NCBI GenBank assembly: GCA_015075545.1
Contig: JABTUC010000008.1
Coordinates: 1 to 64,000 of the forward strand
Source: Ideonella sp.
GTDB lineage: Bacteria > Pseudomonadota > Gammaproteobacteria > Burkholderiales > Burkholderiaceae_C
Length of the DNA stretch: 64,000 nt
Direction: 5' to 3'
In this document: one piece after another, positions 1-64,000 of the stretch
How positions within the stretch are numbered: the stretch's first letter is position 1
Layout: the number at the start of each line of letters is the position of its first letter
Translations under genes and position numbers: made by a program
The notes under the pieces: model-generated
Told to the model about the DNA's origin: nothing
The model's input: the letters and a program-made list of their open reading frames with translations, nothing else
Database searches by the model: none

Positions 1-1019
1 TTGCATTCCTGCCCGACGGCCGCGCGCTGGTCACCGAGCGACCCGGACGTATGCGAATCGTCGGCACCGACGGTGTGCTGTCAGCACCGCTGACCGGCCT
101 ACCTGCGGTGCACGCCGCCGAGCAAGGTGGTCTGCTCGACGTGGCGGTCGACCCTGACTTCGCGAACGCGCCCTGGGTCTACTTCAGCTACGCCGAAGAG
201 GGTCCAGGGGGCACCTCGGGCACAGCGGTTGCTCGCGGCCTGCTCAGCGGGACGGCACTCGGCAGCGTCAGCGTGATCTTTCGTCAACAGCCCAAGGTTG
301 CCGGCAGCAACCTCCACTACGGCGCGCGGCTGGTGTTCGCCAACGATGGCACCCTGTTTGTCACGCTCGGCGAACGTCACACCGACGACCCGGCTGCGCC
401 GACGTCCGACAACGCGCAGAACCTCGGCAATCACCTGGGCAAGGTGGTGCGTATCAATCGCGACGGCACGGTGCCCGCCGACAACCCGTACGTCGGCGCC
501 GCCGGTGTGCGGCCGGAGATCTGGAGCTTCGGTCACCGCAATCCGCAGGGTGCGGCGATCAATCCGGCCAGCGGCGAACTGTGGCTCGACGAGCACGGCC
601 CTCAAGGCGGTGACGAGGTCAACCGCATCCGGCCGACGCGCAACTACGGCTGGCCATTGCGCAGCTATGGCTGCCCCGACCGGTCGCCAATAGGCGCGGC
701 CTGTGCGGTGGGCGGCGGCACGCACGAGCCCAACTACGAGGAGCCACTCTACAAGTGGGTGCCGATGTCGATCGCGCCGAGCGGCATGATGTTCTATACC
801 GGCGACGTCTTCCCCGACTGGCGCGGCAGCGTGTTCGTCGGCGCGCTGCAAGGCCAGGCGCTGTGGCGACTGCCGGTGATCGGCAACTCGGTGGGCGCGC
901 CGGAGTCACTGTTCAGCAGTCTCGGCGAGCGCATCCGCGACGTGCGACAAGGCCCCGACGGCCTGATCTACCTGCTGACCGACAGCGCCAACGGCCGTAT
1001 CGTGCGCATCCAGCGTTGA
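1..1019 (+). CDS. PQQ-dependent aldose sugar dehydrogenase (YliI-like), 5' end missing
   Basis: Soluble, normally periplasmic quinoprotein that oxidises aldoses with PQQ. The open frame enters from the window edge (reading from base 3) and ends with TGA at 1017-1019, so about 338 residues are present and the signal peptide and first strand are outside. Visible family marks are FLPDGRALVTERPGR at the extreme left, LHYGARLVF, GHRNPQG, DEHGPQGGDEVN and NYGWP, which are the conserved blade and active-site motifs of the YliI/GdhB beta-propeller family. It is followed by 60 bases and then an unrelated PHP gene on the same strand. Family is clear; the sugar substrate cannot be read from sequence. 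Confidence 0.9.
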   Translation, partial: AFLPDGRALVTERPGRMRIVGTDGVLSAPLTGLPAVHAAEQGGLLDVAVDPDFANAPWVYFSYAEEGPGGTSGTAVARGLLSGTALGSVSVIFRQQPKVAGSNLHYGARLVFANDGTLFVTLGERHTDDPAAPTSDNAQNLGNHLGKVVRINRDGTVPADNPYVGAAGVRPEIWSFGHRNPQGAAINPASGELWLDEHGPQGGDEVNRIRPTRNYGWPLRSYGCPDRSPIGAACAVGGGTHEPNYEEPLYKWVPMSIAPSGMMFYTGDVFPDWRGSVFVGALQGQALWRLPVIGNSVGAPESLFSSLGERIRDVRQGPDGLIYLLTDSANGRIVRIQR

Positions 1020-1079
1020 GCGTCGGCGCGGCTGCAGAAATCGGGCCGCGGAAGGTGAGTCGTAAAATCGGCGTCAACC

Positions 1080-1940
1080 GTGCATTCCCTGAACGCCGAC
1101 CTGCACTGTCACTCGACAGTCTCCGACGGCACCCTCTCCCCCGAGCAACTCGCGCAGCGCGCCAAGGCCTGCGGCGTCGCGCTGTGGGCGCTGACCGATC
1201 ACGACGAGGTCGCTGGCCAGCACCGCGCCGCCGCGGCGGCGCGCGCCGTGGGCCTCGACTACCTGTGCGGCGTCGAGATCTCGGTCACCTTCGCGGAGCA
1301 GACGGTCCACATCGTCGGCCTCGGCATCGACCCCGACGACGAAGCTCTGTGCCGCGGCCTGGCCGCCACGCGCGCCGGCCGCGACCGCCGCGCGCGGGCG
1401 ATCGGCGACTCGCTGGCCGCGGTGGGCATCGACGGCGCGCTCGACGGTGCGCAGGCGCTCGCCGGCAACCCCGAGATGGTGACGCGCACCCACTTCGCAC
1501 GCTGGCTGGTCGCCACCGGCTTCTGCCGTGACGGGCACGAGGTGTTCCGCAAGTACCTGGTGCGCGGCAAGCCGGGCTACGTGGCGCACCAGTGGGCCAC
1601 GCTGCGCGAGGCGGTGCAGTGGATCGGTGGCGCCGGTGGCATCGCGGTGATCGCGCACCCGGGCCGCTACAAGGTGAGCGGCAGCGAGGAGTGGGCGCTG
1701 TTCGAGGAGTTCAAGGCGCACGGCGGGCGCGCGGTCGAGGTGCTCACCGCCAGCCACGGCGACGCCGAGGTCGCGCGCTACGCGGCGCGGGCGCGCGAGC
1801 ACGGCCTGCTCGCCTCGCGCGGCAGCGACTTCCATGCCCCCGGCGAGAGCCGCGTCGATCTCGGCGCGCTGCCGGCGCTGCCCGACGGGCTGACGCCGGT
1901 GTGGAGCGAACTGCAGGCACGCATCGCCCGGGCGGCCTGA
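1080..1940 (+). CDS. PHP-domain phosphoesterase (RNase AM / TrpH-YciV type)
   Basis: Predicted metal-dependent phosphoesterase of 286 residues. The four PHP metal-binding motifs are present in order: DLHCHSTVSDG near residue 7, LTDHDEV near 40, VEIS near 64, IAHPGRY near 195, and GSDFHAP near 248. Family members hydrolyse 3',5'-nucleoside bisphosphates or trim RNA 5' ends; which applies here is inferred only from family membership. The start is GTG at 1080, chosen because the first metal motif follows only seven residues later as in homologues. The downstream EamA transporter begins 38 bases after the stop on the same strand and may be co-transcribed. Confidence 0.88.
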   Translation: MHSLNADLHCHSTVSDGTLSPEQLAQRAKACGVALWALTDHDEVAGQHRAAAAARAVGLDYLCGVEISVTFAEQTVHIVGLGIDPDDEALCRGLAATRAGRDRRARAIGDSLAAVGIDGALDGAQALAGNPEMVTRTHFARWLVATGFCRDGHEVFRKYLVRGKPGYVAHQWATLREAVQWIGGAGGIAVIAHPGRYKVSGSEEWALFEEFKAHGGRAVEVLTASHGDAEVARYAARAREHGLLASRGSDFHAPGESRVDLGALPALPDGLTPVWSELQARIARAA

Positions 1941-1978
1941 GGCCGGCAGCGGCACGAGCGCGAAGCGGCGGCCAACCG

Positions 1979-2938
1979 ATGCCCGTGAATCCGTCGTGGC
2001 CCGCCCCGAGCGCACCGCGGCCCTGGCTGGGCATCGGCTTCATCGTCGCCGCGGTGACCTGCTTCGCGTCGATGGACACCACGGTGCGCTATGTCGGCCA
2101 GCGCGGCATGCCGTTGCTGCTGATCCTGTGGGTGCGCTATGCGCTGCAGGCGTTGCTCGCGGCGCTGTGGATCGTGGCCTCGCGCAGCGGCGGCTTCCGC
2201 ACCGTGCAGCCGCGCTTCCAGACGCTGCGCGGCGCGCTGCTGCTGCTGTCGAGCGCGTTCACCTACCTCGCGCTGCAACACCTGCCGGTGCCCGAGCTGA
2301 CGTCGATCAACATGATCGGGCCGGTGCTGGTCACCGCGCTCGCGGGCTGGCTGCTCGGCGAGCGGGTGTCGCGACTGCGCAAGCTGCTGGTGCTCGGCGG
2401 CCTGATCGGCGCGCTGGTGGTGATCCGCCCCGGCGGCGGGCTGTTCGGCTGGGTCGTGCTGCTGCCGATCTGCTCGACGCTGTGCTATGCGGCGTTCCAG
2501 TTGCTCACCAGTCACATGAGCGGGCAGGACAACGCCTACACCACCAACTTCTACAGCGGGCTGGTGGGCACGCTGCTGGTGACGCCGGTGGTGCTGATCG
2601 GGCTGCCGGCATGGCCGCAGCAGGTGCTGGCGCTGAGCACACCCGACCTCACGCTGCTGCTGGCGATCGGCGTGCTCGGCACGGTCGGCCACCTGCTGCT
2701 GATCCGCGCGCTCGGCATCGCACCGGCGTCGACGCTGATGCCCTTCATGTACCTGCAGATCGGCGCCGCGACGGTGATCGCCTGGCTGGTGTTCGGCCAC
2801 GTGCCCGACCCCTGGGCCTGGCTCGGCATGGCGGTCATCGCGGGCTGCGGCGCCGCCACCGCCTGGCTCAACGTGCGCAGCGCGCAGCAGGCGCACCGCA
2901 TCATCCCCGCCGCGTCGGCAGACACGGTGGCCGATTGA
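1979..2938 (+). CDS. EamA/DMT-family transporter, ten TM segments
   Basis: Inner-membrane drug/metabolite transporter of 319 residues. The product is hydrophobic throughout, with about ten segments in two EamA halves; the first opens with IGFIVAAVTCFASMDTTVRY and the second contains GTVGHLLLIRALGIAPAS, the usual signature before the last helices. The open frame extends far upstream, but the ATG at 1979 is the first start that gives a normal EamA N-terminus and it lies clear of the preceding PHP gene. A Sua5-type gene follows after 10 bases, so these probably share a transcript. Substrate is unknown. Confidence 0.88.
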   Translation: MPVNPSWPAPSAPRPWLGIGFIVAAVTCFASMDTTVRYVGQRGMPLLLILWVRYALQALLAALWIVASRSGGFRTVQPRFQTLRGALLLLSSAFTYLALQHLPVPELTSINMIGPVLVTALAGWLLGERVSRLRKLLVLGGLIGALVVIRPGGGLFGWVVLLPICSTLCYAAFQLLTSHMSGQDNAYTTNFYSGLVGTLLVTPVVLIGLPAWPQQVLALSTPDLTLLLAIGVLGTVGHLLLIRALGIAPASTLMPFMYLQIGAATVIAWLVFGHVPDPWAWLGMAVIAGCGAATAWLNVRSAQQAHRIIPAASADTVAD

Positions 2939-2948
2939 ACGCCGCGCG

Positions 2949-3572
2949 ATGTCGCAGTACTTCGAAGTCCACCCCGTCAACCCGCAGCCGCGGCTGCTGA
3001 AGCAGGCCGCGCAGATCCTCGAAGACGGCGGCGTCTGCGCGATCCCCACCGATTCGAGCTACGCGCTGGTGTGCCACCTCGACGACAAGGCCGCCGCCGA
3101 CGAGCTGCGGCGCCTGCGCGGCATCGACGCCAAGCACCACCTGACGCTGCTGTGCCGCGATCTGTCCGAGCTGGCGACCTACGCGCGCGTCGACAACCGC
3201 CAGTACCGGCTGCTCAAGCACGGCACGCCGGGGCCGTTCACCTTCATCCTCGATGCCACCCGCGAGGTGCCGCGGCGGCTGTCGCACCCGTCGCGACGCA
3301 CGATCGGCCTGCGCGTGCCCGACCACGCGGTGACGCAGGCGCTGCTGGCGCTGTTCGGCCAGCCGCTGCTGGCGACCACGCTGATCGCCCCGGGCGAGAG
3401 CGAGCCGCTGAACGAGCCGCGCGCGATCCGCGAGCGCTGGCAGAAGCTGCTGCAGGCGGTGGTCGACGCCGGCGCGTGCCCGATGCAGCCGACCACGATC
3501 GTCGACCTCACCGGCGACGAGCCGGTGGTGCTGCGCCGCGGCCGTGGCGACCCGGCGCGGCTGGGGCTTTGA
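2949..3572 (+). CDS. Sua5/YciO/YrdC-family protein (YciO type)
   Basis: A 207-residue single YrdC-like domain protein. The family includes L-threonylcarbamoyladenylate synthase for tRNA t6A37; this member matches the YciO branch by its N-terminus (MSQYFEVHP), AIPTDSSYAL, LRGIDAKHHLTLLCRDL, PGPFTFILDAT and TIGLRVPDHAV. YciO proteins bind RNA/nucleotides but their role in t6A synthesis is less certain than that of TsaC/Sua5, so I do not assign tsaC. It lies 10 bases after the EamA gene and ends at a hairpin shared with the convergent RidA gene. Confidence 0.88.
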   Translation: MSQYFEVHPVNPQPRLLKQAAQILEDGGVCAIPTDSSYALVCHLDDKAAADELRRLRGIDAKHHLTLLCRDLSELATYARVDNRQYRLLKHGTPGPFTFILDATREVPRRLSHPSRRTIGLRVPDHAVTQALLALFGQPLLATTLIAPGESEPLNEPRAIRERWQKLLQAVVDAGACPMQPTTIVDLTGDEPVVLRRGRGDPARLGL

Positions 3573-3574
3573 GC

Positions 3575-3604
3575 GCTGAGGAATCGCGACAGCAATTCCT
3601 CAGC
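3575..3604. terminator. Bidirectional hairpin between yciO-type gene and ridA-type gene
   Basis: A perfect 10-bp inverted repeat, GCTGAGGAAT ... ATTCCTCAGC, with a 10-base loop, lies exactly between two convergent genes and covers the RidA stop codon. There is no clear T-tract, so the terminator role is inferred from position and symmetry. Confidence 0.6.
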
Positions 3605-3956
3605 GATCCACCGCCGCGGTGACGACGATCTCCACCTTCCACTGCGGCTTGGCCAGCGCCGCCTGCACGGTGGCGCGTGCCGGCGCCTGGCCGGGCGCGA
3701 CCCACTGCTCCCACACCGCGTTCATGCCGTTGTAGTCGGCCATGTCGGCGAGGAAGACCTGCGCGCGCAGGATGCGGCTCTTGTCGCTGCCCACGCGCGC
3801 CAGCAGCGCGTCGATCGCCGCCAGCACCTCGCGGGTCTGGCCACCGACCTCGCGCGCACCGCTGGTGGACACTTGACCAGCGAGGTAGGCCACGCCGTTG
3901 TGCACGACCGCCTCGCTGAGGATCGGGCCGGGGTCGATGCGCTGGATCGCTGTCAC
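3600..3956 (-). CDS. RidA-family (YjgF/UK114) protein
   Basis: A 118-residue protein of the RidA family, whose classic members deaminate reactive enamine/imine intermediates. Recognisable marks are [46 protein letters not shown] and [10 protein letters not shown]; the arginine in PARAT is the conserved substrate carboxylate-binding residue of active RidA proteins. The GTG at 3956 is chosen because it overlaps the stop of plsY in a GTGA arrangement, which implies translational coupling to plsY upstream. Substrate not determinable. Confidence 0.88.
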
Positions 3957-4642
3957 GGATGCCCCTTCTTGCCGGCGTGTGCGCCGCGTTGGTGTGGCCG
4001 CTGCACCGGCGCGCCCGCCGGCGCGGCTTTTTGGCCGAGCCGGCTCTCGGTGCCCTTGAGCAGCTTGCGGATGTTGCCGCTGTGGCGCCAGACGAGCAAC
4101 AGGCTCATCACCGCGATCGCCAGCGCGAGCGGCGACGGCCCCCAGATCAACAACTGGTAGAACGGCGCGAACGCCGCCGCGACGATCGACGCCAGCGACG
4201 AGTAGCGGAAGAACAGCGCGATGATCCCCCAGGTGACGAGCGTTGCCAGCCCGAGCCACGGGTTGAGCGCCAGCAGCACGCCGGCGGCGGTGGCCACGCC
4301 CTTGCCGCCGGCGAAGCGGAAGAACACCGGCCACAGGTGGCCGAGAAACGCCGCCAGCCCGACGAACGCGATCGTCGTCTCGCTAAAGCCGAAGCGCGGC
4401 GACAGCAGCAGCGCGAGCCACACCGGCGCGAAACCCTTCAGCGCGTCGAGCAGCAGCGTCAGGATCGCCGCCGCGCGGTGGCCCGAGCGCAGCACGTTGG
4501 TAGCACCGGGGTTCTTCGAGCCGTAGCTGCGCGGGTCGGCCAGCCCGAAGCCGCGGCTGACGATGACCGCGAACGACAGCGAGCCGATCAGGTAGGCCAG
4601 CCCGATGGCCGCCAGACTGCCGAGCAAAGACGTTGCGCTCAT
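3953..4642 (-). CDS. plsY: Glycerol-3-phosphate acyltransferase PlsY
   Basis: Inner-membrane enzyme that transfers an acyl group from acyl-phosphate to sn-glycerol-3-phosphate, the first step in phospholipid synthesis. The 229-residue product has the usual hydrophobic segments and all three conserved loops: [13 protein letters not shown] with [14 protein letters not shown] (motif 1), [20 protein letters not shown] (motif 2, phosphate binding) and the late [16 protein letters not shown] motif. A C-terminal tail of about 25 basic residues extends past the usual end. It is coupled by a GTGA overlap to the RidA-type gene downstream. Confidence 0.95.
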
Positions 4643-4726
4643 CGCTGCGTTCGATCGGCTGCGAGTTTACGCTGCGCCCCCGGGCACGCCGCCGTGGCGC
4701 GCGGTAGCGCCGCTACACTGCCATGC

Positions 4727-5224
4727 ATGAACCCATTGGCCCATCGAATCGACTGCCGGATCCGCCGCCGCGTGCGCGCCGGTCTGGCGGCCGCCGCGCT
4801 GCTGACGCTGGCCGGCGGCGCTTTCGCGCAGACCACCGTCACCGACGCCTGGGTGCGCGGCACCGTCGCGCAGCAACGCGCCAGCGGCGCCTTCATGAAG
4901 ATCACCTCGGCGCAAGGCGGCAAGCTGGTGGCCGTGAGTTCGCCGGTGGCCGGCGTCGCCGAGGTGCACGAGATGGCGATGGACGGCAACACGATGCGCA
5001 TGCGCGCCATCGCCGCGCTCGACCTGCCGGCCGGCAAGACGGTCGAGCTGAAGTCGGGCGGCTACCACGTGATGCTGATGGACCTCAAGCAGCAGCTCCA
5101 GGGCGGCCAGACGGTGCCGCTGACGCTGGTGATCGAAGGCAAGGACGGCAAGCGCGAGATCGTCGAAGTCAGGGCGCGGGTGCGCGCACTCGGCGCCGAC
5201 GCGCACGGCGGCATGAAGCACTGA
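4727..5224 (+). CDS. Periplasmic copper chaperone PCuAC-family protein
   Basis: A 165-residue exported protein of the PCuAC (DUF461) family, which carries Cu(I) to cytochrome oxidase in the periplasm. A signal peptide is visible (basic start, then LAAAALLTLAGGAFAQ, cleavage after AFA-Q). The mature part shows VTDAWVRGTV, GAFMKITS, VSSPVAGVAEVHEM, GNTMRMR and KSGGYHVMLMDLKQ, matching the conserved H(M)X10MX21HXM copper site: H and M in VHEMAM, then HVMLM. The ATG at 4727 gives the signal peptide; another ATG four bases upstream is out of frame. No partner such as SenC/Sco is adjacent. Confidence 0.92.
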   Translation: MNPLAHRIDCRIRRRVRAGLAAAALLTLAGGAFAQTTVTDAWVRGTVAQQRASGAFMKITSAQGGKLVAVSSPVAGVAEVHEMAMDGNTMRMRAIAALDLPAGKTVELKSGGYHVMLMDLKQQLQGGQTVPLTLVIEGKDGKREIVEVRARVRALGADAHGGMKH

Positions 5225-5229
5225 GCAAG

Positions 5230-5718
5230 CTACAGTGCGCAGTGCACCGGCACGGCGCCGAGCGCGTCGACCAGCACACGCGGCGCGATGCCCACCAGAT
5301 ACCCGCGGCGCCCGCCGTTGATCAGGATGCGCGGCAGCCCGAGCACGCTCGCCTCGACGAACACGCGCAGCGTCTTGCGCGTGCCGAACGGCGACGTGCC
5401 GCCCACCAGGTAGCCGCTGGCGCGCTGCGCGTCGTCGGGGCTGCACGGCTCGACGCTGCGCAGGCCGACCTCGCGCGCCAGCGCCTTGGTGCTGACCTCG
5501 CGGTCGCCGTGCATCAGCACGATCAGCGGCTGCGCCTTGTCGTCGCGCATGACCAGCGTCTTGACCACCGTGTGCTCGTCGACGCCGAGCTGGCGCGCCG
5601 ACTCGGCCGTGCCGCCGCGATCGACGTAGTCGTACACGTGCTCGCTGAACGGCACGCCATGCGCGCGCAGCCACTCGGTGGCCGGCGTCGCGCTGACATG
5701 CTTGTCGCGCCGGGCCAT
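5230..5718 (-). CDS. ybaK: YbaK-type Cys-tRNA(Pro) deacylase
   Basis: A 162-residue aminoacyl-tRNA editing protein that hydrolyses mischarged Cys-tRNA(Pro). Marks are EHVYDYVDRG, DEHTVVKTLVM (the conserved catalytic lysine in VVKT), LMHGDREVSTKALA, GYLVGGTSPFGTRK (the glycine-rich GGxSPFG motif) and INGGRRGYLVGI. It is convergent with the PCuAC gene, with only 5 bases between stops, and follows the aldo-keto reductase gene on the same strand after about 60 bases. Confidence 0.93.
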   Translation of the reverse strand: MARRDKHVSATPATEWLRAHGVPFSEHVYDYVDRGGTAESARQLGVDEHTVVKTLVMRDDKAQPLIVLMHGDREVSTKALAREVGLRSVEPCSPDDAQRASGYLVGGTSPFGTRKTLRVFVEASVLGLPRILINGGRRGYLVGIAPRVLVDALGAVPVHCAL

Positions 5719-5779
5719 CGCAGCGATCAGCCGGCCGCCGGCGGCGGAGGTGTCAGCGCGGCGCGCGCTCGGGTCGACA

Positions 5780-6841
5780 TCACTGCCCCGGGTCGCGGAT
5801 CTCGCGGCGGATGTCGTCGATGCGCGCCAGCACGTCGGGGGTCAGCGTGGTGCCCCAGGCGTCGAGGCACTCGTCGAACTGCGCGCAAGTGGTCACCCCC
5901 AGCAGCGTGCTGGCGACGCGCCAGTTCGTGTACACGAACGCCAGCGCCATGCGCACCGGCGTCAGCCCGGCCTCGCGCGCCAGCGCGTTGTAGCGGCGCG
6001 CCGCGGCGAGCGTCTCGGCGCGCCCCCAGCGCTGCGCGCGCATGCTGGCGAAGCGCGCCAGCCGGCCCATCTGCGGCCGTTGCGGGTCGGGGCCGGCGTC
6101 GTCGTACTTGCCGCTGAGCGTGCCGAAGCCGAGCGGCGAGTACGCCAGCAGCGACACGCCGGCGCGGTGCATGGCCTCGTCGAGGCCGTTGTCGACCGCG
6201 CGGTTGACCAGCGTGTAGGCGTTCTGCACGCTCACCACGCGCGCCAGCCCGTGCGCCTCGGCAACGCGAACGAACTCGGCCAGGCCCCACGGCGTCTCGT
6301 TGGACAGGCCGATCCAGCGCACCTTGCCGGCGGCGATCAGTGCGCTCAGTGCGTGCAACTGGTCGTGGATCGAGGTGAAGTCGCGGTCCTTCGCGGGGTC
6401 GAAGTACAGCGCGCCGAACATCGGCACGTTGCGGTTCGGCCAGTGGATCTGGTAGAGGTCGATCACGTCGGTGCGCAGCCGGCGCAGGCTGCCGTCGCAG
6501 GCCGCGGCGATGTCGGCCGGGGTGAGGTCAGGCGCGCCGTTGTGCACCCAGTCCATGCCGCGCGACGGCCCCGCCACCTTGGTGGCCAGCACCGCGCGCC
6601 GGCGCGCGCCGGGGCGCGCCGCGAACCACTCGCCGAGAATCGTCTCGGTGCGCGTGAAGGTCTCGCGGCGTGCCGGCACCGGGTACATCTCGGCGCTGTC
6701 GATCAGCGTCACGCCGCGCTCGAGCGCGCGGTCGAGGATCGCGAAGGCGTCGGCCGGCGCCACCTGCTCGCCGAAGGTCATGGTGCCGAGGCCGACGCGG
6801 CTGACCTCGGGGCCGCCGCGGCCGAGAGTGACGTGTTCCAT
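5780..6841 (-). CDS. Aldo/keto reductase (Tas-like)
   Basis: NAD(P)H-dependent oxidoreductase of 353 residues with the (beta/alpha)8 AKR fold. The catalytic set is present: Asp and Tyr in DSAEMYP near residue 49, Lys in LATKVAG near 87 and His in YQIHWPNRN near 133; NADPH-binding end motifs follow in LLAYSPLGFGTLSGKY and STLLGVTT. Overall it matches the E. coli Tas branch. It diverges from the DUF6502 gene, with about 150 bases of shared upstream DNA. Physiological substrate unknown. Confidence 0.9.
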   Translation of the reverse strand: MEHVTLGRGGPEVSRVGLGTMTFGEQVAPADAFAILDRALERGVTLIDSAEMYPVPARRETFTRTETILGEWFAARPGARRRAVLATKVAGPSRGMDWVHNGAPDLTPADIAAACDGSLRRLRTDVIDLYQIHWPNRNVPMFGALYFDPAKDRDFTSIHDQLHALSALIAAGKVRWIGLSNETPWGLAEFVRVAEAHGLARVVSVQNAYTLVNRAVDNGLDEAMHRAGVSLLAYSPLGFGTLSGKYDDAGPDPQRPQMGRLARFASMRAQRWGRAETLAAARRYNALAREAGLTPVRMALAFVYTNWRVASTLLGVTTCAQFDECLDAWGTTLTPDVLARIDDIRREIRDPGQ

Positions 6842-6969
6842 GGTGTGTCCCGGTTGAGGACGCGCAGTGTGCCCGAACGGGCTGTGGCGGCTCCCCCGGG
6901 TCGGGGCGTGGTCGACTTCACGCTTCTTTGCGCAGCCGATGCCTCACGCCGCTTGCCGCCGACCCGTGA

Positions 6970-6986
6970 ATGGACATATATTCCAT
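6970..6986 (+). promoter_or_regulatory. AT-rich inverted repeat ahead of the DUF6502 gene
   Basis: ATGGA and TCCAT arms around a CATATAT spacer sit 9 bases before the ATG at 6995, inside a roughly 40-base AT-rich island that stands out in this GC-rich DNA. It could be an operator or promoter element for the DUF6502/DUF5666 pair; function is inferred only from composition and position. Confidence 0.4.
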
Positions 6987-6994
6987 TTTCAGAA

Positions 6995-7945
6995 ATGGGC
7001 AATCATTCCATGCGCCACGCACCCTCCCTCCCCGAGCCCGCCGAGCCACGCGCGGGTCTCGTGCTGCGCGCCGTGCTGTCGCTGCTGGTGCCCCTGGTGC
7101 GCTGGCTGGTGCACAACGGCGTCACCTACGGCAGCTTCGCCCCCGCGCTGAAATCGGTGTTCGTCGAGGCCGGGCGCCAGGAGCTCGAAGCCTCCGGGGG
7201 CAAGCTGACCGACTCGGCGCTGAGCGTGCTGTCGGGCGTGCACCGGCGCGACATCCGCGAGATGGGCGCGGCCTCGCACATGCAGGCGCAGCCGAAGGCG
7301 CCGTCGGTCGCGTCGCAGGTGTTCACGCGCTGGCTCACCGACGCGCGGTTGCGCGACGGCGCCGACCGGCCGATGGCGCTGCCCAAGAGCGGCGACGCGC
7401 CCTCGTTCGACGCGCTGGCGCGCCAGGTGTCGTCCGACGTTCACCCGCGCACGCTGCTGGCCGAGATGCAGCGCCTCGGGCTCGTGCAGGTGAGCGAAGA
7501 CACCGTGCACCTGCTGGTGCAGGCGTTCGTGCCGCAACAAGGCTTCGACGAGCTGGTCGAGCTGTTCGCCGCCAACGCCGCCGACCACCTGGCCGCCGCG
7601 GCGCACAACCTGCGCCACCCGGGCGGCGACAAGTTCCTCGAACAGAGCGTGTTCGCCAGCGGCCTGTCGCCGCGATCGGCGCAGCAGCTCGGCGCGCTGG
7701 CGCGCAAGCTGTGGCGCCCCGCCTTCCAGCAGATGGCGCGCGAAGCCACCGCGCGCTACGAGCACGACAGCCGCGAACAGCAGGGCTCGATGCGCATGCG
7801 CTTCGGCGTGTACTTCTACGCCGAGCCGCTCGGCGACGACACAGGCCCGGCACAGCCGGCCGCAGGCACGGCCAGGCGTCGCCCGCCCAAGGCGGCGAAA
7901 GCCGCGCGCGGACGAGCCGGCACGGCACCACGCCGCGCCGGCTGA
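6995..7945 (+). CDS. DUF6502-family protein
   Basis: A 316-residue protein of unknown function that I place in DUF6502 from its overall pattern: an N-terminal region (LLVPLVRWLVHNGVTYGSFAPALKSVFVEAG) resembling a small winged-helix/ROK-like fold, SALSVLSGVHRRDIREM, then SVASQVFTRWLTD. The C-terminal 40 residues are Ala/Arg/Lys-rich and low complexity. The ATG at 6995 precedes another in-frame ATG at 7010; either may be used. The short helix-turn-helix-like stretch SALSVLSGVHRRDIR suggests nucleic-acid binding, which is inference. It is followed after 35 bases by a DUF5666 lipoprotein gene. Confidence 0.75.
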   Translation: MGNHSMRHAPSLPEPAEPRAGLVLRAVLSLLVPLVRWLVHNGVTYGSFAPALKSVFVEAGRQELEASGGKLTDSALSVLSGVHRRDIREMGAASHMQAQPKAPSVASQVFTRWLTDARLRDGADRPMALPKSGDAPSFDALARQVSSDVHPRTLLAEMQRLGLVQVSEDTVHLLVQAFVPQQGFDELVELFAANAADHLAAAAHNLRHPGGDKFLEQSVFASGLSPRSAQQLGALARKLWRPAFQQMAREATARYEHDSREQQGSMRMRFGVYFYAEPLGDDTGPAQPAAGTARRRPPKAAKAARGRAGTAPRRAG

Positions 7946-7980
7946 CAACCAATTCGATTGGGCTTCAAGTGGAGGACAAC

Positions 7981-9657
7981 ATGACACGCAAACCCACACT
8001 GCGCCGCTGGCTCGGCGCGCTTGCCGGCGCACTCGCGCTGCTGGCCGGCTGCGGCGGTGGCGGCGTCGGCTCGGGAGGCACCGGCAGCGCGATGGCGCTG
8101 GGCACCGTCGACGGTTTCGGCAGCATCTTCATCGGCGGCGAGCGCTGCGACGCGGTCGGCGCGCGCATCGAGTACGACACCGTGCCCGGCGGCCCCGAGC
8201 CCGCGCAGGCCGACATCAAGCTCGGGCAGCGCGTCGAGGCCGATCTCGACGGCGCGAGCGCCGCCTGCAAGATCCTGGTCGCGCGCATCGCGCCCGAGGT
8301 GGTGGGCGTGGTCGGCTCGACGTCGCCGCTCACGGTGGCCGGCGCGCGGGTGATCGTCAACACCGACCCAGCCACCGGTCCGGTCACCGTGTTCGATGGC
8401 TACGACAGCGCAGCCGACATCGCGGTCGGCGATCGCGTCGAGGTGCACGGCAAGGCGGTCGACGACGGCAGCGGTGCGGCGATCCGCGCCACCCGCATCG
8501 AGCGCAAGCCGGCCACCGACACCTGGGTGCGCGTGGCCGGCGTGATCGCGGGCCTCGACACCACGGCCAAGACGTTCACGCTCGGCGCGCTGACCGTCGG
8601 CTACGACGCGTCGACCACGATCCTGCCCGCCGGCACCACGCTGGCCAACGGGCAGACGGTGGCGATGTGGAGCCTGTCTGCCGTCAGCGGCAACCAGGCG
8701 ACCGCGCGCTTCATCCGCGTGCTGCGCCGCAACTTCCCCAACGAGGCCGCGGTACGCGTGCAGGGCCCGGTCAGCGGCTGCAACGGCGCCAACCCGTGCA
8801 CCGAGCCGGTGATCGACGGCGTGGCCGTGCTGATCACCGCGCAGACGCGGTTCACCTGGGGCCGCGCCAGCGACGTGGCCGACGGCCGCTCGATGCACGT
8901 GCGCGGCACCTTCGACGCCGCCAGCGGCAAGCTGGTGGCCACCGCGGTGGCGGTGCGCCGCTTCGACCCCGACGCCGGCCTGGTGACGCTGCTGGGCACG
9001 GTCACCGACTACTCGAGTGCGGGCAGCGAGACCAACTTCCGCGTGCGCGGCGTGCCGGTCACCATCGACGGCAACACCAACATCGCCGGCGGCTGCACGG
9101 TCGACGACGGCAAGCTGGTCGCGGTGGCCGGGCACATCGTCGGCTCGTCGGTGCTCGCCACCGGCGTCGGCTGCCCGGCGCTCGCGGTGGGCACGGTGGT
9201 CGACGTCTATGCGCAGGTGACCGACCTCGACGCGACGGCGCGCACCTTCAGGTTCGGCAACGTCGGGCCGTTGCTCAGCCTGGTGACGATCCACTACAGC
9301 GACCTCACCGCGTTCCACGGCTTCTCGACGACGCCGCTGGCCAACGGCCAGTACGTCGCGCTGCGCGCGGTGTACCGTGGCCTCGGCGACGGCTTCCTGG
9401 CCACGCGGGTGATCCTCGACGACACGCCGCCCGCCTCACCCACCGGCGGCCCGGTGTTGCGCAGCATCGGCATCGCGCACGGCATCACCGCCACGTCGCT
9501 GAAGGTGGGGCTCGTTCAGATGGCGATCGTCTTGGGCGCCACCGAGCCGCTGGGCAGCGACGTCGTCAACGGCACCGTGGTGCGCGCCTGGTTCTACCGC
9601 GACGTGCCCAATGCGCGCTGGGTGGCACTGCGGGTGCGGCCCGCACCGTTGTTCTAG
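7981..9657 (+). CDS. DUF5666-repeat lipoprotein
   Basis: A 558-residue predicted lipoprotein. The N-terminus is a lipoprotein signal: basic start, LAGALALLAG and the lipobox Cys in LLAGCGGGG, followed by a Gly/Ser linker. The rest is built from repeated beta-rich DUF5666-like units of about 75 residues, marked by recurring phrases such as GTVDGFGSIFIGG, VRVAGVIAGLDTTAKTFTLG, VRVQGPVSG, LLGTVTDYSS and VYAQVTDLDATARTF. A strong ribosome site (GGAGG) lies before the ATG. The pair with the DUF6502 gene looks like a two-gene unit. Function is unknown; the topology suggests a surface or periplasmic binding protein. Confidence 0.85.
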   Translation: MTRKPTLRRWLGALAGALALLAGCGGGGVGSGGTGSAMALGTVDGFGSIFIGGERCDAVGARIEYDTVPGGPEPAQADIKLGQRVEADLDGASAACKILVARIAPEVVGVVGSTSPLTVAGARVIVNTDPATGPVTVFDGYDSAADIAVGDRVEVHGKAVDDGSGAAIRATRIERKPATDTWVRVAGVIAGLDTTAKTFTLGALTVGYDASTTILPAGTTLANGQTVAMWSLSAVSGNQATARFIRVLRRNFPNEAAVRVQGPVSGCNGANPCTEPVIDGVAVLITAQTRFTWGRASDVADGRSMHVRGTFDAASGKLVATAVAVRRFDPDAGLVTLLGTVTDYSSAGSETNFRVRGVPVTIDGNTNIAGGCTVDDGKLVAVAGHIVGSSVLATGVGCPALAVGTVVDVYAQVTDLDATARTFRFGNVGPLLSLVTIHYSDLTAFHGFSTTPLANGQYVALRAVYRGLGDGFLATRVILDDTPPASPTGGPVLRSIGIAHGITATSLKVGLVQMAIVLGATEPLGSDVVNGTVVRAWFYRDVPNARWVALRVRPAPLF

Positions 9658-9668
9658 ACGATGCGAAC

Positions 9669-9693
9669 GAGGGCCCGACCGCGTCGGGCCCTC
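9669..9693. terminator. Strong hairpin between convergent genes
   Basis: A perfect 11-bp stem, GAGGGCCCGAC ... GTCGGGCCCTC, with a 3-base loop, fills the gap between the DUF5666 gene and the acyl-CoA synthetase stop codon. It probably ends transcription in both directions. Confidence 0.8.
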
Positions 9694-11406
9694 TCATTCA
9701 CGCTCGGCCCTTTGCGCCTCGAGCTTGCGCAGCACCGCGCGCTGCACCTTGCCGGTGGTGGTCATCGGCAGCGCGTTGATGAACTCGATCTCCTTGGGGT
9801 ACTCGTACGGCGCGAGCTTGCCGCGCACGTGCGCCTGCAGCTCGGCCACCAGTTCGGCGCTGCCGCGCACGCCCTCGGCCAGCACGACGAAGGCCTTGAC
9901 CAGCGCGCCGCGCTCGGCGTCGGGCTTGGGCACCACCGCGGCGTTGGCCACCGCCGGGTGCTTGACGAGGCAGTTCTCGACCTCGCTCGGACCGATGCGG
10001 TAGCCGGCGGCCTTGAACATGTCGTCGCTGCGGCCCTGGTACCAGAGGTAGCCGTCGTCGTCCATCACCGCGGTGTCGCCGGTGCGGCACCAACTGTCGT
10101 CGGGGTCGCCGGTGAACTTGGCGCGCGTGGCCTCGTCGTTGCGCCAGTAGCCGAGGAAGAACACCGGGTCGGGGTCGCCGTGGCGGTCGCGCCGGTGCAC
10201 CGCCACGTCGCCCGGCGTGCCGGGTGCGCATTCGCGGCCCTGCTCGTCGATCACCGCGATGCGGTGACCGGGGTACGGCCGGCCCATGCTGCCCGCGCGC
10301 GCCGGCCAGCCGGCCGCGCTGCGGCCGCGGCCGTCGAGCGAGCGGCCGCAGTTGCCGACGACGTAGTTCATCTCGGTCTGGCCGAACATCTCGTTGACGG
10401 TGACGCCGAGCGCGCGCTCGCAGTACGCGAACACCGCATCGCCCACCGCCTCGCCGGCGCTCATGATCGCGCGCAGCTTCAGCGCGTAGCGCTCGCGCGG
10501 CGCCGGCACCGCCTTCATCATCGCCTTGAGCGCGGTCGGGAACAGGAAGGTGTGCGTCACGCCGTAGCGCTCGATCAGCTCGAACGCCTTCACCGGGTCG
10601 AAGCGCCCGGTGTAGCCGACGATCTCGCGGCCGAAGTACAGCGTCGGCAGCAAGGCGTCCATCAGGCCGCCGGTCCAGGCCCAGTCGGCCGGCGACCAGA
10701 ACACGGCGTCGTCCTGCGGGTACCAGTTCTGGCTGCAGACGAACCCCGGCAGGTTGCCGATCAGCGCGCGGTGCGGCATCAGCGCGCCTTTCGGCGGGCC
10801 GGTGGTGCCACTGGTGTAGATCAGCACCGCCGGGTCGTCGGCCGCGGTGTCCACCGGATCGAACTGCTCGCCCTGGCCGCGCAGCGCCTCGCTCCACTCG
10901 ACGTCGCCCTGCCCGTCGGCAGCGCCGACGCCGACCACGTGCGCCAGCGCCGGGCAGTCGGCGCGCGCGGCGACGACGGCGCCGAGCGCGGTCGCATCGA
11001 CGATCGCGCACACCGCTGCGCTGTCGCGCAGGCGGTACTGCAGCGCGTCGACGCCGAACAGCATCGACAGCGGCATCGCCACCGCACCGACGCCGTAGAC
11101 GGCCATGTGCGCCACCGCAGTGTCGATGCGCTGCGGCAGCACGATCGCCACGCGGTCGCCGCGCTGCACGCCGAGCGCGCGCAGCAGGTTGGCGGCGCGC
11201 CCGGCCTGGCGCTGCAGTTGCCCGTAGCTGATGCGCAGCCGCGCGCCGTTGTCCTGCTCGCAGCGGATGGCGATCGCCTCGGGCGTGTCGCGCGCCCAGC
11301 GTGCGCAGCACGCCTCGGCGAGGTTGAAGCGCGCCGGCACGTGCCAGCGGAAGTCGCGGTGGATCGCGTCGTAACGGTCGGCCGCCGCCATGCGTTGCCC
11401 CTTCAT
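9694..11406 (-). CDS. Acyl-CoA synthetase (AMP-forming, acetyl/medium-chain type)
   Basis: A 570-residue ANL-superfamily ligase that activates a carboxylic acid to its adenylate and then to acyl-CoA. The P-loop-like motif is LIYTSGTTGPPKGALMPH, the A5 motif is NEMFGQTEMN, the hinge is YLWYQGRSDDMFKAAGYRIG and the catalytic lysine lies in MTTTGKVQR near the C-terminus. ADWAWTGGLMDALLPTLYFG is typical of the short/medium-chain AcsM-like branch. The ATG at 11406 overlaps the stop of the GNAT gene (ATGA), so the two are coupled; another ATG lies five codons inside. The exact acid is not determinable. Confidence 0.9.
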   Translation of the reverse strand: MKGQRMAAADRYDAIHRDFRWHVPARFNLAEACCARWARDTPEAIAIRCEQDNGARLRISYGQLQRQAGRAANLLRALGVQRGDRVAIVLPQRIDTAVAHMAVYGVGAVAMPLSMLFGVDALQYRLRDSAAVCAIVDATALGAVVAARADCPALAHVVGVGAADGQGDVEWSEALRGQGEQFDPVDTAADDPAVLIYTSGTTGPPKGALMPHRALIGNLPGFVCSQNWYPQDDAVFWSPADWAWTGGLMDALLPTLYFGREIVGYTGRFDPVKAFELIERYGVTHTFLFPTALKAMMKAVPAPRERYALKLRAIMSAGEAVGDAVFAYCERALGVTVNEMFGQTEMNYVVGNCGRSLDGRGRSAAGWPARAGSMGRPYPGHRIAVIDEQGRECAPGTPGDVAVHRRDRHGDPDPVFFLGYWRNDEATRAKFTGDPDDSWCRTGDTAVMDDDGYLWYQGRSDDMFKAAGYRIGPSEVENCLVKHPAVANAAVVPKPDAERGALVKAFVVLAEGVRGSAELVAELQAHVRGKLAPYEYPKEIEFINALPMTTTGKVQRAVLRKLEAQRAERE

Positions 11407-11897
11407 CGTGCGAACCTCTGCAATGCGTCGCCGGTCACCCGGCAGATGCGCCAGTCGGGCATCACGGTCGCCCCCATGCCCTGGTAGAAGCCGATCGCGT
11501 GCTGGTTCCAGTCGAGCACGCTCCATTCGAAGCGGCCGCAGTCGCGCTGCACCGCCAGCGCGCCCAGGTGCTCGAGCAGCGCGCGCCCGAGGCCGTGGCC
11601 GCGGTGCTGCGGCCTGACGTACAGATCCTCCAGGTAGAGGCCCGGCTTGGCGAGGAAGGTCGAGAAGTTGGTGAAGTACAGCGCGAATGCCACCACCTCG
11701 CCATCGACCTCGCCGACCGTGCACTCGGCCACCGGCTTGTCGCCGAACAGGTGAGGCTGCAGCGTCTGCGGCGTCACCTGCAGCAGGTGGGTGAGCTGCT
11801 CGAACTCGGCCAGTTCGCGGATCAGCGCGACGATCGCCGGCACGTCGCGCGGCTCGGCGGCACGCAGCCTGTGCCGGGGTGCACGGATGTCGTTCAT
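11403..11897 (-). CDS. GNAT-family N-acetyltransferase (diamine acetyltransferase-like)
   Basis: A 164-residue acetyl-CoA-dependent transferase. The acetyl-CoA loop is VRPQHRGHGLGRALLEHLG (R/Q-x-x-G-x-G/A motif), preceded by the strand LYLEDLYVRP and followed by WSVLDWNQHAIGFYQGMGA. The arrangement AEFEQLTHLLQVTP ... FALYFTNFSTFLAKPGLYLEDL closely resembles the spermidine/spermine acetyltransferase branch, so an amine substrate is likely but inferred. It is translationally coupled to the downstream acyl-CoA synthetase. Confidence 0.9.
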   Translation of the reverse strand: MNDIRAPRHRLRAAEPRDVPAIVALIRELAEFEQLTHLLQVTPQTLQPHLFGDKPVAECTVGEVDGEVVAFALYFTNFSTFLAKPGLYLEDLYVRPQHRGHGLGRALLEHLGALAVQRDCGRFEWSVLDWNQHAIGFYQGMGATVMPDWRICRVTGDALQRFAR

Positions 11898-11958
11898 GCG
11901 CCGATTCTGTCACCGAGCCGACGGCGGCCCGCCGCGCCCTGCCCTACAGTGCCCGCCC

Positions 11959-12876
11959 ATGACCGCCGACTACCTGCCCCGACGCCCCGCGCAAAGCCGC
12001 TTCGTTCCCGTGCGCGGCCTGCGCTACCACGTCAACCTGTGGGGCGACCCCGATGCTGTCGACCGTCAGCGGCCGCTGCTGGTGTGGATGCACGGCTGGA
12101 TGGATGTCGGCGCCTCGCTGCAGTTCGTGGTCGACGCGATGCGCCAAGCGCGCGCGATCGCCGCGCCCGACTGGCGCGGCTTCGGCCGCACGGCGCCGCC
12201 ACCGCTGACCGACAGCTACTGGTTCCCCGACTACCTGGGCGACCTCGACGCGTTGCTCGACGCGCTGTCGCCGGGCGTGGCCGTCGACCTGGCCGGCCAC
12301 AGCATGGGCGGCAACGTGGTGATGACCTACGCCGGTGCGCGCCCCGAGCGCATCCGGCGGCTCGTCAACATGGAAGGCTTCGGCCTGCCCGAGGCGCCAC
12401 CGCAAGGCGCACCCGATCGGCTGCGCAAGTGGCTCGACGAACTGAAGACCCTGCAGCGGCTCAAGCCCTACGACAGCCTCGACGCCGTGGCGGCGCGACT
12501 GCTGAAGAACAACCCGCGCCTGCCGCGCGAGCGTGCGCAGTGGCTGGCAGCGCACTGGGCCGAGCGTCGCGACGACGGGCTGTGGCACGTGCTCGGCGAC
12601 CCGGCGCACAAGCGCGTCAACCCGGTGCCGTACCGCAAGGACGAGGCGCTCGCCGCCTGGCGGCGCATCGCCGCACCGACGCTGTGGATCGAGGGCGACG
12701 AGACCAACCCCGACCGCTGGTTCGGCCACCGCTACCCGCGCAGCGAGTTCGACGAGCGCATCGCGCTGGTGCGCGACCTGCGCCGCGTGCGCCTGGCGAA
12801 GTGCGGCCACATGCTGCACTTCGACCAGCCGCAGGCGCTCGCCGACACGATCGAGTCGTTCCTCGACGGCGCCTGA
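11959..12876 (+). CDS. Alpha/beta-fold hydrolase
   Basis: A 305-residue hydrolase. The oxyanion region is VWMHGWMDVG, the nucleophile elbow is LAGHSMGGNVVM (Ser near 115), and the late His is in AKCGHMLHFDQPQ; the acid is probably the Asp in IEGDETNPDRW. The sequence resembles the MhpC/soluble-epoxide-hydrolase-like serine hydrolases, without an obvious substrate. The start at 11959 is the ATG that gives a normal N-terminus; it is divergent from the GNAT gene with 61 bases between. Confidence 0.88.
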   Translation: MTADYLPRRPAQSRFVPVRGLRYHVNLWGDPDAVDRQRPLLVWMHGWMDVGASLQFVVDAMRQARAIAAPDWRGFGRTAPPPLTDSYWFPDYLGDLDALLDALSPGVAVDLAGHSMGGNVVMTYAGARPERIRRLVNMEGFGLPEAPPQGAPDRLRKWLDELKTLQRLKPYDSLDAVAARLLKNNPRLPRERAQWLAAHWAERRDDGLWHVLGDPAHKRVNPVPYRKDEALAAWRRIAAPTLWIEGDETNPDRWFGHRYPRSEFDERIALVRDLRRVRLAKCGHMLHFDQPQALADTIESFLDGA

Positions 12877-12889
12877 TGCCTGCGAAGAG

Positions 12890-12911
12890 GCCGGCGCCTA
12901 TGAGCGCCGGC
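12890..12911. terminator. Hairpin between alpha/beta hydrolase gene and otsB
   Basis: GCCGGCGC and GCGCCGGC form a perfect 8-bp stem with a 6-base loop between two convergent genes. There is no clear T-tract; the role is inferred from placement. Confidence 0.65.
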
Positions 12912-12931
12912 GCGTGCGGATCCGATGGCGC

Positions 12932-13687
12932 TCAGACGCGCGGCGGCTCGCTCAGCGCGAGGATGCGGTCGAGCAGGCGCGGCACCTCGCGCGGGCCAGC
13001 GATGAAGTAGCGCGCCGCCGACGCGCGGTGCACGCCGACCCGCACCGACAGCCACGATGCCTCGCCGGCGGCGAACACCGACTCGTCGTTGACGTCGTCG
13101 CCGAGGTACAGCACCGAGCCGGCGCCGGTGCGCTCGACCAGCCGGCGCAGCGCGGCGGCCTTGTCGTCGGCGCCCGCGGGCACCACGTTGGTCACCATCT
13201 TGCCGCCGAACACGTGCAGTTGCGGTGGCGGCGGACTCAGCAGCCGCTCGATCGCCGCGCGCGCGATCGAGCGGTCGGCCGCGAGGCGGTAGTGCAGCGC
13301 CAGCGACGCGCCCTTGTCCTCGATGCTGACGCCGCAGCGCTGCAGCTCGACCGCCGCGCCGCGCAGGCGCTCGCGCAACCCGTCGAGCGTTGCCGCCCGG
13401 CCCGCGGGCTCGCTGGCATCCTCGGCGCCATGGTTGCCCACCACGTGCGCCGGCTCGAAACCCAGGCGGGCGTGCAGATCGGCCAGGCTGCGCCCGGAGA
13501 TCACCGCCACCGGCAGGCGCTGCACCAGTTGCCGCAGGCGGCGCAGCGTGGCGGTCGGCACGCGCGCCTGCTGCGGCAGCGCGACGATCGGCGCCAGCGT
13601 GCCGTCGAAATCGAACGCCAGCAGCGGGTGCCGCGCCATCAGCGCGGCGAGGTCGGCTTCGCCTTCGGTGCTGAACAGGTGGCGCAC
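12932..13687 (-). CDS. otsB: Trehalose-6-phosphate phosphatase
   Basis: A 251-residue HAD-superfamily phosphatase that removes phosphate from trehalose-6-phosphate. HAD motif I is LLAFDFDGTLAPI, motif II is VAVISGRSLADL, the cap region has VVGNHGAE and LALHYRLA, and motif IV is YLGDDVNDESVF (the family norm is GDDxTDE, with Asn here in place of Thr). GTG at 13687 is the first start that does not run into the otsA gene. It follows the otsA-like gene after 17 bases on the same strand, completing the two-step trehalose path. Confidence 0.92.
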   Translation of the reverse strand: MRHLFSTEGEADLAALMARHPLLAFDFDGTLAPIVALPQQARVPTATLRRLRQLVQRLPVAVISGRSLADLHARLGFEPAHVVGNHGAEDASEPAGRAATLDGLRERLRGAAVELQRCGVSIEDKGASLALHYRLAADRSIARAAIERLLSPPPPQLHVFGGKMVTNVVPAGADDKAAALRRLVERTGAGSVLYLGDDVNDESVFAAGEASWLSVRVGVHRASAARYFIAGPREVPRLLDRILALSEPPRV

Positions 13688-13704
13688 GACAGCCCGGCCC
13701 GACC

Positions 13705-15936
13705 TTACGATTGCATGTAGCGCTGCACGCGCGCCTCGATGCGCGCGCGCAGGCGCCAGCGGCCGGCGTCGGCGAGCATGCGCCCGGCCCAGCGGTAGAC
13801 GTTGTTCTCGCGCACCGTCATGCGCAGCGCGCCCATGCGCTCGCGCTGCTCGGCCACGGGCATCGTCGCCGCGCGGTGCAGCGCGTCGGCCGACTCCTCC
13901 ACGTGGTAGGGGTTGACGATCAGCGCCTCGGTCATCTCGCGCGCGGCGCCCGCGAAGCGGCTGAGGATCAGCACGCCCTGCACGTCGTCGCGCGCGGCGA
14001 CGAACTCCTTGCTCACCAGGTTCATGCCGTCGTGCAGGCTGGTCACCACGCACATGTCGGCGGCGCGGAACAGTTCGTTGACGGCGTCGTGCTCGTGGTG
14101 CTCGATCAGCAGGTGCACCGGCTTGTAGCCGGGGGTGCCGAAGCGCGTATCGATGCGCTCGGCGGTACGCTCGATGCGCTCGCGGAAGCTGCGGTACTCC
14201 TCGAGCGCGCTGCGCGTCGGCGCGGCCACCTGCACGAACACGAAGCGGCCGCGCCACTGCGGGTAGCGATCGAGCAGGTTCTCCACGGCGTACAGACGCT
14301 CGAGGATGCCCTTGGTGTAGTCGAAGCGGTCGACGCCCACGGCCAGGCAGGTGTCGGCGGCCAGGCCCAGCCGCTCGAACACGCGGCGGCGGCATTCGGC
14401 CACCGGCGGCCACGCGCTCCGCTGCGCCTCCGACGGCCACTCGATCGAGATCGGGTAGCTCGCGATCAGCGTCTCCTGGCCCTGGAACGAGATCGACGAG
14501 TGCTCGTGCTCGATGCGCGCCTCGAGGTAGCGATCGACCGTCTCGATGAAGTTCTTGCAGTGGAACTGCGTGTGGAAGCCGAGGATCGTGCTGCCGAGCA
14601 TGCCCTGCAGGATCTCGCGCCGCCACGGGCAGATGCCGAACGACTCGGGGTTCGGCCACGGAATGTGCCAGAAGGTGAGGACGGTGGCGCGCGGCAGCCG
14701 CTCGGCGATCATCTGCGGCAGCAGCGCGAAGTGGTAGTCCTGCACCAGCACCACCGGGTCCTCGCCGCGCGCCTCCTGCACCACGGCGTCGGCGAAGCGC
14801 TGGTTGACGATGCGGTACTGCTCCCAGTCGGCCTCGCGGAACACCGGGCGCACGTGCGCCACGTGGCACAGCGGCCACAGGCCCTCGTTGGCGAAGCCGT
14901 AGTAGTAGCCCTGCTCCTCGGCCTGGCTGAGCCAGATGCGGCGCAGCCGGTACTCGGGGTGGCCCGGCGGTACACCGACGCGGTCGTTGGCGTCGACCAC
15001 GTCGCGGTCGGCGCTGCCGCTGCCGTGCGCGATCCAGGTGCCCGAGCAGGCGCGCATCACCGGCTCGACCGCAGTCACCAGGCCGCTGGCCGGCCGCTTG
15101 ACGACCACGCCGTCGGCCCCGCGCTCGTGGATGTAGGGCTCGCGGTTGGACACCACGATCACCTGGTCGCCGCGCAATTGCGTGTGCAGCAGCGCGCGCA
15201 GCCGCTCGGCATCCCACTCGGTCACCAGGCCCTGGCTGCGGCGGAACTCGTCCTCCAGGTCGCGCAGCCGCGCGCGCACCTCGGCCACCACCGGCTGCAG
15301 TTCGGGCGGCGGCAGCAGCGGCCGGATCAGCCCCTCGCCGCGCAGGATCGCGCGCATGCCCGACACCCAGCCACGCCAGCTCAGTTGCGCCACCACCATC
15401 GTGATCAGCGCGATCACCAGGCCGAGGCCGATGATGAAGATCACCAGGTACTGGCGCGTGTCCTGGCTGCGCCGGTCGACGAAGCTCAAGTCGTGCAGCA
15501 GCACCAGCGTATCGCCGCTGGCGTGGTTGTTGCCGGCCGGATAGACGCCGACGTGCACCGCGCCGGTGGGCAGCTCGAGCCGGTGATCGGGCTGCTCGGC
15601 GGTCGTGTGCGCGGCGGCGCAGGTCAAGCTGGTCGGGTAGGCGGCGCTGTGGCGCAGCAGCACGCCGTTCTTCGAGCACAACCCGATGGCCAGCAGCCGC
15701 TCGTCGCGCGCGGTGCGGTCGAACAACGCCTGCAGCCGCGCCGTCGAGCCGCTGGCCACCGCCTCGTCGATCGAGTCGGCCAGTGCGCCGGCCACCAGGG
15801 TGCCGCGGATCGTGAGGTCGCGCGAGAACCAGCGCAGGTTCAGGCGGTCCATCAGCGGCAGCACCACCAGCGCCGCCAACACCAGCGCCACCAGCAGCGG
15901 GATCAGGAACCGCAGCTGAAGTTGTAAGGTCTTCAT
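13705..15936 (-). CDS. otsA: Membrane-anchored trehalose-6-phosphate synthase (sensor-like N-terminus fused to GT20)
   Basis: A 743-residue fusion. Residues 9-31 and about 163-186 are transmembrane; the roughly 130 residues between (with CSKNGVLLRHSAAYPTSLTC) would lie in the periplasm, like a two-component sensor or CHASE-type module. Residues about 187-250 are a HAMP-like/coiled linker. Residues from 257 on are a full GT20 domain that joins UDP-glucose to glucose-6-phosphate: VIVVSNREPYIH, VLVQDYHFALLPQMI, AVGVDRFDYTKGI and SLHDGMNLVSKEFVA. Soluble OtsA is usually about 470 residues, so the N-terminal 250 are extra. It lies ahead of otsB and diverges from the GH15 gene. Confidence 0.92.
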   Translation of the reverse strand: MKTLQLQLRFLIPLLVALVLAALVVLPLMDRLNLRWFSRDLTIRGTLVAGALADSIDEAVASGSTARLQALFDRTARDERLLAIGLCSKNGVLLRHSAAYPTSLTCAAAHTTAEQPDHRLELPTGAVHVGVYPAGNNHASGDTLVLLHDLSFVDRRSQDTRQYLVIFIIGLGLVIALITMVVAQLSWRGWVSGMRAILRGEGLIRPLLPPPELQPVVAEVRARLRDLEDEFRRSQGLVTEWDAERLRALLHTQLRGDQVIVVSNREPYIHERGADGVVVKRPASGLVTAVEPVMRACSGTWIAHGSGSADRDVVDANDRVGVPPGHPEYRLRRIWLSQAEEQGYYYGFANEGLWPLCHVAHVRPVFREADWEQYRIVNQRFADAVVQEARGEDPVVLVQDYHFALLPQMIAERLPRATVLTFWHIPWPNPESFGICPWRREILQGMLGSTILGFHTQFHCKNFIETVDRYLEARIEHEHSSISFQGQETLIASYPISIEWPSEAQRSAWPPVAECRRRVFERLGLAADTCLAVGVDRFDYTKGILERLYAVENLLDRYPQWRGRFVFVQVAAPTRSALEEYRSFRERIERTAERIDTRFGTPGYKPVHLLIEHHEHDAVNELFRAADMCVVTSLHDGMNLVSKEFVAARDDVQGVLILSRFAGAAREMTEALIVNPYHVEESADALHRAATMPVAEQRERMGALRMTVRENNVYRWAGRMLADAGRWRLRARIEARVQRYMQS

Positions 15937-15991
15937 CGAGTGCTATCGTTCGGCCGGCGCAACGGACCGATGGCGGGCCCACGGGGCACCA

Positions 15992-17812
15992 GTGCCGGCT
16001 GCGATTCTCACCCATGTTCGCTGCGACACCGTGAGCCTCGATCTGGCGATGGTCGGCAACTGCGCGATCAGCGCGCTGATCGACGCGCGCGGACGCATCG
16101 TCTGGTGGTGCCTGCCGCGTTTCGACGGCGACCCCGTGTTCTACGCGCTGCTCGGGGCCTCGGCGGCCGACGCCGACGACGGCTTCTTCGCGGTCGAGCT
16201 CGAGTCGATGCAGCGCGCCGAGCAGAGCTACGACCCGAGCACCGCGATCGTGCGCACGCGGCTGTACGACGCCTCCGGGCAAGGCATCGAGATCGCCGAT
16301 TTCGCGCCGCGCTTCGAACTGCACGGCCGCATGTTCCGCCCGGCGCAACTGGTGCGCCGCGTCAGCCCGCTGCACGGCCATCCGCGGGTGCGCATCGTGG
16401 TGCGGCCGCGCGGCGACTGGGGCAGCGCCGTGCCGACGCTGACGCGCGGCAGCAACCACCTGCGCTACGTGCTGCCGTCGACCACGCTGCGGCTGAACAC
16501 CAGCGCGCCGCCCACCTACGTGGCCGACGCCACCTGGTTCTCGCTGCACTCGCCGGTGAGCCTGGTGCTCGGGCCCGACGAGACGCTGTCGGGCAACATC
16601 GACGAGACGGCGCGCGACTTCGAGGAGCAGACCTCGCGCTACTGGCGGCACTGGACGCGCCGTCTGGCGCTGCCGCTGCAGTGGCAGGACGCGGTGATCC
16701 GCGCCGCGATCACGCTGAAGCTGTGCCAGTTCGAGGAGACCGGCGCCATCGTCGCGGCGATGACCACCAGCATTCCCGAGGCGCCGGCCAGCGGCCGCAA
16801 CTGGGACTACCGCTACTGCTGGTTGCGCGACGCCTTCTTCGTCGTGCGCGCGCTCAACGCGCTGGCCGAGGTGGGCACGATGGAAGACTACCTGCGCTGG
16901 CTGCACGACGTGGTGCGGCACAGCGACGACCACGTGCAGCCGCTGTACGGCATTGCGCTGGAGCACGAGCTGACCGAGCGCATCGTCACGTCGCTGCCCG
17001 GCTACGCCGGCATGGGCCCGGTGCGCGTGGGCAACCAGGCGTTCGAACACAGGCAGCACGACGTCTACGGCAACATCGTGCTCGGCTCGTCGCAGGCGTT
17101 TCACGACCACCGCCTGTTCCGCCGCGCCGACCGGCGCGACTTCGATCTGCTCGAGCGCGTAGGCGAGCAGGCCTGGGTGCTGCACGACCAGCCCGACGCC
17201 GGCATCTGGGAGCTGCGCACCCGCGCGCGCGTGCACACCTCGTCGTCGCTGATGTGCTGGGCCGCGTGCGACCGCCTGGGCAAGGCCGCGCTCGTGCTGG
17301 GGCTGCCCGAGCGTGCAGCGCACTGGCGCGAGCGCGCCGAGCGCGTGCGTGCGCGCATCCTGCACGAGGCGTGGAGCGAGTCGCGCCAGGCCTTCGTCGA
17401 GAGCTTCGGCGGCAAGGATCTCGACGCCAGCGTGCTGCTGATGGGCGAGGTGGGGTTTCTCGACGCGCGCGACCCGCGCTTCGTCGCCACCGTCGAGGCG
17501 CTCGAGCGCACGCTCGGCGACGGGCCGTTCATGCGCCGCTACGAGGCGGCCGACGACTTCGGCGTGCCGCAGACCGCGTTCAACGTCTGCGCGTTCTGGC
17601 GCGTCGACGCGCTGGCGCGCATCGGGCGGCACGAACAGGCGCGCGAATACTTCGAGGCGCTGCTCGCGCACCGCAACCCGCTGGGGCTGCTGTCGGAAGA
17701 CATCGACCCGAAAACCGGGCGACTGTGGGGCAACTTTCCGCAGACCTATTCGATGGTGGGCATCGTCAACGGCGCGATGCAGCTCTCGGCGCCGTGGGAT
17801 CGGGTGGTCTGA
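15992..17812 (+). CDS. Glycoside hydrolase family 15 protein (glucoamylase/trehalase type)
   Basis: A 606-residue cytoplasmic enzyme (no signal peptide). The N-terminal beta domain opens with LDLAMVGNCAISALIDARGR and WWCLPRFDGDPVF; the (alpha/alpha)6 catalytic domain has NWDYRYCWLRDAFF near residue 270 and, towards the end, ADDFGVPQTAFNVCAFW and LLSEDIDPKTGRLWGNFPQ, where GH15 enzymes carry the catalytic Glu pair. GTG at 15992 is used as start; a second GTG at 16031 is also possible. It diverges from otsA with 55 bases between, so a trehalose or maltodextrin substrate is likely by context, not proven. Confidence 0.9.
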   Translation: MPAAILTHVRCDTVSLDLAMVGNCAISALIDARGRIVWWCLPRFDGDPVFYALLGASAADADDGFFAVELESMQRAEQSYDPSTAIVRTRLYDASGQGIEIADFAPRFELHGRMFRPAQLVRRVSPLHGHPRVRIVVRPRGDWGSAVPTLTRGSNHLRYVLPSTTLRLNTSAPPTYVADATWFSLHSPVSLVLGPDETLSGNIDETARDFEEQTSRYWRHWTRRLALPLQWQDAVIRAAITLKLCQFEETGAIVAAMTTSIPEAPASGRNWDYRYCWLRDAFFVVRALNALAEVGTMEDYLRWLHDVVRHSDDHVQPLYGIALEHELTERIVTSLPGYAGMGPVRVGNQAFEHRQHDVYGNIVLGSSQAFHDHRLFRRADRRDFDLLERVGEQAWVLHDQPDAGIWELRTRARVHTSSSLMCWAACDRLGKAALVLGLPERAAHWRERAERVRARILHEAWSESRQAFVESFGGKDLDASVLLMGEVGFLDARDPRFVATVEALERTLGDGPFMRRYEAADDFGVPQTAFNVCAFWRVDALARIGRHEQAREYFEALLAHRNPLGLLSEDIDPKTGRLWGNFPQTYSMVGIVNGAMQLSAPWDRVV

Positions 17813-17847
17813 TGCGGCGCCACGGCGCCTGAACCCGAGGGTCGGTC

Positions 17848-18792
17848 ATGAACCAGCCACGCCAGAAGTACCAGCGCCTGATCGACCACTGCACGGCACT
17901 GCCGCCGACGCCGACCGCGGTGGCCCATCCGTGCGACCACGCCTCGCTCGACGGCGCGCTGCAGGCTGCGAAACTGGGCCTCATCGCGCCGCTGCTGGTG
18001 GGGCCGCGCGCGCGCATCGAGGCCGTGGCGCGCAACCACGCGCTCGACCTGTCGGGCCTGGAGATCGTCGACACGCCGCACAGCCACGCCTCGGCGGCCG
18101 CCGCGGTGCAACTGGTGCGCGAGGGCAAGGCGCAGGCGCTGATGAAAGGCAGCCTGCACACCGACGAACTGATGTCGGCCGTGGTGGCGCGCGAGGGCGG
18201 CCTGCGCACCGAGCGTCGCGTCAGCCACTGCTACGTGATGGACGTGCCGTCGCTCGAGCACGAACTGATCATCACCGACGCCGCGGTCAACATCGCGCCG
18301 ACGCTGGAGGACAAGATCGACATCCTGCAGAACGCGATCGACCTCGCGCACGCGATGCACGTGCCCGAGGTGCGGGTGGCGATCCTGTCGGCGGCGGAGA
18401 CCGTCAACCCGAAGATGCCCTCCACCATCGAAGCCGCGGCACTGTGCAAGATGGTCGACCGCGGCCAGATCACCGGCGCGCTGGTCGACGGCCCGCTGGC
18501 GCTCGACAATGCGATCAACCTCGAGGCCGCGCGCATCAAGCAGATCGCCTCGCCGGTGGCCGGGCGCGCCAACGTGCTGCTGGTGCCCGACCTCGAGGCC
18601 GGCAACATGCTGGCCAAGAGCCTGTCGTTCATGGCCGGTGCCGAGGCCGCCGGCATCGTGCTCGGCGCTCGCGTGCCGATCGTGCTCACCAGCCGCGCCG
18701 ACTCGCTGGCTTCGCGCCTGGCCTCGTGCGCGGTGGCGGTGCTGGTGGCGCAAGCACGCCACGACAGTGCCAAGGCGATCGGCCGGGGGTGA
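17848..18792 (+). CDS. Phosphate acetyl/butyryltransferase family protein
   Basis: A 314-residue enzyme of the PTA/PTB family, exchanging CoA for phosphate on a short acyl group. Marks are HPCDHASLDGALQAAKLGLI, ALMKGSLHTDELMSAVV, HCYVMDVPSLEHELIITD, VAILSAAETVNPKMPSTIEA, ALVDGPLALDNAI and NVLLVPDLEAGNML. It lacks the N-terminal MaoC-like region sometimes fused to this domain. The acetate kinase gene follows after 4 bases, which makes an acyl-phosphate/ATP module with the kinase. Whether it prefers acetyl- or butyryl-CoA cannot be told. Confidence 0.92.
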   Translation: MNQPRQKYQRLIDHCTALPPTPTAVAHPCDHASLDGALQAAKLGLIAPLLVGPRARIEAVARNHALDLSGLEIVDTPHSHASAAAAVQLVREGKAQALMKGSLHTDELMSAVVAREGGLRTERRVSHCYVMDVPSLEHELIITDAAVNIAPTLEDKIDILQNAIDLAHAMHVPEVRVAILSAAETVNPKMPSTIEAAALCKMVDRGQITGALVDGPLALDNAINLEAARIKQIASPVAGRANVLLVPDLEAGNMLAKSLSFMAGAEAAGIVLGARVPIVLTSRADSLASRLASCAVAVLVAQARHDSAKAIGRG

Positions 18793-18796
18793 CGCC

Positions 18797-19996
18797 GTGA
18801 CCGACATGGTGCTGGTGCTCAACGCCGGCTCGTCGAGCATCAAGTTCCGCGCCTTCGACGCCGCTGCCGAGCGCCTGCTGCTGCGCGGCCAGATCGAGGG
18901 CCTCTACACGGCGGCGCGCTTTCGCGCCAGCGATGCCGCGGGCGCGACGCTCGGCACGCACGAGTGGCCGGGCGGCTCGCCGCTCGGGCACGACCGCGCC
19001 CTCGCCTTCCTGATGGAGTTCCTGCACGGCCGGGTCGACGGGCATCGGCTCGTCGCGGTGGGCCACCGCGTCGTCCATGGCGGCCTGGCGTTCACCCGGC
19101 CGGTGCGCGTGACCCCCGCGCTGCTCGCCTCGCTGGCCAGGCTGTCGCCGCTGGCGCCGCTGCACCAGCCGCACAACCTGAAGGCGATCGAGGTGCTGGC
19201 GCAGTTGCAGCACGACCTGCCGCAGGTGGCCTGCTTCGACACCGCGTTCCACCGCACGCACAGCGAGCTGGCGCAGGCCTACGCGCTGCCCGCGTCGATC
19301 ACCGCGCACGGCGTGCGGCGCTACGGCTTCCACGGTCTGTCGTACGAGTACATCGCCGGCGTGCTGCCGCGCTTCGACGCGCGCGCCGCGGCGGGGCGCA
19401 CGATCGTCGCGCACCTGGGCAACGGCAGCAGCGCCTGCGCGCTGGTGGCCGGGCGCAGCGTCGCCAGCACGATGGGCTTCACAACCGTCGACGGCCTGCC
19501 GATGGGCACGCGCTGCGGCAGCCTCGATCCCGGTGTGATCCTCTACCTGATCGACGAGCTGAAGATGGATGCGCGCACCATCGAGCGGCTGATCTACGAG
19601 CAATCGGGCCTGCTCGGTGTGTCGGAGCTGTCGAGCGACATGCGAACGCTGCTGGCCAGCGACGACGCCCGCGCGCGCTTCGCGATCGACCTCTACGTGC
19701 ACCGCATCGGCCGCGAGATCGGCTCGCTGGCCGCCGCCGCGCAGGGTGTCGACGCGCTGGTGTTCACCGCCGGCATCGGCGAGAACGCGGTGGCCATCCG
19801 CCAGCGCGTGTGCGAGCAGGCGTCGTGGCTCGGCGTGCGGCTCGACGCCGCGGCCAACGCCGCCGGCGGCCCGCGCATCAGCCGCGCCGACAGCCCGGTG
19901 GCCGCCTGGGTGATCCCGACCGACGAAGAGCTGATGATCGCGCGCCACACGCGCCAGGTGCTGGCGGCTGCGGGCGACGGCCGCGCGGCTCCGTAG
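18797..19996 (+). CDS. ackA: Acetate kinase
   Basis: A 399-residue ASKHA-fold kinase interconverting acetate + ATP and acetyl phosphate. Motifs in order: VLNAGSSSIKFR, GHRVVHGG, CFDTAFHRTH, YGFHGLSYEYI, VAHLGNGSSACAL, TMGFTTVDGLPMGTRCGSLD and VFTAGIGENAVAIR. GTG at 18797 is the likely start (coupled, 4 bases after the acyltransferase stop); an ATG three codons inside is an alternative. With the upstream gene it gives substrate-level ATP from acyl-CoA or acetate activation. Confidence 0.95.
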   Translation: MTDMVLVLNAGSSSIKFRAFDAAAERLLLRGQIEGLYTAARFRASDAAGATLGTHEWPGGSPLGHDRALAFLMEFLHGRVDGHRLVAVGHRVVHGGLAFTRPVRVTPALLASLARLSPLAPLHQPHNLKAIEVLAQLQHDLPQVACFDTAFHRTHSELAQAYALPASITAHGVRRYGFHGLSYEYIAGVLPRFDARAAAGRTIVAHLGNGSSACALVAGRSVASTMGFTTVDGLPMGTRCGSLDPGVILYLIDELKMDARTIERLIYEQSGLLGVSELSSDMRTLLASDDARARFAIDLYVHRIGREIGSLAAAAQGVDALVFTAGIGENAVAIRQRVCEQASWLGVRLDAAANAAGGPRISRADSPVAAWVIPTDEELMIARHTRQVLAAAGDGRAAP

Positions 19997-20053
19997 CGGG
20001 CCGAGCCGACGGTGCGGCCGCGCAGGGGCCCGGGGCCGCGCGATGTGCGCCGG

Positions 20054-20755
20054 TCAGCTCCCGAGCCAGCGGCGCTGGCTGGCGAGCTTGCGCGCCGCGG
20101 CAACGCCCGGGGGCGCCTGTTCGCGCAGCCGCGGCCACAGGCGCAGCAGCAGTTCGGCCGTGGCCATCGTGTCGGCCGCCGCCTGATGACGCTGCGCACA
20201 GCGGATGCCGAAGTGGCCCATCCAGTCGTCGAGCGCCTGCGCGCGCACCTCGGGGTACAGCACCGCGGCCAGCGGCGCCAGGTCGAGCCACGGGTTGGCC
20301 GGCACCGGCAGGCCGGTCGACGCGAGATGGCGCTCGATCAGCGTGCGGTCGAAAGCGGCATGAAAGGCCACCAGCGGCGAGCGCCCGGCGAAGCGCATGA
20401 ACTCGCCCAGCGCCGCCAGCGGCTCGACGCCGGCGCGCTGGCGGCCGACGCCGATGCCGTGCAGCAGGATGTTGGCGCGATCGGGCGGCGCCTGCGGCTG
20501 GCGCAGCACGACCTCGAAGCTGTCGGCCAGCACGATGCAGGCATGCCCGGCCGCGATGTGCACCCCGATGGCCGCGATGGCCAGCAGGCTGTCGTGCGCC
20601 GCGTCGAGCCCGCTGGCCTCGACGTCGAGCACCACCCAGCGCGCGTCGTCGACGACGGCGCGCACCGATGTCAGGCGCTGCAGCCAGCTCAACGCCCGAC
20701 GCTCCATGCGCGGGCGAGCGGCGCGTGCGTGCGGCGCACGGCCGTCGGGCCGCAT
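20054..20755 (-). CDS. DEDDh 3'-5' exonuclease (DNA polymerase III epsilon-like)
   Basis: A 233-residue (or 217 from the ATG at 20707) exonuclease. The four acidic residues and His are present: VVLDVEASGLD (D and E), FHAAFDRTLIERHL (D) and HQAAADTMATAELLL (H and D). Such free-standing epsilon-like exonucleases often accompany the cNMP/CBS/DUF294 gene and VC_2705-type symporter, as here: it begins 13 bases after that gene on the same strand. Role in this neighbourhood is unknown; it is not the replicative DnaQ by context. Confidence 0.88.
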   Translation of the reverse strand: MRPDGRAPHARAARPRMERRALSWLQRLTSVRAVVDDARWVVLDVEASGLDAAHDSLLAIAAIGVHIAAGHACIVLADSFEVVLRQPQAPPDRANILLHGIGVGRQRAGVEPLAALGEFMRFAGRSPLVAFHAAFDRTLIERHLASTGLPVPANPWLDLAPLAAVLYPEVRAQALDDWMGHFGIRCAQRHQAAADTMATAELLLRLWPRLREQAPPGVAAARKLASQRRWLGS

Positions 20756-20768
20756 CGGTGGTGCGCCA

Positions 20769-22628
20769 TCACCGCTGGTAGTCCAGCTCGATGCGCTGTC
20801 GCAGCGAGTGCGCGACGCGCAGGCTCTCCTTCAGCACGCGCAGTTCGATCGCATTGAGCCGATCGACGTCGATCACGTTGGGTGGGGCGTCGGCGGGGCG
20901 TGCATCGTCGAGCTGGTTGCGCAGCCGCAGCATCTGCACGAACTCGAACGAAGCGACCCACGACTCGCCCTCGGCGACAGGCAGCCGCAGCGCCTTGGCC
21001 ACCGCGAGCAGCCGCTCGCGCGTGCTCGACGCCTCGAGGCCGTGCGCCAGCGCGTACAGGCGCGCGGCGTCGACGAACAGCGCGCTGCCGCGCAGCTTGA
21101 GGTCGATCGTGCGCACGCCGCCGGCATCGTGCGTCTCGATCGCGCCCAGCCAGTTCAACGGCGCGCGGGTGCGCAGCACGTTGTCGGCCATCTGCTTGAT
21201 GAAGCGCGGCACGCGCGCCGGCTCGCGCAGCAGCATCGCGCGCAGCGGCTGCGCCAGCTCGATCGTGCCGGCCAGCGGCCGCAGGTCGAAGTAGATGCTG
21301 GCGGCGAGCAGATCCTCCGGCGCGCCGTGCTCGATCCAGTGCGCGAAGCGCTCGCGCCACTCGTCGACCGACAGGCAGCAGTCGGGGTTGCCGGCCATCA
21401 CGTTGCCCTTGCACAGCGGGTAGCCGCAGGCGTCGAGCGCCTCGTTGACGCTGCGCCCGAACGCCAGCCACGCCGGGCGGTCGGCCTGCGGGTTGTTGCT
21501 CGCGAAGGCCAGGCCGTTGTCCTGGTCGGTGGCCACCGTCTGCTCGCTGCGTCCCTCGGAGCCGAAGGCGAGCCAGCAGGCGTGCCGCAGGTCCAGGGCG
21601 TGAGCGTGCGCCTGAAGCTGCACCAGCGTCACGGTGAGCACGTCGTTGAGATGGCTGATCAGCTCGGTGAGCTGGCGCGCCTGCACGCCCTGGCCGAGCA
21701 GGCTGCGCGCGAAGCGCCGGATGTCGGCGGCCGCGCGCTGCAGCGCCGGCAGGTCGGCCGCGGCGCGAATGCGCGTCGAGAGCTGCTTGAGCGACAGCCG
21801 CTGCAGCGCGAACAGGTCGCGCTCCGAGACGATGTGCACGAGGCGCCCGTGCTCGCACACCGGCAGGTGGCGCACGCCGTGGCGCGACATCAGCAGCGCG
21901 GCGTCCTGCAGCGTGTGCGACACGTCGAGCGTGTGCGCCGGCCGGCTCATCACCTCGGAGATCGGGGTGGCCAGCGGCAGCGCGGCGAGCGTGACGCGGT
22001 CGAGCACGTCGTGCCGAGTCAGGATGCCCAGCGGCGCCATGCCGTCGTCGACCACCACCACCGAGCCGACGCGCCGCTCGTGCATCTGCTGCAGCGCCTC
22101 GCGCAGCGGCGTTTGCGCGCCGCACGCCAGCGGCTGGCGCCGCGGCAGCGCACCCAGCGGCGTCTCGAGCGACTGCTCGTGCAGCACCTGCGAGGCGTAG
22201 CTCTCGCGCATCGCCTCGCGCGCCAGATCGAGCAGCAGCAGCGCGCGGCGCCGCAGGAACGCCGCGAACGGCGCGCTGACGCGCTCCAGCGCGCGCACCG
22301 CATCGGCCTCCAGCAGCAGGCAGAAGCAGTCTTCCTCGGCGGTGTAGGTCGACGTCGTCGGCTGCGCGCCGACCAGCGCACCCACCGCGAACAGGTCGCC
22401 GCTCTCGTACTGCACACGGCCCGAGATGCGCCCCTGGCGCAGCAGGTGCAGTGCCGTCACCGGCCCCATCGCCGGCGACAGCAGCACCTCGCCCGGCGCG
22501 AAGTACACCTCGCGCGCGGCGGCGGCGAACTGCCGCACGTGCTCGAAGCGCATCTGCGCGAACGGCGGGTACCGCATCAACTCGCGGCACAGGTTGTCGA
22601 GCAGGCTCGGTGACGGCGTGGCGGGCAT
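20769..22628 (-). CDS. cNMP-binding, CBS-pair and DUF294 nucleotidyltransferase-like protein
   Basis: A 619-residue multidomain regulator. A cyclic-nucleotide-binding-like domain spans about residues 10-130 (FAPGEVLLSPAMGPVTALHLLRQG). A CBS pair follows at about 150-280 (TPLREALQQMHERRVGSVVVVD; HTLQDAALLMSRHGVRHLPV). Next is a DUF294 nucleotidyltransferase-like core with GSEGRSEQTVATDQDNG near 380, and then a C-terminal helical domain. The ATG at 22628 starts at the normal cNMP domain; the frame stays open 29 codons upstream. In this gene group the protein is thought to sense nucleotides and control acetate/symporter use; its second-messenger ligand is unknown. Confidence 0.9.
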   Translation of the reverse strand: MPATPSPSLLDNLCRELMRYPPFAQMRFEHVRQFAAAAREVYFAPGEVLLSPAMGPVTALHLLRQGRISGRVQYESGDLFAVGALVGAQPTTSTYTAEEDCFCLLLEADAVRALERVSAPFAAFLRRRALLLLDLAREAMRESYASQVLHEQSLETPLGALPRRQPLACGAQTPLREALQQMHERRVGSVVVVDDGMAPLGILTRHDVLDRVTLAALPLATPISEVMSRPAHTLDVSHTLQDAALLMSRHGVRHLPVCEHGRLVHIVSERDLFALQRLSLKQLSTRIRAAADLPALQRAAADIRRFARSLLGQGVQARQLTELISHLNDVLTVTLVQLQAHAHALDLRHACWLAFGSEGRSEQTVATDQDNGLAFASNNPQADRPAWLAFGRSVNEALDACGYPLCKGNVMAGNPDCCLSVDEWRERFAHWIEHGAPEDLLAASIYFDLRPLAGTIELAQPLRAMLLREPARVPRFIKQMADNVLRTRAPLNWLGAIETHDAGGVRTIDLKLRGSALFVDAARLYALAHGLEASSTRERLLAVAKALRLPVAEGESWVASFEFVQMLRLRNQLDDARPADAPPNVIDVDRLNAIELRVLKESLRVAHSLRQRIELDYQR

Positions 22629-22717
22629 GGCGCGGGTGCCACGATCGTACCGGCGCGCAGCCTCCAGGTGCGCGCTCGAACGAATGTTCAGGTGCGGCTC
22701 TGGAGCCGCTCTCAAGC

Positions 22718-22738
22718 AAATGTGGCTCCGCCACTTTG
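22718..22738. other. Small stem-loop upstream of the CBS/DUF294 gene
   Basis: AAATGTGGC and GCCACTTTG around a TCC turn give a short 5-bp GC stem flanked by AAA/TTT. It lies between two genes of the same strand, and may be a weak terminator for the 156-residue hypothetical gene upstream. Confidence 0.35.
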
Positions 22739-22790
22739 ATTGAACCCCCCCGGGGGGCGGGGCGGGCCACCGGCCCGACCCTGGGGGTGC

Positions 22791-23261
22791 TCAGAAGCTG
22801 GCGAAGCGCGCCTTGAACTCGTTGGCGGCCTGCTGGCCGCGCGTGTTGGAGATGATCTGATGCGCCAGTTGCAGCAGCGGCGCGAGGTGCTCGCGCGAGG
22901 CAGCCTTCTCCATCTTGATCGCCAGCGATTCGCCGGCAGGCCCGGTGAGGTCGTTGAACGCGCGCACGGCCTCGGTGCGGAAGCTCGAGAACGACGGCTT
23001 CTCGGCAGCCGCCGCGTGCGCGGGGGCCGCCTTCTCGGGCTTGCGCGGCTCCTCGGCAACGCCTGCCATCTCGATGTAGCCCTGGGCGGCCAGCTCGTGC
23101 AGCGTCTCGGCGGCGTTCTGCGCGATCAGCCCGCGCAGCGCGTGCTCGTCGCGCGTGCCGTCGACCAGGATCAACGCCGTGCGCAGCCGCGGGCTCAGGC
23201 GGTGCGCCCGGGTGGCGATCTCCTCGGCCCCTTTGGATGTCTTGCGGTAGATGTTGGCCAT
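22791..23261 (-). CDS. Conserved hypothetical protein, two-part
   Basis: A 156-residue soluble protein I do not recognise by function. It starts MANIYRKTSKGAEEIATR, a pattern seen widely in Burkholderiales hypothetical proteins with an N-terminal region of the type that reads like a winged helix (HRLSPRLRTALILVDGTRDEHAL, LHELAAQGYIEM). A charged Ala/Pro/Lys linker follows (about residues 70-88), then a helical C-terminus (FNDLTGPAGESLAIKMEKA). No catalytic motif or signal peptide is seen. It lies between the symporter operon terminator and the CBS/DUF294 gene on the same strand. Confidence 0.75.
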   Translation of the reverse strand: MANIYRKTSKGAEEIATRAHRLSPRLRTALILVDGTRDEHALRGLIAQNAAETLHELAAQGYIEMAGVAEEPRKPEKAAPAHAAAAEKPSFSSFRTEAVRAFNDLTGPAGESLAIKMEKAASREHLAPLLQLAHQIISNTRGQQAANEFKARFASF

Positions 23262-23348
23262 GCCGAAGTCCCCGGTTCAACAGGCTCGCCGGCGCTGACG
23301 CAACCCACGCGCGGCTGACGAGCAGCTTACATCGCAGCCGCGGACGAG

Positions 23349-23384
23349 GGAAGAAAAGAGGCCGCACCCGTCGCCAGGTGCGGC
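23349..23384 (-). terminator. Rho-independent terminator of the symporter operon
   Basis: On the minus strand GCCGCACC ... GGTGCGGC forms an 8-bp stem with an 8-base loop followed by CTCTTTTCTT, directly downstream of the symporter gene. This is the clearest intrinsic terminator in the window. Confidence 0.85.
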
Positions 23385-23422
23385 CCGATGGTGAAAAAAG
23401 ACTCAGGCTTTGTTGCGGATGA

Positions 23423-25546
23423 TCACGCCTTGCTCAGCTTGAGGTCGGGGTAGCGCACGTGCTCGACCAGCTCCTGCGTCTCGCGCTTGGGCGCCGGCGT
23501 GAGCAGGCTCACGATGATGATCACCGCGAAACCGATCGGCACCCCGAACAGGCCGGCCGAGATCGGCTGGATGTCCCACCACAGTTCCACCGGCTTGGTG
23601 ACACCGAACAGGCCGCGCATCCATGCCTGGGTGGTGGCCATGTAGTAGAACGTGGTGCCCAGGCCGGCGATCATGCCCAGAGTCGCGCCCCACTTGCTGG
23701 CGCGCTTCCAGAACACGCCCAGCACCAGCGCCGGGAAGAACGCCGAAGCCGCGAACGAGAACGCCGCCGACACCAGGAACAGGATGTCGGCCGGTTTCTG
23801 CGACGCCACGTAGGCCGCCAGCAGCGCCACCACCACCAGCAGCGCCTTCGACAGCGTGACGCGGCGCGCGGTGGAGGCGTTGGGGTCGATCATCTTGTAG
23901 TACAGGTCGTGGCTGAGCGCGTTGGCGATCGTCAGCAGCAGGCCGTCGGCGGTGGACAGCGCCGCCGCCAGGCCGCCGGCGGCGACCATGCCCGAAATCA
24001 CGTATGGCAGGCCGCCGATCTCCGGCGTCGCCAGCACGATGATGTCGCCGCCGATCTTCATCTCGCCGAGCTGCAGGATGCCGTCCTTGTTGATGTCGAC
24101 CACCGACAGCAGCGCCGGGTCGACGCGCGCCCAGTTGCTGATCCAGGCCGGCAGCTTGTCGAACGGCGTTCCAATCAGCACGTTGAACACCTCGTACTTC
24201 ACCAGCACCGCCAGCGCCGGCGCGGTGAAGTACAAAAGGAAGATGAAGAACAGGCTCCAGGCCACCGACTGCCGCGCCTCGCGCACCGACGGCGTGGTGT
24301 AGTAGCGCATCAGGATGTGCGGCAGCGCCGCGGTGCCCACCATCAGGCAGAACACCAGCGCCAGGAAGTTGCGGCGCGACACGTCGAACGCGTTCTTCGC
24401 CTTCGCGTCGCCGTTGGGGTCGCCGGCGAAGACCTGCGCGTGCGGCGGCATTCCCGCCAGCGGCTTGGCACGCGCGAGGTTGGCGTTGCGTGCGGCAGTC
24501 CACGCCTTCTTGGCGTCGTCGACGTTCTTCGGCAGCGTCGCCAACGCCCGCTCGGCGGCCTGGATCTCGGCCACCGGGCCGTTGGCGGCCTTCAACTGCG
24601 AGAGCTTGCCCTCGGCGGCGGCGCGGTCGGCCTCGAGCGCTGCGCCCGGATCCTTCAGCTTGGCGTCGAGGTCGTCGGCGTTCTTCTTGAAGATCGCGAT
24701 GACCTCCTGCTCCTTCGGGTCGGCGATGAGCTGCTTCTCCTTGGCCGAGACCTCCTTGAGCTTGTAGCCGTAGAAGAACTGCGGCACCGGCACGCTGCTC
24801 TGCTTCACGCCGAGCCAGATCACCGGCACCAGGTAGGCGATGATCAGAATGATGTACTGCGCCACCTGCGTCCAGGTGACGGCACGCATGCCGCCGAGGA
24901 ACGAGCACACCAGGATGCCGCCCAGGCCGACGAAGATGCCGATCTCGAACGCCAGGCCCGACAGCCGCGTGGTGATGATGCCCACGCCGTAGATCTGCGA
25001 CACCACGTAGGTGAACGAGCACAGGATCGCCGCCACGATGCCGATCAGCCGCGGCAGGTTGCCCTCGTAGCGGGCGCCGAGAAAGTCGGGGATCGTGAAC
25101 TGCCCGAACTTGCGCAGGTACGGCGCCAGGAACAGCGCCACCAGGCAGTAGCCGCCGGTCCAGCCCATGATGAACGCCAAGCCGCCGTAACCGGTGAGGT
25201 ACAGCGTGCCGGCCATGCCGATGAACGACGCCGCGCTCATCCAGTCGGCACCGGTGGCCATGCCGTTGTACATCGCCGGCACGCGGCGACCGGCCACGTA
25301 GTACTCGGCGGCGTCGGTGGTGCGGCTCATGATGCCGATGCCGGCATACAGCCCCACCGTCGCCAGCAGGAACAGCAGGCCGATCCAGGTGCGCGGCAGG
25401 CCCATCTGCTCGAGCACCGCGATGATGAGGATGAAGGTGATGAAGCCGCCGGTGTACCAGCCGTACACCTTGTTCAACTGCGCCCTGAAAGCGCGGTTGG
25501 CCGCGCCGCTGGTGGCAGCGCCGTGCCCGAATCCCAAGCCAGCCAT
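23423..25546 (-). CDS. Sodium:solute symporter, VC_2705-type large subunit
   Basis: A 707-residue inner-membrane transporter of the SSS family, most like the acetate/ActP-related VC_2705 subfamily that pairs with a DUF4212 small subunit. About 13 hydrophobic segments are visible, with AEYYVAGRRVPAMYNGMATGADW and MSAASFIGMAG near residues 80-112. A hydrophilic block of about 140 residues (about 248-390, rich in Lys/Asp/Ala) interrupts the membrane part, and a canonical EF-hand-like loop (DINKDGILQLGE, residues 484-495) lies in another loop. It starts 3 bases after the DUF4212 gene. Substrate is probably acetate or another short acid, inferred from the neighbouring ackA region. Confidence 0.9.
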   Translation of the reverse strand: MAGLGFGHGAATSGAANRAFRAQLNKVYGWYTGGFITFILIIAVLEQMGLPRTWIGLLFLLATVGLYAGIGIMSRTTDAAEYYVAGRRVPAMYNGMATGADWMSAASFIGMAGTLYLTGYGGLAFIMGWTGGYCLVALFLAPYLRKFGQFTIPDFLGARYEGNLPRLIGIVAAILCSFTYVVSQIYGVGIITTRLSGLAFEIGIFVGLGGILVCSFLGGMRAVTWTQVAQYIILIIAYLVPVIWLGVKQSSVPVPQFFYGYKLKEVSAKEKQLIADPKEQEVIAIFKKNADDLDAKLKDPGAALEADRAAAEGKLSQLKAANGPVAEIQAAERALATLPKNVDDAKKAWTAARNANLARAKPLAGMPPHAQVFAGDPNGDAKAKNAFDVSRRNFLALVFCLMVGTAALPHILMRYYTTPSVREARQSVAWSLFFIFLLYFTAPALAVLVKYEVFNVLIGTPFDKLPAWISNWARVDPALLSVVDINKDGILQLGEMKIGGDIIVLATPEIGGLPYVISGMVAAGGLAAALSTADGLLLTIANALSHDLYYKMIDPNASTARRVTLSKALLVVVALLAAYVASQKPADILFLVSAAFSFAASAFFPALVLGVFWKRASKWGATLGMIAGLGTTFYYMATTQAWMRGLFGVTKPVELWWDIQPISAGLFGVPIGFAVIIIVSLLTPAPKRETQELVEHVRYPDLKLSKA

Positions 25547-25549
25547 GGT

Positions 25550-25807
25550 CTATTCCTCCTCGGCGACGCCGTGTTCCTGGTCGAGCTTGGCCATGTACCA
25601 GGCGTAGAACCAAATGATGCCCACGTAGACGATCAGCGCGCCCTGGGCCGCGACCCAGAAGCTGAACGGCCACCCGAAGAACTCGAAGTTCAGGTCGCGG
25701 GCCCAGTAGCCGACGACGAACGTCACCACGAACCATATGGCCACCAGAACCGCGGTGATGCGCAGGTTCTTCGACCAGTAATGGCGCTGCGTTTCAGTCA
25801 ATTGCAT
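25550..25807 (-). CDS. DUF4212 small membrane subunit of the sodium:solute symporter
   Basis: An 85-residue protein with two transmembrane helices (LRITAVLVAIWFVVTFVVGY and FWVAAQGALIVYVGIIWFYA) and a conserved N-terminal YWSKNLRI. It precedes the large symporter gene by 3 bases, the standard order for the two-part transporter. Confidence 0.9.
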   Translation of the reverse strand: MQLTETQRHYWSKNLRITAVLVAIWFVVTFVVGYWARDLNFEFFGWPFSFWVAAQGALIVYVGIIWFYAWYMAKLDQEHGVAEEE

Positions 25808-25922
25808 CGCTCATCTCCTGAGAACTCACTCCACCCCCGTGCGTCGACCGCACGCACGGCCCTTTCGACTGCCGCCGTCGACGGCAACCCCCGACTCCCG
25901 TGTTTGCGAACCGGCTGCGTCA

Positions 25923-26492
25923 TCACGCCAGCCCCGTCTCGCGCTCCAGTTGCTCCGCCACCTTGGGCTCGAACTTCTTCAGGTGGCGGATGATCTTGCG
26001 TGCCTCCTCGGGCTGCTGGCGATCGACCTGCGCACGCGCGAGCTGGTACCAGCCGTAGGGGCTCATCGGTTGCAGCTCGGTGTTGCGCTTCAGCGCAGCC
26101 ACCGCCTCGTCGAAGCGCCGCTGGCGGATCAGCACCAGCCCGAGGCCGTACCACGCGCGGTCGAGCTTGGGGTCGATTTCGAGCGCGCGGCGAAACGCGC
26201 CCTCGGCCTCGTCGAAGCGATCGGTCGCCTCGAGCAGGAAGGCGCAGTTGAACCAGTCGCCCGCGCTGCGCTGCGGGTGGTGCTGCACCAGCGCGCGCGC
26301 ATCGACCAGCGCCTCCTCGTGGCGCCCGGCCTGCGCCAGCACGTGCGAGCGGCTGGCGAGCGCGTAGGCATCGCCCGGGAAGCGGCGCAGCAGCTCGTCG
26401 AAGCAGACCATCGCCAGCGCGCGGCGGCCGAACACCAACGCCAGCATCGCACGCCACTTGAGCCACAGGTAATCGGCGCGCGAAGCACTCAT
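25923..26492 (-). CDS. Tetratricopeptide-repeat protein
   Basis: A 189-residue helical protein with about four TPR units (ALAMVCFDELLRRFPGDAYAL; HEEALVDARALVQHHP; DEAEGAFRRALEIDPKLDRA; DEAVAALKRNTELQPMSPY). No signal peptide or catalytic domain. ATG at 26492 overlaps the stop of the upstream membrane protein (ATGA), so both are probably one operon. Likely a protein-interaction or assembly factor; partner unknown. Confidence 0.85.
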   Translation of the reverse strand: MSASRADYLWLKWRAMLALVFGRRALAMVCFDELLRRFPGDAYALASRSHVLAQAGRHEEALVDARALVQHHPQRSAGDWFNCAFLLEATDRFDEAEGAFRRALEIDPKLDRAWYGLGLVLIRQRRFDEAVAALKRNTELQPMSPYGWYQLARAQVDRQQPEEARKIIRHLKKFEPKVAEQLERETGLA

Positions 26493-26845
26493 CGGCGGCA
26501 ATCGGCGTAGCCGAGTTCCACGCAGTAGAGGTAGCCGCGCTCGGCGAACACGACGAAGCTGCAGACAACCAGCAGCATGAACGTGATGACCCCCACCTGA
26601 GCGACCGACAGCACCTTGGGCGCCAGCGTGCGCACCAGCCAGGTGAACGGGCTGGCCAGCTTGCTCAGCAGTTGGTAGAAGAAGTTGCTTTGGTGCTTGC
26701 CGCCGGCCAGCACGAACAGCAGCGCTTGCCCCAGCAGTGCCAGCAGGGGGATGTAGAGCACCACCTGAAGGATGTTCAGCAAGCGCAACACGCGGCCACG
26801 GGTCGACTCCAATGGCGCGCAGAATCGCCGCCGCCACTTACGCAT
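26489..26845 (-). CDS. Hypothetical two-helix membrane protein
   Basis: A 118-residue protein with two hydrophobic segments (LQVVLYIPLLALLGQALLFV and AQVGVITFMLLVVCSFVVFA), a basic N-terminus (RKWRRRF) and two Cys near the C-terminus (YLYCVELGYADC). No known domain recognised. The start is taken as the ATG at 26845; it is divergent from prfB with 136 bases between, and coupled to the TPR gene downstream. Confidence 0.7.
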   Translation of the reverse strand: MRKWRRRFCAPLESTRGRVLRLLNILQVVLYIPLLALLGQALLFVLAGGKHQSNFFYQLLSKLASPFTWLVRTLAPKVLSVAQVGVITFMLLVVCSFVVFAERGYLYCVELGYADCRR

Positions 26846-26981
26846 GTCTGACAACGCGCGCGCTAGCGGCCGTCTTGCACCCCGAGGAAACCCGCGCTCG
26901 GCGCCACGCGTTCGGCACCGCGCCGACTGCAGCGGCCGGGGCAGCATGAGAAAATGCCTAGCTGCATTGCACAACGAAGCC

Positions 26982-28086
26982 ATGGACATCGAACGCGTCA
27001 ACGCCATCGGCAACCTGCTGGCCGACCTCAGCGCGCGCACCGCCGCGCTCCGGGGGTATCTTTGACTACGACCGCAAGGCGCTGCGGCTGAACGAGGTCA
27101 ACGCGGCGCTCGAGAACCCCAAGGTCTGGGACGAACCCAAGCGCGCCCAGGATCTGGGCCGCGAGAAGAAGACGCTCGAGACGGTGGTGAGCACCATCGG
27201 CCACCTGCAGTCGCAGTTGGCCGACAACTCCGAGCTGTACGAGATGGTCAAGGCCGATGAGGACGTGGCCAGCCTGCAGGCCATCGAGACCGACGCCGGC
27301 AAGCTGCGCGAGACGGTGGAGGCGCTCGAGTTCCGCCGCATGTTCGCCAACCCGGCCGACCCGGCCAACTGCTTTCTCGACATCCAGGCCGGCGCCGGCG
27401 GCACCGAGGCCTGCGACTGGGCGCAGATGCTGCTGCGCCAGTATTTGAAGTACTGCGAGCGCAAGGGCTTCGCGGCCGAGCTGCTCGAGGAGAGCGCCGG
27501 CGACGTGGCCGGCATCAAGAGCGCGACGCTGAAGATCGAGGGCGACTACGCCTTCGGCCACCTGCGCACCGAGACCGGCGTGCACCGGCTGGTGCGCAAG
27601 AGCCCGTTCGATTCGTCGGGCGGCCGCCACACCAGCTTCGCCAGCGTGTTCGTCTACCCCGAGGTCGACGACTCGATCGAGATCGAGATCAACCCGTCGG
27701 ATGTGCGCATCGACACCTTCCGCGCCTCGGGTGCCGGCGGCCAGCACATCAACAAGACCGATTCGGCGGTGCGCATGACGCACATCCCCACCGGCATCGT
27801 CGTGCAGTGCCAGAACGACCGCAGCCAGCACCGCAACCGCGACGAGGCGTGGGCGATGCTGAAGAGCCGGCTCTACGAGCACGAGATGCGCAAGCAGCGC
27901 GAAGAGCAGCAGAAGCTCGAGGACAGCAAGACCGACGTCGGCTGGGGCCACCAGATCCGCAGCTACGTGCTCGACCAGAGCCGCATCAAGGATCTGCGCA
28001 CCGGGGTCGAGATCAGCAACACGCAGAAGGTGCTCGACGGCGACCTCGACGCCTTCATCGAGGCCAGCCTGAAGCAAGGTCTGTAG
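26982..28086 (+). CDS. prfB: Peptide chain release factor 2, with programmed +1 frameshift
   Basis: RF2 recognises UGA and UAA and triggers release from the ribosome. Translation starts at ATG 26982, reads 27 codons, meets TGA at 27063-27065 and continues in the +1 frame from GAC at 27064, giving 367 residues, the normal RF2 length. The stimulatory context is present: a GGGGG Shine-Dalgarno-like run, TAT CTT, then TGA C. In the body, [12 protein letters not shown] (with the methylated GGQ region [15 protein letters not shown] at about 245) and the anticodon-like [13 protein letters not shown] are visible. The annotated CDS is join(26982..27062, 27064..28086). Confidence 0.97.
27047..27066 (+). 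promoter_or_regulatory. Programmed frameshift site of prfB
   Basis: CGGGGGTATCTTTGAC: the G-run acts as an internal Shine-Dalgarno sequence about 3 bases before the slippery CTT codon, followed by the in-frame UGA with C next. RF2 regulates its own synthesis by low RF2 slowing UGA and allowing the +1 slip. Confidence 0.95.
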
Positions 28087-28122
28087 AGTTCGCCGCCGCC
28101 CGAACCGCAAGAGGTGCAACCC

Positions 28123-30849
28123 ATGAGAGAAGGCCAGACCCAGCCCGTGCGCCGCGAGGATTACACCCCGCCGGCCTACTGGATCCGCCAGGCCGAACTG
28201 ACGTTCGACCTCGACCCCGCCAAGACGATCGTCGCCAGCAAGCTGACGATCGAGCGCAACGCCGCCCAGCCCGCGCAGCCGCTGCGGCTCGATGGCGAGG
28301 GGCTGACGCTGCTGCGCGTGCTGGCCGACGGCGAGAGCGTCGCCTTCCGCCACGACGACGGCGACCTCCTGGTCGAGCTGCCCGCCGATCGCGAGCAGAT
28401 CGTGCTCGAGATCCGCAACACCTGCGCGCCCGAGGCCAACACTGAGCTGTCGGGGCTGTACACCTCCGGCGGCGGCTTCTTCACGCAGTGCGAGGCGCAG
28501 GGTTTTCGCCGCATCACCTACTTCCTCGATCGCCCCGACGTGATGGCGGTCTACCAGGTGACGCTGCGCGCCGATCGCAAGAAGTACCCGAAGCTGCTGA
28601 GCAACGGCAACCTGGTGGCCGAGGGCACGCTCGACAACGGCCGCCACTTCGCGACCTGGCACGACCCGCACCCGAAGCCTTCGTACCTGTTCGCGCTGGT
28701 GGCCGCCGACCTCGCCTGCCGCGAGCAGCGTGTGCGCTCGCGCGCCGGCAAGGAGCACCTGCTGCAGGTGTACGTGCGCCGCGGCGACATGGACAAGACC
28801 GGCCACGCGATGAACTCGCTGATGGCCGCGATCGCCTGGGACGAAGCCCGCTTCGGGCTGAGCCTCGACCTCGAGCGCTTCATGGTGGTGGCGGTCGACG
28901 ACTTCAACATGGGCGCGATGGAGAACAAGGGCCTGAACCTGTTCAACACCAAGTACGTGCTGGCCAGCCCCGCCACCGCCACCGACGGCGACTACTTCGA
29001 CATCGAGGGCGTGATCGGCCACGAGTACTTCCACAACTGGACCGGCAACCGCATCACCTGCCGCGACTGGTTCCAGCTCTCGCTGAAGGAAGGCCTCACG
29101 GTGTTCCGCGACCAGGAGTTCAGCATGGACATGCTGGCCTCGCCGGGCGCGCGCGCCATCAAGCGCATCCACGACGTGCAGTTCCTGCGCGAGGTGCAGT
29201 TCGCCGAAGACGCCGGCCCGATGGCGCACCCGGTGCGCCCCGAGGCCTACACCGCGATCGACAACTTCTACACCGCCACCGTCTACGAGAAAGGCGCCGA
29301 GGTGGTGCGCATGATGCACACGCTGGTCGGCCGCGAGGGCTTCCGCCGCGGCATGGAGCTGTACTTCCGGCGCCACGACGGCCAGGCCGTCACCTGCGAC
29401 GACTTCGCGCAGGCGATCGCCGACGCCAACCCGGGAAGCTGGCTGGCCGAGCACCTCGAGGCGTTCAAGCGCTGGTATGCGCAGGCCGGCACGCCGGCGC
29501 TGCTGGCGCACGGCCACCACGACGCGGCCGCTCGCACCTACACGCTGCGCCTGGGCCAGCGCTGTGCACCGACGCCGGGACAGGCCGAGAAACTCCCCTT
29601 CGTGATCCCGGTGTCGCTGGCGCTGCTCGCGCGCAACGGCACGCCGCTGCCGCTGAAGCTGCAGGGCGAGCCGATCGCCGGCGGCAGCGAGCGCGTGCTG
29701 GTGCTGTCGGAGGTGAGCCACACCTTCACCTTCGTCGACATCGACGACGAGCCGGTGCCTTCGCTGCTGCGCGGCTTCTCGGCGCCGGTGCAACTCGACG
29801 ATGCGCTGGCCGACGCCGACCTGCGCGTGCTGCTGCAGCACGACAGCGACGCCTTCAACCGCTGGGAGGCCGGTCACCGCCTGCTGATGCGCGCGATGGC
29901 CGCGGCGCTGCATGCGGGCACGCCGCTGCAGCTGACCGCCGACAGCGTCGAGGCGCTGCGCGCCGCGCTGCGCGACCCGGGCATCGACCCGGCGCAGAAA
30001 GAGCTGCTGCTGAGCCCGCCGTCGGAGGCCACCGTCGCCGAGCGCGTGAGCCCGGCCGACCCGGCACGCATCCACGCGCTGCACGAACAGGCGCTCGACG
30101 GCTTGGCGCAGCAACTGCACGCCGACTGGGCGTGGGCGTTCGAGACGCACGCGGTGCGCGAGGGCTACCGCCCCGAGCACGGCCAGGCCGGCCGCCGCGC
30201 GCTGGCCAACCTGGCGCTGGCGATGCTGGTGCGCCAGGCGGTGCGCACGGGCGACCGGGTGTGGCCGGGGCGCGCGCTGCAGCGCTTCAAGGACGCCACC
30301 AACATGACCGACCGGCTCGGTGCGCTGAGCGCCCTCGTCGATGGCCACAGCGAACTGGCCGGCCCCGCCCTGCAGCGCCTGTACGAGCAGTTCGCGCACG
30401 AGCCGCTGGTGATCGACAAGTGGTTCGCGCTGCAGGCCACCGCCAGCGAGCGCGAGGGCCGCGTGTTCGCGCGCGTGCGCGAGCTGATGCAGCACCGCGC
30501 GTTCACACTAAAGAACCCCAACCGCGCGCGCAGCCTGATCGCCGCGTTCTGCCTGCGCAATCCGGGCGCGTTCCACCGCACCGACGCCGCCGGCTACGTG
30601 TTCTGGGCCGAGCGCGTGATCGAGCTCGACGCGCTCAACCCGCAGCTCGCGTCGCGCGTGGCGCGCGCGCTCGACCGCTGGATGCACCTGGCCGAGCCGT
30701 ACCGCAGCGCGGCGCGCGAGGCGATCGCGCGCGTGGCGATGCGCACCGACCTGAGTGCCGACACGCGCGAGATCGTCGGCAAGGCGCTGCAGGCCGGCCC
30801 GAGCGGCGCACCCGTTGCCGAACCGGCGGCTGCCGAGGTGCAATCGTGA
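28123..30849 (+). CDS. pepN: Aminopeptidase N
   Basis: A 908-residue M1-family zinc exopeptidase acting in the cytoplasm on peptide N-termini. GAMEN substrate motif is in [12 protein letters not shown]; the zinc site is [11 protein letters not shown] with the third ligand Glu in [10 protein letters not shown]. The N-terminal beta domain and C-terminal helical ERAP1-like domain fill the rest, as expected for the about 880-residue enterobacterial form. The ATG at 28123 has an AAGAGG ribosome site at proper spacing; a GTG at 28114 is also open but less likely. The stop overlaps the start of fbp (GTGA). Confidence 0.95.
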
Positions 30850-31853
30850 GCCGCGTCTCGCTGACGCAGTACCTGGTCGAGCAGCAGCGCGAGCACGGCC
30901 ACATCCCGGGCGAGCTGCGGCTGCTGATCGAGGTGGTGGCGCGCACCTGCAAGCGCATCGCCATCTCGGTCAACAAGGGCGCGCTCGGCGACGTGCTCGG
31001 CAGCGCCGGCACCGCCAACGTGCAGGGCGAGGTGCAGAAGAAGCTCGACGTCATCGCCAACGAGTTGCTGCTCGAGGCCAACGAGTGGGGCGGCAACCTG
31101 GCGGCGATGGCCAGCGAGGAGATGGACACCATCCACCTGGTGCCCAACCGCTACCCGCAGGGCGAGTACCTGCTGCTGTACGACCCGCTCGACGGCAGCT
31201 CGAACATCGACGTCAACGTGTCGATCGGCACCATCTTCTCGGTGCTGAAGAAGCCCGGCACCCAGCAGGGCGTGTCGGAGGCCGACTTCCTGCAGCCCGG
31301 CCAATCGCAGGTCGCGGCGGGCTACTGCGTCTACGGCCCGCAGACGATGCTGGTGCTGACGGTGGGCGACGGCGTCGCGATGTTCACGCTCGACCGCGAG
31401 ATGGGCTCCTGGTCGCTGACCGCCGAGAACGTGCGCATCCCCGAGGACACCAAGGAGTTCGCGATCAACATGAGCAACCTGCGCCACTGGGCACCGCCGG
31501 TGCGGCGCTACATCGACGAATGCCTGGCCGGCACCACTGGCCCGCGCAAGAAGGACTTCAACATGCGCTGGGTCGCCAGCATGGTGGCCGACGTGCACCG
31601 CATCCTCACGCGCGGTGGCATCTTCATGTACCCGTGGGACCAGCGCGAGCCCGACAAGCCCGGCAAGCTGCGCCTGATGTACGAGGCCAACCCGATGGCC
31701 TTCCTGGTCGAACAGGCCGGCGGCGCGGCCACCAACGGCGTGCAGCGCATCCTCGAGCTGCAGCCGGGCAAGCTGCACGAGCGCGTCAGCGTGATCCTGG
31801 GCTCGAAGAACGAAGTCGAGCGCGTCACGGGCTACCACACGCCACGACCTTGA
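30846..31853 (+). CDS. fbp: Fructose-1,6-bisphosphatase class I
   Basis: A 335-residue class I FBPase, catalysing fructose-1,6-bisphosphate to fructose-6-phosphate in gluconeogenesis and, in autotrophs, the Calvin cycle. Visible motifs are [15 protein letters not shown], the metal-binding [35 protein letters not shown] and [10 protein letters not shown] with [22 protein letters not shown]. The GTG at 30846 overlaps the pepN stop, so its translation is coupled to pepN. No other Calvin genes are in the window, so its autotrophic role is not established. Confidence 0.96.
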
Positions 31854-31936
31854 GTTGCGCCCCCGGGTCAGTGCCCGGTCGTCAAGAGTAAGGTCGCGAT
31901 CGAGCGCGATGGGGTGCGGTCGGAAGGGCACGGGGG

Positions 31937-33442
31937 ATGACAGGGGTCGAGACAGGGCCAACACGGAGCCGGGTCGGGTGCTTGCAGGTCGGCGAACCCG
32001 CGCGCGTGCCGCGTCCGCCGCTGGCGATCGTGTTGGCGCCATCGCGTTCGCTGTCGCGCAACGGGCGGGCTCGCTGTGCAACCGCCGCGTTGTGCCTGGC
32101 GCCGCTGGCAGCCGACGCCCAGATCGCCAACAGCGAGGCTCTGGTCGATCTCGTCGCCAGGCCCGGGGGTGCTGGCGTCGGCGTGCTGTTCAGCTCGGAG
32201 CGCTCGCCCTACCGCGGTGCCGGTCAGCGCAGCGACGTGCAGCCCGTGTATCTGTACGAAGGCGCGCGATTCTTCCTGCGCTCCGATCGCGTGGGACTGA
32301 AGTTCGTGCCTTTCGAGGGCCTGCGGCTCGAGACCTACCTGCGACGCAGGATCGAGGGTTTCCCATTCGACGACCCTCCGCCGAGCCTGCAAGGCATGAA
32401 ACCGCGCGACGGCGGCGTGGATCTGGGCCTGACCTGGCGGCTGCACGCAGGCGTCGGCCAGGCCTATGTGAGCGCAACGCAGAACCTCGGCCATCAGGCA
32501 CGCGGCCAGGAGCTCAGCCTGGGTGCGCACACCGACTGGGCTGCAGGCCGCTGGATCCTGCGCCCGGCAGCCAGCGTCACGTGGCGCAGCAGCCGCTCCA
32601 ACGATTTCTACGTCGGCGTGCCGCCAGACCAGGCCACACCCGAACGCCCCGCCTATGAGCCCGCTGCCGGGGTCGACGTGTCCACCGGGTTGTTCGTCAG
32701 CTACCAGCTCACCCAGGCTTGGCGCCTGGTCGGCGGCGTGAATGCCACGCGCTATTCGAGCACCGTGAGGGCGAGCCCCATCGCCGAACCTGGCACCCAG
32801 TTGGGCGTCGTCGCGGGCGCGACCTACAGCCTGGGAGCCGATCAGGTTCGCCAGCAGGTCGCGACCTCGCCCACCTGGGTGCGCCTGCTCTACGGGCGGG
32901 CTGCAGAGGACCGCTGCGACATCGTGCTCATCGCAACCCTGCGCTGCACCACGATCAACGACGTCGCGCCCACCGAGATCATCGGGGTGACCCTGGGCAA
33001 GACGCTGGTGGAGAACTTGAACGACTGGCCGCTCGACATCGTCGGCTACGCGGGTCTGATCGTCCACCACGACCGGCCGTTCCAGCGCGACGGCGCCGAG
33101 TTGAACCTGTTCCTGAAGGCCTTCTTCCGCGGGCTTCCGTGGAGCGATCGCGTGCTGACCCGGCTCGGCTTCGGGTGGGGCATCTCGCTCGCCGACCCAG
33201 TGCCCTACGCCGAGGTGGCCGAGCAGGCATCCCGCGAGCGTCTGGTGTCGCGCCTGTTGAACTACATCGAGCCGTCGATCGACGTCAGCCTGGGCGACCT
33301 GGCCGGCAAGCCCGAGTGGAAGCAGACCTTCGTCGGCCTGAGCGTCACGCACCGCTCGGGCATGTTCGGCAACTCCCAGCTGCTGGGCAAGGTGGATGGG
33401 GGCTCGAACTACATCACCTTGTACCTGGAGCACCCGTTCTGA
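31937..33442 (+). CDS. MipA/OmpV-family outer membrane protein with extended C-terminus
   Basis: An approximately 500-residue outer-membrane protein. The signal region ends near LCLAPLAADAQ, and the exact start is uncertain because the first 40 residues (MTGVETGPTRSR...) look atypical; a later start may be used. Residues about 85-300 match the MipA/OmpV barrel (YRGAGQRSDVQPVYLYEGARF, LGLTWRL, ASVTWRSSRSNDFYVGV, YQLTQAWRLVGGVNATRYS). Residues about 310-501 form a second, unrelated-looking beta-rich part ending in YLEHPF, an aromatic outer-membrane terminus. Function unknown; family members interact with murein hydrolases. Confidence 0.78.
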   Translation: MTGVETGPTRSRVGCLQVGEPARVPRPPLAIVLAPSRSLSRNGRARCATAALCLAPLAADAQIANSEALVDLVARPGGAGVGVLFSSERSPYRGAGQRSDVQPVYLYEGARFFLRSDRVGLKFVPFEGLRLETYLRRRIEGFPFDDPPPSLQGMKPRDGGVDLGLTWRLHAGVGQAYVSATQNLGHQARGQELSLGAHTDWAAGRWILRPAASVTWRSSRSNDFYVGVPPDQATPERPAYEPAAGVDVSTGLFVSYQLTQAWRLVGGVNATRYSSTVRASPIAEPGTQLGVVAGATYSLGADQVRQQVATSPTWVRLLYGRAAEDRCDIVLIATLRCTTINDVAPTEIIGVTLGKTLVENLNDWPLDIVGYAGLIVHHDRPFQRDGAELNLFLKAFFRGLPWSDRVLTRLGFGWGISLADPVPYAEVAEQASRERLVSRLLNYIEPSIDVSLGDLAGKPEWKQTFVGLSVTHRSGMFGNSQLLGKVDGGSNYITLYLEHPF

Positions 33443-33581
33443 AGGGGCCGCGAACGCGGCCACGTCGGGGCCCAAGCATCGAGGCGGTGCGCGACGACCG
33501 ATTCCGCACACGCGGTCGGTCGAACCACCACGCGGCTACCGGCGCGACAAGCCGCGCCCCCGCGCACGGCGACAATACGCG

Positions 33582-34247
33582 ATGGGCACGCTCTACCTCG
33601 TCCGCCACGGCCAGGCCTCGTTCGGCAGCGACGACTACGACCGGCTGAGCGACCTCGGCGCGCGGCAGTGCGAGCGGCTGGGCGAGTACTTCCGCACCCG
33701 TGGCATCGTTTTCGACGGCGCGATCACCGGCACGCTGCAACGGCACCGCGAATCGTTCGAGGCGCTGGCCCGCGGCCTGCAGGCCGCGCCCGGCGCGCTC
33801 GCGATGCCGGGCCTGAACGAATACGACAGCGCGGCGATCGTCCGCACCGTGCACCCGCAGCCGCTGCCGCCGGCGCGCAATGCCGACGAGGTGCGGCAGC
33901 ACTTCCGGCTGCTGCGCCAGGGGCTGCTGGCGTGGATGGACGGCAGCGCACGGCCCGAGGGCATGCCGAGCTTCGCCGCATTCCGCGACGGCATCGTGGC
34001 GGCGCTCGATCACGTGCGTGCGAACTACGAGGGCCACGTGCTCGTCGTCTCCAGCGGCGGGCCGATCGCCACCGCGGTGGCGCACGTGCTCGACGCGCCG
34101 CCGGCGACGATCGTCGAGCTGAACATGCGCATGCGCAACAGCGCGCTCAGCGAGCTGACGTTCACGCCCAGGCGCCATGCGCTCGTCACCTTCAACACGC
34201 TGCCGCACCTGGTGGGCGCCGACCCCGGCTGGGTGACGCACACCTGA
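33582..34247 (+). CDS. Histidine phosphatase superfamily protein
   Basis: A 221-residue phosphoglycerate-mutase-like phosphatase. The catalytic RHG triad motif is LYLVRHGQASFG at the N-terminus, and the second catalytic His corresponds to VVSSGGPIATAVA, where the usual GH is replaced by SSGG, so activity is uncertain in detail. Ser/Tyr-rich DDYDRLSDLGARQCERLGEYF follows the first motif as in SixA/CobC-like enzymes. Preceded by 140 bases after the MipA gene and followed by a double hairpin. Confidence 0.85.
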   Translation: MGTLYLVRHGQASFGSDDYDRLSDLGARQCERLGEYFRTRGIVFDGAITGTLQRHRESFEALARGLQAAPGALAMPGLNEYDSAAIVRTVHPQPLPPARNADEVRQHFRLLRQGLLAWMDGSARPEGMPSFAAFRDGIVAALDHVRANYEGHVLVVSSGGPIATAVAHVLDAPPATIVELNMRMRNSALSELTFTPRRHALVTFNTLPHLVGADPGWVTHT

Positions 34248-34299
34248 GCTTGTTCGCAGCAGGACGGCGCTGCGCGCCTTCCCGCTGCGGTTTGATCAG

Positions 34300-34335
34300 T
34301 GTGAGAAGGACCGGCAAAGCCGACTCCTTCTCACA
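34300..34335. terminator. Hairpin 1 of a two-hairpin intergenic block
   Basis: TGTGAGAAGGA and TCCTTCTCACA give a perfect 11-bp stem; the loop contains an inner CGGC/GCCG pairing. It is in the 149-base gap between the convergent histidine-phosphatase and GGDEF-EAL genes. Confidence 0.65.
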
Positions 34336-34339
34336 AGGG

Positions 34340-34370
34340 GGACCCCGCTACGCGTTGCTTCGCGGGGTCC
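34340..34370. terminator. Hairpin 2 of the two-hairpin block
   Basis: GGACCCCGC and GCGGGGTCC give a perfect 9-bp stem with a 13-base loop, four bases after hairpin 1. Together they probably terminate both neighbouring genes, or they may be a repeat element; no T-tract follows. Confidence 0.55.
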
Positions 34371-34396
34371 GAAGGCGGGCTTGCGCCACCCGCGTA

Positions 34397-37090
34397 TCAG
34401 CGCTCCGGCGCGTGGTTGCGCAGCAGCTCGGCGAACTCGGCTGCCGAGACCGGCTTGCTGAAGAAGAAACCCTGCATCTGGTCGCACGCGCGCTCGCGCA
34501 GGAACTGCTGCTGCTCGAGCGTCTCCACGCCCTCGGCCACCACCGTCAGGCTGAGCGTGCGGCCCATGGCGATGATCGCCTCGGCGATGGCCTTGTCTTC
34601 GCTGTCGCTCGGCAGCTCGCGGATGAACGAACGGTCGACCTTGAGAGTGTCGATCGGAAAGCGCTTGAGCTGCGCCAGCGACGAGTAGCCGGTGCCGAAG
34701 TCGTCGATCGCCAGCCACACGCCCATCGCCTTGAGCGCGCCGAGCACCTCGAGCGCACGCTCGACGTTGTGCATCACCGAGCTCTCGGTGACCTCCAGCT
34801 CGAGCAGATCGGGCGCGAGCCCGGTCTCGACCAGCACGTTGCGCACCGCGCCCACCAGCTCCGGGTCGAGCAGTTGGCGCGGCGAGAGGTTGACCGACAC
34901 CCGCACCGGTGGCAACCCGGCGCGCTGCCAGGCGACGCCTTGCGCGCAGGCGTTGCGCAGCACCCAGCGGCCGATCGTCAGGATCAACCCGGTCTCCTCG
35001 GCCAACGGGATGAATTTGGCCGGCGACACCGGCCCCAGCTCGGTGCTCGTCCAGCGCAGCAGCGCCTCGACGCCGGCGATGGTGTTGTGCGCCAGGTCGA
35101 GCTTGGCCTGGTAGTGCAGCGACAGCTCGTTGCGCTCGATGGCGCGGCGCAGCTGCGTCTCCAGCGTCAGCCGCTCGAGCGACATCGTCTCCAGCCGGCC
35201 ATCGTAGAACTGGAAGTTGTTCTTGCCTTCCTCCTTGGCGTGGTACATCGCCAGATCGGCATGCGTCATCAGCAGCATCTCGTCGCGCGCATCGTCGGGG
35301 AACAGCGAAATGCCGATGCTGGCCGTGACGCGGCACTCCTGGCTGTTGAGCTCGATCGGGCGGATCACCGCCGACAGCAGCTTGCGCGCGATCGTCGCCG
35401 ACTCCTCGGCGCTGTTCAGGTCCTGCAGCAGCATCACGAACTCGTCGCCGCCCAGGCGCGCCACGATGTCGCTGGCGCGCAGGCTCTCCTTCAGCCGCCG
35501 CGCCACCTCGCGCAGCAGCGCGTCGCCGGCGTCGTGACCGAGGCTGTCGTTGATGAACTTGAAGCGGTCGAGGTCGATGAACAGCACCGCGAAGCGGCGT
35601 TCGTTGCGGCGCGCCGACGCCAGCACGTGGCTCAGCAGCTCGGCGAACATCACCCGGTTGGGCAGCCCGGTCAGGCTGTCGTGGGTGGCCAGGTACTCGA
35701 TGCGCGCCTCGGCCTGCTTGCGCGACGTGATGTCGCGCGAGACGCCGCGGTAGCCGACGAAGCGCCCTTCGGCGTCGTGCAGCGGCTCGCCGCTGCCGCT
35801 GATGTGACGGCGCCGGCCGCGCTTGTCGGTGTACGCGTACTCGAAGTCGCGGAACGACTCGCGGCGCTCCAGCCGGGCACGCAGGTCGGCCCAGCCGAGG
35901 TCGCTGTCGGCGCCGGGCAGATCCCAGGCCAGGCGGCCGCGCAGCCGCTGCGCCGCCTCTTCCTTGCCCGCGCCGCCGAAGACGGTGTAGCGCAGGTCGG
36001 CGTCGAGCTCCCAGTACCAGTCGGACGACAGCTCCACCAGGCTCTTGAAGCGCTGCTCACTGCGCTGCAAGGCCAGCTCGGCGAGCTTGCGCGACGTGAC
36101 GTCCTGCGTCACCGAGATGTCGTGCAGCGGGCGGCCGGCGCCATCGCGCTGCACCGACACGGTGAGCTGCACCCACACCGTCGAGCCATCCTTGTGCAGG
36201 TAGCGCTTCTCGAGCTGGAACGAATCGATCTCGCCCGCGCGCAGGCGCGAGCGCAGCGAATCGGTGGCGTTGCGGTCGTCGGGGTGCGAGATCTGCTTGA
36301 CGGTCTTGCCCAGCAGCTCGTCGCGCGGGTAGCCGAGCATCTCGCACAGCGCGCGGTTCACCTGGATGTAGCGTCCGCCTTCGTCGACGTGCGAGATGCC
36401 GGTCGCCGCCAGTTCGATGGTGTCGGCATAGCGCTTCTCGCTCTCGCGCAGCGCGGCCTGCGCCTGCGCGCGCAGGCAGAACTGGCCGATCTGGCTGCCG
36501 ATGTAGCGCGTGCACTCGAGCAGCTCGGCGTCGAGCTCGGCGACATCCTGGCTGTAGAACTCGACCACGCCGAGCACCCGGCCCGAGGCCACGATCGGAA
36601 ACGCGAACGCGCTGCGCAGCCCGGCGCGCGCGGCGTGCGGCGCGCGCCCGAAGCTGGGCTCGGCGGTCACGTCGCGCATCCACACCGGCGCGCCGGCGAG
36701 CCAGCTACGGCGCACCAGGCCGCCTTGCACGGCCACCTGGCGCTGCCCCGCGGTCAAGCGCACGAACGCCTGCACCGGCGCCTCGTCGATGCCCCAGCCG
36801 CCGATGCAGCGCATCGTGTCGTCGTGCGCCTCGTCGAGCCAGACGGCACCGCAGGCCCAGCCCAGTTCCTCGCACACCGCGCGCACGACCAGCGGCGCCG
36901 CCTCGCGCAGATCGAACGAGCGCGACAGCGCGCCCGTGACGCCGTGCTCGATCACCAGCCGCTGCGCGGTGCGCGAACGGCGCAGCTGCTCGGGGGTCAT
37001 GCGCAGCGCCGCCGGCTCGTAGCTTCCAAGCTCGGCCAGGACGGATTCGCTGGGTGTGACGTCGCGCATGAGGCTCACCAGGGTGGACAT
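34397..37090 (-). CDS. GAF-PAS-PAS-GGDEF-EAL cyclic-di-GMP turnover protein
   Basis: A cytoplasmic signalling protein of about 897 residues. A GAF-like domain is at about 40-190, PAS domains with PAC ends at about 200-320 and 335-450 (SEQRFKSLVELSSDWYW...), a GGDEF domain at 460-620 with intact RLGGDEFVMLLQ, and an EAL domain at about 630-885 with AGVEALLRW, DDFGTGYSSL and VVAEGVET, so both the diguanylate cyclase and phosphodiesterase motifs look active. The start is uncertain (GTG 37129, ATG 37090 and ATG 37069 are all in frame); ATG 37090 is chosen provisionally. It ends next to the double hairpin and is followed by the tRNA in the opposite direction. Confidence 0.92.
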   Translation of the reverse strand: MSTLVSLMRDVTPSESVLAELGSYEPAALRMTPEQLRRSRTAQRLVIEHGVTGALSRSFDLREAAPLVVRAVCEELGWACGAVWLDEAHDDTMRCIGGWGIDEAPVQAFVRLTAGQRQVAVQGGLVRRSWLAGAPVWMRDVTAEPSFGRAPHAARAGLRSAFAFPIVASGRVLGVVEFYSQDVAELDAELLECTRYIGSQIGQFCLRAQAQAALRESEKRYADTIELAATGISHVDEGGRYIQVNRALCEMLGYPRDELLGKTVKQISHPDDRNATDSLRSRLRAGEIDSFQLEKRYLHKDGSTVWVQLTVSVQRDGAGRPLHDISVTQDVTSRKLAELALQRSEQRFKSLVELSSDWYWELDADLRYTVFGGAGKEEAAQRLRGRLAWDLPGADSDLGWADLRARLERRESFRDFEYAYTDKRGRRRHISGSGEPLHDAEGRFVGYRGVSRDITSRKQAEARIEYLATHDSLTGLPNRVMFAELLSHVLASARRNERRFAVLFIDLDRFKFINDSLGHDAGDALLREVARRLKESLRASDIVARLGGDEFVMLLQDLNSAEESATIARKLLSAVIRPIELNSQECRVTASIGISLFPDDARDEMLLMTHADLAMYHAKEEGKNNFQFYDGRLETMSLERLTLETQLRRAIERNELSLHYQAKLDLAHNTIAGVEALLRWTSTELGPVSPAKFIPLAEETGLILTIGRWVLRNACAQGVAWQRAGLPPVRVSVNLSPRQLLDPELVGAVRNVLVETGLAPDLLELEVTESSVMHNVERALEVLGALKAMGVWLAIDDFGTGYSSLAQLKRFPIDTLKVDRSFIRELPSDSEDKAIAEAIIAMGRTLSLTVVAEGVETLEQQQFLRERACDQMQGFFFSKPVSAAEFAELLRNHAPER

Positions 37091-37213
37091 CCGGATATCG
37101 GCGCCGCCGCAGGCGACTTGAGCGCGCACCCGCGTCGATTCAGCGGGCGAATGTGGCAGCCGCGACGCGGCCGGCCGCAGGGGCGCTCGCTATAATCCGC
37201 GCCCTCGCACCCA

Positions 37214-37289
37214 GCCGGTGTAGCTCAGTTGGTAGAGCAGCGCATTCGTAATGCGAAGGTCGACAGTTCGAGTCCGTCCATCGGCACCA
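37214..37289 (+). tRNA. tRNA-Thr (anticodon CGT)
   Basis: A 76-base cloverleaf with encoded CCA. Acceptor GCCGGTG pairs with CATCGGC (one G-U), the D arm is GCTC...GAGC, the anticodon loop is TTCGTAA (anticodon CGT, reading ACG), the T arm GACAG...CCGTC has one A-C mismatch, and ACCA ends the molecule. A TATAAT-like sequence lies about 25 bases upstream (around 37190-37198). Confidence 0.95.
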
Positions 37290-37302
37290 GCCTTAAGCCT
37301 GT

Positions 37303-37343
37303 CCGACCCTGAGACACGGCGGGCCGGACCTGAGACACCGGCG
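37303..37343 (+). repeat. Short tandem duplication 3' of tRNA-Thr
   Basis: CCGACCCTGAGACACGGCG (37303-37321) is followed after two bases by CCGGACCTGAGACACCGGCG (37324-37343), two imperfect copies of a CCTGAGACAC motif. Short motifs of this type occur near IS481-type ends, but no transposase is present; origin unknown. Confidence 0.45.
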
Positions 37344-37447
37344 ACATCCGCAGGCCGAGCCGCGGAAGGTGGGTCGGCGCAGTGGGAACCCGCTGTTTTC
37401 GTGCGCTTTGCACCGACGGCGATGCCGGCCGCGGCCAAACGCGGCAC

Positions 37448-38149
37448 TCAGCCACCGCCCGCGGGCAGGCGCGACATGTAGTCGGCGAGCGCGTCGAGCT
37501 CGGCATCGCCCATCGGCCCGACCACATTGACCATGCGCGGATTGGCGTTGCGGCGCGCGCCGTCGCGAATGTCGACCATCTCGCGCAGCAGGTAACGGTA
37601 GTGCTGGCCGGAAACGCGCGGGTAGAACTTGCTCGCGTCGCCCTCGCCGGCCCTGCCGTGACATTCGGCGCAGTGGCTGTCGTAGCTGCGCTGCGCAGCA
37701 TCGAGCCCGGCGCCGCTGCCGCGACCGTTGTTGGGTGGCGAAGGCAGCTTCGACAGGTAGACGGCAATATCGGCGATGTCTTGCGGGCTCAACACGTGGC
37801 GGTCGGCGAACGGCAGCATCGTTGTGTTGCTGCGGCGGCCGGCGCGCACGTCGGTGAGCTGCTTGATCAGCACGGTGTCGTGCTGACCCGCCAGCCTCGG
37901 GTAGCTGCCGTCGGGGCGGCCCAGCGCTCCTGCCCGGTGGCAGCCTTGGCACACCTCGAACGCGATGGCGCCGCGCGTGGCGTCGCCGTGTGCACGCAGC
38001 GCGATCAGCTTCTCGCCCTGCATCTGGTTCCAGGTGTACTCGGGTTCGTCGGCCCGCGGCGGGGCGCCGCAGCCGGCCAGGCCCGCCGCCACGGCGAACA
38101 AGGCCAAGTTGCGTGGCCACCGGCGGCCCGACGATGTACGCATGGTCAT
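37448..38149 (-). CDS. Dihaem c-type cytochrome, lipoprotein
   Basis: A 233-residue exported dihaem protein. A lipoprotein signal is visible (LALFAVAAGLAGCGAPP). Two haem-binding motifs are CQGCH near residue 70 and CAECH near 160, with downstream Met candidates (TTMLPFADRHVLSP; PRMVNVVG), so it resembles the cytochrome c553/c4 group, an electron carrier. The ATG at 38149 (or 38143, two codons inside) gives the signal. It begins 5 bases after the preceding cytochrome gene and is the last gene of the MtrAB-type cluster. Confidence 0.88.
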   Translation of the reverse strand: MTMRTSSGRRWPRNLALFAVAAGLAGCGAPPRADEPEYTWNQMQGEKLIALRAHGDATRGAIAFEVCQGCHRAGALGRPDGSYPRLAGQHDTVLIKQLTDVRAGRRSNTTMLPFADRHVLSPQDIADIAVYLSKLPSPPNNGRGSGAGLDAAQRSYDSHCAECHGRAGEGDASKFYPRVSGQHYRYLLREMVDIRDGARRNANPRMVNVVGPMGDAELDALADYMSRLPAGGG

Positions 38150-38154
38150 CTTTC

Positions 38155-38760
38155 TCACGGCAGCGTCGCCAGGTACTGAGCCACCGCCGCCATCTCGTCG
38201 TCGCTCAGGCGTGCCGCGACGGCGCGCATGACGCGGGCCTTGTCGTTCTTGCGCACGCCGCTCTTGAACGCCTTCATCTGGTCGAGTGCATAGCTCGGCA
38301 CCTGGCTCGCCAGCCGCGGGTAGCGCTCGTTGCCCGTGGCACCCTCGGCGTGGCAGCCCACGCACGCGGGAACCCCGGTGGCGGTGTTGCCGTCCGCGTA
38401 CAAGGCCTTGCCGGCGGCGACGAGCTTCTCGTCGCTCGCCCCGGCCGGCCTGGGCTTCTGCGCCGCGTAGTACGCAGCCACCGTCGCCACGTCGGCCGCC
38501 TTCAGGGCCTCGAGGGCGGGCGCCATCGCATCGTTGCTGCGGCGACCGGCCAGAAAGTCGCGCAGCTGCTTGTCGAGATACTCGGCGCGCTGCCCGGCGA
38601 GCTGCGGAAACGCCGGCACCGGCGGGTTGCCGTCCGCGCCGTGGCAGGCCTGGCACATCGTCTGCACCACCTCGGGCAGTGGTTGCGCCGATGCGCCAGC
38701 CAGCACCGCAGCGAGGAGCCACGCCGCGGTGCGGGGCGTCGCACTCGCGCGACTCACCAT
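38155..38760 (-). CDS. Dihaem c-type cytochrome (c4-like)
   Basis: A 201-residue exported protein with an N-terminal signal (AAWLLAAVLAGASAQ) and two haem motifs, CQACH near residue 44 and CVGCH near 143. It carries the c4-type context FPQLAGQRAEYLDKQLRDFLAGRRSNDAM and YPRLASQVPSYALDQMKAFKSGVRKNDKARVM, with Met ligands after each motif. It overlaps the end of the outer-membrane barrel gene by 7 bases, so the cluster is translationally linked. Probably a periplasmic electron shuttle for the MtrAB-type complex. Confidence 0.9.
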   Translation of the reverse strand: MVSRASATPRTAAWLLAAVLAGASAQPLPEVVQTMCQACHGADGNPPVPAFPQLAGQRAEYLDKQLRDFLAGRRSNDAMAPALEALKAADVATVAAYYAAQKPRPAGASDEKLVAAGKALYADGNTATGVPACVGCHAEGATGNERYPRLASQVPSYALDQMKAFKSGVRKNDKARVMRAVAARLSDDEMAAVAQYLATLP

Positions 38761-41516
38761 GCGACCTGCACGAACGCACCCAACGCGTTGACGCGATAGT
38801 CCTGCGGGCCGGAGTCGAGATAGGTCTGCTGGTTGGCCGCCGGCGTGGGGTTGGCGGCCACACCGTCGTAGTGCCAGTCGCTGATCCGCCCGCGCTCGTG
38901 GCGCAGCAGCAGGCGCAGGGTCACATTGCGGTTCACCGGCATCAGCAGGTTCGCATCGAGCACCTGCTGGCGCAGCGTCATCGCGGGGAAGCCGCCCCCG
39001 ACGAGCGCTGCGGCGGCCGGCGTCATCGCCAGTGCAGCGGCGTTGTAGGTGTAGTCGAGCGTGCTGCGGCTGCTGGCCCAGGTGTAGGTGGCGTCCAGCC
39101 GCACGCGGCCGAAGTCGTGACGGCCGCCGATGCCCAGGCTCGTGCTGCGGTCGGTCTGGGTGGCCGACCAACTGCGGCTCGAGGGGAAGAGCGGGCTCAA
39201 GGCATCGGCCGTGCCGCACAGCGCGAGGAAATTGGCACCGGTCAGGGCGCCCGCGGTGCCGACGACCGTCTGGCCCACAGGCGGCACCGCACTGGTGCCG
39301 ACGGTGCCGTCGCTGTACAGGTAGTAGGTGTTGCCCAGCACGCAGGCGTTCGACTGCACACCGTACTGGCGCATCCGCGCGTCCTGCTGCGAGGCAAAGC
39401 CGAACAGGCCGGTATTCGGCGTGGGCTGCCAGTTCAGGTCGAGGTTCAGCGAGTTCTGCGTCTGCCGGCCGGTGCGGCCATACGCCGAGTCGGGGTACTT
39501 CTGCTCGCGCGCCTGCGCCGCCAGCATGAGATCGAGGTTGTCCGCCAGCGCGGTGTTGAAGCGCAGGTTGAGCACCATCTGGTCGCGGTCGGCGAGGTCG
39601 AACTTGCGATGCAGCGAGTTGATGTGGATCCAGCCCGCCACATTGGTGCCGTTGGCCGTGGGCTCGGGCCCCATCGAGACGCTGAAGAACTCCTCGTACG
39701 GGTCGGAATGGTAGGTGCTGCCGCGCCGGCGCGAGCCTTCGAGCGAGGCGCGCAGCGTTCCGCCGGCGAGGTTGCGATGCACGTAGCCCAGCTTGAGGCG
39801 ATCGTCCCAGGTGCGGTCGCGTTCGCGGTGCGATCGCTCGATAGTTTCGCGCTCGAGCTGGACGTTGAACGCCTGGCTGCGCGCGAAGCGCCACTCCGCG
39901 GCCGCGCTGATGTTGTCCTGCGTGTGGTCGTAGGGGACGTTGGCGATGTTGACGTTGCCTGCGCTGGGCACCAGCCCCAGCGCCCGCACGGCATCGAGGT
40001 TGCACAGCGCGGCGTTGTACGCGGTCGGCAAGGTTCCGACCGGGTTGTTGCCGGGCGTCACGTTCGGCACCACCGCCGCCACGCCGCTGCCATCGTTGAT
40101 CAGGCGCGCCCACTGGCCGGTGAGCGGGTTGCAGCTCAGGTACTCGGGTGTGTCGTTGGAGGTCTCGTAGCGTCGCAGCTTCGCGCGCACGTCGACACTC
40201 GGCGCAGGCGCGAAGGCGGCCCCGAGATCGAGCAGGCGGGTGTCCATGCGGGCGCGCGCGCTGTCGCGGTACAGCGACGCCGTCGTGTCCCAGGCGCCGC
40301 CCGCGATGCCGTTGACGATTGCAGCCGCGTATGGCGTGGGCGGAATCAGCGCGTCGTTCTGGCGCATCCGCGTCAGCGATACGACTCCGGTCAGTCGCAT
40401 GCGGGCGAACTCGGGCATCGAGTGCGCGACTTCGGCCCTCAGGTTGTACATGTCGTTGTCGGGGTACAGGTCGAACACCGCCTGCGGGAAGCTGGCGAGG
40501 CCGTTGGCCGGCGCGACGAACAACGGGCTGTCGACGGTCATCGTGCCGACGCGGTTGCGGAACATCGAGGCCGACGCCTGGACGTTGGCGCTCGTGCGCT
40601 GGCCGCTCCAGCGCAGCCCGGCCACCAGGTCGGTGGTGCGGTAGTCGATCGACTCGGGAATCTCGACGCCGCCCGTGCCGCCGCCGCCGCCCATGACCAT
40701 GCCGAACGGTCGCGCGCCCTTGCGGTTCTCGTTGGTGAGGTTGGCAAAGACCTCGAGCGAGTCGCTCAGATGCACATCGAAGCGCAGCCCGCCCTTCTCG
40801 CGCAGCGCGCTGAGCGACGAATACGGCGTGGCCAGCGCGGCGGCGCCGATCGCGGCATCGGTGGTGGCGGCGGTGGCCGGCGCCACCGGGCCGGCCACCA
40901 GCGGACTGCGCAGCGTCAGGCGCGCGCCGCCCGTGCCGTCCCAGAGGTTTCGGTAGGTGCTGGTGAAGACGTGATTGGTCTCGTTGTAGAAACCGCTCAG
41001 CTTCCAGGCGTTGTGGCGCCCGATGCTGGCGCCGATGTACTGGTCGTGGTAGCCGATGCCGCCGGCCTCGGCTTCGACGAACAGCCCTCGGGCGGGGTTC
41101 TCCGCCTCGAACGACAAGCCTGCAAGGTAGGGGCCGTTCTTCAGCGTGCGGTACTGCCTGAACAGCGCCGCATCGCGGTCGCCGCCGACGCTCAAGCCGC
41201 CGAGCTCGACGCTGCCGCGCGTCAGCCAGCCGCCATCGCCGAGCGCGCTCTTCTCGCCGAGAACGTACGGCGCCAGGTGCAGGAAGCCGGTCGGCGTGCG
41301 TTGGTTGGCGCTCTCGGCACCGAGCCCTTCCGCATCGCGCAGGCGCAAACCGCCCGACAGCGGCACGATGCTGTTGCCCAGCGTCGTATCGCCGATCAGG
41401 CCCGAGTCGGCCCACGCAGCCGGCGCCGCCAGGCTGGTGGCTGCCGCAAGGGCGACGAGCGAGCGGTGCGGCGCGAAAGCGGGCCGTCTGCGGATGACAC
41501 GTCGACGTGAACTCAT
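38754..41516 (-). CDS. MtrB/PioB-family decahaem-associated outer membrane barrel
   Basis: A 920-residue outer-membrane beta-barrel of the MtrB/PioB family, which wraps the decahaem cytochrome and lets electrons cross the outer membrane. A signal peptide ends near APAAWA-DSG. The long chain of amphipathic strands includes STYRNLWDGTGGARLTLRSP, DYRTTDLVAGLRWSGQRT and RQQVLDANLLMPVNRNVTLR, and it ends in Trp (FVQVAW), normal for barrels. MtrB proteins usually have a CXXC near the mature N-terminus; none is seen here, as in many PioB-type proteins. It lies 15 bases after the decahaem gene. Confidence 0.92.
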   Translation of the reverse strand: MSSRRRVIRRRPAFAPHRSLVALAAATSLAAPAAWADSGLIGDTTLGNSIVPLSGGLRLRDAEGLGAESANQRTPTGFLHLAPYVLGEKSALGDGGWLTRGSVELGGLSVGGDRDAALFRQYRTLKNGPYLAGLSFEAENPARGLFVEAEAGGIGYHDQYIGASIGRHNAWKLSGFYNETNHVFTSTYRNLWDGTGGARLTLRSPLVAGPVAPATAATTDAAIGAAALATPYSSLSALREKGGLRFDVHLSDSLEVFANLTNENRKGARPFGMVMGGGGGTGGVEIPESIDYRTTDLVAGLRWSGQRTSANVQASASMFRNRVGTMTVDSPLFVAPANGLASFPQAVFDLYPDNDMYNLRAEVAHSMPEFARMRLTGVVSLTRMRQNDALIPPTPYAAAIVNGIAGGAWDTTASLYRDSARARMDTRLLDLGAAFAPAPSVDVRAKLRRYETSNDTPEYLSCNPLTGQWARLINDGSGVAAVVPNVTPGNNPVGTLPTAYNAALCNLDAVRALGLVPSAGNVNIANVPYDHTQDNISAAAEWRFARSQAFNVQLERETIERSHRERDRTWDDRLKLGYVHRNLAGGTLRASLEGSRRRGSTYHSDPYEEFFSVSMGPEPTANGTNVAGWIHINSLHRKFDLADRDQMVLNLRFNTALADNLDLMLAAQAREQKYPDSAYGRTGRQTQNSLNLDLNWQPTPNTGLFGFASQQDARMRQYGVQSNACVLGNTYYLYSDGTVGTSAVPPVGQTVVGTAGALTGANFLALCGTADALSPLFPSSRSWSATQTDRSTSLGIGGRHDFGRVRLDATYTWASSRSTLDYTYNAAALAMTPAAAALVGGGFPAMTLRQQVLDANLLMPVNRNVTLRLLLRHERGRISDWHYDGVAANPTPAANQQTYLDSGPQDYRVNALGAFVQVAW

Positions 41517-41531
41517 CTGCGTCCTCCTCGA

Positions 41532-42482
41532 TCAGCGCTGGAAGCGCGCACCGCTCGGGTGATTGCTGCCGTGGATCTGCGAGTGGCAGTTCTGGCAGCT
41601 ACGCCCGATGACCCGCTGGCCCGCCACGCCGCCCGGGAGTTGCGCCGCGGCGGCCGTCTGGTTGGCGCCGTAGAAGGTGCCCGGATGGAAGATCTGGTTG
41701 TGGCACTGCTGACACAGCTGAGGTCGCGTCGCAACCAGCAGCTTGTCGTGGTTCGAACCGTGCGGACTGTGGCAGTTCAGGCAGCTCTCGCGCACCGGCG
41801 CGTGCTCCCACAGCATCGGCCCGCGCTTCTCGGCGTGGCATGCGTAGCAGACGTCGTTGACGCTGTCGGCCTTGAGCAGCGGCCGCGTCGGGCTGCCGTG
41901 CGGGTTGTGGCAATCGGCGCAGCTCATCTTGCCCTCGGGCAACGGCATGTGCGATCGCTTGGCGAACTCCGAGCGCTGCTGGCGGTGACAGTTCTGGCAG
42001 GTGTCGTTGATCGTCGCGCGCACCAGCAGGGCGCGGTCGGACCCCTTCATCATCGGGTTATGGCAATCGGCGCAGCTGAGCTGGTTGCTGGCATGCACCG
42101 AACCCGGCCAGTGCAGCCGGTTGCCCCCGCTGTGGCACGACAGGCACGCGGCGGTCTGCACCTCCGGCGGGGTGCCCGAGGCCCGCGTGAAGCCGATGAT
42201 GAGACTCTTGTCGGACGCCTTCTTCGCATGCGCCGCGCCCGGCCCGTGGCAGGCCTCGCAACCGGCGCGCTCGCGTTCGTTGGCCGGGTTGCCGCGGAAG
42301 ATCTTGGCGTGCCCGGTTTCGCGGAAGTGCGCCTCCTCCTGCGTGTGGCAGCCGATGCAGACCTTCTCGCCGACGTAGCCGTTGGCCTGTGCCTGCGCAG
42401 CCGGGGCCACGACGGCGGCCAGGGCGACCATCAGGAAGACGCGAACGACCGGGCTCCACAGGTGCTGCGTGATGTCGCGCAT
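41532..42482 (-). CDS. Decahaem c-type cytochrome (DmsE/MtrA/PioA family)
   Basis: A 316-residue periplasmic cytochrome. The signal peptide is VVRVFLMVALAAVVAPAAQAQ. Ten CXXCH motifs are visible in order: CIGCH, CEACH, CLSCH, CADCH, CQNCH, CADCH, CYACH, CLNCH, CQQCH and CQNCH. The arrangement matches MtrA/DmsE, the periplasmic part of a trans-outer-membrane wire. The MtrB/PioB barrel gene follows immediately, and an AraC regulator precedes it by about 145 bases on the same strand. Whether electrons flow out (metal reduction) or in (Fe(II) oxidation) cannot be told; its N-terminus lacks the extra PioA extension. Confidence 0.95.
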   Translation of the reverse strand: MRDITQHLWSPVVRVFLMVALAAVVAPAAQAQANGYVGEKVCIGCHTQEEAHFRETGHAKIFRGNPANERERAGCEACHGPGAAHAKKASDKSLIIGFTRASGTPPEVQTAACLSCHSGGNRLHWPGSVHASNQLSCADCHNPMMKGSDRALLVRATINDTCQNCHRQQRSEFAKRSHMPLPEGKMSCADCHNPHGSPTRPLLKADSVNDVCYACHAEKRGPMLWEHAPVRESCLNCHSPHGSNHDKLLVATRPQLCQQCHNQIFHPGTFYGANQTAAAAQLPGGVAGQRVIGRSCQNCHSQIHGSNHPSGARFQR

Positions 42483-42628
42483 GACCCCTCCATTGCCCCG
42501 CGGCGGGGACACTTCGCCCCCGCATGTGCCGCAGCCTAGGCCCACGCCATGCCGTGCGGTTGCCCGCCAGCGCACCATCGGTTGACGTTTCGTGCACCTG
42601 CGCGCCGGTGCACCCGATGCGGCGCCGA

Positions 42629-43555
42629 TCAGAGCGACGATGGCGGCACGCCGAAGCGCTTGCGGAAAGCGCGGCTGAAGTGCGCCGGGCTCTCGAAGCC
42701 CCAGCCGATCGCGATGTCGGCGATGCGACGCGCGCCGCGCGCAGCGATCTCGCGCCGGCACGCCTCGAGGCGCTGCTCGCGCACCCAACCCATCACGCCA
42801 TGCTCTCGCCCGGCGTACAGCTTGTGCACGTAGCGCGCCGACAGACCGAGATCGGCCGCGAGCTGCGCGATGCACAGATCGCGATCTCGCAGGTGTGCGC
42901 GCAGCCAGCTCTCGATGCGACGGCGGTGGAAATCGGCGAGGCGACCCTGCCCGGCGGTGTCGCCGGCGGGCTGCGCAGGTGCGCGACGCAGGCCCTCGAC
43001 CAGGTGCAGCGCCGTCGCACCGAGGCGATCGCGGTCGCTTGCCCCGAGCTGCCGATGATGGGCGACCACGAAGCGCAGCAGCCCCGCCACCGCCGACGCC
43101 GGCGCCGACTCCGCCGGGATGCGATTCAGCAGATGCTGAGCCCAATCGGGCAGACAGGCATCCAGTTCGTGCCGAGGCACGTTGAACAGGACCTGGGCGA
43201 ACGACGTGACCCGGTCGACGACGATGTCGCGGTCCGGCGGCACGATGCAGGCATCGCCGGGCGCAAGCTCGACCCGGCGGCCACGATCGGCGAAGATCGA
43301 CACGCCGCGGGTCTGGAACACGAGCGACACCCAGCCCGCACGGCTGGGCCCGCGACGCAAGGTGCGATACGCCCGGCCTTCGATCGCAACCAGCTCGGTC
43401 ACCCCGCAGGCCAGCACCCGCATTGCGGCGTCGAAGTCGGGCTCCAGCGGCTCGATGCGGCATTCGGCGGCGAGTGCCGTGCGCATGGCCTCGCGCCAGT
43501 ACTCCACGCGTTCGCCACGGTCCACCCGTTGTGTCGCAAGACAGAGTTCGGACAT
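42629..43555 (-). CDS. AraC-family transcriptional regulator
   Basis: A 308-residue regulator with an N-terminal AraC-binding/cupin-like domain (VSLVFQTRGVSIFADRGRRVELAPGDACIVPPDRD) and a C-terminal double helix-turn-helix (DRDLCIAQLAADLGLSARYVHKLYAG; RIADIAIGWGFESPAHFSRAFRKRFGVPPSSL). It resembles the FeaR/AraC_binding_2 group. It is the first gene of the strand that carries the MtrAB cluster, with a 146-base gap to the decahaem gene, so it is the likely local activator; the inducer is unknown. Confidence 0.9.
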   Translation of the reverse strand: MSELCLATQRVDRGERVEYWREAMRTALAAECRIEPLEPDFDAAMRVLACGVTELVAIEGRAYRTLRRGPSRAGWVSLVFQTRGVSIFADRGRRVELAPGDACIVPPDRDIVVDRVTSFAQVLFNVPRHELDACLPDWAQHLLNRIPAESAPASAVAGLLRFVVAHHRQLGASDRDRLGATALHLVEGLRRAPAQPAGDTAGQGRLADFHRRRIESWLRAHLRDRDLCIAQLAADLGLSARYVHKLYAGREHGVMGWVREQRLEACRREIAARGARRIADIAIGWGFESPAHFSRAFRKRFGVPPSSL

Positions 43556-43904
43556 GCGCCGCCGCCTCTCCCTCGAAGACGACTCCCCCGGGTCACTGTG
43601 GGCCGTTCTCGATCGGCCGGCCTTGCTTCAGTTCAAGTTCAGCCTGTCGGCAGGGCCGCCGCTGCCGGTGCTCACGGTGCACGCCGTCGGCGACCCGACG
43701 GCGTTCGTCGAGTTGGAGTCCGCGTTTCGCCGGCGCGCGCTGCCGCTTCCTGCCGCAATACCAGCCGGCACCGCTGGCGTCGCGCGTGCCGCCGCGCTGA
43801 CGGCGGCGCTGCAGCGAGGGATCAGCGACGCTCAGGCCCGGCGCGGGAGCCGGCGGCGCCCCAGGGCCTGGCGAGCGAGCCGTGCGCGCTCGGCGACCCG
43901 CATC
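43556..43904. other. 349-base region without a supported gene
   Basis: Between the AraC gene and the MaoC gene. The open frames here are long only because the DNA is GC-rich, and none has a credible product. It contains one copy of a 75-79-base direct repeat (43764-43842) whose other copy lies on the far side of the MaoC gene. No promoter can be fixed by eye. Confidence 0.6.
43764..43842. repeat. Direct repeat copy 1 flanking the MaoC gene
   Basis: This stretch shares most of its bases with 44376-44450, including the 20-base block CCGCTGGCGTCGCGCGTG and the CGACGCTCAGGCCCGGC end. The two copies bracket the MaoC gene; internally each contains GC-rich inverted segments that could act as terminators after the upstream gene. 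Confidence 0.7.
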
Positions 43905-44363
43905 TCACGCCGTGGGACGACGCAGGAAGAACTGCGTACCGATCATCGTCACCGGAATCTCGTCGCGTTGATTGAGCAGTTCCCAGCGCCAGCGCACGAT
44001 GCCGCGCTCGGGCCTGCTCGCCGAGGCGCGCGATTCGAGGACGCTGGCACGATAGCGCAGCGCGTCGCCCGCACGGACGGGGAGAGCCATGCGCCAATCC
44101 TCGATGCCAGGCGCACCGATGCACGAAGACTCGTTGAGATACGCGTCGCACATCATGCGCATCAGCATGCAGCCGCTGTGCCATCCCGACGCGATCAGAC
44201 CGCCGTAGGGGGTTTCCTTGGCCGCCACCGGGTCGACGTGATAGCGCTGCGGATCCCACTGCCGGGCGAAGTCCACGATCTCGTCGTGCGCGATCGTGCG
44301 CGGGCCGTGCTCGAACACCCGGCCTGCCGGGAAATCCTCCCAGTAGTAGCGGAAGCGGGTCAT
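43905..44363 (-). CDS. MaoC-family (R)-hydratase-like protein
   Basis: A 152-residue single hot-dog domain protein. The MaoC/hydratase motif is in FARQWDPQRYHVDPVAAKETPYGGLIASGWHS, with the conserved Asp and His of enoyl hydratases. Such proteins hydrate short enoyl-CoA; the substrate here is not known. The start at 44363 has a GGAGG site. It follows the DUF302 gene and is bracketed by two direct-repeat copies. Its link to the sulfur genes is by position only. Confidence 0.85.
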   Translation of the reverse strand: MTRFRYYWEDFPAGRVFEHGPRTIAHDEIVDFARQWDPQRYHVDPVAAKETPYGGLIASGWHSGCMLMRMMCDAYLNESSCIGAPGIEDWRMALPVRAGDALRYRASVLESRASASRPERGIVRWRWELLNQRDEIPVTMIGTQFFLRRPTA

Positions 44364-44375
44364 TTCCTTCCTCCT

Positions 44376-44450
44376 GCCGGCGCCGCTGGCGTCGCGCGTG
44401 GTGCCGCGCTGGCGGCGGCGCGGCAGCGGAAGCCGACGCTCAGGCCCGGC
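44376..44450. repeat. Direct repeat copy 2, between MaoC and DUF302 genes
   Basis: Counterpart of 43764-43842. It contains the DUF302 stop codon at 44440-44442 at one end and runs to just before the MaoC ribosome site at the other. Confidence 0.7.
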
Positions 44451-44850
44451 TCGGCGATGTCCCACCGAGTGCGCTGCAAGCACGCCTCAGCCGCGACTCG
44501 GCCTCGTCGGCAACCACCTTGACCTCGGGCTTGCCGACCAGGCCGACCATGGTCTGCGGATCGAGAAAGCCGACCACGACGCGGCCGGGCGCCTCCTCGC
44601 GAACGATCACGTTGCACGGCAGCAGCAGGCCGATGTCGGGCTCGCTCTGTAGCGCCTGATGGGCCAGCGGCGGGTTGCACGCGCCGAGGATGCGATACGG
44701 CGGCCTGTCGGCCCCGAGCTTCTCCTTCATCGCGCGCTGGACGTCGATGTCGCTCAGCACGCCGAAGCCCTCGGCCTTGAGCGCCGCCGTCGTCTTCTCG
44801 ATCGCCTCGTCGAACGACAGGCCGTTGAGCGTGGTGGTGAATCCGTACAT
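44440..44850 (-). CDS. DUF302-domain protein
   Basis: A 136-residue soluble protein of the DUF302 family: YGFTTTLNGLSFDEAIEKTTAALKAEGFGVLSDIDV, LGADRPPYRILGACNPPLAHQAL, LLPCNVIVRE, DPQTMV. No signal peptide; members are small and often found near sulfur or metal genes. The two Cys (GACNP and LLPCN) are the family norm. It lies in the same-strand row with DsrE2 and TusA, so a role in sulfur handling is inferred from position only. Confidence 0.88.
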   Translation of the reverse strand: MYGFTTTLNGLSFDEAIEKTTAALKAEGFGVLSDIDVQRAMKEKLGADRPPYRILGACNPPLAHQALQSEPDIGLLLPCNVIVREEAPGRVVVGFLDPQTMVGLVGKPEVKVVADEAESRLRRACSALGGTSPSRA

Positions 44851-45075
44851 GGAAGACCTCGCGAAATCCGTAGCGACCGCTTGTGCGCGGCCGGTCAGCG
44901 GCCTCGCGACTCGCGGGCGCCGCAGCGCCAGTGTCGCGCGCCTCGGCCGATCACGCAGCGTCGACGAGAAGTCACCGCACCTCGAGGGCGGGCAAGCGGC
45001 GCGCCGTCGGCGCTCCGCCTCGATGCGCCCGACACGCTGCCGGCACGCGGGCCGCGAACCGAAGCCGACCCGGCA

Positions 45076-45546
45076 TCAGATGAACAGGCAGACGTCGGTG
45101 TCGCCCGCGAACGCCAGGAAGGTGGCCGCGCCGCCGAAGTCGATGCCGTCGATGAAGTCTTCCTTCTTGAACTCGAACAGGTCGACGGTCATCTGGCAGG
45201 CGATGAACTTGACGCCGGCCTCGAGGCACAGCTCGCGCAGCTCGGTCAGCGAGGCGACGCCCTTCTTCTTCATCTTGTCCTTCATCATCATCGTGGCCAT
45301 CGACTCCATGCCAGGCAGGATCGACACCACCACCGGCATCGGCACCGGCATCGGCATCGCCGGGTTGGCCAGCGGGCTGATCTTGATGCCGCTCAGGTCC
45401 TTGCGCAGCAACTGCAGGCCGTAGAAGGTGAAGAACACCTGCACGTCCCAGCCCATCGCGGCGGCCGTCGACGACAGGATCAGCGGTGGGTACGCCATGT
45501 CGAGCGCGCCCTTGGTGGCGATGATCGCCATCTTCTTTGCAGCCAT
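45076..45546 (-). CDS. DsrE-family protein (DsrE2 type)
   Basis: A 156-residue DsrE/DsrF-superfamily sulfur carrier. Marks are KMAIIATKGALDMAYPPLILSSTAAAMGWDVQVFFTFYG, a Met-rich middle (MPMPVPMPVVVSILPGMESMATMMM), and the single Cys in FIACQMTVDLF, which is the probable persulfide site; the Met-rich turn and the GMES motif fit DsrE2, usually paired with TusA. The start has a strong GGAGGAG site. TusA lies 31 bases upstream on the same strand. Confidence 0.9.
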   Translation of the reverse strand: MAAKKMAIIATKGALDMAYPPLILSSTAAAMGWDVQVFFTFYGLQLLRKDLSGIKISPLANPAMPMPVPMPVVVSILPGMESMATMMMKDKMKKKGVASLTELRELCLEAGVKFIACQMTVDLFEFKKEDFIDGIDFGGAATFLAFAGDTDVCLFI

Positions 45547-45577
45547 GGTTTCTCCTCCAGTCTGGCGCAGCAGGCTC

Positions 45578-45805
45578 TCAGGCCTTGCGGATCATGAACA
45601 CGTACTTCTTGTTCTCGGTGGTCGACGACAGCAGCGTATGGCCGGTCTGCTCGGTGAACGCCTGCATGTCGCCCACCGAACCGGGGTCGGTGGCGACAAC
45701 GCGCAGCACCTGGCCCGAGGCCATGTCGGCCAGCGCCTTCTTGGTCTTGACGACCGGCAGCGGGCACGACAGACCCGATGCATCGAACTCCTTGTCATAG
45801 CTCAT
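45578..45805 (-). CDS. TusA-family sulfur carrier
   Basis: A 75-residue sulfur-relay protein with the active CPxP site in GLSCPLPVVKTKKAL, plus LRVVATDPGSVGDMQAFTEQTG. TusA accepts sulfane sulfur on its single Cys and passes it to DsrE-type partners and, in sulfur oxidisers, to sulfite-generating enzymes. It is followed at 31 bases by the DsrE2-type gene, the normal TusA-DsrE2 pair of lithotrophs. A possible regulatory repeat lies upstream. Confidence 0.94.
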   Translation of the reverse strand: MSYDKEFDASGLSCPLPVVKTKKALADMASGQVLRVVATDPGSVGDMQAFTEQTGHTLLSSTTENKKYVFMIRKA

Positions 45806-45864
45806 CTGTGTTCTCCGTCGGCCTGCGCGGCCGCTGGGTGCAGGCGGCGCGCCGCCGATTACGG

Positions 45865-45922
45865 GGTAGCCCTGCGGGGGCGTCTACTACCGCTAAGGAT
45901 GATGCACGGTAGCCCATGTGGG
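45865..45922 (-). promoter_or_regulatory. Repeated GGTAGCCC element upstream of tusA
   Basis: GGTAGCCCTGCGGGG (45865-45879) and GGTAGCCCATGTGGG (45908-45922) are two similar 15-base sequences 43 bases apart in the 165-base gap between FadL and TusA genes. Two such boxes ahead of a gene look like a dimeric regulator site; the protein is unknown. Confidence 0.35.
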
Positions 45923-45970
45923 TAGTGCGCAAGCGGCGCGCCGCGCGCGAGGCGTCGCACGGCGCTCGCA

Positions 45971-47266
45971 TCAGAACTTGTGGCCCCATGCCATGCCGAT
46001 CTGCGACTGGCGCATGCGGATGGTCTCGTTGCCGCCCGCGCCGGCGCCGAGCACCGCGTTGAAGAGCGAACTGCCGGTCACGCTCTGCCGCGGCGCAAAC
46101 ATCAGCGCGCCGGTCAGTTCGTTGTCCTTGCTCAGGGCGACGGTGAAGCCCGCGGTGTAGTGGTCCTTCATCACCCCGGGCGCCAGGATGTTGAAGCTTA
46201 CGTCGGCCGGCTCGATCGGGTTGCCGCCGCGGTTGTAGCCGACGCGCACGGTCCAGGCGTCGCTGGCGCGCCAGGCGACGCCGACCTTGAAGACGTCGAT
46301 GTTCTTCCAGCCGAACCCCGGGCCGTTGGCGGCGCCCAGCGGCGCAGCCGCCGAACTCGGGTTGCCGACCGACGGCACGCCGGCGTACTTGATGCGGCCG
46401 TAGTCGATCGCCACGGTCCATGCCGGGTTCGGCGTGATGGCCACGCCGACGCTGTAGTGCTCGGGGATGTCGAAGTCGCCGGCGCCCGCGAACAGGCCCT
46501 TGTACTTGTCGAAGCGGCTCATGTTCATCTTCGGCGCGTAGGCCGCGCCGATCGCGAACTGCTCGCTCAGGCGACCCTGGTACCCCAGGCGCACGCCGAC
46601 GCCGGTGGAGGAGTCGTAGCCGTTGTCGGTGACGCTGCCCGGCGCGCCGGTGAACGGCGGGAAGCCCGGTGCATTGTCGAACGCCTGCAGGCCGCGCATC
46701 TTGAAGCGCTGGTAGCCCAGCAGCAGCGCCAGACCGACGGCATGCTGCTCGTTGATCTTGTAGGCCAGCGTCGGCGCGACGACCAACTGCGACAGGTCGA
46801 CCCCGAGCGTACCGCTGCCGCACAGCATGTTGGCCGGCCCGGCACCGCAGTTGAAATTGCCCTGCGGGTACGAGGTGTTCATGCCGCCATTGCCGTACAC
46901 GGTGAGGCCCAGCGACAGGTTGCTGCCCAGCATGCGGTTGTAGCCGAACTCCGGCACCAGGAACACGTTGCTGTCGCTCTCGACCTTGCCGTTGAGCGTG
47001 GGGAAGCCCGCGCCGCTGCGCTCGGCGTCGCGCTGCGGCATGAACAGGTCGGCGCCGACGTCGATGCGCGAGCCGACGAACACCATCGACGCCGGGTTGG
47101 TGGCGCCGCCCAGGCTGTCTTGCGCCATCGCGGTCGATGCGCCGCCCATGCCCTTGGCTTTCATGCCGTAGCCGTGCGGAAAGTAGCCGTTGGTCGCCAG
47201 CGCCGAGCCGGCCACGCAGGCCGCGGCCAGCGGCAGCAAGCGAAGAAGCGATCTCGAGCGTGTCAT
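45971..47266 (-). CDS. FadL/OmpP1-family outer membrane transport protein
   Basis: A 431-residue outer-membrane barrel for hydrophobic substrates. The signal is LLPLAAACVAGSALA, and the mature N-terminal plug has TNGYFPHGYGMKAKGMGGASTAMAQDSLGGATNPASM, the clear FadL NPA region. Strands such as GVRLGYQGRLSEQFAIGAAYAPKM and AWRASDAWTVRVGYNRGGNPIEP follow, ending in GMAWGHKF. In sulfur-oxidising bacteria FadL-like porins sit beside sulfur genes and are proposed to admit elemental or polymeric sulfur; that function is inference here. Confidence 0.92.
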   Translation of the reverse strand: MTRSRSLLRLLPLAAACVAGSALATNGYFPHGYGMKAKGMGGASTAMAQDSLGGATNPASMVFVGSRIDVGADLFMPQRDAERSGAGFPTLNGKVESDSNVFLVPEFGYNRMLGSNLSLGLTVYGNGGMNTSYPQGNFNCGAGPANMLCGSGTLGVDLSQLVVAPTLAYKINEQHAVGLALLLGYQRFKMRGLQAFDNAPGFPPFTGAPGSVTDNGYDSSTGVGVRLGYQGRLSEQFAIGAAYAPKMNMSRFDKYKGLFAGAGDFDIPEHYSVGVAITPNPAWTVAIDYGRIKYAGVPSVGNPSSAAAPLGAANGPGFGWKNIDVFKVGVAWRASDAWTVRVGYNRGGNPIEPADVSFNILAPGVMKDHYTAGFTVALSKDNELTGALMFAPRQSVTGSSLFNAVLGAGAGGNETIRMRQSQIGMAWGHKF

Positions 47267-47336
47267 CGTCTGTCTCCTTGATCAGGCGTTTGGTTGCCGG
47301 TCGATCCGGTGGTGGTGGTGGATGCGCGCCGGCCGC

Positions 47337-47963
47337 TCACCAGCGCGCGAGAACGCGCCCGTTGGCGATGCTGCTCTCCCACTGGGTGAGCGGGCGGTCG
47401 CCGCGGGCGATGCAGCGGCCGCTGCGCACGTCGAACACCCACTGGTGCTTGGGGCAGGTGAGCGTCGTGCCTTGCAGCGCGAGTTGCGTGATGTCGGTGC
47501 CTTGATGCGGGCAGCGGCTGTCGAACACCTTCCAGCCGTCGTCGCCGTGGTGAACGAACAGGCCGCGGCCGTCGCAATCGACGCGCGCGATGCCGCCGGG
47601 CGCCAGGTCGGCCTCGGCCATCACGTCGTGCCACGCACCCTCGGCGCCGAGCGCAGCGGGTTGGAACTGCGGCAGATCCATCGCCAGGATGATGTCCACC
47701 GCCCACACGATCTTGGCCAGCCCGAGCGCCGGAAACGCCATCAGCAGCGCATCGAGGATCTCGGCGGCGCTGCAGCCTTCGTGCAGCGCACGGCCGAGAT
47801 ACTGGCGAAAGCCGCGCTCGGTGCGCGAATGCACCTTGGTGATCAGCGAGATCAGCGCGCGCGTCTTCGGGTCGAGGTGCTTGCCGCTGTCCTTCAGGAA
47901 CGCGAAGTAGTGGCCCATCGCCTCGGGGCGGGCCTTGACGAGGAAGCTCAGGGCATCGCTCAT
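47337..47963 (-). CDS. Fusion of carboxymuconolactone-decarboxylase-like and Rieske [2Fe-2S] domains
   Basis: A 208-residue protein. Residues about 1-95 are an AhpD/carboxymuconolactone-decarboxylase helical core (ALISLITKVHSRTERGFRQYL, HEGCSAAEILDALLMAFPALG) but with a single Cys where AhpD has CXXC. Residues about 105-208 are a Rieske ferredoxin: RCPHQGTDITQLALQG and TCPKHQWVFDVRSGRC, giving the CXH...CXXH cluster ligands. No signal peptide. The row SafE-like exporter, small membrane protein, this protein, FadL is all minus strand. Function unknown; a redox partner of a neighbouring enzyme is the natural guess. Confidence 0.88.
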   Translation of the reverse strand: MSDALSFLVKARPEAMGHYFAFLKDSGKHLDPKTRALISLITKVHSRTERGFRQYLGRALHEGCSAAEILDALLMAFPALGLAKIVWAVDIILAMDLPQFQPAALGAEGAWHDVMAEADLAPGGIARVDCDGRGLFVHHGDDGWKVFDSRCPHQGTDITQLALQGTTLTCPKHQWVFDVRSGRCIARGDRPLTQWESSIANGRVLARW

Positions 47964-48000
47964 GGTCGTTCGCTCCCGGCACCGATGACGCGCCGCGCCT

Positions 48001-48423
48001 TCAGTGTGCTGCTGCCAGCCCCGAGGCGGCCAGCACGATGACCGCCACCTCGGCCAGGCACACCGCGGCGAACGCACGCTCGCCGCGCGCCAGGTAGATC
48101 GGCAGCAGCGCGAGCAGGCACCACGCCGAGGTGCCGGCCAGGATCGCGATGCCCAGCAGGCCGGCGATGTCGCCGCGGTGCAGCAGCGCTACCCAGCCCC
48201 AGCCGGCGGGCGACTCGCTCAGCTCGAGAAAACGTCCCACCGGGTGCACCCACAGCTCGGGCAGGCGCGACACCGGCACGTGCGACTCGGCCAGGCCGAA
48301 CACATAGGCCGCGAAGGCGAGCAGCAGCACCGTCATGCCAACGCGCGTGCTCCACTCGAGCCAGCGCGCGTAGCGCAACTGCTCGGGCGGCTGCATCGAC
48401 GCTGACGGCTCGTTCACGGCCAT
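48001..48423 (-). CDS. DUF-type three-helix membrane protein next to TauE/SafE
   Basis: A 140-residue membrane protein with about three helices (VGMTVLLLAFAAYVFGLAES, IAGLLGIAILAGTSAWCLLA, FAAVCLAEVAVIVLAASG). A cytosolic N-terminus (MAVNEPSASMQPPEQLRYARWLEWST) resembles the small DUF1634-like or YeeE/YedE-associated proteins that accompany TauE/SafE transporters. It overlaps the exporter gene by 10 bases and therefore is probably its translationally coupled subunit. I do not recognise a named family. Confidence 0.75.
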   Translation of the reverse strand: MAVNEPSASMQPPEQLRYARWLEWSTRVGMTVLLLAFAAYVFGLAESHVPVSRLPELWVHPVGRFLELSESPAGWGWVALLHRGDIAGLLGIAILAGTSAWCLLALLPIYLARGERAFAAVCLAEVAVIVLAASGLAAAH

Positions 48424-49349
48424 ACGCCGGTGCCCTTGAGCAATGCGCGCACGCCGGCGAACACCAGCACGGCGATGACCAGGCGCCGCACCGTCGCCGC
48501 GGCAAAGGTGTGCAGCAGGCGCGCGCCGATGCGCGCGCCGAGCATCATGCCGATCACCGACGGCACGGCGATCATCGGCAGCACCGCGCCCTGGTTCAGG
48601 TAGACCCACGCCGCCGACGAATCCACCAGCGACAGCACCACGCCCGAGGTGCCGGCGGCAACCTTGAGCGGCGCGCCCATCAGCAGGTTCAGCGCCGGCA
48701 CGTTGGCCCAGCCGGCGCCGAGCCCGAACATGCCGGCCAGCACGCCGATGGCGGTGAAGCACAGCAGCCCGGCGGGCGTGCGGTGCACCCGCCAGGCGTG
48801 CACGCGCTGCGTCGCGCCGTCGACGAACACACCGTTGAGCGCCAGCGCCTGCGAGAGCCGGCCGGGCCGCTCGACGAGCGGGAACTCCGACCGCCTGGAG
48901 ACGAACATCAGCGCCACGATGCCCAGCACCACGATGCCCAGCAGCACCTGCACGAGGTGTGCCGGCATCGCCAGACCGGCCAGTGCGCCGACGATCGACG
49001 AGGCCGATGCCAGCACCGCCAGCGGCAGCGCCAGGCGCAGGCTGCCCAGCCCGCTGCGCAGCAGCATCGGCCCGGCCGCCAGCGCGCTGGCCAGCGCCAC
49101 CAGCAGCCCGGCACCGCGAACGAAATCGAGGTGGAACGGAAAGAAGCCGCCGACGATCGGCACGAACAGCGTGCCGCCGCCGATGCCCGCGGGGACGGCG
49201 ACGATGCCGATGACGAAGCAGATCGCGCACAGGCCGAGCGGCCACACCCACCACGGCGCCGCGCTCGCACCCGCCGGGCCCGCGGCGTGCGCCGACGCCG
49301 ACGACAGCACCAGGGCCGAGATCACGAGGGCGGCGGCGCGGCGGTGCAT
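48414..49349 (-). CDS. TauE/SafE-family sulfite/sulfonate exporter
   Basis: A 311-residue inner-membrane protein of the TSUP (DUF81) family. About eight helices are visible, preceded by a possible signal/first helix (LVISALVLSSASAHA). The two repeat motifs are VPAGIGGGTLFVPIVGGFFPFHLDFVRG and ALAGMFGLGAGWANVPALNLLMGAP. Such proteins are thought to export sulfite or organosulfonates; placement between the sat/apr block and TusA/DsrE supports sulfite, but this is inference. Confidence 0.9.
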   Translation of the reverse strand: MHRRAAALVISALVLSSASAHAAGPAGASAAPWWVWPLGLCAICFVIGIVAVPAGIGGGTLFVPIVGGFFPFHLDFVRGAGLLVALASALAAGPMLLRSGLGSLRLALPLAVLASASSIVGALAGLAMPAHLVQVLLGIVVLGIVALMFVSRRSEFPLVERPGRLSQALALNGVFVDGATQRVHAWRVHRTPAGLLCFTAIGVLAGMFGLGAGWANVPALNLLMGAPLKVAAGTSGVVLSLVDSSAAWVYLNQGAVLPMIAVPSVIGMMLGARIGARLLHTFAAATVRRLVIAVLVFAGVRALLKGTGVWP

Positions 49350-49475
49350 GGGCTATCGGGCCGCGCCCGGCCGGCACCGCGCCTTATGGCTGACCGGAAT
49401 TTCGATATGAAAAGGCAGTCGTGGCGCCGGTGCGGACCGCTGGCGAGAATCGCGCTGCGACGCCGCGCCACCGCC

Positions 49476-49865
49476 ATGGAACACCTTCACCCCACGCAGG
49501 CCAGCGACGCCCTGCAGGCCAACCCCCACATCCTGCTGATCGACTGCCGCACCGAGGTCGAGCACTACTATGTCGGCCACCCGGTCAACGCCGTCAACAT
49601 CGAGTGGCATACCGGGCCCGATTTCGAGGTCAACCCGCAGTTCGCCGAGCAGGTGCTGCGGCTGGCCGGCCGCAAGGACCGCCCGCTGATCCTGATCTGC
49701 CGCAGCGGCAAGCGCTCGGTCGACGCCGCGCTCGAGCTGGAGAAGCACGGGTTCTCCAACGTCGCCAACGTGCTCGAAGGCTTCGAGGGCGACCTCGACG
49801 CCCATCACCACCGCGGCAAGCTCGGCGGCTGGCGCAAGCACGGCCTGCCCTGGCGGCAGATGTAG
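49476..49865 (+). CDS. Rhodanese-domain protein
   Basis: A 129-residue single-domain sulfurtransferase with the active loop in ILICRSGKRSVDAAL (Cys near 86), preceded by ILLIDCRTEVEHYYVGHPVNAVNI and followed by NVLEGFEGDLDAHHHRGKLGGWRKHGLPW. The ATG at 49476 matches cytoplasmic homologues; an in-frame ATG at 49407 would add 23 basic residues. Likely gives or takes sulfane sulfur for the TusA relay. It is divergent from the TauE/SafE gene and convergent with the short gene at 49877. Confidence 0.9.
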   Translation: MEHLHPTQASDALQANPHILLIDCRTEVEHYYVGHPVNAVNIEWHTGPDFEVNPQFAEQVLRLAGRKDRPLILICRSGKRSVDAALELEKHGFSNVANVLEGFEGDLDAHHHRGKLGGWRKHGLPWRQM

Positions 49866-49876
49866 CGACGGCACGG

Positions 49877-50038
49877 CTACGGCTTCTTCGGCGTCTGGTA
49901 TCGGGCTTCCTTCTGGAACGGCTTCCAGACGGTTTCGAAGCCGACGAAGCCCTTTTCGTTGGGCGCCATCTGCCGCGTGGTCACGAAGCGCGTGACGCCG
50001 TCGGGTGTCTTGGCGGGGGCTGGTTTCGGTTCGCTCAT
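49877..50038 (-). CDS. Small conserved-looking protein at the end of the apr unit
   Basis: A 53-residue cytoplasmic protein (MSEPKPAPAKTPDGVTRF, QMAPNEKGFVGFETVWKPFQKEARYQTPKKP). It has no known domain, a Lys/Pro-rich composition and an aromatic C-terminal half. An AGGAGA ribosome site precedes its ATG, and it lies 53 bases after the FKBP gene in the same row as aprA. The real coding nature is supported by position and ribosome site only. Confidence 0.55.
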   Translation of the reverse strand: MSEPKPAPAKTPDGVTRFVTTRQMAPNEKGFVGFETVWKPFQKEARYQTPKKP

Positions 50039-50091
50039 GAGTCTCCTCTCTTGAAGGTGAGCTTCGAGTCGTCCTCGTAACGCCGCGCCGC

Positions 50092-50613
50092 TCAGATCGG
50101 CCGCAGGCGCGACGGCGCGACATCGACGCCTGCAGGGGCAGTCGATCCGCCCACGGCCGTCTCTGCGGCGGTCGCCTCGCGCACGCTCAGGACCTCGAGC
50201 GTGAAGACGACCACCCTGCCGGAGAGCGGGTTGTTGCCATCGACCGTCAGCCACTCGTCGTCGAGGTGCGTCACGAGGAAGCTGCGCGTCTGACCGCGAT
50301 CGTTCTCCATCAGGATCGAGGTGCCGACCTGCCGGTACGCCTCGGGGACGTTCTCGATGTGGTCGGTGAAGACCAGCGATTCGTCCCTGGGGCCGAAGAT
50401 CTGCCCGCCGTCGATCTCCACCTCGATCACGTCGCCGGCCGACCTGCCCTCGAGCTGCCGGTGCACCGAAGGGGCCAGGATCTCGTTGTGGCCGTGCACG
50501 TAGCCCAGCGGGAACTCGACCCGGGTGAGCACATGCCCCAGCTTCTTGTCGGTCACCTTGTAGGTCAGCTCGACGAACTTGCCGGCGCGGACGACTTCGT
50601 TCATGTCATCCAT
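50092..50613 (-). CDS. FKBP-type peptidyl-prolyl isomerase (SlyD-like)
   Basis: A 173-residue SlyD-type protein: FVELTYKVTDKKLGHVLTRVEFPLGYVHGHNEILAPSVHRQLEG and GDVIEVEIDGGQIFGPRDESLVFT, followed by the insert-in-flap region and VDGNNPLSGRVVVFTLEVLSV. Its C-terminal His-rich tail of SlyD is replaced by an Ala/Pro-rich one. It begins 3 bases after the 116-residue gene next to aprA, so it is likely a folding helper made with APS reductase; a metal role is not supported because the His tail is absent. Confidence 0.88.
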   Translation of the reverse strand: MDDMNEVVRAGKFVELTYKVTDKKLGHVLTRVEFPLGYVHGHNEILAPSVHRQLEGRSAGDVIEVEIDGGQIFGPRDESLVFTDHIENVPEAYRQVGTSILMENDRGQTRSFLVTHLDDEWLTVDGNNPLSGRVVVFTLEVLSVREATAAETAVGGSTAPAGVDVAPSRLRPI

Positions 50614-50616
50614 CGC

Positions 50617-50967
50617 TCAGAAGATCGAGGCACCGAAGATGCGGACCTTCCCGTCCTCGTAGCCGAGGACGAGCCGGCCGAGCCATTCGCCCGGCTTCTT
50701 GGTGCTGCGCTGGCGGTACACGACGGTGACGTGCTCGCCGCGGCGGATGATGCCCAGCGTGTCGACGTCGGCCGACAGGCTTCTGGCCAGCTCGCTGTTG
50801 GCGAACTGATGGCCGGCGACCACCTGGTCGACCGCGCGCGCCATCGAGGCGGAGAAATTCTTCGCGAACTCGCCGTAGCTGCCGCTGTTCGAGGCCTCGA
50901 GGAGATCGCGCCACAGCGGCCTGGCGATGGCCAGGATCTCCTCGTCGGTTTTCTCGGTGATGTTCAC
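50617..50967 (-). CDS. Hypothetical protein coupled to aprA
   Basis: A 116-residue soluble protein with the look of an NTF2/SnoaL-like small domain (LLEASNSGSYGEFAKNFSASMARAVDQ, HVTVVYRQRSTKKPGEWLGRLVLGYEDGKVRIFGASIF). The start is GTG at 50967 and overlaps the aprA stop codon (GTGA), so it is translated with APS reductase. I do not recognise it as a named family. Given the operon it may support Apr maturation or electron transfer; that is inference. Confidence 0.75.
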   Translation of the reverse strand: MNITEKTDEEILAIARPLWRDLLEASNSGSYGEFAKNFSASMARAVDQVVAGHQFANSELARSLSADVDTLGIIRRGEHVTVVYRQRSTKKPGEWLGRLVLGYEDGKVRIFGASIF

Positions 50968-52841
50968 GCCCGCGGCTTGTCATCGGCGATGAGGTGATAG
51001 CAAGGCGCCTTCTCCATGGTGTATTCGCCGGTGGCCGGATCGCGGCGCGAAACCGTCAGCACGTGCCAGTTCGCGTCGTCGACCTTCATCGCGTCGCCCC
51101 GGTAGTAGTAGCCCGGCCAGCGGGTCTCCTTGCGAAAGAGCGTGTGCTGCGTCACGCACTCGGCGGCGCGGTGGCGGTGCTTCAGCTCCCACGCCCGCAG
51201 CAGTTCGTGGATGTCCTTGGCGGCCAGTTTCTCGAGGTCTTCCTCCAGGATCGCGAGCTTCTTGAGCCCGATGTTCAACAGCTTCTCGTTGGTCATGTAG
51301 TTGACGGTGGCCCCGCCGCAATACTCGTCCATCAGCTTCTGCAGGCGATCGAGCCCCTGCTTGGGATTGATGTAGTTCGGGTTCACGTCGCCCGCCACGA
51401 CCTCGTTGCGGTAGACCCTGTAGTGCTCCAGCGGCCGGTAGATCTCCTCCTTGCGGCGCCTGATCTGCGCCTCGCCGACGACGATGCCTTCGCCCTTGCC
51501 GTCGTCGATGTACTTGCAGGCGGCCTTGGCCGCCAGGCGGCCCTCGGTGAACGACCCCGACGAGAACGCGTGCGGCGTGCCGCCGACCGCATCGCCGGCG
51601 CCGAACAGACCTTCGATCGTCGTCATGCGGTTGTAGCCCCAGAAGTACTCGGGCGGCGACACGTCCTCGGGGCCCGAGCACCAGGCCCCCGAGCCGGTCG
51701 CGTGCGAGCCCATCACGTAAGGCTCCGAGGTGGTCAACTCGGGGTTCTCGTTCTTCGGGTCGACGTCGGTGGCGGCCCACAGAACGGCCTGGCCGACGGT
51801 CATGCCGAGGAAGTTCTCCCAGCCCACCTCTTCGAGATGCGGGTCCTGGAAGGCGCGCATGGTCACCATGTGGATGGGGCCGCGGCCGGCATTGACCTCG
51901 TTGATCAACGCGTGGTTGCGCAGGCAGGTCGGGATCGGCCGATGCGTCAGGTGCGAGGCCTCGGGGTCGAGGTACTCCTTGCCGACCATCTTCTGCAGCT
52001 CGGGGAACCACTTCGACTCGAACTCTTCGCCCAGGCCGTTCTGGGTGTAGGTCTTCAGGTGCAGGAAGTACGCGCCGACCGGACCGTAGCCGTCCTTGAA
52101 ACGCGCCAGCACGATGCGGTTCTCCATCTGCGTCATCTTGGCGCCCGCTTCGATCAGCAGGCCGTAGGCCGACGCCGACGACCACGGCGCGTACCAGGTG
52201 CGGCCGGAGCCCTCGCCCACCGAGCGCGGCTTGAAGATGTTGGAGGCGCCGCCGGCGCCGCAGATGACGGTCTTGGACTTGAAGACGTGGTAGTTGCCCG
52301 TGCGCACGTTGAAGCCCACGGCACCGGCCACCCGGTTCTCCTTGGCTTCGTCCATCAGCAGGTGCGTGACGCAGATGCGGTTGAACACCTTGTCGGCCGA
52401 CTTCTTCGCGGCCTCGGCGACGATGGGCTTGTACGACTCGCCGTGGATCATGATCTGCCAGCGCCCTTCGCGCAGGTAGCGCCCGGTCTTCGGGTCCTTC
52501 ATGATCGGCAGGCCCCACTCCTCGAACTGGTGCACCGTGGAATCGACGTGCCGGGCCATGTCGAACAGCAGGTCTTCGCGCACCATGCCCATCAGGTCGA
52601 TGCGCGCGTAGCGCACATGGTCCTCCGGCTGGTTCTCGCCCCAGCGGGTGCCCATGTAGCAGTTGATCGCGTACAGACCCTGCGCGACCGCGCCCGAGCG
52701 ATCGATGTTGGCCTTCTCGGCGATGACGATCTTCTTGTTCTGCCCCCAGAATCTCGCCTCCCAGGCCGCGCCCGTGCCGCCGAGGCCCGCGCCGACGACG
52801 AGGATGTCGATGCCGTCTTCGATGATCGTTTCGTAAGCCAT
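50964..52841 (-). CDS. aprA: Adenylylsulfate (APS) reductase, alpha subunit
   Basis: A 625-residue FAD flavoprotein of the AprBA enzyme, which interconverts sulfite + AMP and APS; in lithotrophs it works in the oxidising direction. Marks: ILVVGAGLGGTGAAWEARFW (dinucleotide fold), EKANIDRSGAVAQGLYAINC, CGAGGASNIFKPRS, YFWGYNRMTTIEGLFGAGDAVGGTPHA and AEQTLFRKE-like sites near the C-terminus (TQHTLFRKETRWPGYYYRGD). The start ATG shares one base with the aprB stop. Homologues in Thiobacillus-type oxidisers have the same length. Follows aprM-aprB, matching the Apr lineage that uses AprM. Confidence 0.97.
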   Translation of the reverse strand: MAYETIIEDGIDILVVGAGLGGTGAAWEARFWGQNKKIVIAEKANIDRSGAVAQGLYAINCYMGTRWGENQPEDHVRYARIDLMGMVREDLLFDMARHVDSTVHQFEEWGLPIMKDPKTGRYLREGRWQIMIHGESYKPIVAEAAKKSADKVFNRICVTHLLMDEAKENRVAGAVGFNVRTGNYHVFKSKTVICGAGGASNIFKPRSVGEGSGRTWYAPWSSASAYGLLIEAGAKMTQMENRIVLARFKDGYGPVGAYFLHLKTYTQNGLGEEFESKWFPELQKMVGKEYLDPEASHLTHRPIPTCLRNHALINEVNAGRGPIHMVTMRAFQDPHLEEVGWENFLGMTVGQAVLWAATDVDPKNENPELTTSEPYVMGSHATGSGAWCSGPEDVSPPEYFWGYNRMTTIEGLFGAGDAVGGTPHAFSSGSFTEGRLAAKAACKYIDDGKGEGIVVGEAQIRRRKEEIYRPLEHYRVYRNEVVAGDVNPNYINPKQGLDRLQKLMDEYCGGATVNYMTNEKLLNIGLKKLAILEEDLEKLAAKDIHELLRAWELKHRHRAAECVTQHTLFRKETRWPGYYYRGDAMKVDDANWHVLTVSRRDPATGEYTMEKAPCYHLIADDKPRA

Positions 52842-53320
52842 CAGTAGGTGACCCCCATCTTCATCTCGAGGCCGGCAGCCTGCAGCGTGCGCAGGCCGCC
52901 GTCGTCCATGCGGATGTACTTGGGCTCGTTGTAGAGCAACTCGCCGTCGCGCATCTCCTTGCTCGGGCCGGGCACCTCGGCGAGCTTCGGGATCGCCTGT
53001 CCCCACGGTTTGGTCGTGATCGGCGAGAGGAAGTTCTTCTCGGTGCCGTTGCGGAACTTGATGCGCCAGGCGATCGTGCCCTTGCGCTCGTCGCGGTCGA
53101 CGCGCACGCTGTGCCCCAGCGGCGCGAAGTCGGCGTAGCCGCGCACATCGATCGCATGCTGCGGGCAGGCCTTCACGCAGGAGTAGCACTCCCAGCACAT
53201 GTTCGGCTCGATGTTGTAGGCGCGCCGATACGTCTTGTCGATGTGCATGATGTCCGACGGACAGATGTCGACGCAGTGTCCGCATCCGTCGCATCTCGTC
53301 ATGTAGACGAAGGTGGGCAT
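52841..53320 (-). CDS. aprB: APS reductase, beta subunit
   Basis: A 159-residue ferredoxin-like subunit carrying two [4Fe-4S] clusters that feed electrons from AprA. Cluster motifs are CDGCGHCVDICPSDI near residue 10 and CWECYSCVKACPQHAIDVRGYADF near 43. The C-terminal part (NFLSPITTKPWGQAIPKLAEV, LLYNEPKYIRMDDGGLRTLQAAGLEM) is the family tail that wraps AprA. Order aprM-aprB-aprA, with one-base overlap to aprA, shows a tight operon. Confidence 0.97.
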   Translation of the reverse strand: MPTFVYMTRCDGCGHCVDICPSDIMHIDKTYRRAYNIEPNMCWECYSCVKACPQHAIDVRGYADFAPLGHSVRVDRDERKGTIAWRIKFRNGTEKNFLSPITTKPWGQAIPKLAEVPGPSKEMRDGELLYNEPKYIRMDDGGLRTLQAAGLEMKMGVTY

Positions 53321-53359
53321 GGGTTGACTCCTTGATTCGTTGCGCTCGAGGCCGCGTTC

Positions 53360-54187
53360 TCAATAGTGGCGCGGCGCTTCGCGTTTGATGCCGAGCCCCA
53401 TGTCCATCGGGGCATCGCGCAGCAGTTCCATCGAGTGTCGCGCCCGCTGGGCCGGGTCGTCGCGCGTCTGCAGAGGCAGGTTGGCGTGCGTGCCGTTGGC
53501 CTTGGACACTCGCTTCTCGAACGCCGCCGCCGGCTTGAAGAACATGTGTGCGAACTTCGACCAGTAGACCCCGACGAACAGCACCGCGGTGGCAACGATG
53601 TAGAGGCCGAACAGGATGCCGGCGGCAGCGCTGCCGCTCGCCTGCAGCCAGGCCCAGACGACGCCCAGCGTCACGCTGGCCAGCAGCGAGAGCACGAACA
53701 GATCGGCGCGCATCAGGCGCCACGGCGAGCTGCCCTCGGCGGCGACGTCGACGCGGATGAAGAACCAGAACCAGTAGCCGCCGACCAGGGCCAGCGCCGC
53801 GCCGAGCCACCAGAGCTGCACCACCAGCGCCGGCGTCGGCGTCGCGGCGCTCGGGTAGCCGAACACCATGATCGCGGTGGTGACGAGATACACGATGAAG
53901 CCGTACATCGTCAGCAGGTGGGCGATGCGGCGCCGCGGGTTGCAGAACTCGCCCGAGGCGAGCACGTCGACCACCACGGTCTTGACCGCGATCGACGCCA
54001 CGTCGACCGGCGCGCCCTTGCCGCGCGACTTGCGCCAGTTGGCGAAGAAGTAGGTCGCGCTGCCCTTGTGGATCATGTCGAGCAGCGTGCCCACCAGCAC
54101 CGCCAGCGCCATCACGATCACGAACACCTGCATCGCGTTGGCCGGCAGCGCGCTCGCCACCGCGGCAAAGGGGTTGATCGTGAACAT
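53360..54187 (-). CDS. aprM: APS reductase membrane anchor AprM
   Basis: A 275-residue membrane protein with about five hydrophobic segments (FVIVMALAVLVGTLLDMIH; GFIVYLVTTAIMVFGY; LWWLGAALALVGGYWFWFFI; LSLLASVTLGVVWAWLQ; ILFGLYIVATAVLFVGVYW). It precedes aprB by 39 bases. AprM is the alternative to the QmoABC complex in some sulfur oxidisers and probably passes electrons from AprBA to the quinone pool. The ending SMELLRDAPMDMGLGIKREAPRHY is hydrophilic and may contact AprBA. No qmo genes are visible here. Confidence 0.93.
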   Translation of the reverse strand: MFTINPFAAVASALPANAMQVFVIVMALAVLVGTLLDMIHKGSATYFFANWRKSRGKGAPVDVASIAVKTVVVDVLASGEFCNPRRRIAHLLTMYGFIVYLVTTAIMVFGYPSAATPTPALVVQLWWLGAALALVGGYWFWFFIRVDVAAEGSSPWRLMRADLFVLSLLASVTLGVVWAWLQASGSAAAGILFGLYIVATAVLFVGVYWSKFAHMFFKPAAAFEKRVSKANGTHANLPLQTRDDPAQRARHSMELLRDAPMDMGLGIKREAPRHY

Positions 54188-54272
54188 CGTGCGAACCTCC
54201 TGTCGGTCTTCTCGTTGGCCCGGTCTGCGGCAACGTGTGCGCGGCGGGCCGAGGGCCGCGCAACGTTCTGTG

Positions 54273-54803
54273 CTATGTCGGCGCGGGCCGGCGCTCGCCC
54301 AGTTCGCGCACCTCGAAGCGCATCGCCGCCAGATCGCCCAGCACCCAGGTGGCCGGCGCGGCGAGGCCGGCCACCGTGCCGGGGTTGACGAGCCAGGTCT
54401 GCTCTCCCGTCACGCCCCTGACCTGCCGCACCTCGGCGCGGTGCGAGTGCCCGCAGCACACCAGGTCCCACTGACCGGTGCAGGCCATCGCGTAGCCGAT
54501 GTCGTCGAGGTGCACGACGCAGATGTGCCGCCCGGCGATCTCGAGCCGCGCATCCGGCCCGTGGTAGCGCAGCTGCCCTTCGCTGGCGCGCTCCAGTCGC
54601 GCCAGCGCCGCCGCGTCGCCGAGGTTGTTGCCGTGGATCAGGTGCACCGGCAGGCCACACGCCAGCGCCGGCTTCAGCGACTGCGTGCCGATCAGGTCGC
54701 CGCAGTGGATCACCGCTGCGGCGCCCTCGGCCTTGGCCGCGCGCACCGCGGCGGCCAGCGGGTCGGCGCGGTCGTGGCTGTCGGAGACGATGCACACCTT
54801 CAT
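54273..54803 (-). CDS. Metallophosphoesterase (YfcE/MJ0936 type) coupled to sat
   Basis: A 176-residue calcineurin-like phosphodiesterase. Metal motifs in order: [31 protein letters not shown] and NPGT. ATG at 54803 overlaps the sat stop (ATGA), so it is translated with sulfate adenylyltransferase. Other members hydrolyse phosphodiesters or diadenosine compounds; a role in clearing AMP/APS-like nucleotides is a guess from the operon. Confidence 0.9.
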
Positions 54804-55996
54804 CGCGACGCGCTCTGCTGCGGCTTCTCGAGGCCGGCGTAGTACTCGCGCAGGATCTGCAGCACCTCGGGCCGGCTGAACTCGGCCGGCACCGGCTGCC
54901 CTTCGGACAGCCACTTGCGCAACTGGGTGCCGCTGACCTGCAGGCGGTCGGCGTCGTCGTGCGGGCAGGTGCGGCCCGAGGCCATGCCGCCGCAGCGGTA
55001 GCACCAGAACGAGACGTCGATCTTCAGCGGCCGCGTCTGCAGCGCGTCGGCGGGGATCTGGTCGAAGATCTGGTGCGCCTCGAACGGCCCGTAGTAGCTG
55101 CCGACGCCGGCGTGGTCGCGGCCGACGACCAGGTGCGAGCAGCCGTAGTTCTGGCGGAACAGCGCGTGCAGCAGCGCCTCGCGCGGGCCGGCATAGCGCA
55201 TGTCCAGCGGATAGCCGGCCTGCACGATCGTCGAGGGCCGGAAGTAGTGGCGCGCCAGCGCGGCGATTGCCTTGGTGCGCACCTCGGCCGGGATGTCGCC
55301 GGGCTTGACCGCGCCCAGCAGCGAGTGCACCAGCACGCCGTCGCACACCTCGACCGCGATCTTGGCGAGATACTCGTGCGAGCGGTGCATCGGGTTGCGC
55401 GTCTGGAACGCCGCGATGCGCGACCAGCCGAGCGAGGCGAACAGCCTGCGCGTCTGCGACGGCGTCATGAAAAGGTCGCCGTACTTCTCGGGGAAGCCGC
55501 CCTGCGACAGCACCTTGAGCGGGCCGGCGAGGTTGACCTCGCCTTGCTGCATCACCATCTTCACGCCCGGGTGCGCGTCGTCGGTGGTCTTGAAGACGCG
55601 TGCGCACTCGTGCGCCTTGTCGATGCCGTACTTCTCGTCGACTCGCATCGTCGCGAGCACATGGCCGTCGTCGGGGTCGATCAGCGCGATCTCCTGCCCG
55701 AGCGCGATGCCGTCGGCCTGCGCCGCGCTGGCCGACAAGGTGATCGGTATCGGCCAGAACAGGCCGCTGGCCAGCCGCATGTCGTCGCACACGCCGCGCC
55801 AGTCGGCCTGCCCCATGAAGCCCGGCAGCGGCGTGAAGCCGCCGATGCCCAGCATCACGATGTCGCCGCGCTCGCGCGAGCTGACGCGCAGCCCCGGCAG
55901 CGTCGCGGCGCGCGCGCGCTCGGCAGCGGCTTGCGCGCCTTGCAGCAGCAGCGGGCGCAGGCTGCCGCCGCCGTGCGGACTCACCAGCGACTTCAT
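54800..55996 (-). CDS. sat: Sulfate adenylyltransferase (dissimilatory, ATP sulfurylase)
   Basis: A 398-residue homo-oligomeric Sat. In sulfur oxidisers it makes ATP and sulfate from APS and pyrophosphate. Motifs are [40 protein letters not shown] (the QTRNPxHRxHE nucleotide site), [28 protein letters not shown] and [13 protein letters not shown]. This is the Sat type, not CysND. ATG 55996 is chosen; the frame is open 10 more codons. It heads the row sat-metallophosphoesterase-aprM-aprB-aprA-two further genes and diverges from a LysR gene. Confidence 0.96.
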
Positions 55997-56111
55997 CGCC
56001 CGGCCCTTCGAGGGCACGCTTCGCACGTCGCGCGGCGGTGCAGTCGCATCGATCTCACGGCAGTTCGCAACGACGTTGTTGTGGCGCTCGTGCGCCGGCT
56101 CCGACGACGGA

Positions 56112-56136
56112 TAACCCCGCGCATGCTAGGGGCGGC
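56112..56136. promoter_or_regulatory. Candidate operator between sat and LysR genes
   Basis: AACCCC and AGGGG arms around a 9-base centre (GCGCATGCT) lie in the 165-base divergent region. LysR regulators often bind an interrupted inverted repeat here and control both sides. Inference from symmetry and position. Confidence 0.35.
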
Positions 56137-56161
56137 CGACACAAAGAAGAAGCGGACAATA

Positions 56162-57097
56162 ATGGCCAAGATGTCCGGAAAAACCGATCAGCATGCGGAC
56201 CGGATCGCGAGCCAGCGGCTGCGCGTCAACCTGCGGCAGCTCGAGGTGTTTGCCGCCACCGCGCGCGCCGGCACGGTGCGCGCGGCCGCGGGCCAGGTGT
56301 CGCGCTCGCAATCGGCGGCCAGCGCCACGCTGGTCGAGCTCGAGGACACGCTGGGCGTGCAGTTGTTCGACCGCGTCGGCCGGCGCCTGCTGCTCAACGA
56401 GAACGGGCGCGCGCTGCTGCCCAAGGCGATGTCGCTGCTCGACCGTGCCGCGGAGCTGGAGCACCTGTTCGCGGCCGAGCACGATGCGCCATTGCGCCTG
56501 GCCGCGAGCCTGACCATCGGCGAGTGCCTGCTGCCGGAACTGCTCGCCGACTGGAAGATCGCGCATCCGGCGAGCCCAGTGCAGTTGATGATCGGCAACA
56601 CCAGCGAGGTGATCGCCGCCGTCGCCGGTTTCGACGTCGACATCGGCTTCGTCGAGGGCCGACAGACGCATCCGCAGCTCATCGTTCACGCCTGGCGCAG
56701 CGACGAACTGGTGATCATCGCCGCGCCCGGGCATGCGCTGGCGCGCGGCACCGCCAGCGCGCGCCAGCTTGGCGAGGCGACCTGGGCGCTGCGCGAGCGC
56801 GGCTCGGGCACACGCGAGGCGGTCGAGCGCTGGCTGCTCGAGCATGTGGGTTCGCTGCGGGTCGACTTCGAGTTCAGCAGCCCCGAGGCGATCAAGCGCC
56901 TGGTGGCCGCAGGCAGCGCGCTCGGCTGCCTGCCGCGCGAGGTCGTCGCGCGCGAGCTGGAGCACGGCGCGCTGGTGGAACTGACGACCCGACTGCCACG
57001 CGCGACGCGCCGGCTGACGATCGTGCTCCATCGCGACAAGCACCTGGGCCGCGGCGCCGAGGACTTCCTGCGCCACTGCGCATCGTTCGCGGCGTGA
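56162..57097 (+). CDS. LysR-family transcriptional regulator
   Basis: A 311-residue LysR regulator: N-terminal winged helix (LRQLEVFAATARAGTVRAAAGQVSRSQSAASATLVELEDTLGVQLF), C-terminal ligand domain (LRLAASLTIGECLLPELLADWK, DVDIGFVEG, WALRERGSGTREAVERWL). It resembles the YeiE/CbbR/CysL branch, several of which answer to sulfite or sulfur compounds. It sits back-to-back with sat and ahead of the DsrE-TusA-flavoprotein genes, so it is the probable regulator of both. Ligand unknown. Confidence 0.9.
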   Translation: MAKMSGKTDQHADRIASQRLRVNLRQLEVFAATARAGTVRAAAGQVSRSQSAASATLVELEDTLGVQLFDRVGRRLLLNENGRALLPKAMSLLDRAAELEHLFAAEHDAPLRLAASLTIGECLLPELLADWKIAHPASPVQLMIGNTSEVIAAVAGFDVDIGFVEGRQTHPQLIVHAWRSDELVIIAAPGHALARGTASARQLGEATWALRERGSGTREAVERWLLEHVGSLRVDFEFSSPEAIKRLVAAGSALGCLPREVVARELEHGALVELTTRLPRATRRLTIVLHRDKHLGRGAEDFLRHCASFAA

Positions 57098-57330
57098 GTC
57101 CTGATCGCCCCGCATTGCGCGTGCTGACGCAAAGGGGTAGCGTGCCAGCACCCCACAAGGGTGATTCCATCGTTCGCGGCGCCGTGCTGCAGTGGCCGGG
57201 GTCGGCGTTCGCTGGGGAACGATCGGCGACGGGCGTTGTCTGACGCGGTCTTGACCGTCGTCAAGCGATCGCTGGCGACGATGGCGAAGATGAGGTGCAG
57301 CGCCCGAGTCGACGTTCCGAAAGGTCCGAG

Positions 57331-57723
57331 ATGGAAGCCAACAAGATCAAGATCATCGTGGTGTCGGGCGCGCTCGAGCGGTTGCAGATGGCGGCGATGA
57401 TCGCCTCGGTCGGTGCGGTCAGCGGCAACGAGGTCCGGGTCTTCCTGTCGATGAACGCGATGCCGTTCTTCGTCAAGGGCAATCAGGCCACGCCGCCGCC
57501 CGAGGGGCCTTTCGGCGAGCTGATGGCCGGCAAGAACGTGCCGCCGTTCCGCACCCTGTTCCAGCAGGCGATCGACCTCGGCGACGCCAAGGTCCACCCG
57601 TGTTCGATGGCGATGGACGTGATGGGCGTCGACAGCGCCGCACTGGAGCCCTACCTCAGCGAACCGCTGGGCCTGACCAAGTTCCTGCACGACGCGCGCG
57701 ACAGTCAGGTGTGGTCGTTCTGA
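57331..57723 (+). CDS. DsrE/DsrF-family protein
   Basis: A 130-residue second DsrE-superfamily protein (IKIIVVSGALERLQMAAMIASVGAVSGNEVRVFLSMNAM ... KVHPCSMAMDVMGVD). One Cys in VHPCSMAM lies where the sulfur-binding Cys is expected. The ATG at 57331 gives the normal N-terminus; the frame stays open upstream. It is followed by a TusA-like gene at 32 bases, so the pair repeats the TusA/DsrE2 pair at 45 kb with different sequence. Confidence 0.88.
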   Translation: MEANKIKIIVVSGALERLQMAAMIASVGAVSGNEVRVFLSMNAMPFFVKGNQATPPPEGPFGELMAGKNVPPFRTLFQQAIDLGDAKVHPCSMAMDVMGVDSAALEPYLSEPLGLTKFLHDARDSQVWSF

Positions 57724-57755
57724 ATCGTTGCTTCGAGCCTGACCCGGGAGCCCCG

Positions 57756-57986
57756 ATGTCCGAAAAGAAGGTGATCGACGCCCGCGGCAGTTTCTGCCCC
57801 GGACCGCTGATGGAGCTGATCGGCTGGATGAAGATGGCCGCGGTCGGCGACGAGCTCGAACTGCTGTCGACCGACAAGGGGTCGGCCAGCGACGTTCCCG
57901 AGTGGGTCAAGAAGGTCGGCCACGAGTTCCTCGGCGCGCGCGAGGAAGCCGGGGTCTGGCACATCACGGTCAAGAAGACCAAGTGA
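57756..57986 (+). CDS. TusA-family sulfurtransferase (second copy)
   Basis: A 76-residue TusA-like carrier with the CPxP site as ARGSFCPGPLMELIGWMKM, then VGDELELLSTDKGSASDVPEWVKKVGHEF. It has CPGP where the first TusA has CPLP, the CPGP form being common in TusA proteins of sulfur oxidisers. It lies between the DsrE gene and the SQR-like gene, spaced by 32 and 37 bases. Confidence 0.92.
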   Translation: MSEKKVIDARGSFCPGPLMELIGWMKMAAVGDELELLSTDKGSASDVPEWVKKVGHEFLGAREEAGVWHITVKKTK

Positions 57987-58023
57987 GAACGCGCCGTCGC
58001 AGGCGCCCAAGAAAGGAGACACG

Positions 58024-59157
58024 ATGAAGATCCTGATCGTTGGTGGCGGCATGGGCGGAACGATCCTTGCCAACAACCTGGCGCGGCGACTGTCGGCCGA
58101 GATGAAGACCGGCAAGGCCAAGATCACGATGCTCACGGCATCGGAGAAGCACATGTACCAGCCGGGGTTGCTGTACCTGGCGTTCGGCCGCGTCACCCCC
58201 GACGAGCTGTACAAGGACCAGGCGACGCTGCTCGAGCCGGGCATCGCGCTGGCCGTCGACCCGGTCGAGGAGTTCATGCTCGACGACAACCGCGTCAAGA
58301 CCAAGAGCGGCAAGACCCACGACTACGACATCCTCGTCATCGCCACCGGCTCGCGACCGGTGCCCGAGCTGATCCCCGGCCTGGCCGAGAACTCCGAAAC
58401 CTTCTACACGGAGGAGACGGCGATCAGGATGTTCCGCAAGCTGCAGGCGTTCCAGGGCGGGCGCGTGGTGATCGCGGTGGGCGTGCCGCACAAGTGCCCG
58501 ATGGCGCCGCTCGAGATCACGTTCATGCTGTACGACTACTTCAAGGATCGCGGCATCGGCGACAAGGTCAAGCTGCACTACACCTACCCGATCGGGCGCG
58601 TGCACTCGCTGGAGAACGTCGCCAAGTGGGCGGCGCCGGAGTTCGACCGGCTCGGCATCACCTACGAGACGTTGTTCAACGTGAAGGAGGTCGACGGCAA
58701 GGCCAAGGTCGTGAAGAGCGAAGAAGGCACGCAGACGCCGTACGACCTGCTGATCTCGATTCCGGCGCACCGCGGCATGGAGGTGCTCGAGAAGAACAAG
58801 ATCGGCGCCGGCGGCTGGGTGCCGGTGAACCGCCACCAGCTCAGCATGGATGGCCGCAAGAACGTGTTCGCGCTCGGCGACACCACCAACATCCCGATCA
58901 GCAAGGCGGGTTCGACCGCGCACTTCCAGGCCGAGGCGCTGGGCGAGAACATCGCCGCGATGGTCAAGCTCGGCGCGCCGGTGCGCGACTACGACGGCAA
59001 GGTGTTCTGCTTCATCGAGGCGGGCAAGGACCGCGCCACCTACGCGATGTTCGACTACCTCAACCCGCCCGACCCGAAGCCGCCGACCAAGGCCGTGCAC
59101 TGGTTCAAGATGGCCTACAACAAGCTCTACTGGATCTCGGCACGCGGCCTGCTCTGA
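58024..59157 (+). CDS. SQR-like FAD-dependent NAD(P)/disulfide oxidoreductase
   Basis: A 377-residue flavoprotein of the sulfide:quinone oxidoreductase/FCSD group. The FAD site is ILIVGGGMGGTILANNL and the second one VFALGDTTNIPISKAGS; HMYQPGLLYLAFGR matches the SQR fold. Cys positions are limited to VPHKCPMAPLE (the central SQR Cys) and KVFCFIEAG; the usual early Cys of true SQR is not visible. So it may be a sulfide/persulfide:quinone enzyme or a related type-E/DsrE-partner; function is inferred from family. C-terminus KMAYNKLYWISARGLL looks membrane-associating. Confidence 0.88.
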   Translation: MKILIVGGGMGGTILANNLARRLSAEMKTGKAKITMLTASEKHMYQPGLLYLAFGRVTPDELYKDQATLLEPGIALAVDPVEEFMLDDNRVKTKSGKTHDYDILVIATGSRPVPELIPGLAENSETFYTEETAIRMFRKLQAFQGGRVVIAVGVPHKCPMAPLEITFMLYDYFKDRGIGDKVKLHYTYPIGRVHSLENVAKWAAPEFDRLGITYETLFNVKEVDGKAKVVKSEEGTQTPYDLLISIPAHRGMEVLEKNKIGAGGWVPVNRHQLSMDGRKNVFALGDTTNIPISKAGSTAHFQAEALGENIAAMVKLGAPVRDYDGKVFCFIEAGKDRATYAMFDYLNPPDPKPPTKAVHWFKMAYNKLYWISARGLL

Positions 59158-59167
59158 GGAGCCCGCC

Positions 59168-59968
59168 ATGAACGCACAAGCAAACGAAGCAAGCGGCGTC
59201 GACGTCGAGGTCGAACGCGTCATCGCCGCGGCGCGCGATTCGCTCACCGACGAGATGGTGACGCGCCTGGCCTCCACCGCGGGCGATGCCGTCGATCTGA
59301 TCGACCAGGTCAACCGCGCCGGGCTGACGCGCGCGATCCCCGCGCTGGCGCAGATGGTCGCCAACGGCGACCTCGATCGCCTGTCGCAACTGGCGCGCGT
59401 CTACAGCTCGGCGCAGGACTCGCTCACCGACGAGATGGTGTCGCGCCTGAGCGGGGCCATCGGCGACGGCCTGGCGATGCTCGACCAGGTCAACCGCGCC
59501 GGGCTCGACCGCGCGATCCCCGCGCTCGCCGAGATGGTCAACAACGGCGACCTGAACCGCCTGGTCAAGCTGGCACGCGTGTACGGGTCGGCCGAAGACG
59601 CGCTCACCGACGAGATGATCGGCCGCCTCACCGAAACGGTGGGCAACGGGCTGTCGCTGCTCGACCGCGCCAGCCGCGGCGGCGCCGAGCAGGTGGTGAC
59701 GATGCTCGAGAAGCTGCACGACAGCGGCGCGCTCGAACGCATCGCCACCATGCTGCCGCAACTGACCGAGCGACTCACCACGGTGCAGGAGCTGCTGCAG
59801 TCGATCGACACCGCAGCGGCCGCCAGCCGCGCCGCGGCGCCGTCGAGCGGCGGCTTCGGCGGGCTGTGGCAACTTATGCGCGACCCCGAGACGCAAGACA
59901 CGCTGCGCTTCCTGCTCACCGTGGGCAAGCAGCTGCGCAAGGGCTGGGGCGTGAGCAAACCGTCGTAG
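59168..59968 (+). CDS. DUF1641-like protein with three 60-residue repeats
   Basis: A 266-residue helical protein, probably soluble. Residues 21-80, 81-140 and 141-about 172 repeat the pattern xDSLTDEMvxRLxxxxGDxxxLxDQVNRAGLxRAIPALAxMV, with SLTDEM at 25, 85 and 145, an exact 60-residue period. The C-terminal 90 residues (MLEKLHDSGALERIATMLPQLTERLTTVQELLQS; GGLWQLMRDPETQDTLRFLL) match DUF1641, found near SQR and formate dehydrogenases. It lies 10 bases after the flavoprotein and is probably its partner; no enzyme activity expected. Confidence 0.85.
   Translation: MNAQANEASGVDVEVERVIAAARDSLTDEMVTRLASTAGDAVDLIDQVNRAGLTRAIPALAQMVANGDLDRLSQLARVYSSAQDSLTDEMVSRLSGAIGDGLAMLDQVNRAGLDRAIPALAEMVNNGDLNRLVKLARVYGSAEDALTDEMIGRLTETVGNGLSLLDRASRGGAEQVVTMLEKLHDSGALERIATMLPQLTERLTTVQELLQSIDTAAAASRAAAPSSGGFGGLWQLMRDPETQDTLRFLLTVGKQLRKGWGVSKPS
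59240..59680 (+). repeat. 180-base in-frame tandem repeat inside the DUF1641-like gene
   Basis: Three copies of about 180 bases start near 59240, 59420 and 59600 and share the 16-base core CTCACCGACGAGATG(G/A)T. The first two copies also share CTCGACCAGGTCAACCGCGCCGGGCTCGACC-like blocks in the DNA itself, so the protein repeats come from recent tandem duplication. Confidence 0.9.
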
Positions 59969-59994
59969 CGCACCGCGCGCGCGTCGCGGGGCCC

Positions 59995-60396
59995 TCAATC
60001 GGCCAGGCGGTCGGCCACCAGCTCGAGCAGGCTCTCGGGCGACATGTGCCACCTAGCCTGCTGGGCGCCCATCTCCAGCGTGATGCGGCACTGGCCGCAG
60101 CTGGTGACGAGGCGCTCGGCGCCGGTGGCTTCGACCTGCTCGCGCTTCATCGCGAACACCTTCTGGCGCAGCGGCGCGGCACGCTGGTTCGACACCACGC
60201 CACCACCGCCCCCGCAGCACCAGCCGGTGACGCCATGGTCCTGCAGCTCGCGCAGTTCCAGCCCGAGCGCGGCCAGCACCCGCCGCGCCGACGCTTCCAG
60301 TCCGCCGCGCCGGACCATCTGGCAGGGATCGTGAAAGGCGGCGCTGGCGCCGATTCCCTTCACGCGGATGCGACCCGAGGCGATCAGTTCGTCCAC
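59995..60396 (-). pseudogene. Truncated DsrK/HdrD-like Fe-S protein, one CCG domain only
   Basis: Only a 133-residue C-terminal CCG domain is present (FHDPCQMVRRGG; TGWCCGGGGGVVSNQ; TSCGQCRITLEMGAQQ), the cluster-binding half of heterodisulfide-reductase/DsrK proteins. Family members usually have an N-terminal 4Fe-4S pair and two CCG domains (about 400+ residues). The reading frame begins with GTG at 60396 inside the 3' end of the NarI-like gene. It may be a deletion remnant, or a real small protein; the first is more likely. The stop TGA is at 59995-59997. Confidence 0.7.
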
Positions 60397-61070
60397 ACCC
60401 CGCGATGGCTGAAGCGCATGCCGGTGGCACCACGCGAGAACGCGAACAGCACCGCGTGCATCAGCTTGCCGAACGGGAACCACACCAGAAGCAGTTCGAG
60501 CGACAGCAGGTGCACCGCCAATGGACCGCGGTAGACCGTGTGCGCGGGCGACAGCACGGCCGCCGAAGGCTCGGCCAGGACGGCCATGCCGGTGATCAGC
60601 GGTAGCAAGGTGACCGTCCAGGTGATGGTGTCGTCGGCGCGCGAGATCGACTTCAGCACCGGGTCGGTCAGCCGGGCGGCCAACGCGATCAGCAGCGACA
60701 CGATCGTCGCAGCGCCGGCCAATGGCATCACGGCGTCGGGCAGCGCCGGCCACCACAGCCCCGTGAGGCGGTGGATGAATGCGATGTGCGGCGCATAGCC
60801 GAAGAACACGAGCGCCAGCCCGATGTGGAAGACATAGCCGTTGACGGCGGCGAACCCAGCGGCAGAACCGAACTCGCGGCGCGGCCACATGCCACGCACG
60901 ATGCCGTGCCAGGCACCGGCCGCGTTCGACGGCGCCCCCTCGCGCGACGACGAGCGATCGCTCATGCGCGGAAGCCTCAGCACGCCGGCAAGCCGCCACG
61001 CCGTGCCGAGCACGAAGACCGCGACGGCGCCGATCAGCCCCGGTCCGCGCGCGAAGTCGAGCAGGTCCAT
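60384..61070 (-). CDS. NarI/DsrM-like membrane cytochrome b subunit
   Basis: A 228-residue inner-membrane protein with about five helices (GLIGAVAVFVLGTAWRLAGV; VNGYVFHIGLALVFFGYAPH; DAVMPLAGAATIVSLLIAL; WTVTLLPLITGMAVLAEP; VHLLSLELLLVWFPFGKLMHAVL), fitting NarI, the cytochrome b of nitrate reductase, and DsrM. Conserved His in YVFHIGLAL, VHLLSLE and KLMHA can ligate haem b. It overlaps the truncated Fe-S gene by 13 bases, giving a DsrMK/HdrDE-type pair. ATG at 61070 is the start. Confidence 0.8.
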   Translation of the reverse strand: MDLLDFARGPGLIGAVAVFVLGTAWRLAGVLRLPRMSDRSSSREGAPSNAAGAWHGIVRGMWPRREFGSAAGFAAVNGYVFHIGLALVFFGYAPHIAFIHRLTGLWWPALPDAVMPLAGAATIVSLLIALAARLTDPVLKSISRADDTITWTVTLLPLITGMAVLAEPSAAVLSPAHTVYRGPLAVHLLSLELLLVWFPFGKLMHAVLFAFSRGATGMRFSHRGVWTN

Positions 61071-61286
61071 CGTCGCTTCGGCTAAGTTCTCCGATCGCCC
61101 ATTCGGCGCGTCGATCCGACCCGCGTCTATCACCCGGATGGGGAATCGCTGCGACTCTCATGGGGTATCGGCGTCGGCCGCGGTTCCAGTGGAAGTGCAG
61201 CGCGAGCCCGTCAGGGTATTCCGCTAGCGCGCGAGAAAGTCACTGTCGTTACTATCATCGCCGTCACCGCTGAGCAGGAGAGGCGA

Positions 61287-62315
61287 TTGAGCGATGCGAC
61301 GGCTCCGCAGCGGCGCGCGCGCCTCGAGGCGCTGCTGCGCACGATGTGGCGCATCCGCGCGTTCGAGGACGCGGCCGAGGCCGCGAGCCAGGGCGGCGTG
61401 TCGGCGTTCGGGCAGACCGCGGGCGGCGAGGCCACGGTGCGTGGGCCGCTGCACCTGTCGACCGGGCAGGAGGCGGTGGCCGCCGGCGTCGGCCTGCACC
61501 TGCGCCGCGACGACCTGCTGACCAGCACGCATCGCGGCCACGGTCACACGCTGGCCAAGGGTGGCGATCTTCGCCGCATGATGGCCGAGCTGCACGGGCG
61601 CGCCAGCGGCTGCAACGGCGGCAAGGGCGGCTCGATGCACATCGCCGATTTCTCGGTCGGCATGCTCGGCGCCAACGGCGTCGTCGCCGCCGGCCTGCCG
61701 ATCGCCGTCGGCGCCGCGCAGGCGGTGAAGCTGCAGCGCCGCGACGCCGTGGTCGCGTGCTTCTTCGGCGACGGCGCGATCAATCGCGGGCCGTTTCTCG
61801 AGGCGCTGAACTGGGCGCAGGTGCACCTGCTGCCGGTGCTGTTCGTCTGCGAAGACAACCGCTGGTCGGCGACCACCGCCACCGAGGCGCTCACCGCGGG
61901 CGCCGGCGCGGCGGCGCGCGCCGAGGCGATCGGCGTCGCCGCGTGCACGGTCGACGGCAACGACGTCGAAGCCGTCGCCGACGCGGCGGCGGCACAACTC
62001 GCGCCGGTGCGCGCGGGCGCCGGCCCGCGGCTGCTGCATGCACAGACCTACCGCGTGAAGGGCCACGTCTCGGTCGATCCGGCGTCGTATCGCGACGCGG
62101 CCGAAGTCGAGCGCGCGCAGGGGCGCGATCCGATCGCGCTCGCCGAGCAGCGCCTGCAAGCGCTGGGCGCGCCCGCGGCGACGATCGAATCCATCCGTGC
62201 GCAAGCGATGGCCGAGGTGGCCGCCGCGGTGGAGGCCGCGCAGGCCGCGCCGTGGCCCGAAGCATCGGCTGCCTACACCGACGTGCAGGACGTCGGCAAC
62301 GATCGCTGGTATTGA
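61287..62315 (+). CDS. TPP-dependent dehydrogenase E1 alpha (pyruvate/acetoin type)
   Basis: A 342-residue E1 alpha of a 2-oxoacid or acetoin dehydrogenase. TPP motif GDGAINRGPFLEALNWAQ is present, with STHRGHGHTLAKGG before and YRVKGHVSVDPASYRD (phosphorylation-loop region) after. The start is TTG at 61287, with AGGAGAGG as ribosome site at the right distance; no ATG is near in this frame. E1 beta follows 10 bases after the stop, but no E2 or E3 gene is in view. Confidence 0.9.
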   Translation: MSDATAPQRRARLEALLRTMWRIRAFEDAAEAASQGGVSAFGQTAGGEATVRGPLHLSTGQEAVAAGVGLHLRRDDLLTSTHRGHGHTLAKGGDLRRMMAELHGRASGCNGGKGGSMHIADFSVGMLGANGVVAAGLPIAVGAAQAVKLQRRDAVVACFFGDGAINRGPFLEALNWAQVHLLPVLFVCEDNRWSATTATEALTAGAGAAARAEAIGVAACTVDGNDVEAVADAAAAQLAPVRAGAGPRLLHAQTYRVKGHVSVDPASYRDAAEVERAQGRDPIALAEQRLQALGAPAATIESIRAQAMAEVAAAVEAAQAAPWPEASAAYTDVQDVGNDRWY

Positions 62316-62325
62316 GGCCGCCGCC

Positions 62326-63315
62326 GTGAACACGCGGGACGAACGCCCCACTTACGCCGACGCTGCCTGCGCGGCGCTGGGCGACGCGATGGCGCACGAC
62401 GAGCGCATCGTGGTGGTCGGCGAGGACGTCGGCCGCGGCGGCATCTTCGCGCAGTACCGCGGGCTGCAGCAGCGTTTCGGCGCCGCGCGCGTGATCGATG
62501 CGCCGATCTCCGAGGCGACGATCATGGGCGCCGGCGTCGGCATGGCGCTGGCCGGCTGCCGGCCGGTGGTCGAGATGCGCGTCGTCGACTTCGCGCTGTG
62601 CGCGATCGACGAGGTCGTCAACCAGGCCGCGAAGTGCCGCTACATGTTCGGCGGCCAGGGCCGCGTGCCGCTGGTGGCGCGGCTGCCCGGCGGCATCTGG
62701 AGCGCATCGGCAGCGCAGCACTCGCAGTCGCTCGAGGCGTGGTTCGTGCACGTGCCCGGGCTGTTGGTAGTTGCACCGTCGACGGCCGCCGACAACGCGG
62801 CGCTGCTGCGCGCGGCGATCGATTGCGGCGATCCGGTCGTCTACCTCGAGCACAAGGAGCTGTGGGGTCAGCGCGACGCACCAGAGGTTGCAGCAGCACC
62901 GCCTGCGCGGCTCGGGCAGGCGCGCGTGCGCCGCAGCGGCGGCGACCTGACGATCGTGAGCTGGTCGCGCCAGCTGCACTGGGCGCTCGAGGCCGCGGCG
63001 CAACTCGCCACCGAAGGCATCGACGCCGAGGTGATCGACCTCGTCACCTTGTGGCCGTGGGACCGCGACACCGTGCTCGAGTCGGCCGGCCGCACCGGCG
63101 CGCTGCTCGTCACGCACGAGGCGGTGCAGATCGCCGGGCTCGGCGCCGAGATCGTCGCCTGCGCGGCCGAGGCGCTCGGCTGCCGCGTGATGCGCGCCGG
63201 CGCGCCGCGCATCCCGGTGGGCTACGCGCCCACGCTCGAGGAGCAGGCGCGCGTGCGGCCGGCGGCGATCGCCGCCGCGGCGCGGCGCCTGCTGGACCGA
63301 CGGAAGCGCCCATGA
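62326..63315 (+). CDS. TPP-dependent dehydrogenase E1 beta
   Basis: A 329-residue E1 beta: VVVGEDVGRGGIFAQYRGL, DAPISEATIMGAGVGMALAG, RVPLVARLPGGIWSASAAQHSQSLEAWF, VYLEHKELWG, DLVTLWPWDRDTVLES. The heterotetramer with E1 alpha decarboxylates a 2-oxoacid. The GTG start at 62326 gives the normal N-terminus (NTRDERPTYADAACAAL). Its ATGA overlap with the TRAP small-permease gene indicates they are made together, so the TRAP system may import the substrate. Confidence 0.92.
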   Translation: MNTRDERPTYADAACAALGDAMAHDERIVVVGEDVGRGGIFAQYRGLQQRFGAARVIDAPISEATIMGAGVGMALAGCRPVVEMRVVDFALCAIDEVVNQAAKCRYMFGGQGRVPLVARLPGGIWSASAAQHSQSLEAWFVHVPGLLVVAPSTAADNAALLRAAIDCGDPVVYLEHKELWGQRDAPEVAAAPPARLGQARVRRSGGDLTIVSWSRQLHWALEAAAQLATEGIDAEVIDLVTLWPWDRDTVLESAGRTGALLVTHEAVQIAGLGAEIVACAAEALGCRVMRAGAPRIPVGYAPTLEEQARVRPAAIAAAARRLLDRRKRP

Positions 63316-63806
63316 CGCGCGACGCGAGGCGGCACCTCATCCCGGTGGCCTTCGAGGAGGGGGTCGCGGTCGCCTGCATGGCGCTGCTGGTGGTGATCAC
63401 GCTGCTCAACGTCGTCACCCGCTATCTCACCGCCCAATCGTTCGCCTGGACCGAGGAGATCTCGGTGTTCCTGATGGTGGTGATGACGCTGGCCGGCGGT
63501 GCCGCCGCGGCGGCGCGCGACCGCCACATCCGCATCGAGGTGTTCTACGACGGCGGCAGCGCCGCGAGGCGGCAGCGCCTGCGCATCTTCGGCGCCTGCG
63601 TGACTGGGCTGCTGTTCAGCGCGCTGACACTGCTGTTCGTGCGCACGGTGGTCGACGAGATCCGCTTCAGCGAGACGACGATGGGCCTGGGCGTGCCGCG
63701 CTGGTGGTACACGGTGATCGTGCCGCCGCTGTGCGCCGTGCTGGCCGCGCGTGCGTTCGGCGTCGCCTGGGCGGCGGCGCGCAGCCACGAAGAGGCGCGC
63801 CGATGA
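63312..63806 (+). CDS. TRAP transporter small permease (DctQ)
   Basis: A 164-residue inner-membrane subunit with four helices (VAVACMALLVVITLLNVVTRY; ISVFLMVVMTLAGGAAAA; RIFGACVTGLLFSALTLLFV; YTVIVPPLCAVLAARAFGVA) and the DctQ signature SFAWTEEISVFLMVVMTLAGGAAAARDRHIRIE. It overlaps E1 beta at its start and DctM at its end (ATGA each). The periplasmic binding subunit DctP is not in view. Confidence 0.93.
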   Translation: MTRDARRHLIPVAFEEGVAVACMALLVVITLLNVVTRYLTAQSFAWTEEISVFLMVVMTLAGGAAAAARDRHIRIEVFYDGGSAARRQRLRIFGACVTGLLFSALTLLFVRTVVDEIRFSETTMGLGVPRWWYTVIVPPLCAVLAARAFGVAWAAARSHEEARR

Positions 63807-64000
63807 CCAGCCTGACGCTGTTCGGGCTGTTCGTGCTGCTGATGCTGGCCGGCGTGCCGATCGCCGCGGCGCTCGGCATCGGCGGCATCGTGGCGATCGC
63901 GATGGCCAACGCCGACGCGCAGTGGTTCGGGCTGATGGCGGTGCCCGAGAACATGCAAGGCAGCATCGCCAAGTACCCGCTGCTGGCGCTGCCGATGTTC
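63803..64000 (+). CDS. TRAP transporter large permease (DctM), 3' end cut by the window
   Basis: The first 66 residues of a DctM subunit (SLTLFGLFVLLMLAGVPIAAALGIGGIVAIAMA; AVPENMQGSIAKYPLLALPMF), reading off the right edge. Start ATG 63803 overlaps the DctQ stop. Typical full length is about 430 residues. Confidence 0.9.
   Translation, partial: MTSLTLFGLFVLLMLAGVPIAAALGIGGIVAIAMANADAQWFGLMAVPENMQGSIAKYPLLALPMF

Follow-up and report, generated by a model that had tools for sequence, protein, structure and literature searches.

An MtrC-less decahaem and barrel conduit of apparent PioAB affinity, with two c4-type dihaem cytochromes and an AraC-type regulator, in Ideonella sp.

Automatic labels for gene pairs encoding a decahaem cytochrome and an outer-membrane barrel, namely 'DmsE family' and 'MtrB/PioB', are silent on the direction of electron flow. 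The locus described here, from Ideonella sp. (GCA_015075545.1), encodes such a pair, and raises the question of which described conduit it most resembles and which way its electrons are likely to travel. We analysed a single stretch of 64,000 nt (contig JABTUC010000008.1, positions 1-64,000, forward strand), referred to below as the window. The unit occupies 37448-43555 with all genes on the minus strand, in the order araC, decahaem mtrA, MtrB/PioB barrel and two c4-type dihaem genes (Table 1); the AraC regulator, the decahaem with ten CXXCH motifs, the barrel and the two small c-type cytochromes listed in a preliminary description of this DNA were all recovered. A six-frame search of the window gave 14 CXXCH motifs (10+2+2), every one inside the conduit unit; the plus strand had none. 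No sigma-70 promoters or terminators were found in 37000-44000.

Table 1. Features of the conduit unit, in window coordinates (aa, amino acids)
Feature	Position	Strand	Support or remarks
AraC/XylS-type regulator, 308 aa	42629..43555	-	First gene, co-directional with the rest of the unit; PF12833 61.2 bits, PF14525 59.7 bits
Candidate tandem AraC operator, TGCACGAAACGTCAA + TGCGCTGGCGGGCAA	42560..42596	-	Starts 22 bp apart, in the araC-mtrA gap
Decahaem c-type cytochrome, MtrA/PioA superfamily, 316 aa, ten CXXCH	41532..42482	-	TIGR03508 and 6r2q_A matches; 29-row clade
MtrB/PioB outer-membrane barrel, 920 aa, last residue W	38754..41516	-	PF11854; 29-row clade
c4a, dihaem c4-type cytochrome, 201 aa	38155..38760	-	Two CXXCH; start overlaps mtrB stop
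c4b, second dihaem c-type cytochrome, 233 aa	37448..38149	-	Two CXXCH; alternative start 38143

The decahaem scored 259.7 bits against TIGR03508 (cut-off 192.2), the 'DmsE family' model, which also accepts loci whose neighbours are of MtrC type, and it matched PDB 6r2q_A with an E value of 4.8e-64. By eye it has a signal peptide; it carries no PioA-type N-terminal extension, and 41 residues precede its first CXXCH. The barrel gave 317 bits against PF11854 (cut-off 23) and 223.4 against TIGR03509, below a cut-off of 240.05 that was likewise missed by three of the seven other members of its clade that were scanned. Barrels of this clade in the tree have 829-964 residues and those of the other 45 rows 662-802; because six frames outside the clade (L069, L070, L077, L118, L130 and L160, unchecked and outside the tree) measure 840-1049 residues, we dropped barrel length as a clade marker. 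The tree row of the window bore an 'MtrC' label, which is an artefact, the frame concerned being over-long (686 aa) and containing the ten haems.

The window conduit fell inside a 29-row clade in both the MtrA tree (supports 99/95) and the MtrB tree (support 100). This clade includes two loci, L174 and L175, whose decahaems have a PioA-type N-terminal extension; since they are called PioA-type from that extension only, authentic PioA and MtoA not being among the tree rows, the grouping with PioA is a proxy. A joint clade of the window core with Shewanella MtrA/DmsE was rejected (AU p 3.6e-5), as was one with the 33-row group that holds Mto-like loci (p 7.5e-8), where 'Mto-like' denotes gene context only, that is, CymA-associated loci. 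The DmsE loci, recognised by their neighbours (DmsA over the cut-off in 5/5, DmsB over it in three of the five and just below in two), grouped with Shewanella MtrA. DmsE membership is rejected on both tree and neighbours, and Mto/CymA membership for the sampled loci. Grouping with DmsE, which the preliminary description had named beforehand as the finding that would speak against it, was absent from the tree; its term 'MtrA/MtrB-type' stands at the level of the superfamily, but in the trees the conduit appears to lie on the PioAB side, with PioAB (by proxy) and not MtrAB as its nearest described relative. Like PioABC of Rhodopseudomonas palustris TIE-1, the unit combines a decahaem and an MtrB/PioB barrel with a carrier and has no outer-surface cytochrome, and relatives bearing the extension fall in its clade; unlike PioABC, it lacks both a HiPIP and the extension, given as about 200 residues for PioA (PMC6831781), has two dihaems and an AraC gene instead, and sits in a genome with no reaction-centre match.

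The protein c4a matched cytochrome c4 in the PDB (6q2u) with an E value of 8.1e-39. For c4b the corresponding values were 1.8e-21 against cytochrome c4 and 3.9e-18 against 5lo9, which is 'Cytochrome C' by title and which we take to be TsdBA. Each protein has two PF00034 stretches and, in an orthologue alignment inspected by eye, a conserved Met downstream of CXXCH; by analogy with c4 relatives, both are assumed to be of high potential. The best-scoring NCBIfam model for both was PdsA (NF049874), whose cut-off is 330 bits; the scores were 59.7 and 47.4 bits. Ahead of its first haem c4b has a YxWNxMxxEKLxALRAxGD-like segment that recurs in relatives. The window copy also has a clear lipobox, LAGC, and by eye there is LPGC in the nearest cassette by tree path (L012, in genome G060); we do not claim c4b as a conserved lipoprotein, the few other matches of the lipobox pattern being unconvincing.

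Both dihaem genes were present in 13 of the 17 assessable core loci (window included) and in none of 88 assessable loci outside the clade, so that their placement behind the barrel, previously called an uncommon order, is the usual one in the clade core and is unseen elsewhere. The c4 pair was found in 0/11 assessable loci among the clade's 14 Opitutae-type loci. Cultured hosts of the cassette from the scan are Azonexus sp. R2A61, Pseudothauera rhizosphaerae, Rhodocyclus tenuis and Imhoffiella purpurea, the last two with reaction-centre genes. A HiPIP follows c4b by about 0.7 kb in one locus (L020) and lies immediately after the c4-like gene in another (L079). The barrel was found in none of five other genomes of the genus; two plasmid records matched MtrA, at 38% and 25% identity, and none matched MtrB. 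A mobile island at the tRNA-Thr gene (37214-37289) is not claimed, since the tRNA end has no repeat in the window and G+C shows no break; a 14-base piece of that end recurs, with a mismatch, at 31220.

Upstream of the conduit, an AraC-like gene was present in 10 of the 17 assessable core loci (window included), 0/27 in the rest of the clade and 0/89 outside it. In the window protein, HTH_18 (PF12833) and AraC_binding_2 (PF14525) were both over their cut-offs; no NCBIfam equivalog was reached, the best being FeaR at 99.2 of 199. We spotted a spaced repeat by eye in the araC-mtrA gaps and then scored it across AraC-led and control loci; the candidate operator of the window is a TGCA-N6-GGCAA-like tandem repeat matching at 16 of 18 positions. 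A score of at least 14 was reached by 6/10 AraC-led loci versus 3/133 controls; since four of the ten (the window, L012, L014 and L016) had served to define the motif, independent evidence comes only from the controls and the remaining six, two of which reached this score. The operator is weak or missing in 4/10 AraC-led loci, yet one core locus that has no AraC, L041, carries it, and no common 7-mer in the gaps stood clearly above shuffles. Together with the conduit, the two dihaems and AraC form a recurring package.

We also searched for partner proteins in the host genome and its relatives. The OmcA/MtrC model TIGR03507 had no match in the own genome, in line with the earlier claim that an outer-surface MtrC/OmcA is lacking, and was over cut-off in none of the 12 cassette genomes, four of which had weak matches below it. 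NapC/NirT-family proteins (PF03264), which include CymA, were found in 15 of the 20 genomes searched, but neither the own genome nor G060 gave a match; the photosynthetic reaction centre (PF00124) matched in two of 20 genomes and had no match in the own genome. Such absences in the own genome are provisional because it is 85% complete. A pattern search found no HiPIP-like frame in the window, but the genome has a single HiPIP match (PF01355) on another contig, so that the reported lack of a PioC-type HiPIP is true of the window and not of the genome. No DmsAB was present among the window frames scanned. The neighbouring sulfur-oxidation region noted earlier is real, with AprA, AprB, Sat and DsrE2 over their cut-offs and TusA and TauE identified by Pfam (45076-56026). 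No window sulfur gene fell in the gene groups common to at least 3 of 16 compared loci (the comparison used frames of at least 90 aa, which left out TusA, and its stretch did not include Sat or most of AprB), and a link between conduit and sulfur genes is therefore unsupported.

What we observe is which genes are present, the clade to which they belong, the repeated occurrence of the cassette and the lack of an MtrC or NapC match in the draft genome; electron direction, donor, acceptor and regulation are inferred. We think it reasonably probable that the unit is an MtrC-less inward conduit on the PioAB side that feeds high-potential c4-type shuttles and is switched by AraC; the cassette probably pulls electrons into the cell. 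By homology to 6R2Q, the decahaem would sit inside the large barrel and cross the outer membrane, and because there is no outer-surface MtrC, its tip would itself contact the donor. The donor would be Fe(II), a mineral, an electrode, reduced humics or a partner cell, and the electrons would most likely move inward to the two c4-type dihaems, standing in for PioC. These may hand them on to bc1 or a terminal oxidase or, where a relative is phototrophic, to the reaction centre. The AraC protein would turn the unit on via the candidate tandem operator before mtrA. The tree position, the recurrence of cassette, AraC and operator, the missing MtrC and NapC matches, the HiPIP genes next to the conduit in L020 and L079 and the occurrence of the cassette in two genomes with reaction-centre genes speak for this reading. 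Against it stand the weak MtrC-model matches in four cassette genomes, the NapC-family proteins in most genomes searched, the Opitutae-type loci lacking the c4 pair and the uneven occurrence of the operator. The preliminary description had likened the conduit to iron-oxidiser or electrode-uptake versions, and its MtrC-less content and position away from DmsE in the tree agree with this. A c4 or HiPIP beside MtrAB has been read as a sign of Fe(II) oxidation in Ectothiorhodospiraceae (PMC8877833); their MtrAB resembles the window unit in this adjoining carrier, but is said to be OmcA-associated, as the window unit is not.

The absence of MtrC leaves the direction unfixed, because in S. oneidensis MtrAB or MtoA/MtrB are able to reduce Fe(III) even when MtrC is missing (PMC4245776). 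MtrAB-type wires can operate in both directions, and the unit could carry respiratory electrons outward, the acceptor being soluble Fe(III), humics or an anode and the c4 proteins serving as PdsA-like shuttles. PdsA, a dihaem shuttle of the MtrCAB pathway, is likewise periplasmic and encoded beside its conduit (PMC8805035), and both its rank as best model for the two dihaems and the NapC-family proteins in most of the genomes searched favour this reading. We nevertheless regard outward flow as unlikely, given dihaem scores far under the PdsA cut-off, the fact that neither the own genome nor G060 matched NapC/CymA, the failure of MtrC to pass its cut-off in any cassette genome, and a phylogeny on the PioA side.

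A score over the cut-off of the 'DmsE family' model, which is not confined to DmsE loci, could mean that the decahaem belongs to a DmsEF-type conduit serving an extracellular reductase of DMSO or iodate. Shewanella MtrCAB and DmsEF do share the decahaem and barrel with the window, and 6R2Q is the nearest solved structure; however, MtrC had no match and DmsAB was not among the window frames scanned, barrels of Shewanella-type loci have 658-695 residues versus 920, and the rejection of a joint clade with the Shewanella loci makes this extremely improbable. It is also conceivable that the conduit takes up the electrons released when sulfur is oxidised outside the cell or at the outer membrane: the Apr/Sat/DsrE2/TusA region adjoins, c4b matches the 5lo9 chain, and the purple sulfur bacteria include one of the cassette hosts, Imhoffiella. 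With plain cytochrome c4 the better match to c4b and no window sulfur gene in the groups common to at least three of the compared loci, we hold this to be distinctly doubtful. Finally, the unit might be an ordinary Mto-type conduit with other shuttles, functionally the same as Sideroxydans MtoAB. Two small periplasmic cytochromes lie downstream of mtoAB in the cluster (Cytc1, Cytc2, Cytbc) of the Gallionellaceae of culture KS (PMC5566968), and the MtrC-less MtoAB/MtoD/ImoA/PmcA cluster of Sideroxydans lithotrophicus ES-1 also has two, PmcA and MtoD (PMC13390432). As these sources describe them, however, the KS genes are followed by a cytochrome b561-dihaem fusion that is absent in the window, and ES-1 has monohaem cytochromes and a tetrahaem ImoA where the window has dihaem c4 types. 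Given also the missing NapC match in the draft genome, the separate branch of the CymA-associated loci (Mto-like by context) and the absence of the dihaem pair from the assessable loci outside the clade, we consider an Mto-type conduit very improbable.

An inward conduit of the PioAB side thus remains our preferred reading. More tentatively, and with less than even confidence, we propose that it represents a distinct mobile electron-uptake class beside Mtr, Dms, Mto and classical Pio, PioAB-sided and non-phototrophic, in which PioC would have been exchanged for a c4 relay serving separate branches (oxidase, bc1), with an AraC switch on a tandem TGCA-N6-GGCAA-like operator, and which would have spread among Burkholderiales, Rhodocyclales and purple sulfur bacteria. 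PioA-like decahaems are stated in one report to be conserved only in phototrophs (PMC6831781); contrary to that statement, our results suggest that the PioA lineage extends beyond phototrophs. The cassette offers a testable marker of probable electron uptake: a barrel followed by two dihaem genes, a leading AraC gene and no MtrC. In this Ideonella, it would mean that a bacterium bearing sulfur-oxidation genes also has a compact outer-membrane wire, nearer to that of iron-oxidising phototrophs than to that of metal reducers.

The AraC-led decahaem, the MtrB/PioB barrel and the two dihaem cytochromes of the preliminary description were all borne out by coordinates and family matches (table below), and the cassette is a real, recurring and coherent one, a variant of the MtrAB/PioAB kind. 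Spacers of 146 bases (araC to mtrA) and 15 bases (mtrA to mtrB) separate the first three genes, the start of c4a falls within the final codons of mtrB, and 5 bases lie between the end of c4a and the start of c4b. Every one of the 14 CXXCH motifs counted in six frames of the window belongs to this unit, and the genome (GCA_015075545.1; 3.69 Mb, 13 contigs, 85% complete) holds one barrel and one decahaem of such type. Against the PDB, the decahaem matched 6r2q_A (4.8e-64; this chain carries an odd molecule name in the PDB file), the barrel weakly matched 6r2q_B (2.3e-4), c4a matched cytochrome c4 (8.1e-39) and c4b both c4 (1.8e-21) and 5lo9 (3.9e-18); 6R2Q is the MtrAB complex according to the excerpted text of PMC10654088. 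A tRNA-Thr gene lies immediately downstream of the unit and convergent to it; across the window, its end was not found to recur as an attachment-like repeat.

Features of the conduit unit and its surroundings in the window
Feature	Position	Strand	Family matches or content
araC	42629-43555	minus	AraC_binding_2 and HTH_18
Candidate operator	42560-42596		two repeats in the araC-mtrA gap
Decahaem mtrA	41532-42482	minus	TIGR03508, 259.7 (cut-off 192.2)
Barrel mtrB	38754-41516	minus	PF11854, 317 bits; TIGR03509, 223.4 (slightly below cut-off 240.05)
Dihaem c4a	38155-38760	minus	Cytochrom_C, two stretches
Dihaem c4b	37448-38149	minus	Cytochrom_C, two stretches
tRNA-Thr	37214-37289
Sulfur-oxidation region	45076-56026		DsrE2, TusA, FadL-type porin, TauE-type exporter, AprA, AprB, Sat
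Two-domain frame	47337-48077		carboxymuconolactone decarboxylase and Rieske [2Fe-2S]

Scanning genomes with peptide patterns of the window MtrA gave 81 matches resolving into 39 loci, a sample biased to close relatives because the scan relied on the window's own patterns; hosts included Azonexus sp. R2A61, Rhodocyclus tenuis, Pseudothauera rhizosphaerae, Imhoffiella purpurea and Opitutae MAGs. In genome searches with TIGR03508, 44 of the 399 genomes in the order gave a match (43 above the cut-off), as did 25 of 369 in the class and 27 of 398 in the phylum, the window's genome being counted each time, and 14/48 and 4/385 in two more classes; a barrel match was found in none of five other genomes of the genus. 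We retrieved the surroundings of the loci, catalogued the markers, haem genes among them, that flank each decahaem, and applied one criterion throughout to a core group of 19 loci (the window included), to the remaining clade members and to loci outside. A dihaem pair behind the barrel was present at 13 of the 17 assessable core loci (window included), at 0/24 in the rest of the decahaem clade and at 0/88 outside it, the corresponding counts for a single dihaem gene being 1/17, 7/24 and 7/88. An AraC-like gene, searched for with the window AraC as query, stood immediately upstream at 10/17 core loci, at 0/27 elsewhere in the clade and at 0/89 beyond it. c4a is alignable across cassettes, as is c4b, in which a recurring segment precedes the first haem. 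A histidine kinase and response regulator pair occurs near three core loci without an AraC gene (L013, L017 and L041; families confirmed for L017) and also near L019, which does have one.

Fourteen loci with Opitutae or Verrucomicrobia labels (L023, L025-L033, L035, L038, L039 and L050) belong to the decahaem clade, possibly through cross-phylum transfer; the dihaem pair was found at 0 of 11 assessable and the AraC gene at 0 of 14. The cassette of L020, labelled Desulfovibrionaceae, groups with that of Azonexus (L014), has a second decahaem downstream, and may reflect a wrong bin or transfer. L041, from one Nitrosomonadales MAG, has tandem mtrAB-type pairs (68% and 56% identity to the window MtrA), and at L022 a PemK/MazF-like toxin family gene (12130-12468) sits between mtrB and c4a. 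Cassette loci L016, L018 and L021 share a further gene block, with cytochrome c maturation families in L016 (Cytochrom_C_asm, CcmE) and L021 (CcmD) and none in the single frame scanned of L018. On a side branch of the clade (L079, L100, L110, L113), one c4-like dihaem gene follows the barrel.

The candidate operator of the window consists of TGCA-N6-GTCAA and TGCG-N6-GGCAA with starts 22 bases apart. When two copies of TGCA-N6-GGCAA at spacings of 20-23 were scored, the threshold of 14 of 18 was reached at 6 of 10 AraC-led loci versus 3 of 133 others, among these three L041, which belongs to the core; averaged over the ten, the score peaked at spacing 22. The motif was first read off four of the ten; among the independent six, L018 (spacing 23, extending into the araC end) and L019 reached 14, L142 was weak (shuffle p 0.03), and L015, L021 and L024 had no repeat signal. 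XylS-type regulators bind TGCA-N6-GGNTA.

The sulfur-oxidation region said to adjoin the unit was likewise confirmed (AprA at 1080.9 bits, with AprB, Sat, DsrE2, TusA and the TauE-type exporter), and within it one frame joins carboxymuconolactone decarboxylase and Rieske domains. We compared all frames of at least 90 aa from 16 loci against each other, using window stretch 28000-53000, which left Sat and most of AprB outside. Among the groups common to at least three loci, those with a window member covered AraC, the cassette and frames that overlap or lie antisense, and none of the window's sulfur genes (TusA being too short to enter), so that a link of the conduit to these genes is unsupported rather than rejected.

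Decahaem trees of 144 and, with more care, 96 rows both set the window branch apart. In the latter the window fell inside a 29-row clade (support 99/95) with L174 and L175, whose first haem is preceded by about 177 residues; excerpts of PMC6831781 name an extension of roughly 200 residues at the N-terminus as the PioA hallmark, and by this extension we call these two loci PioA-type, the trees being without authentic PioA or MtoA. The barrel tree (74 rows) held a matching 29-row clade (support 100) with 28 loci in common, L038 replacing L037 because of the sequences put in. The preliminary description had named a grouping with DmsE as evidence against its reading; a joint clade of the 22-row core with Shewanella MtrA/DmsE was rejected (p 3.6e-5), the DmsE rows being recognised by neighbouring DmsA (above cut-off at 5/5 loci) and DmsB (3/5, the others slightly below). 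A clade of the core with a 33-row group including CymA-associated, Mto-like loci was also rejected (p 7.5e-8).

The claim that an outer-surface MtrC/OmcA is lacking held, the OmcA/MtrC model having no match in the window's genome (85% complete) and none above cut-off in any of 12 cassette genomes, 4 of which gave weak partial matches. The NapC/CymA family, present in 15/20 genomes, was found neither in the window's genome (85% complete) nor in G060, which carries the nearest cassette by tree path (L012). Photosynthetic reaction centres were found in 2/20 genomes, Rhodocyclus tenuis and Imhoffiella, with no match in the window's genome (85% complete) or in G1377 and G1445, which have PioA-type decahaems. 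The L174 and L175 genomes (97% and 99% complete) combine extended decahaems with no reaction centre match; PMC6831781, in part, describes PioA-type decahaems as conserved solely in phototrophs. HiPIP occurs in 6/18 genomes, including the window's, there on another contig; at L079 its gene lies directly behind the c4-like gene trailing the barrel, and at L020 about 0.7 kb past c4b.

No AraC-led mtrAB with two dihaem genes was described in the portions of open-licence literature searched, which is weak evidence of absence; the closest descriptions there concern a pair of small cytochromes downstream of mto in Gallionellaceae from culture KS (PMC5566968) and c4 or HiPIP adjoining MtrAB in Ectothiorhodospiraceae (PMC8877833), the latter excerpt drawing the same inference of inward transfer and Fe(II) oxidation. 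Against an inward conduit we count that MtrAB-type wires conduct both ways (PMC4245776, in part) and that the genome is incomplete (85%). The clade, the lack of MtrC and NapC matches, the HiPIP near two related loci and the occurrence of phototrophs among the hosts make a PioAB-side conduit that carries electrons inward the best reading, in which c4-type dihaem proteins would take the place of PioC as shuttles. By analogy with an Mto cluster whose two periplasmic cytochromes differ in potential, as excerpted from PMC13390432, c4a and c4b might supply two separate branches.
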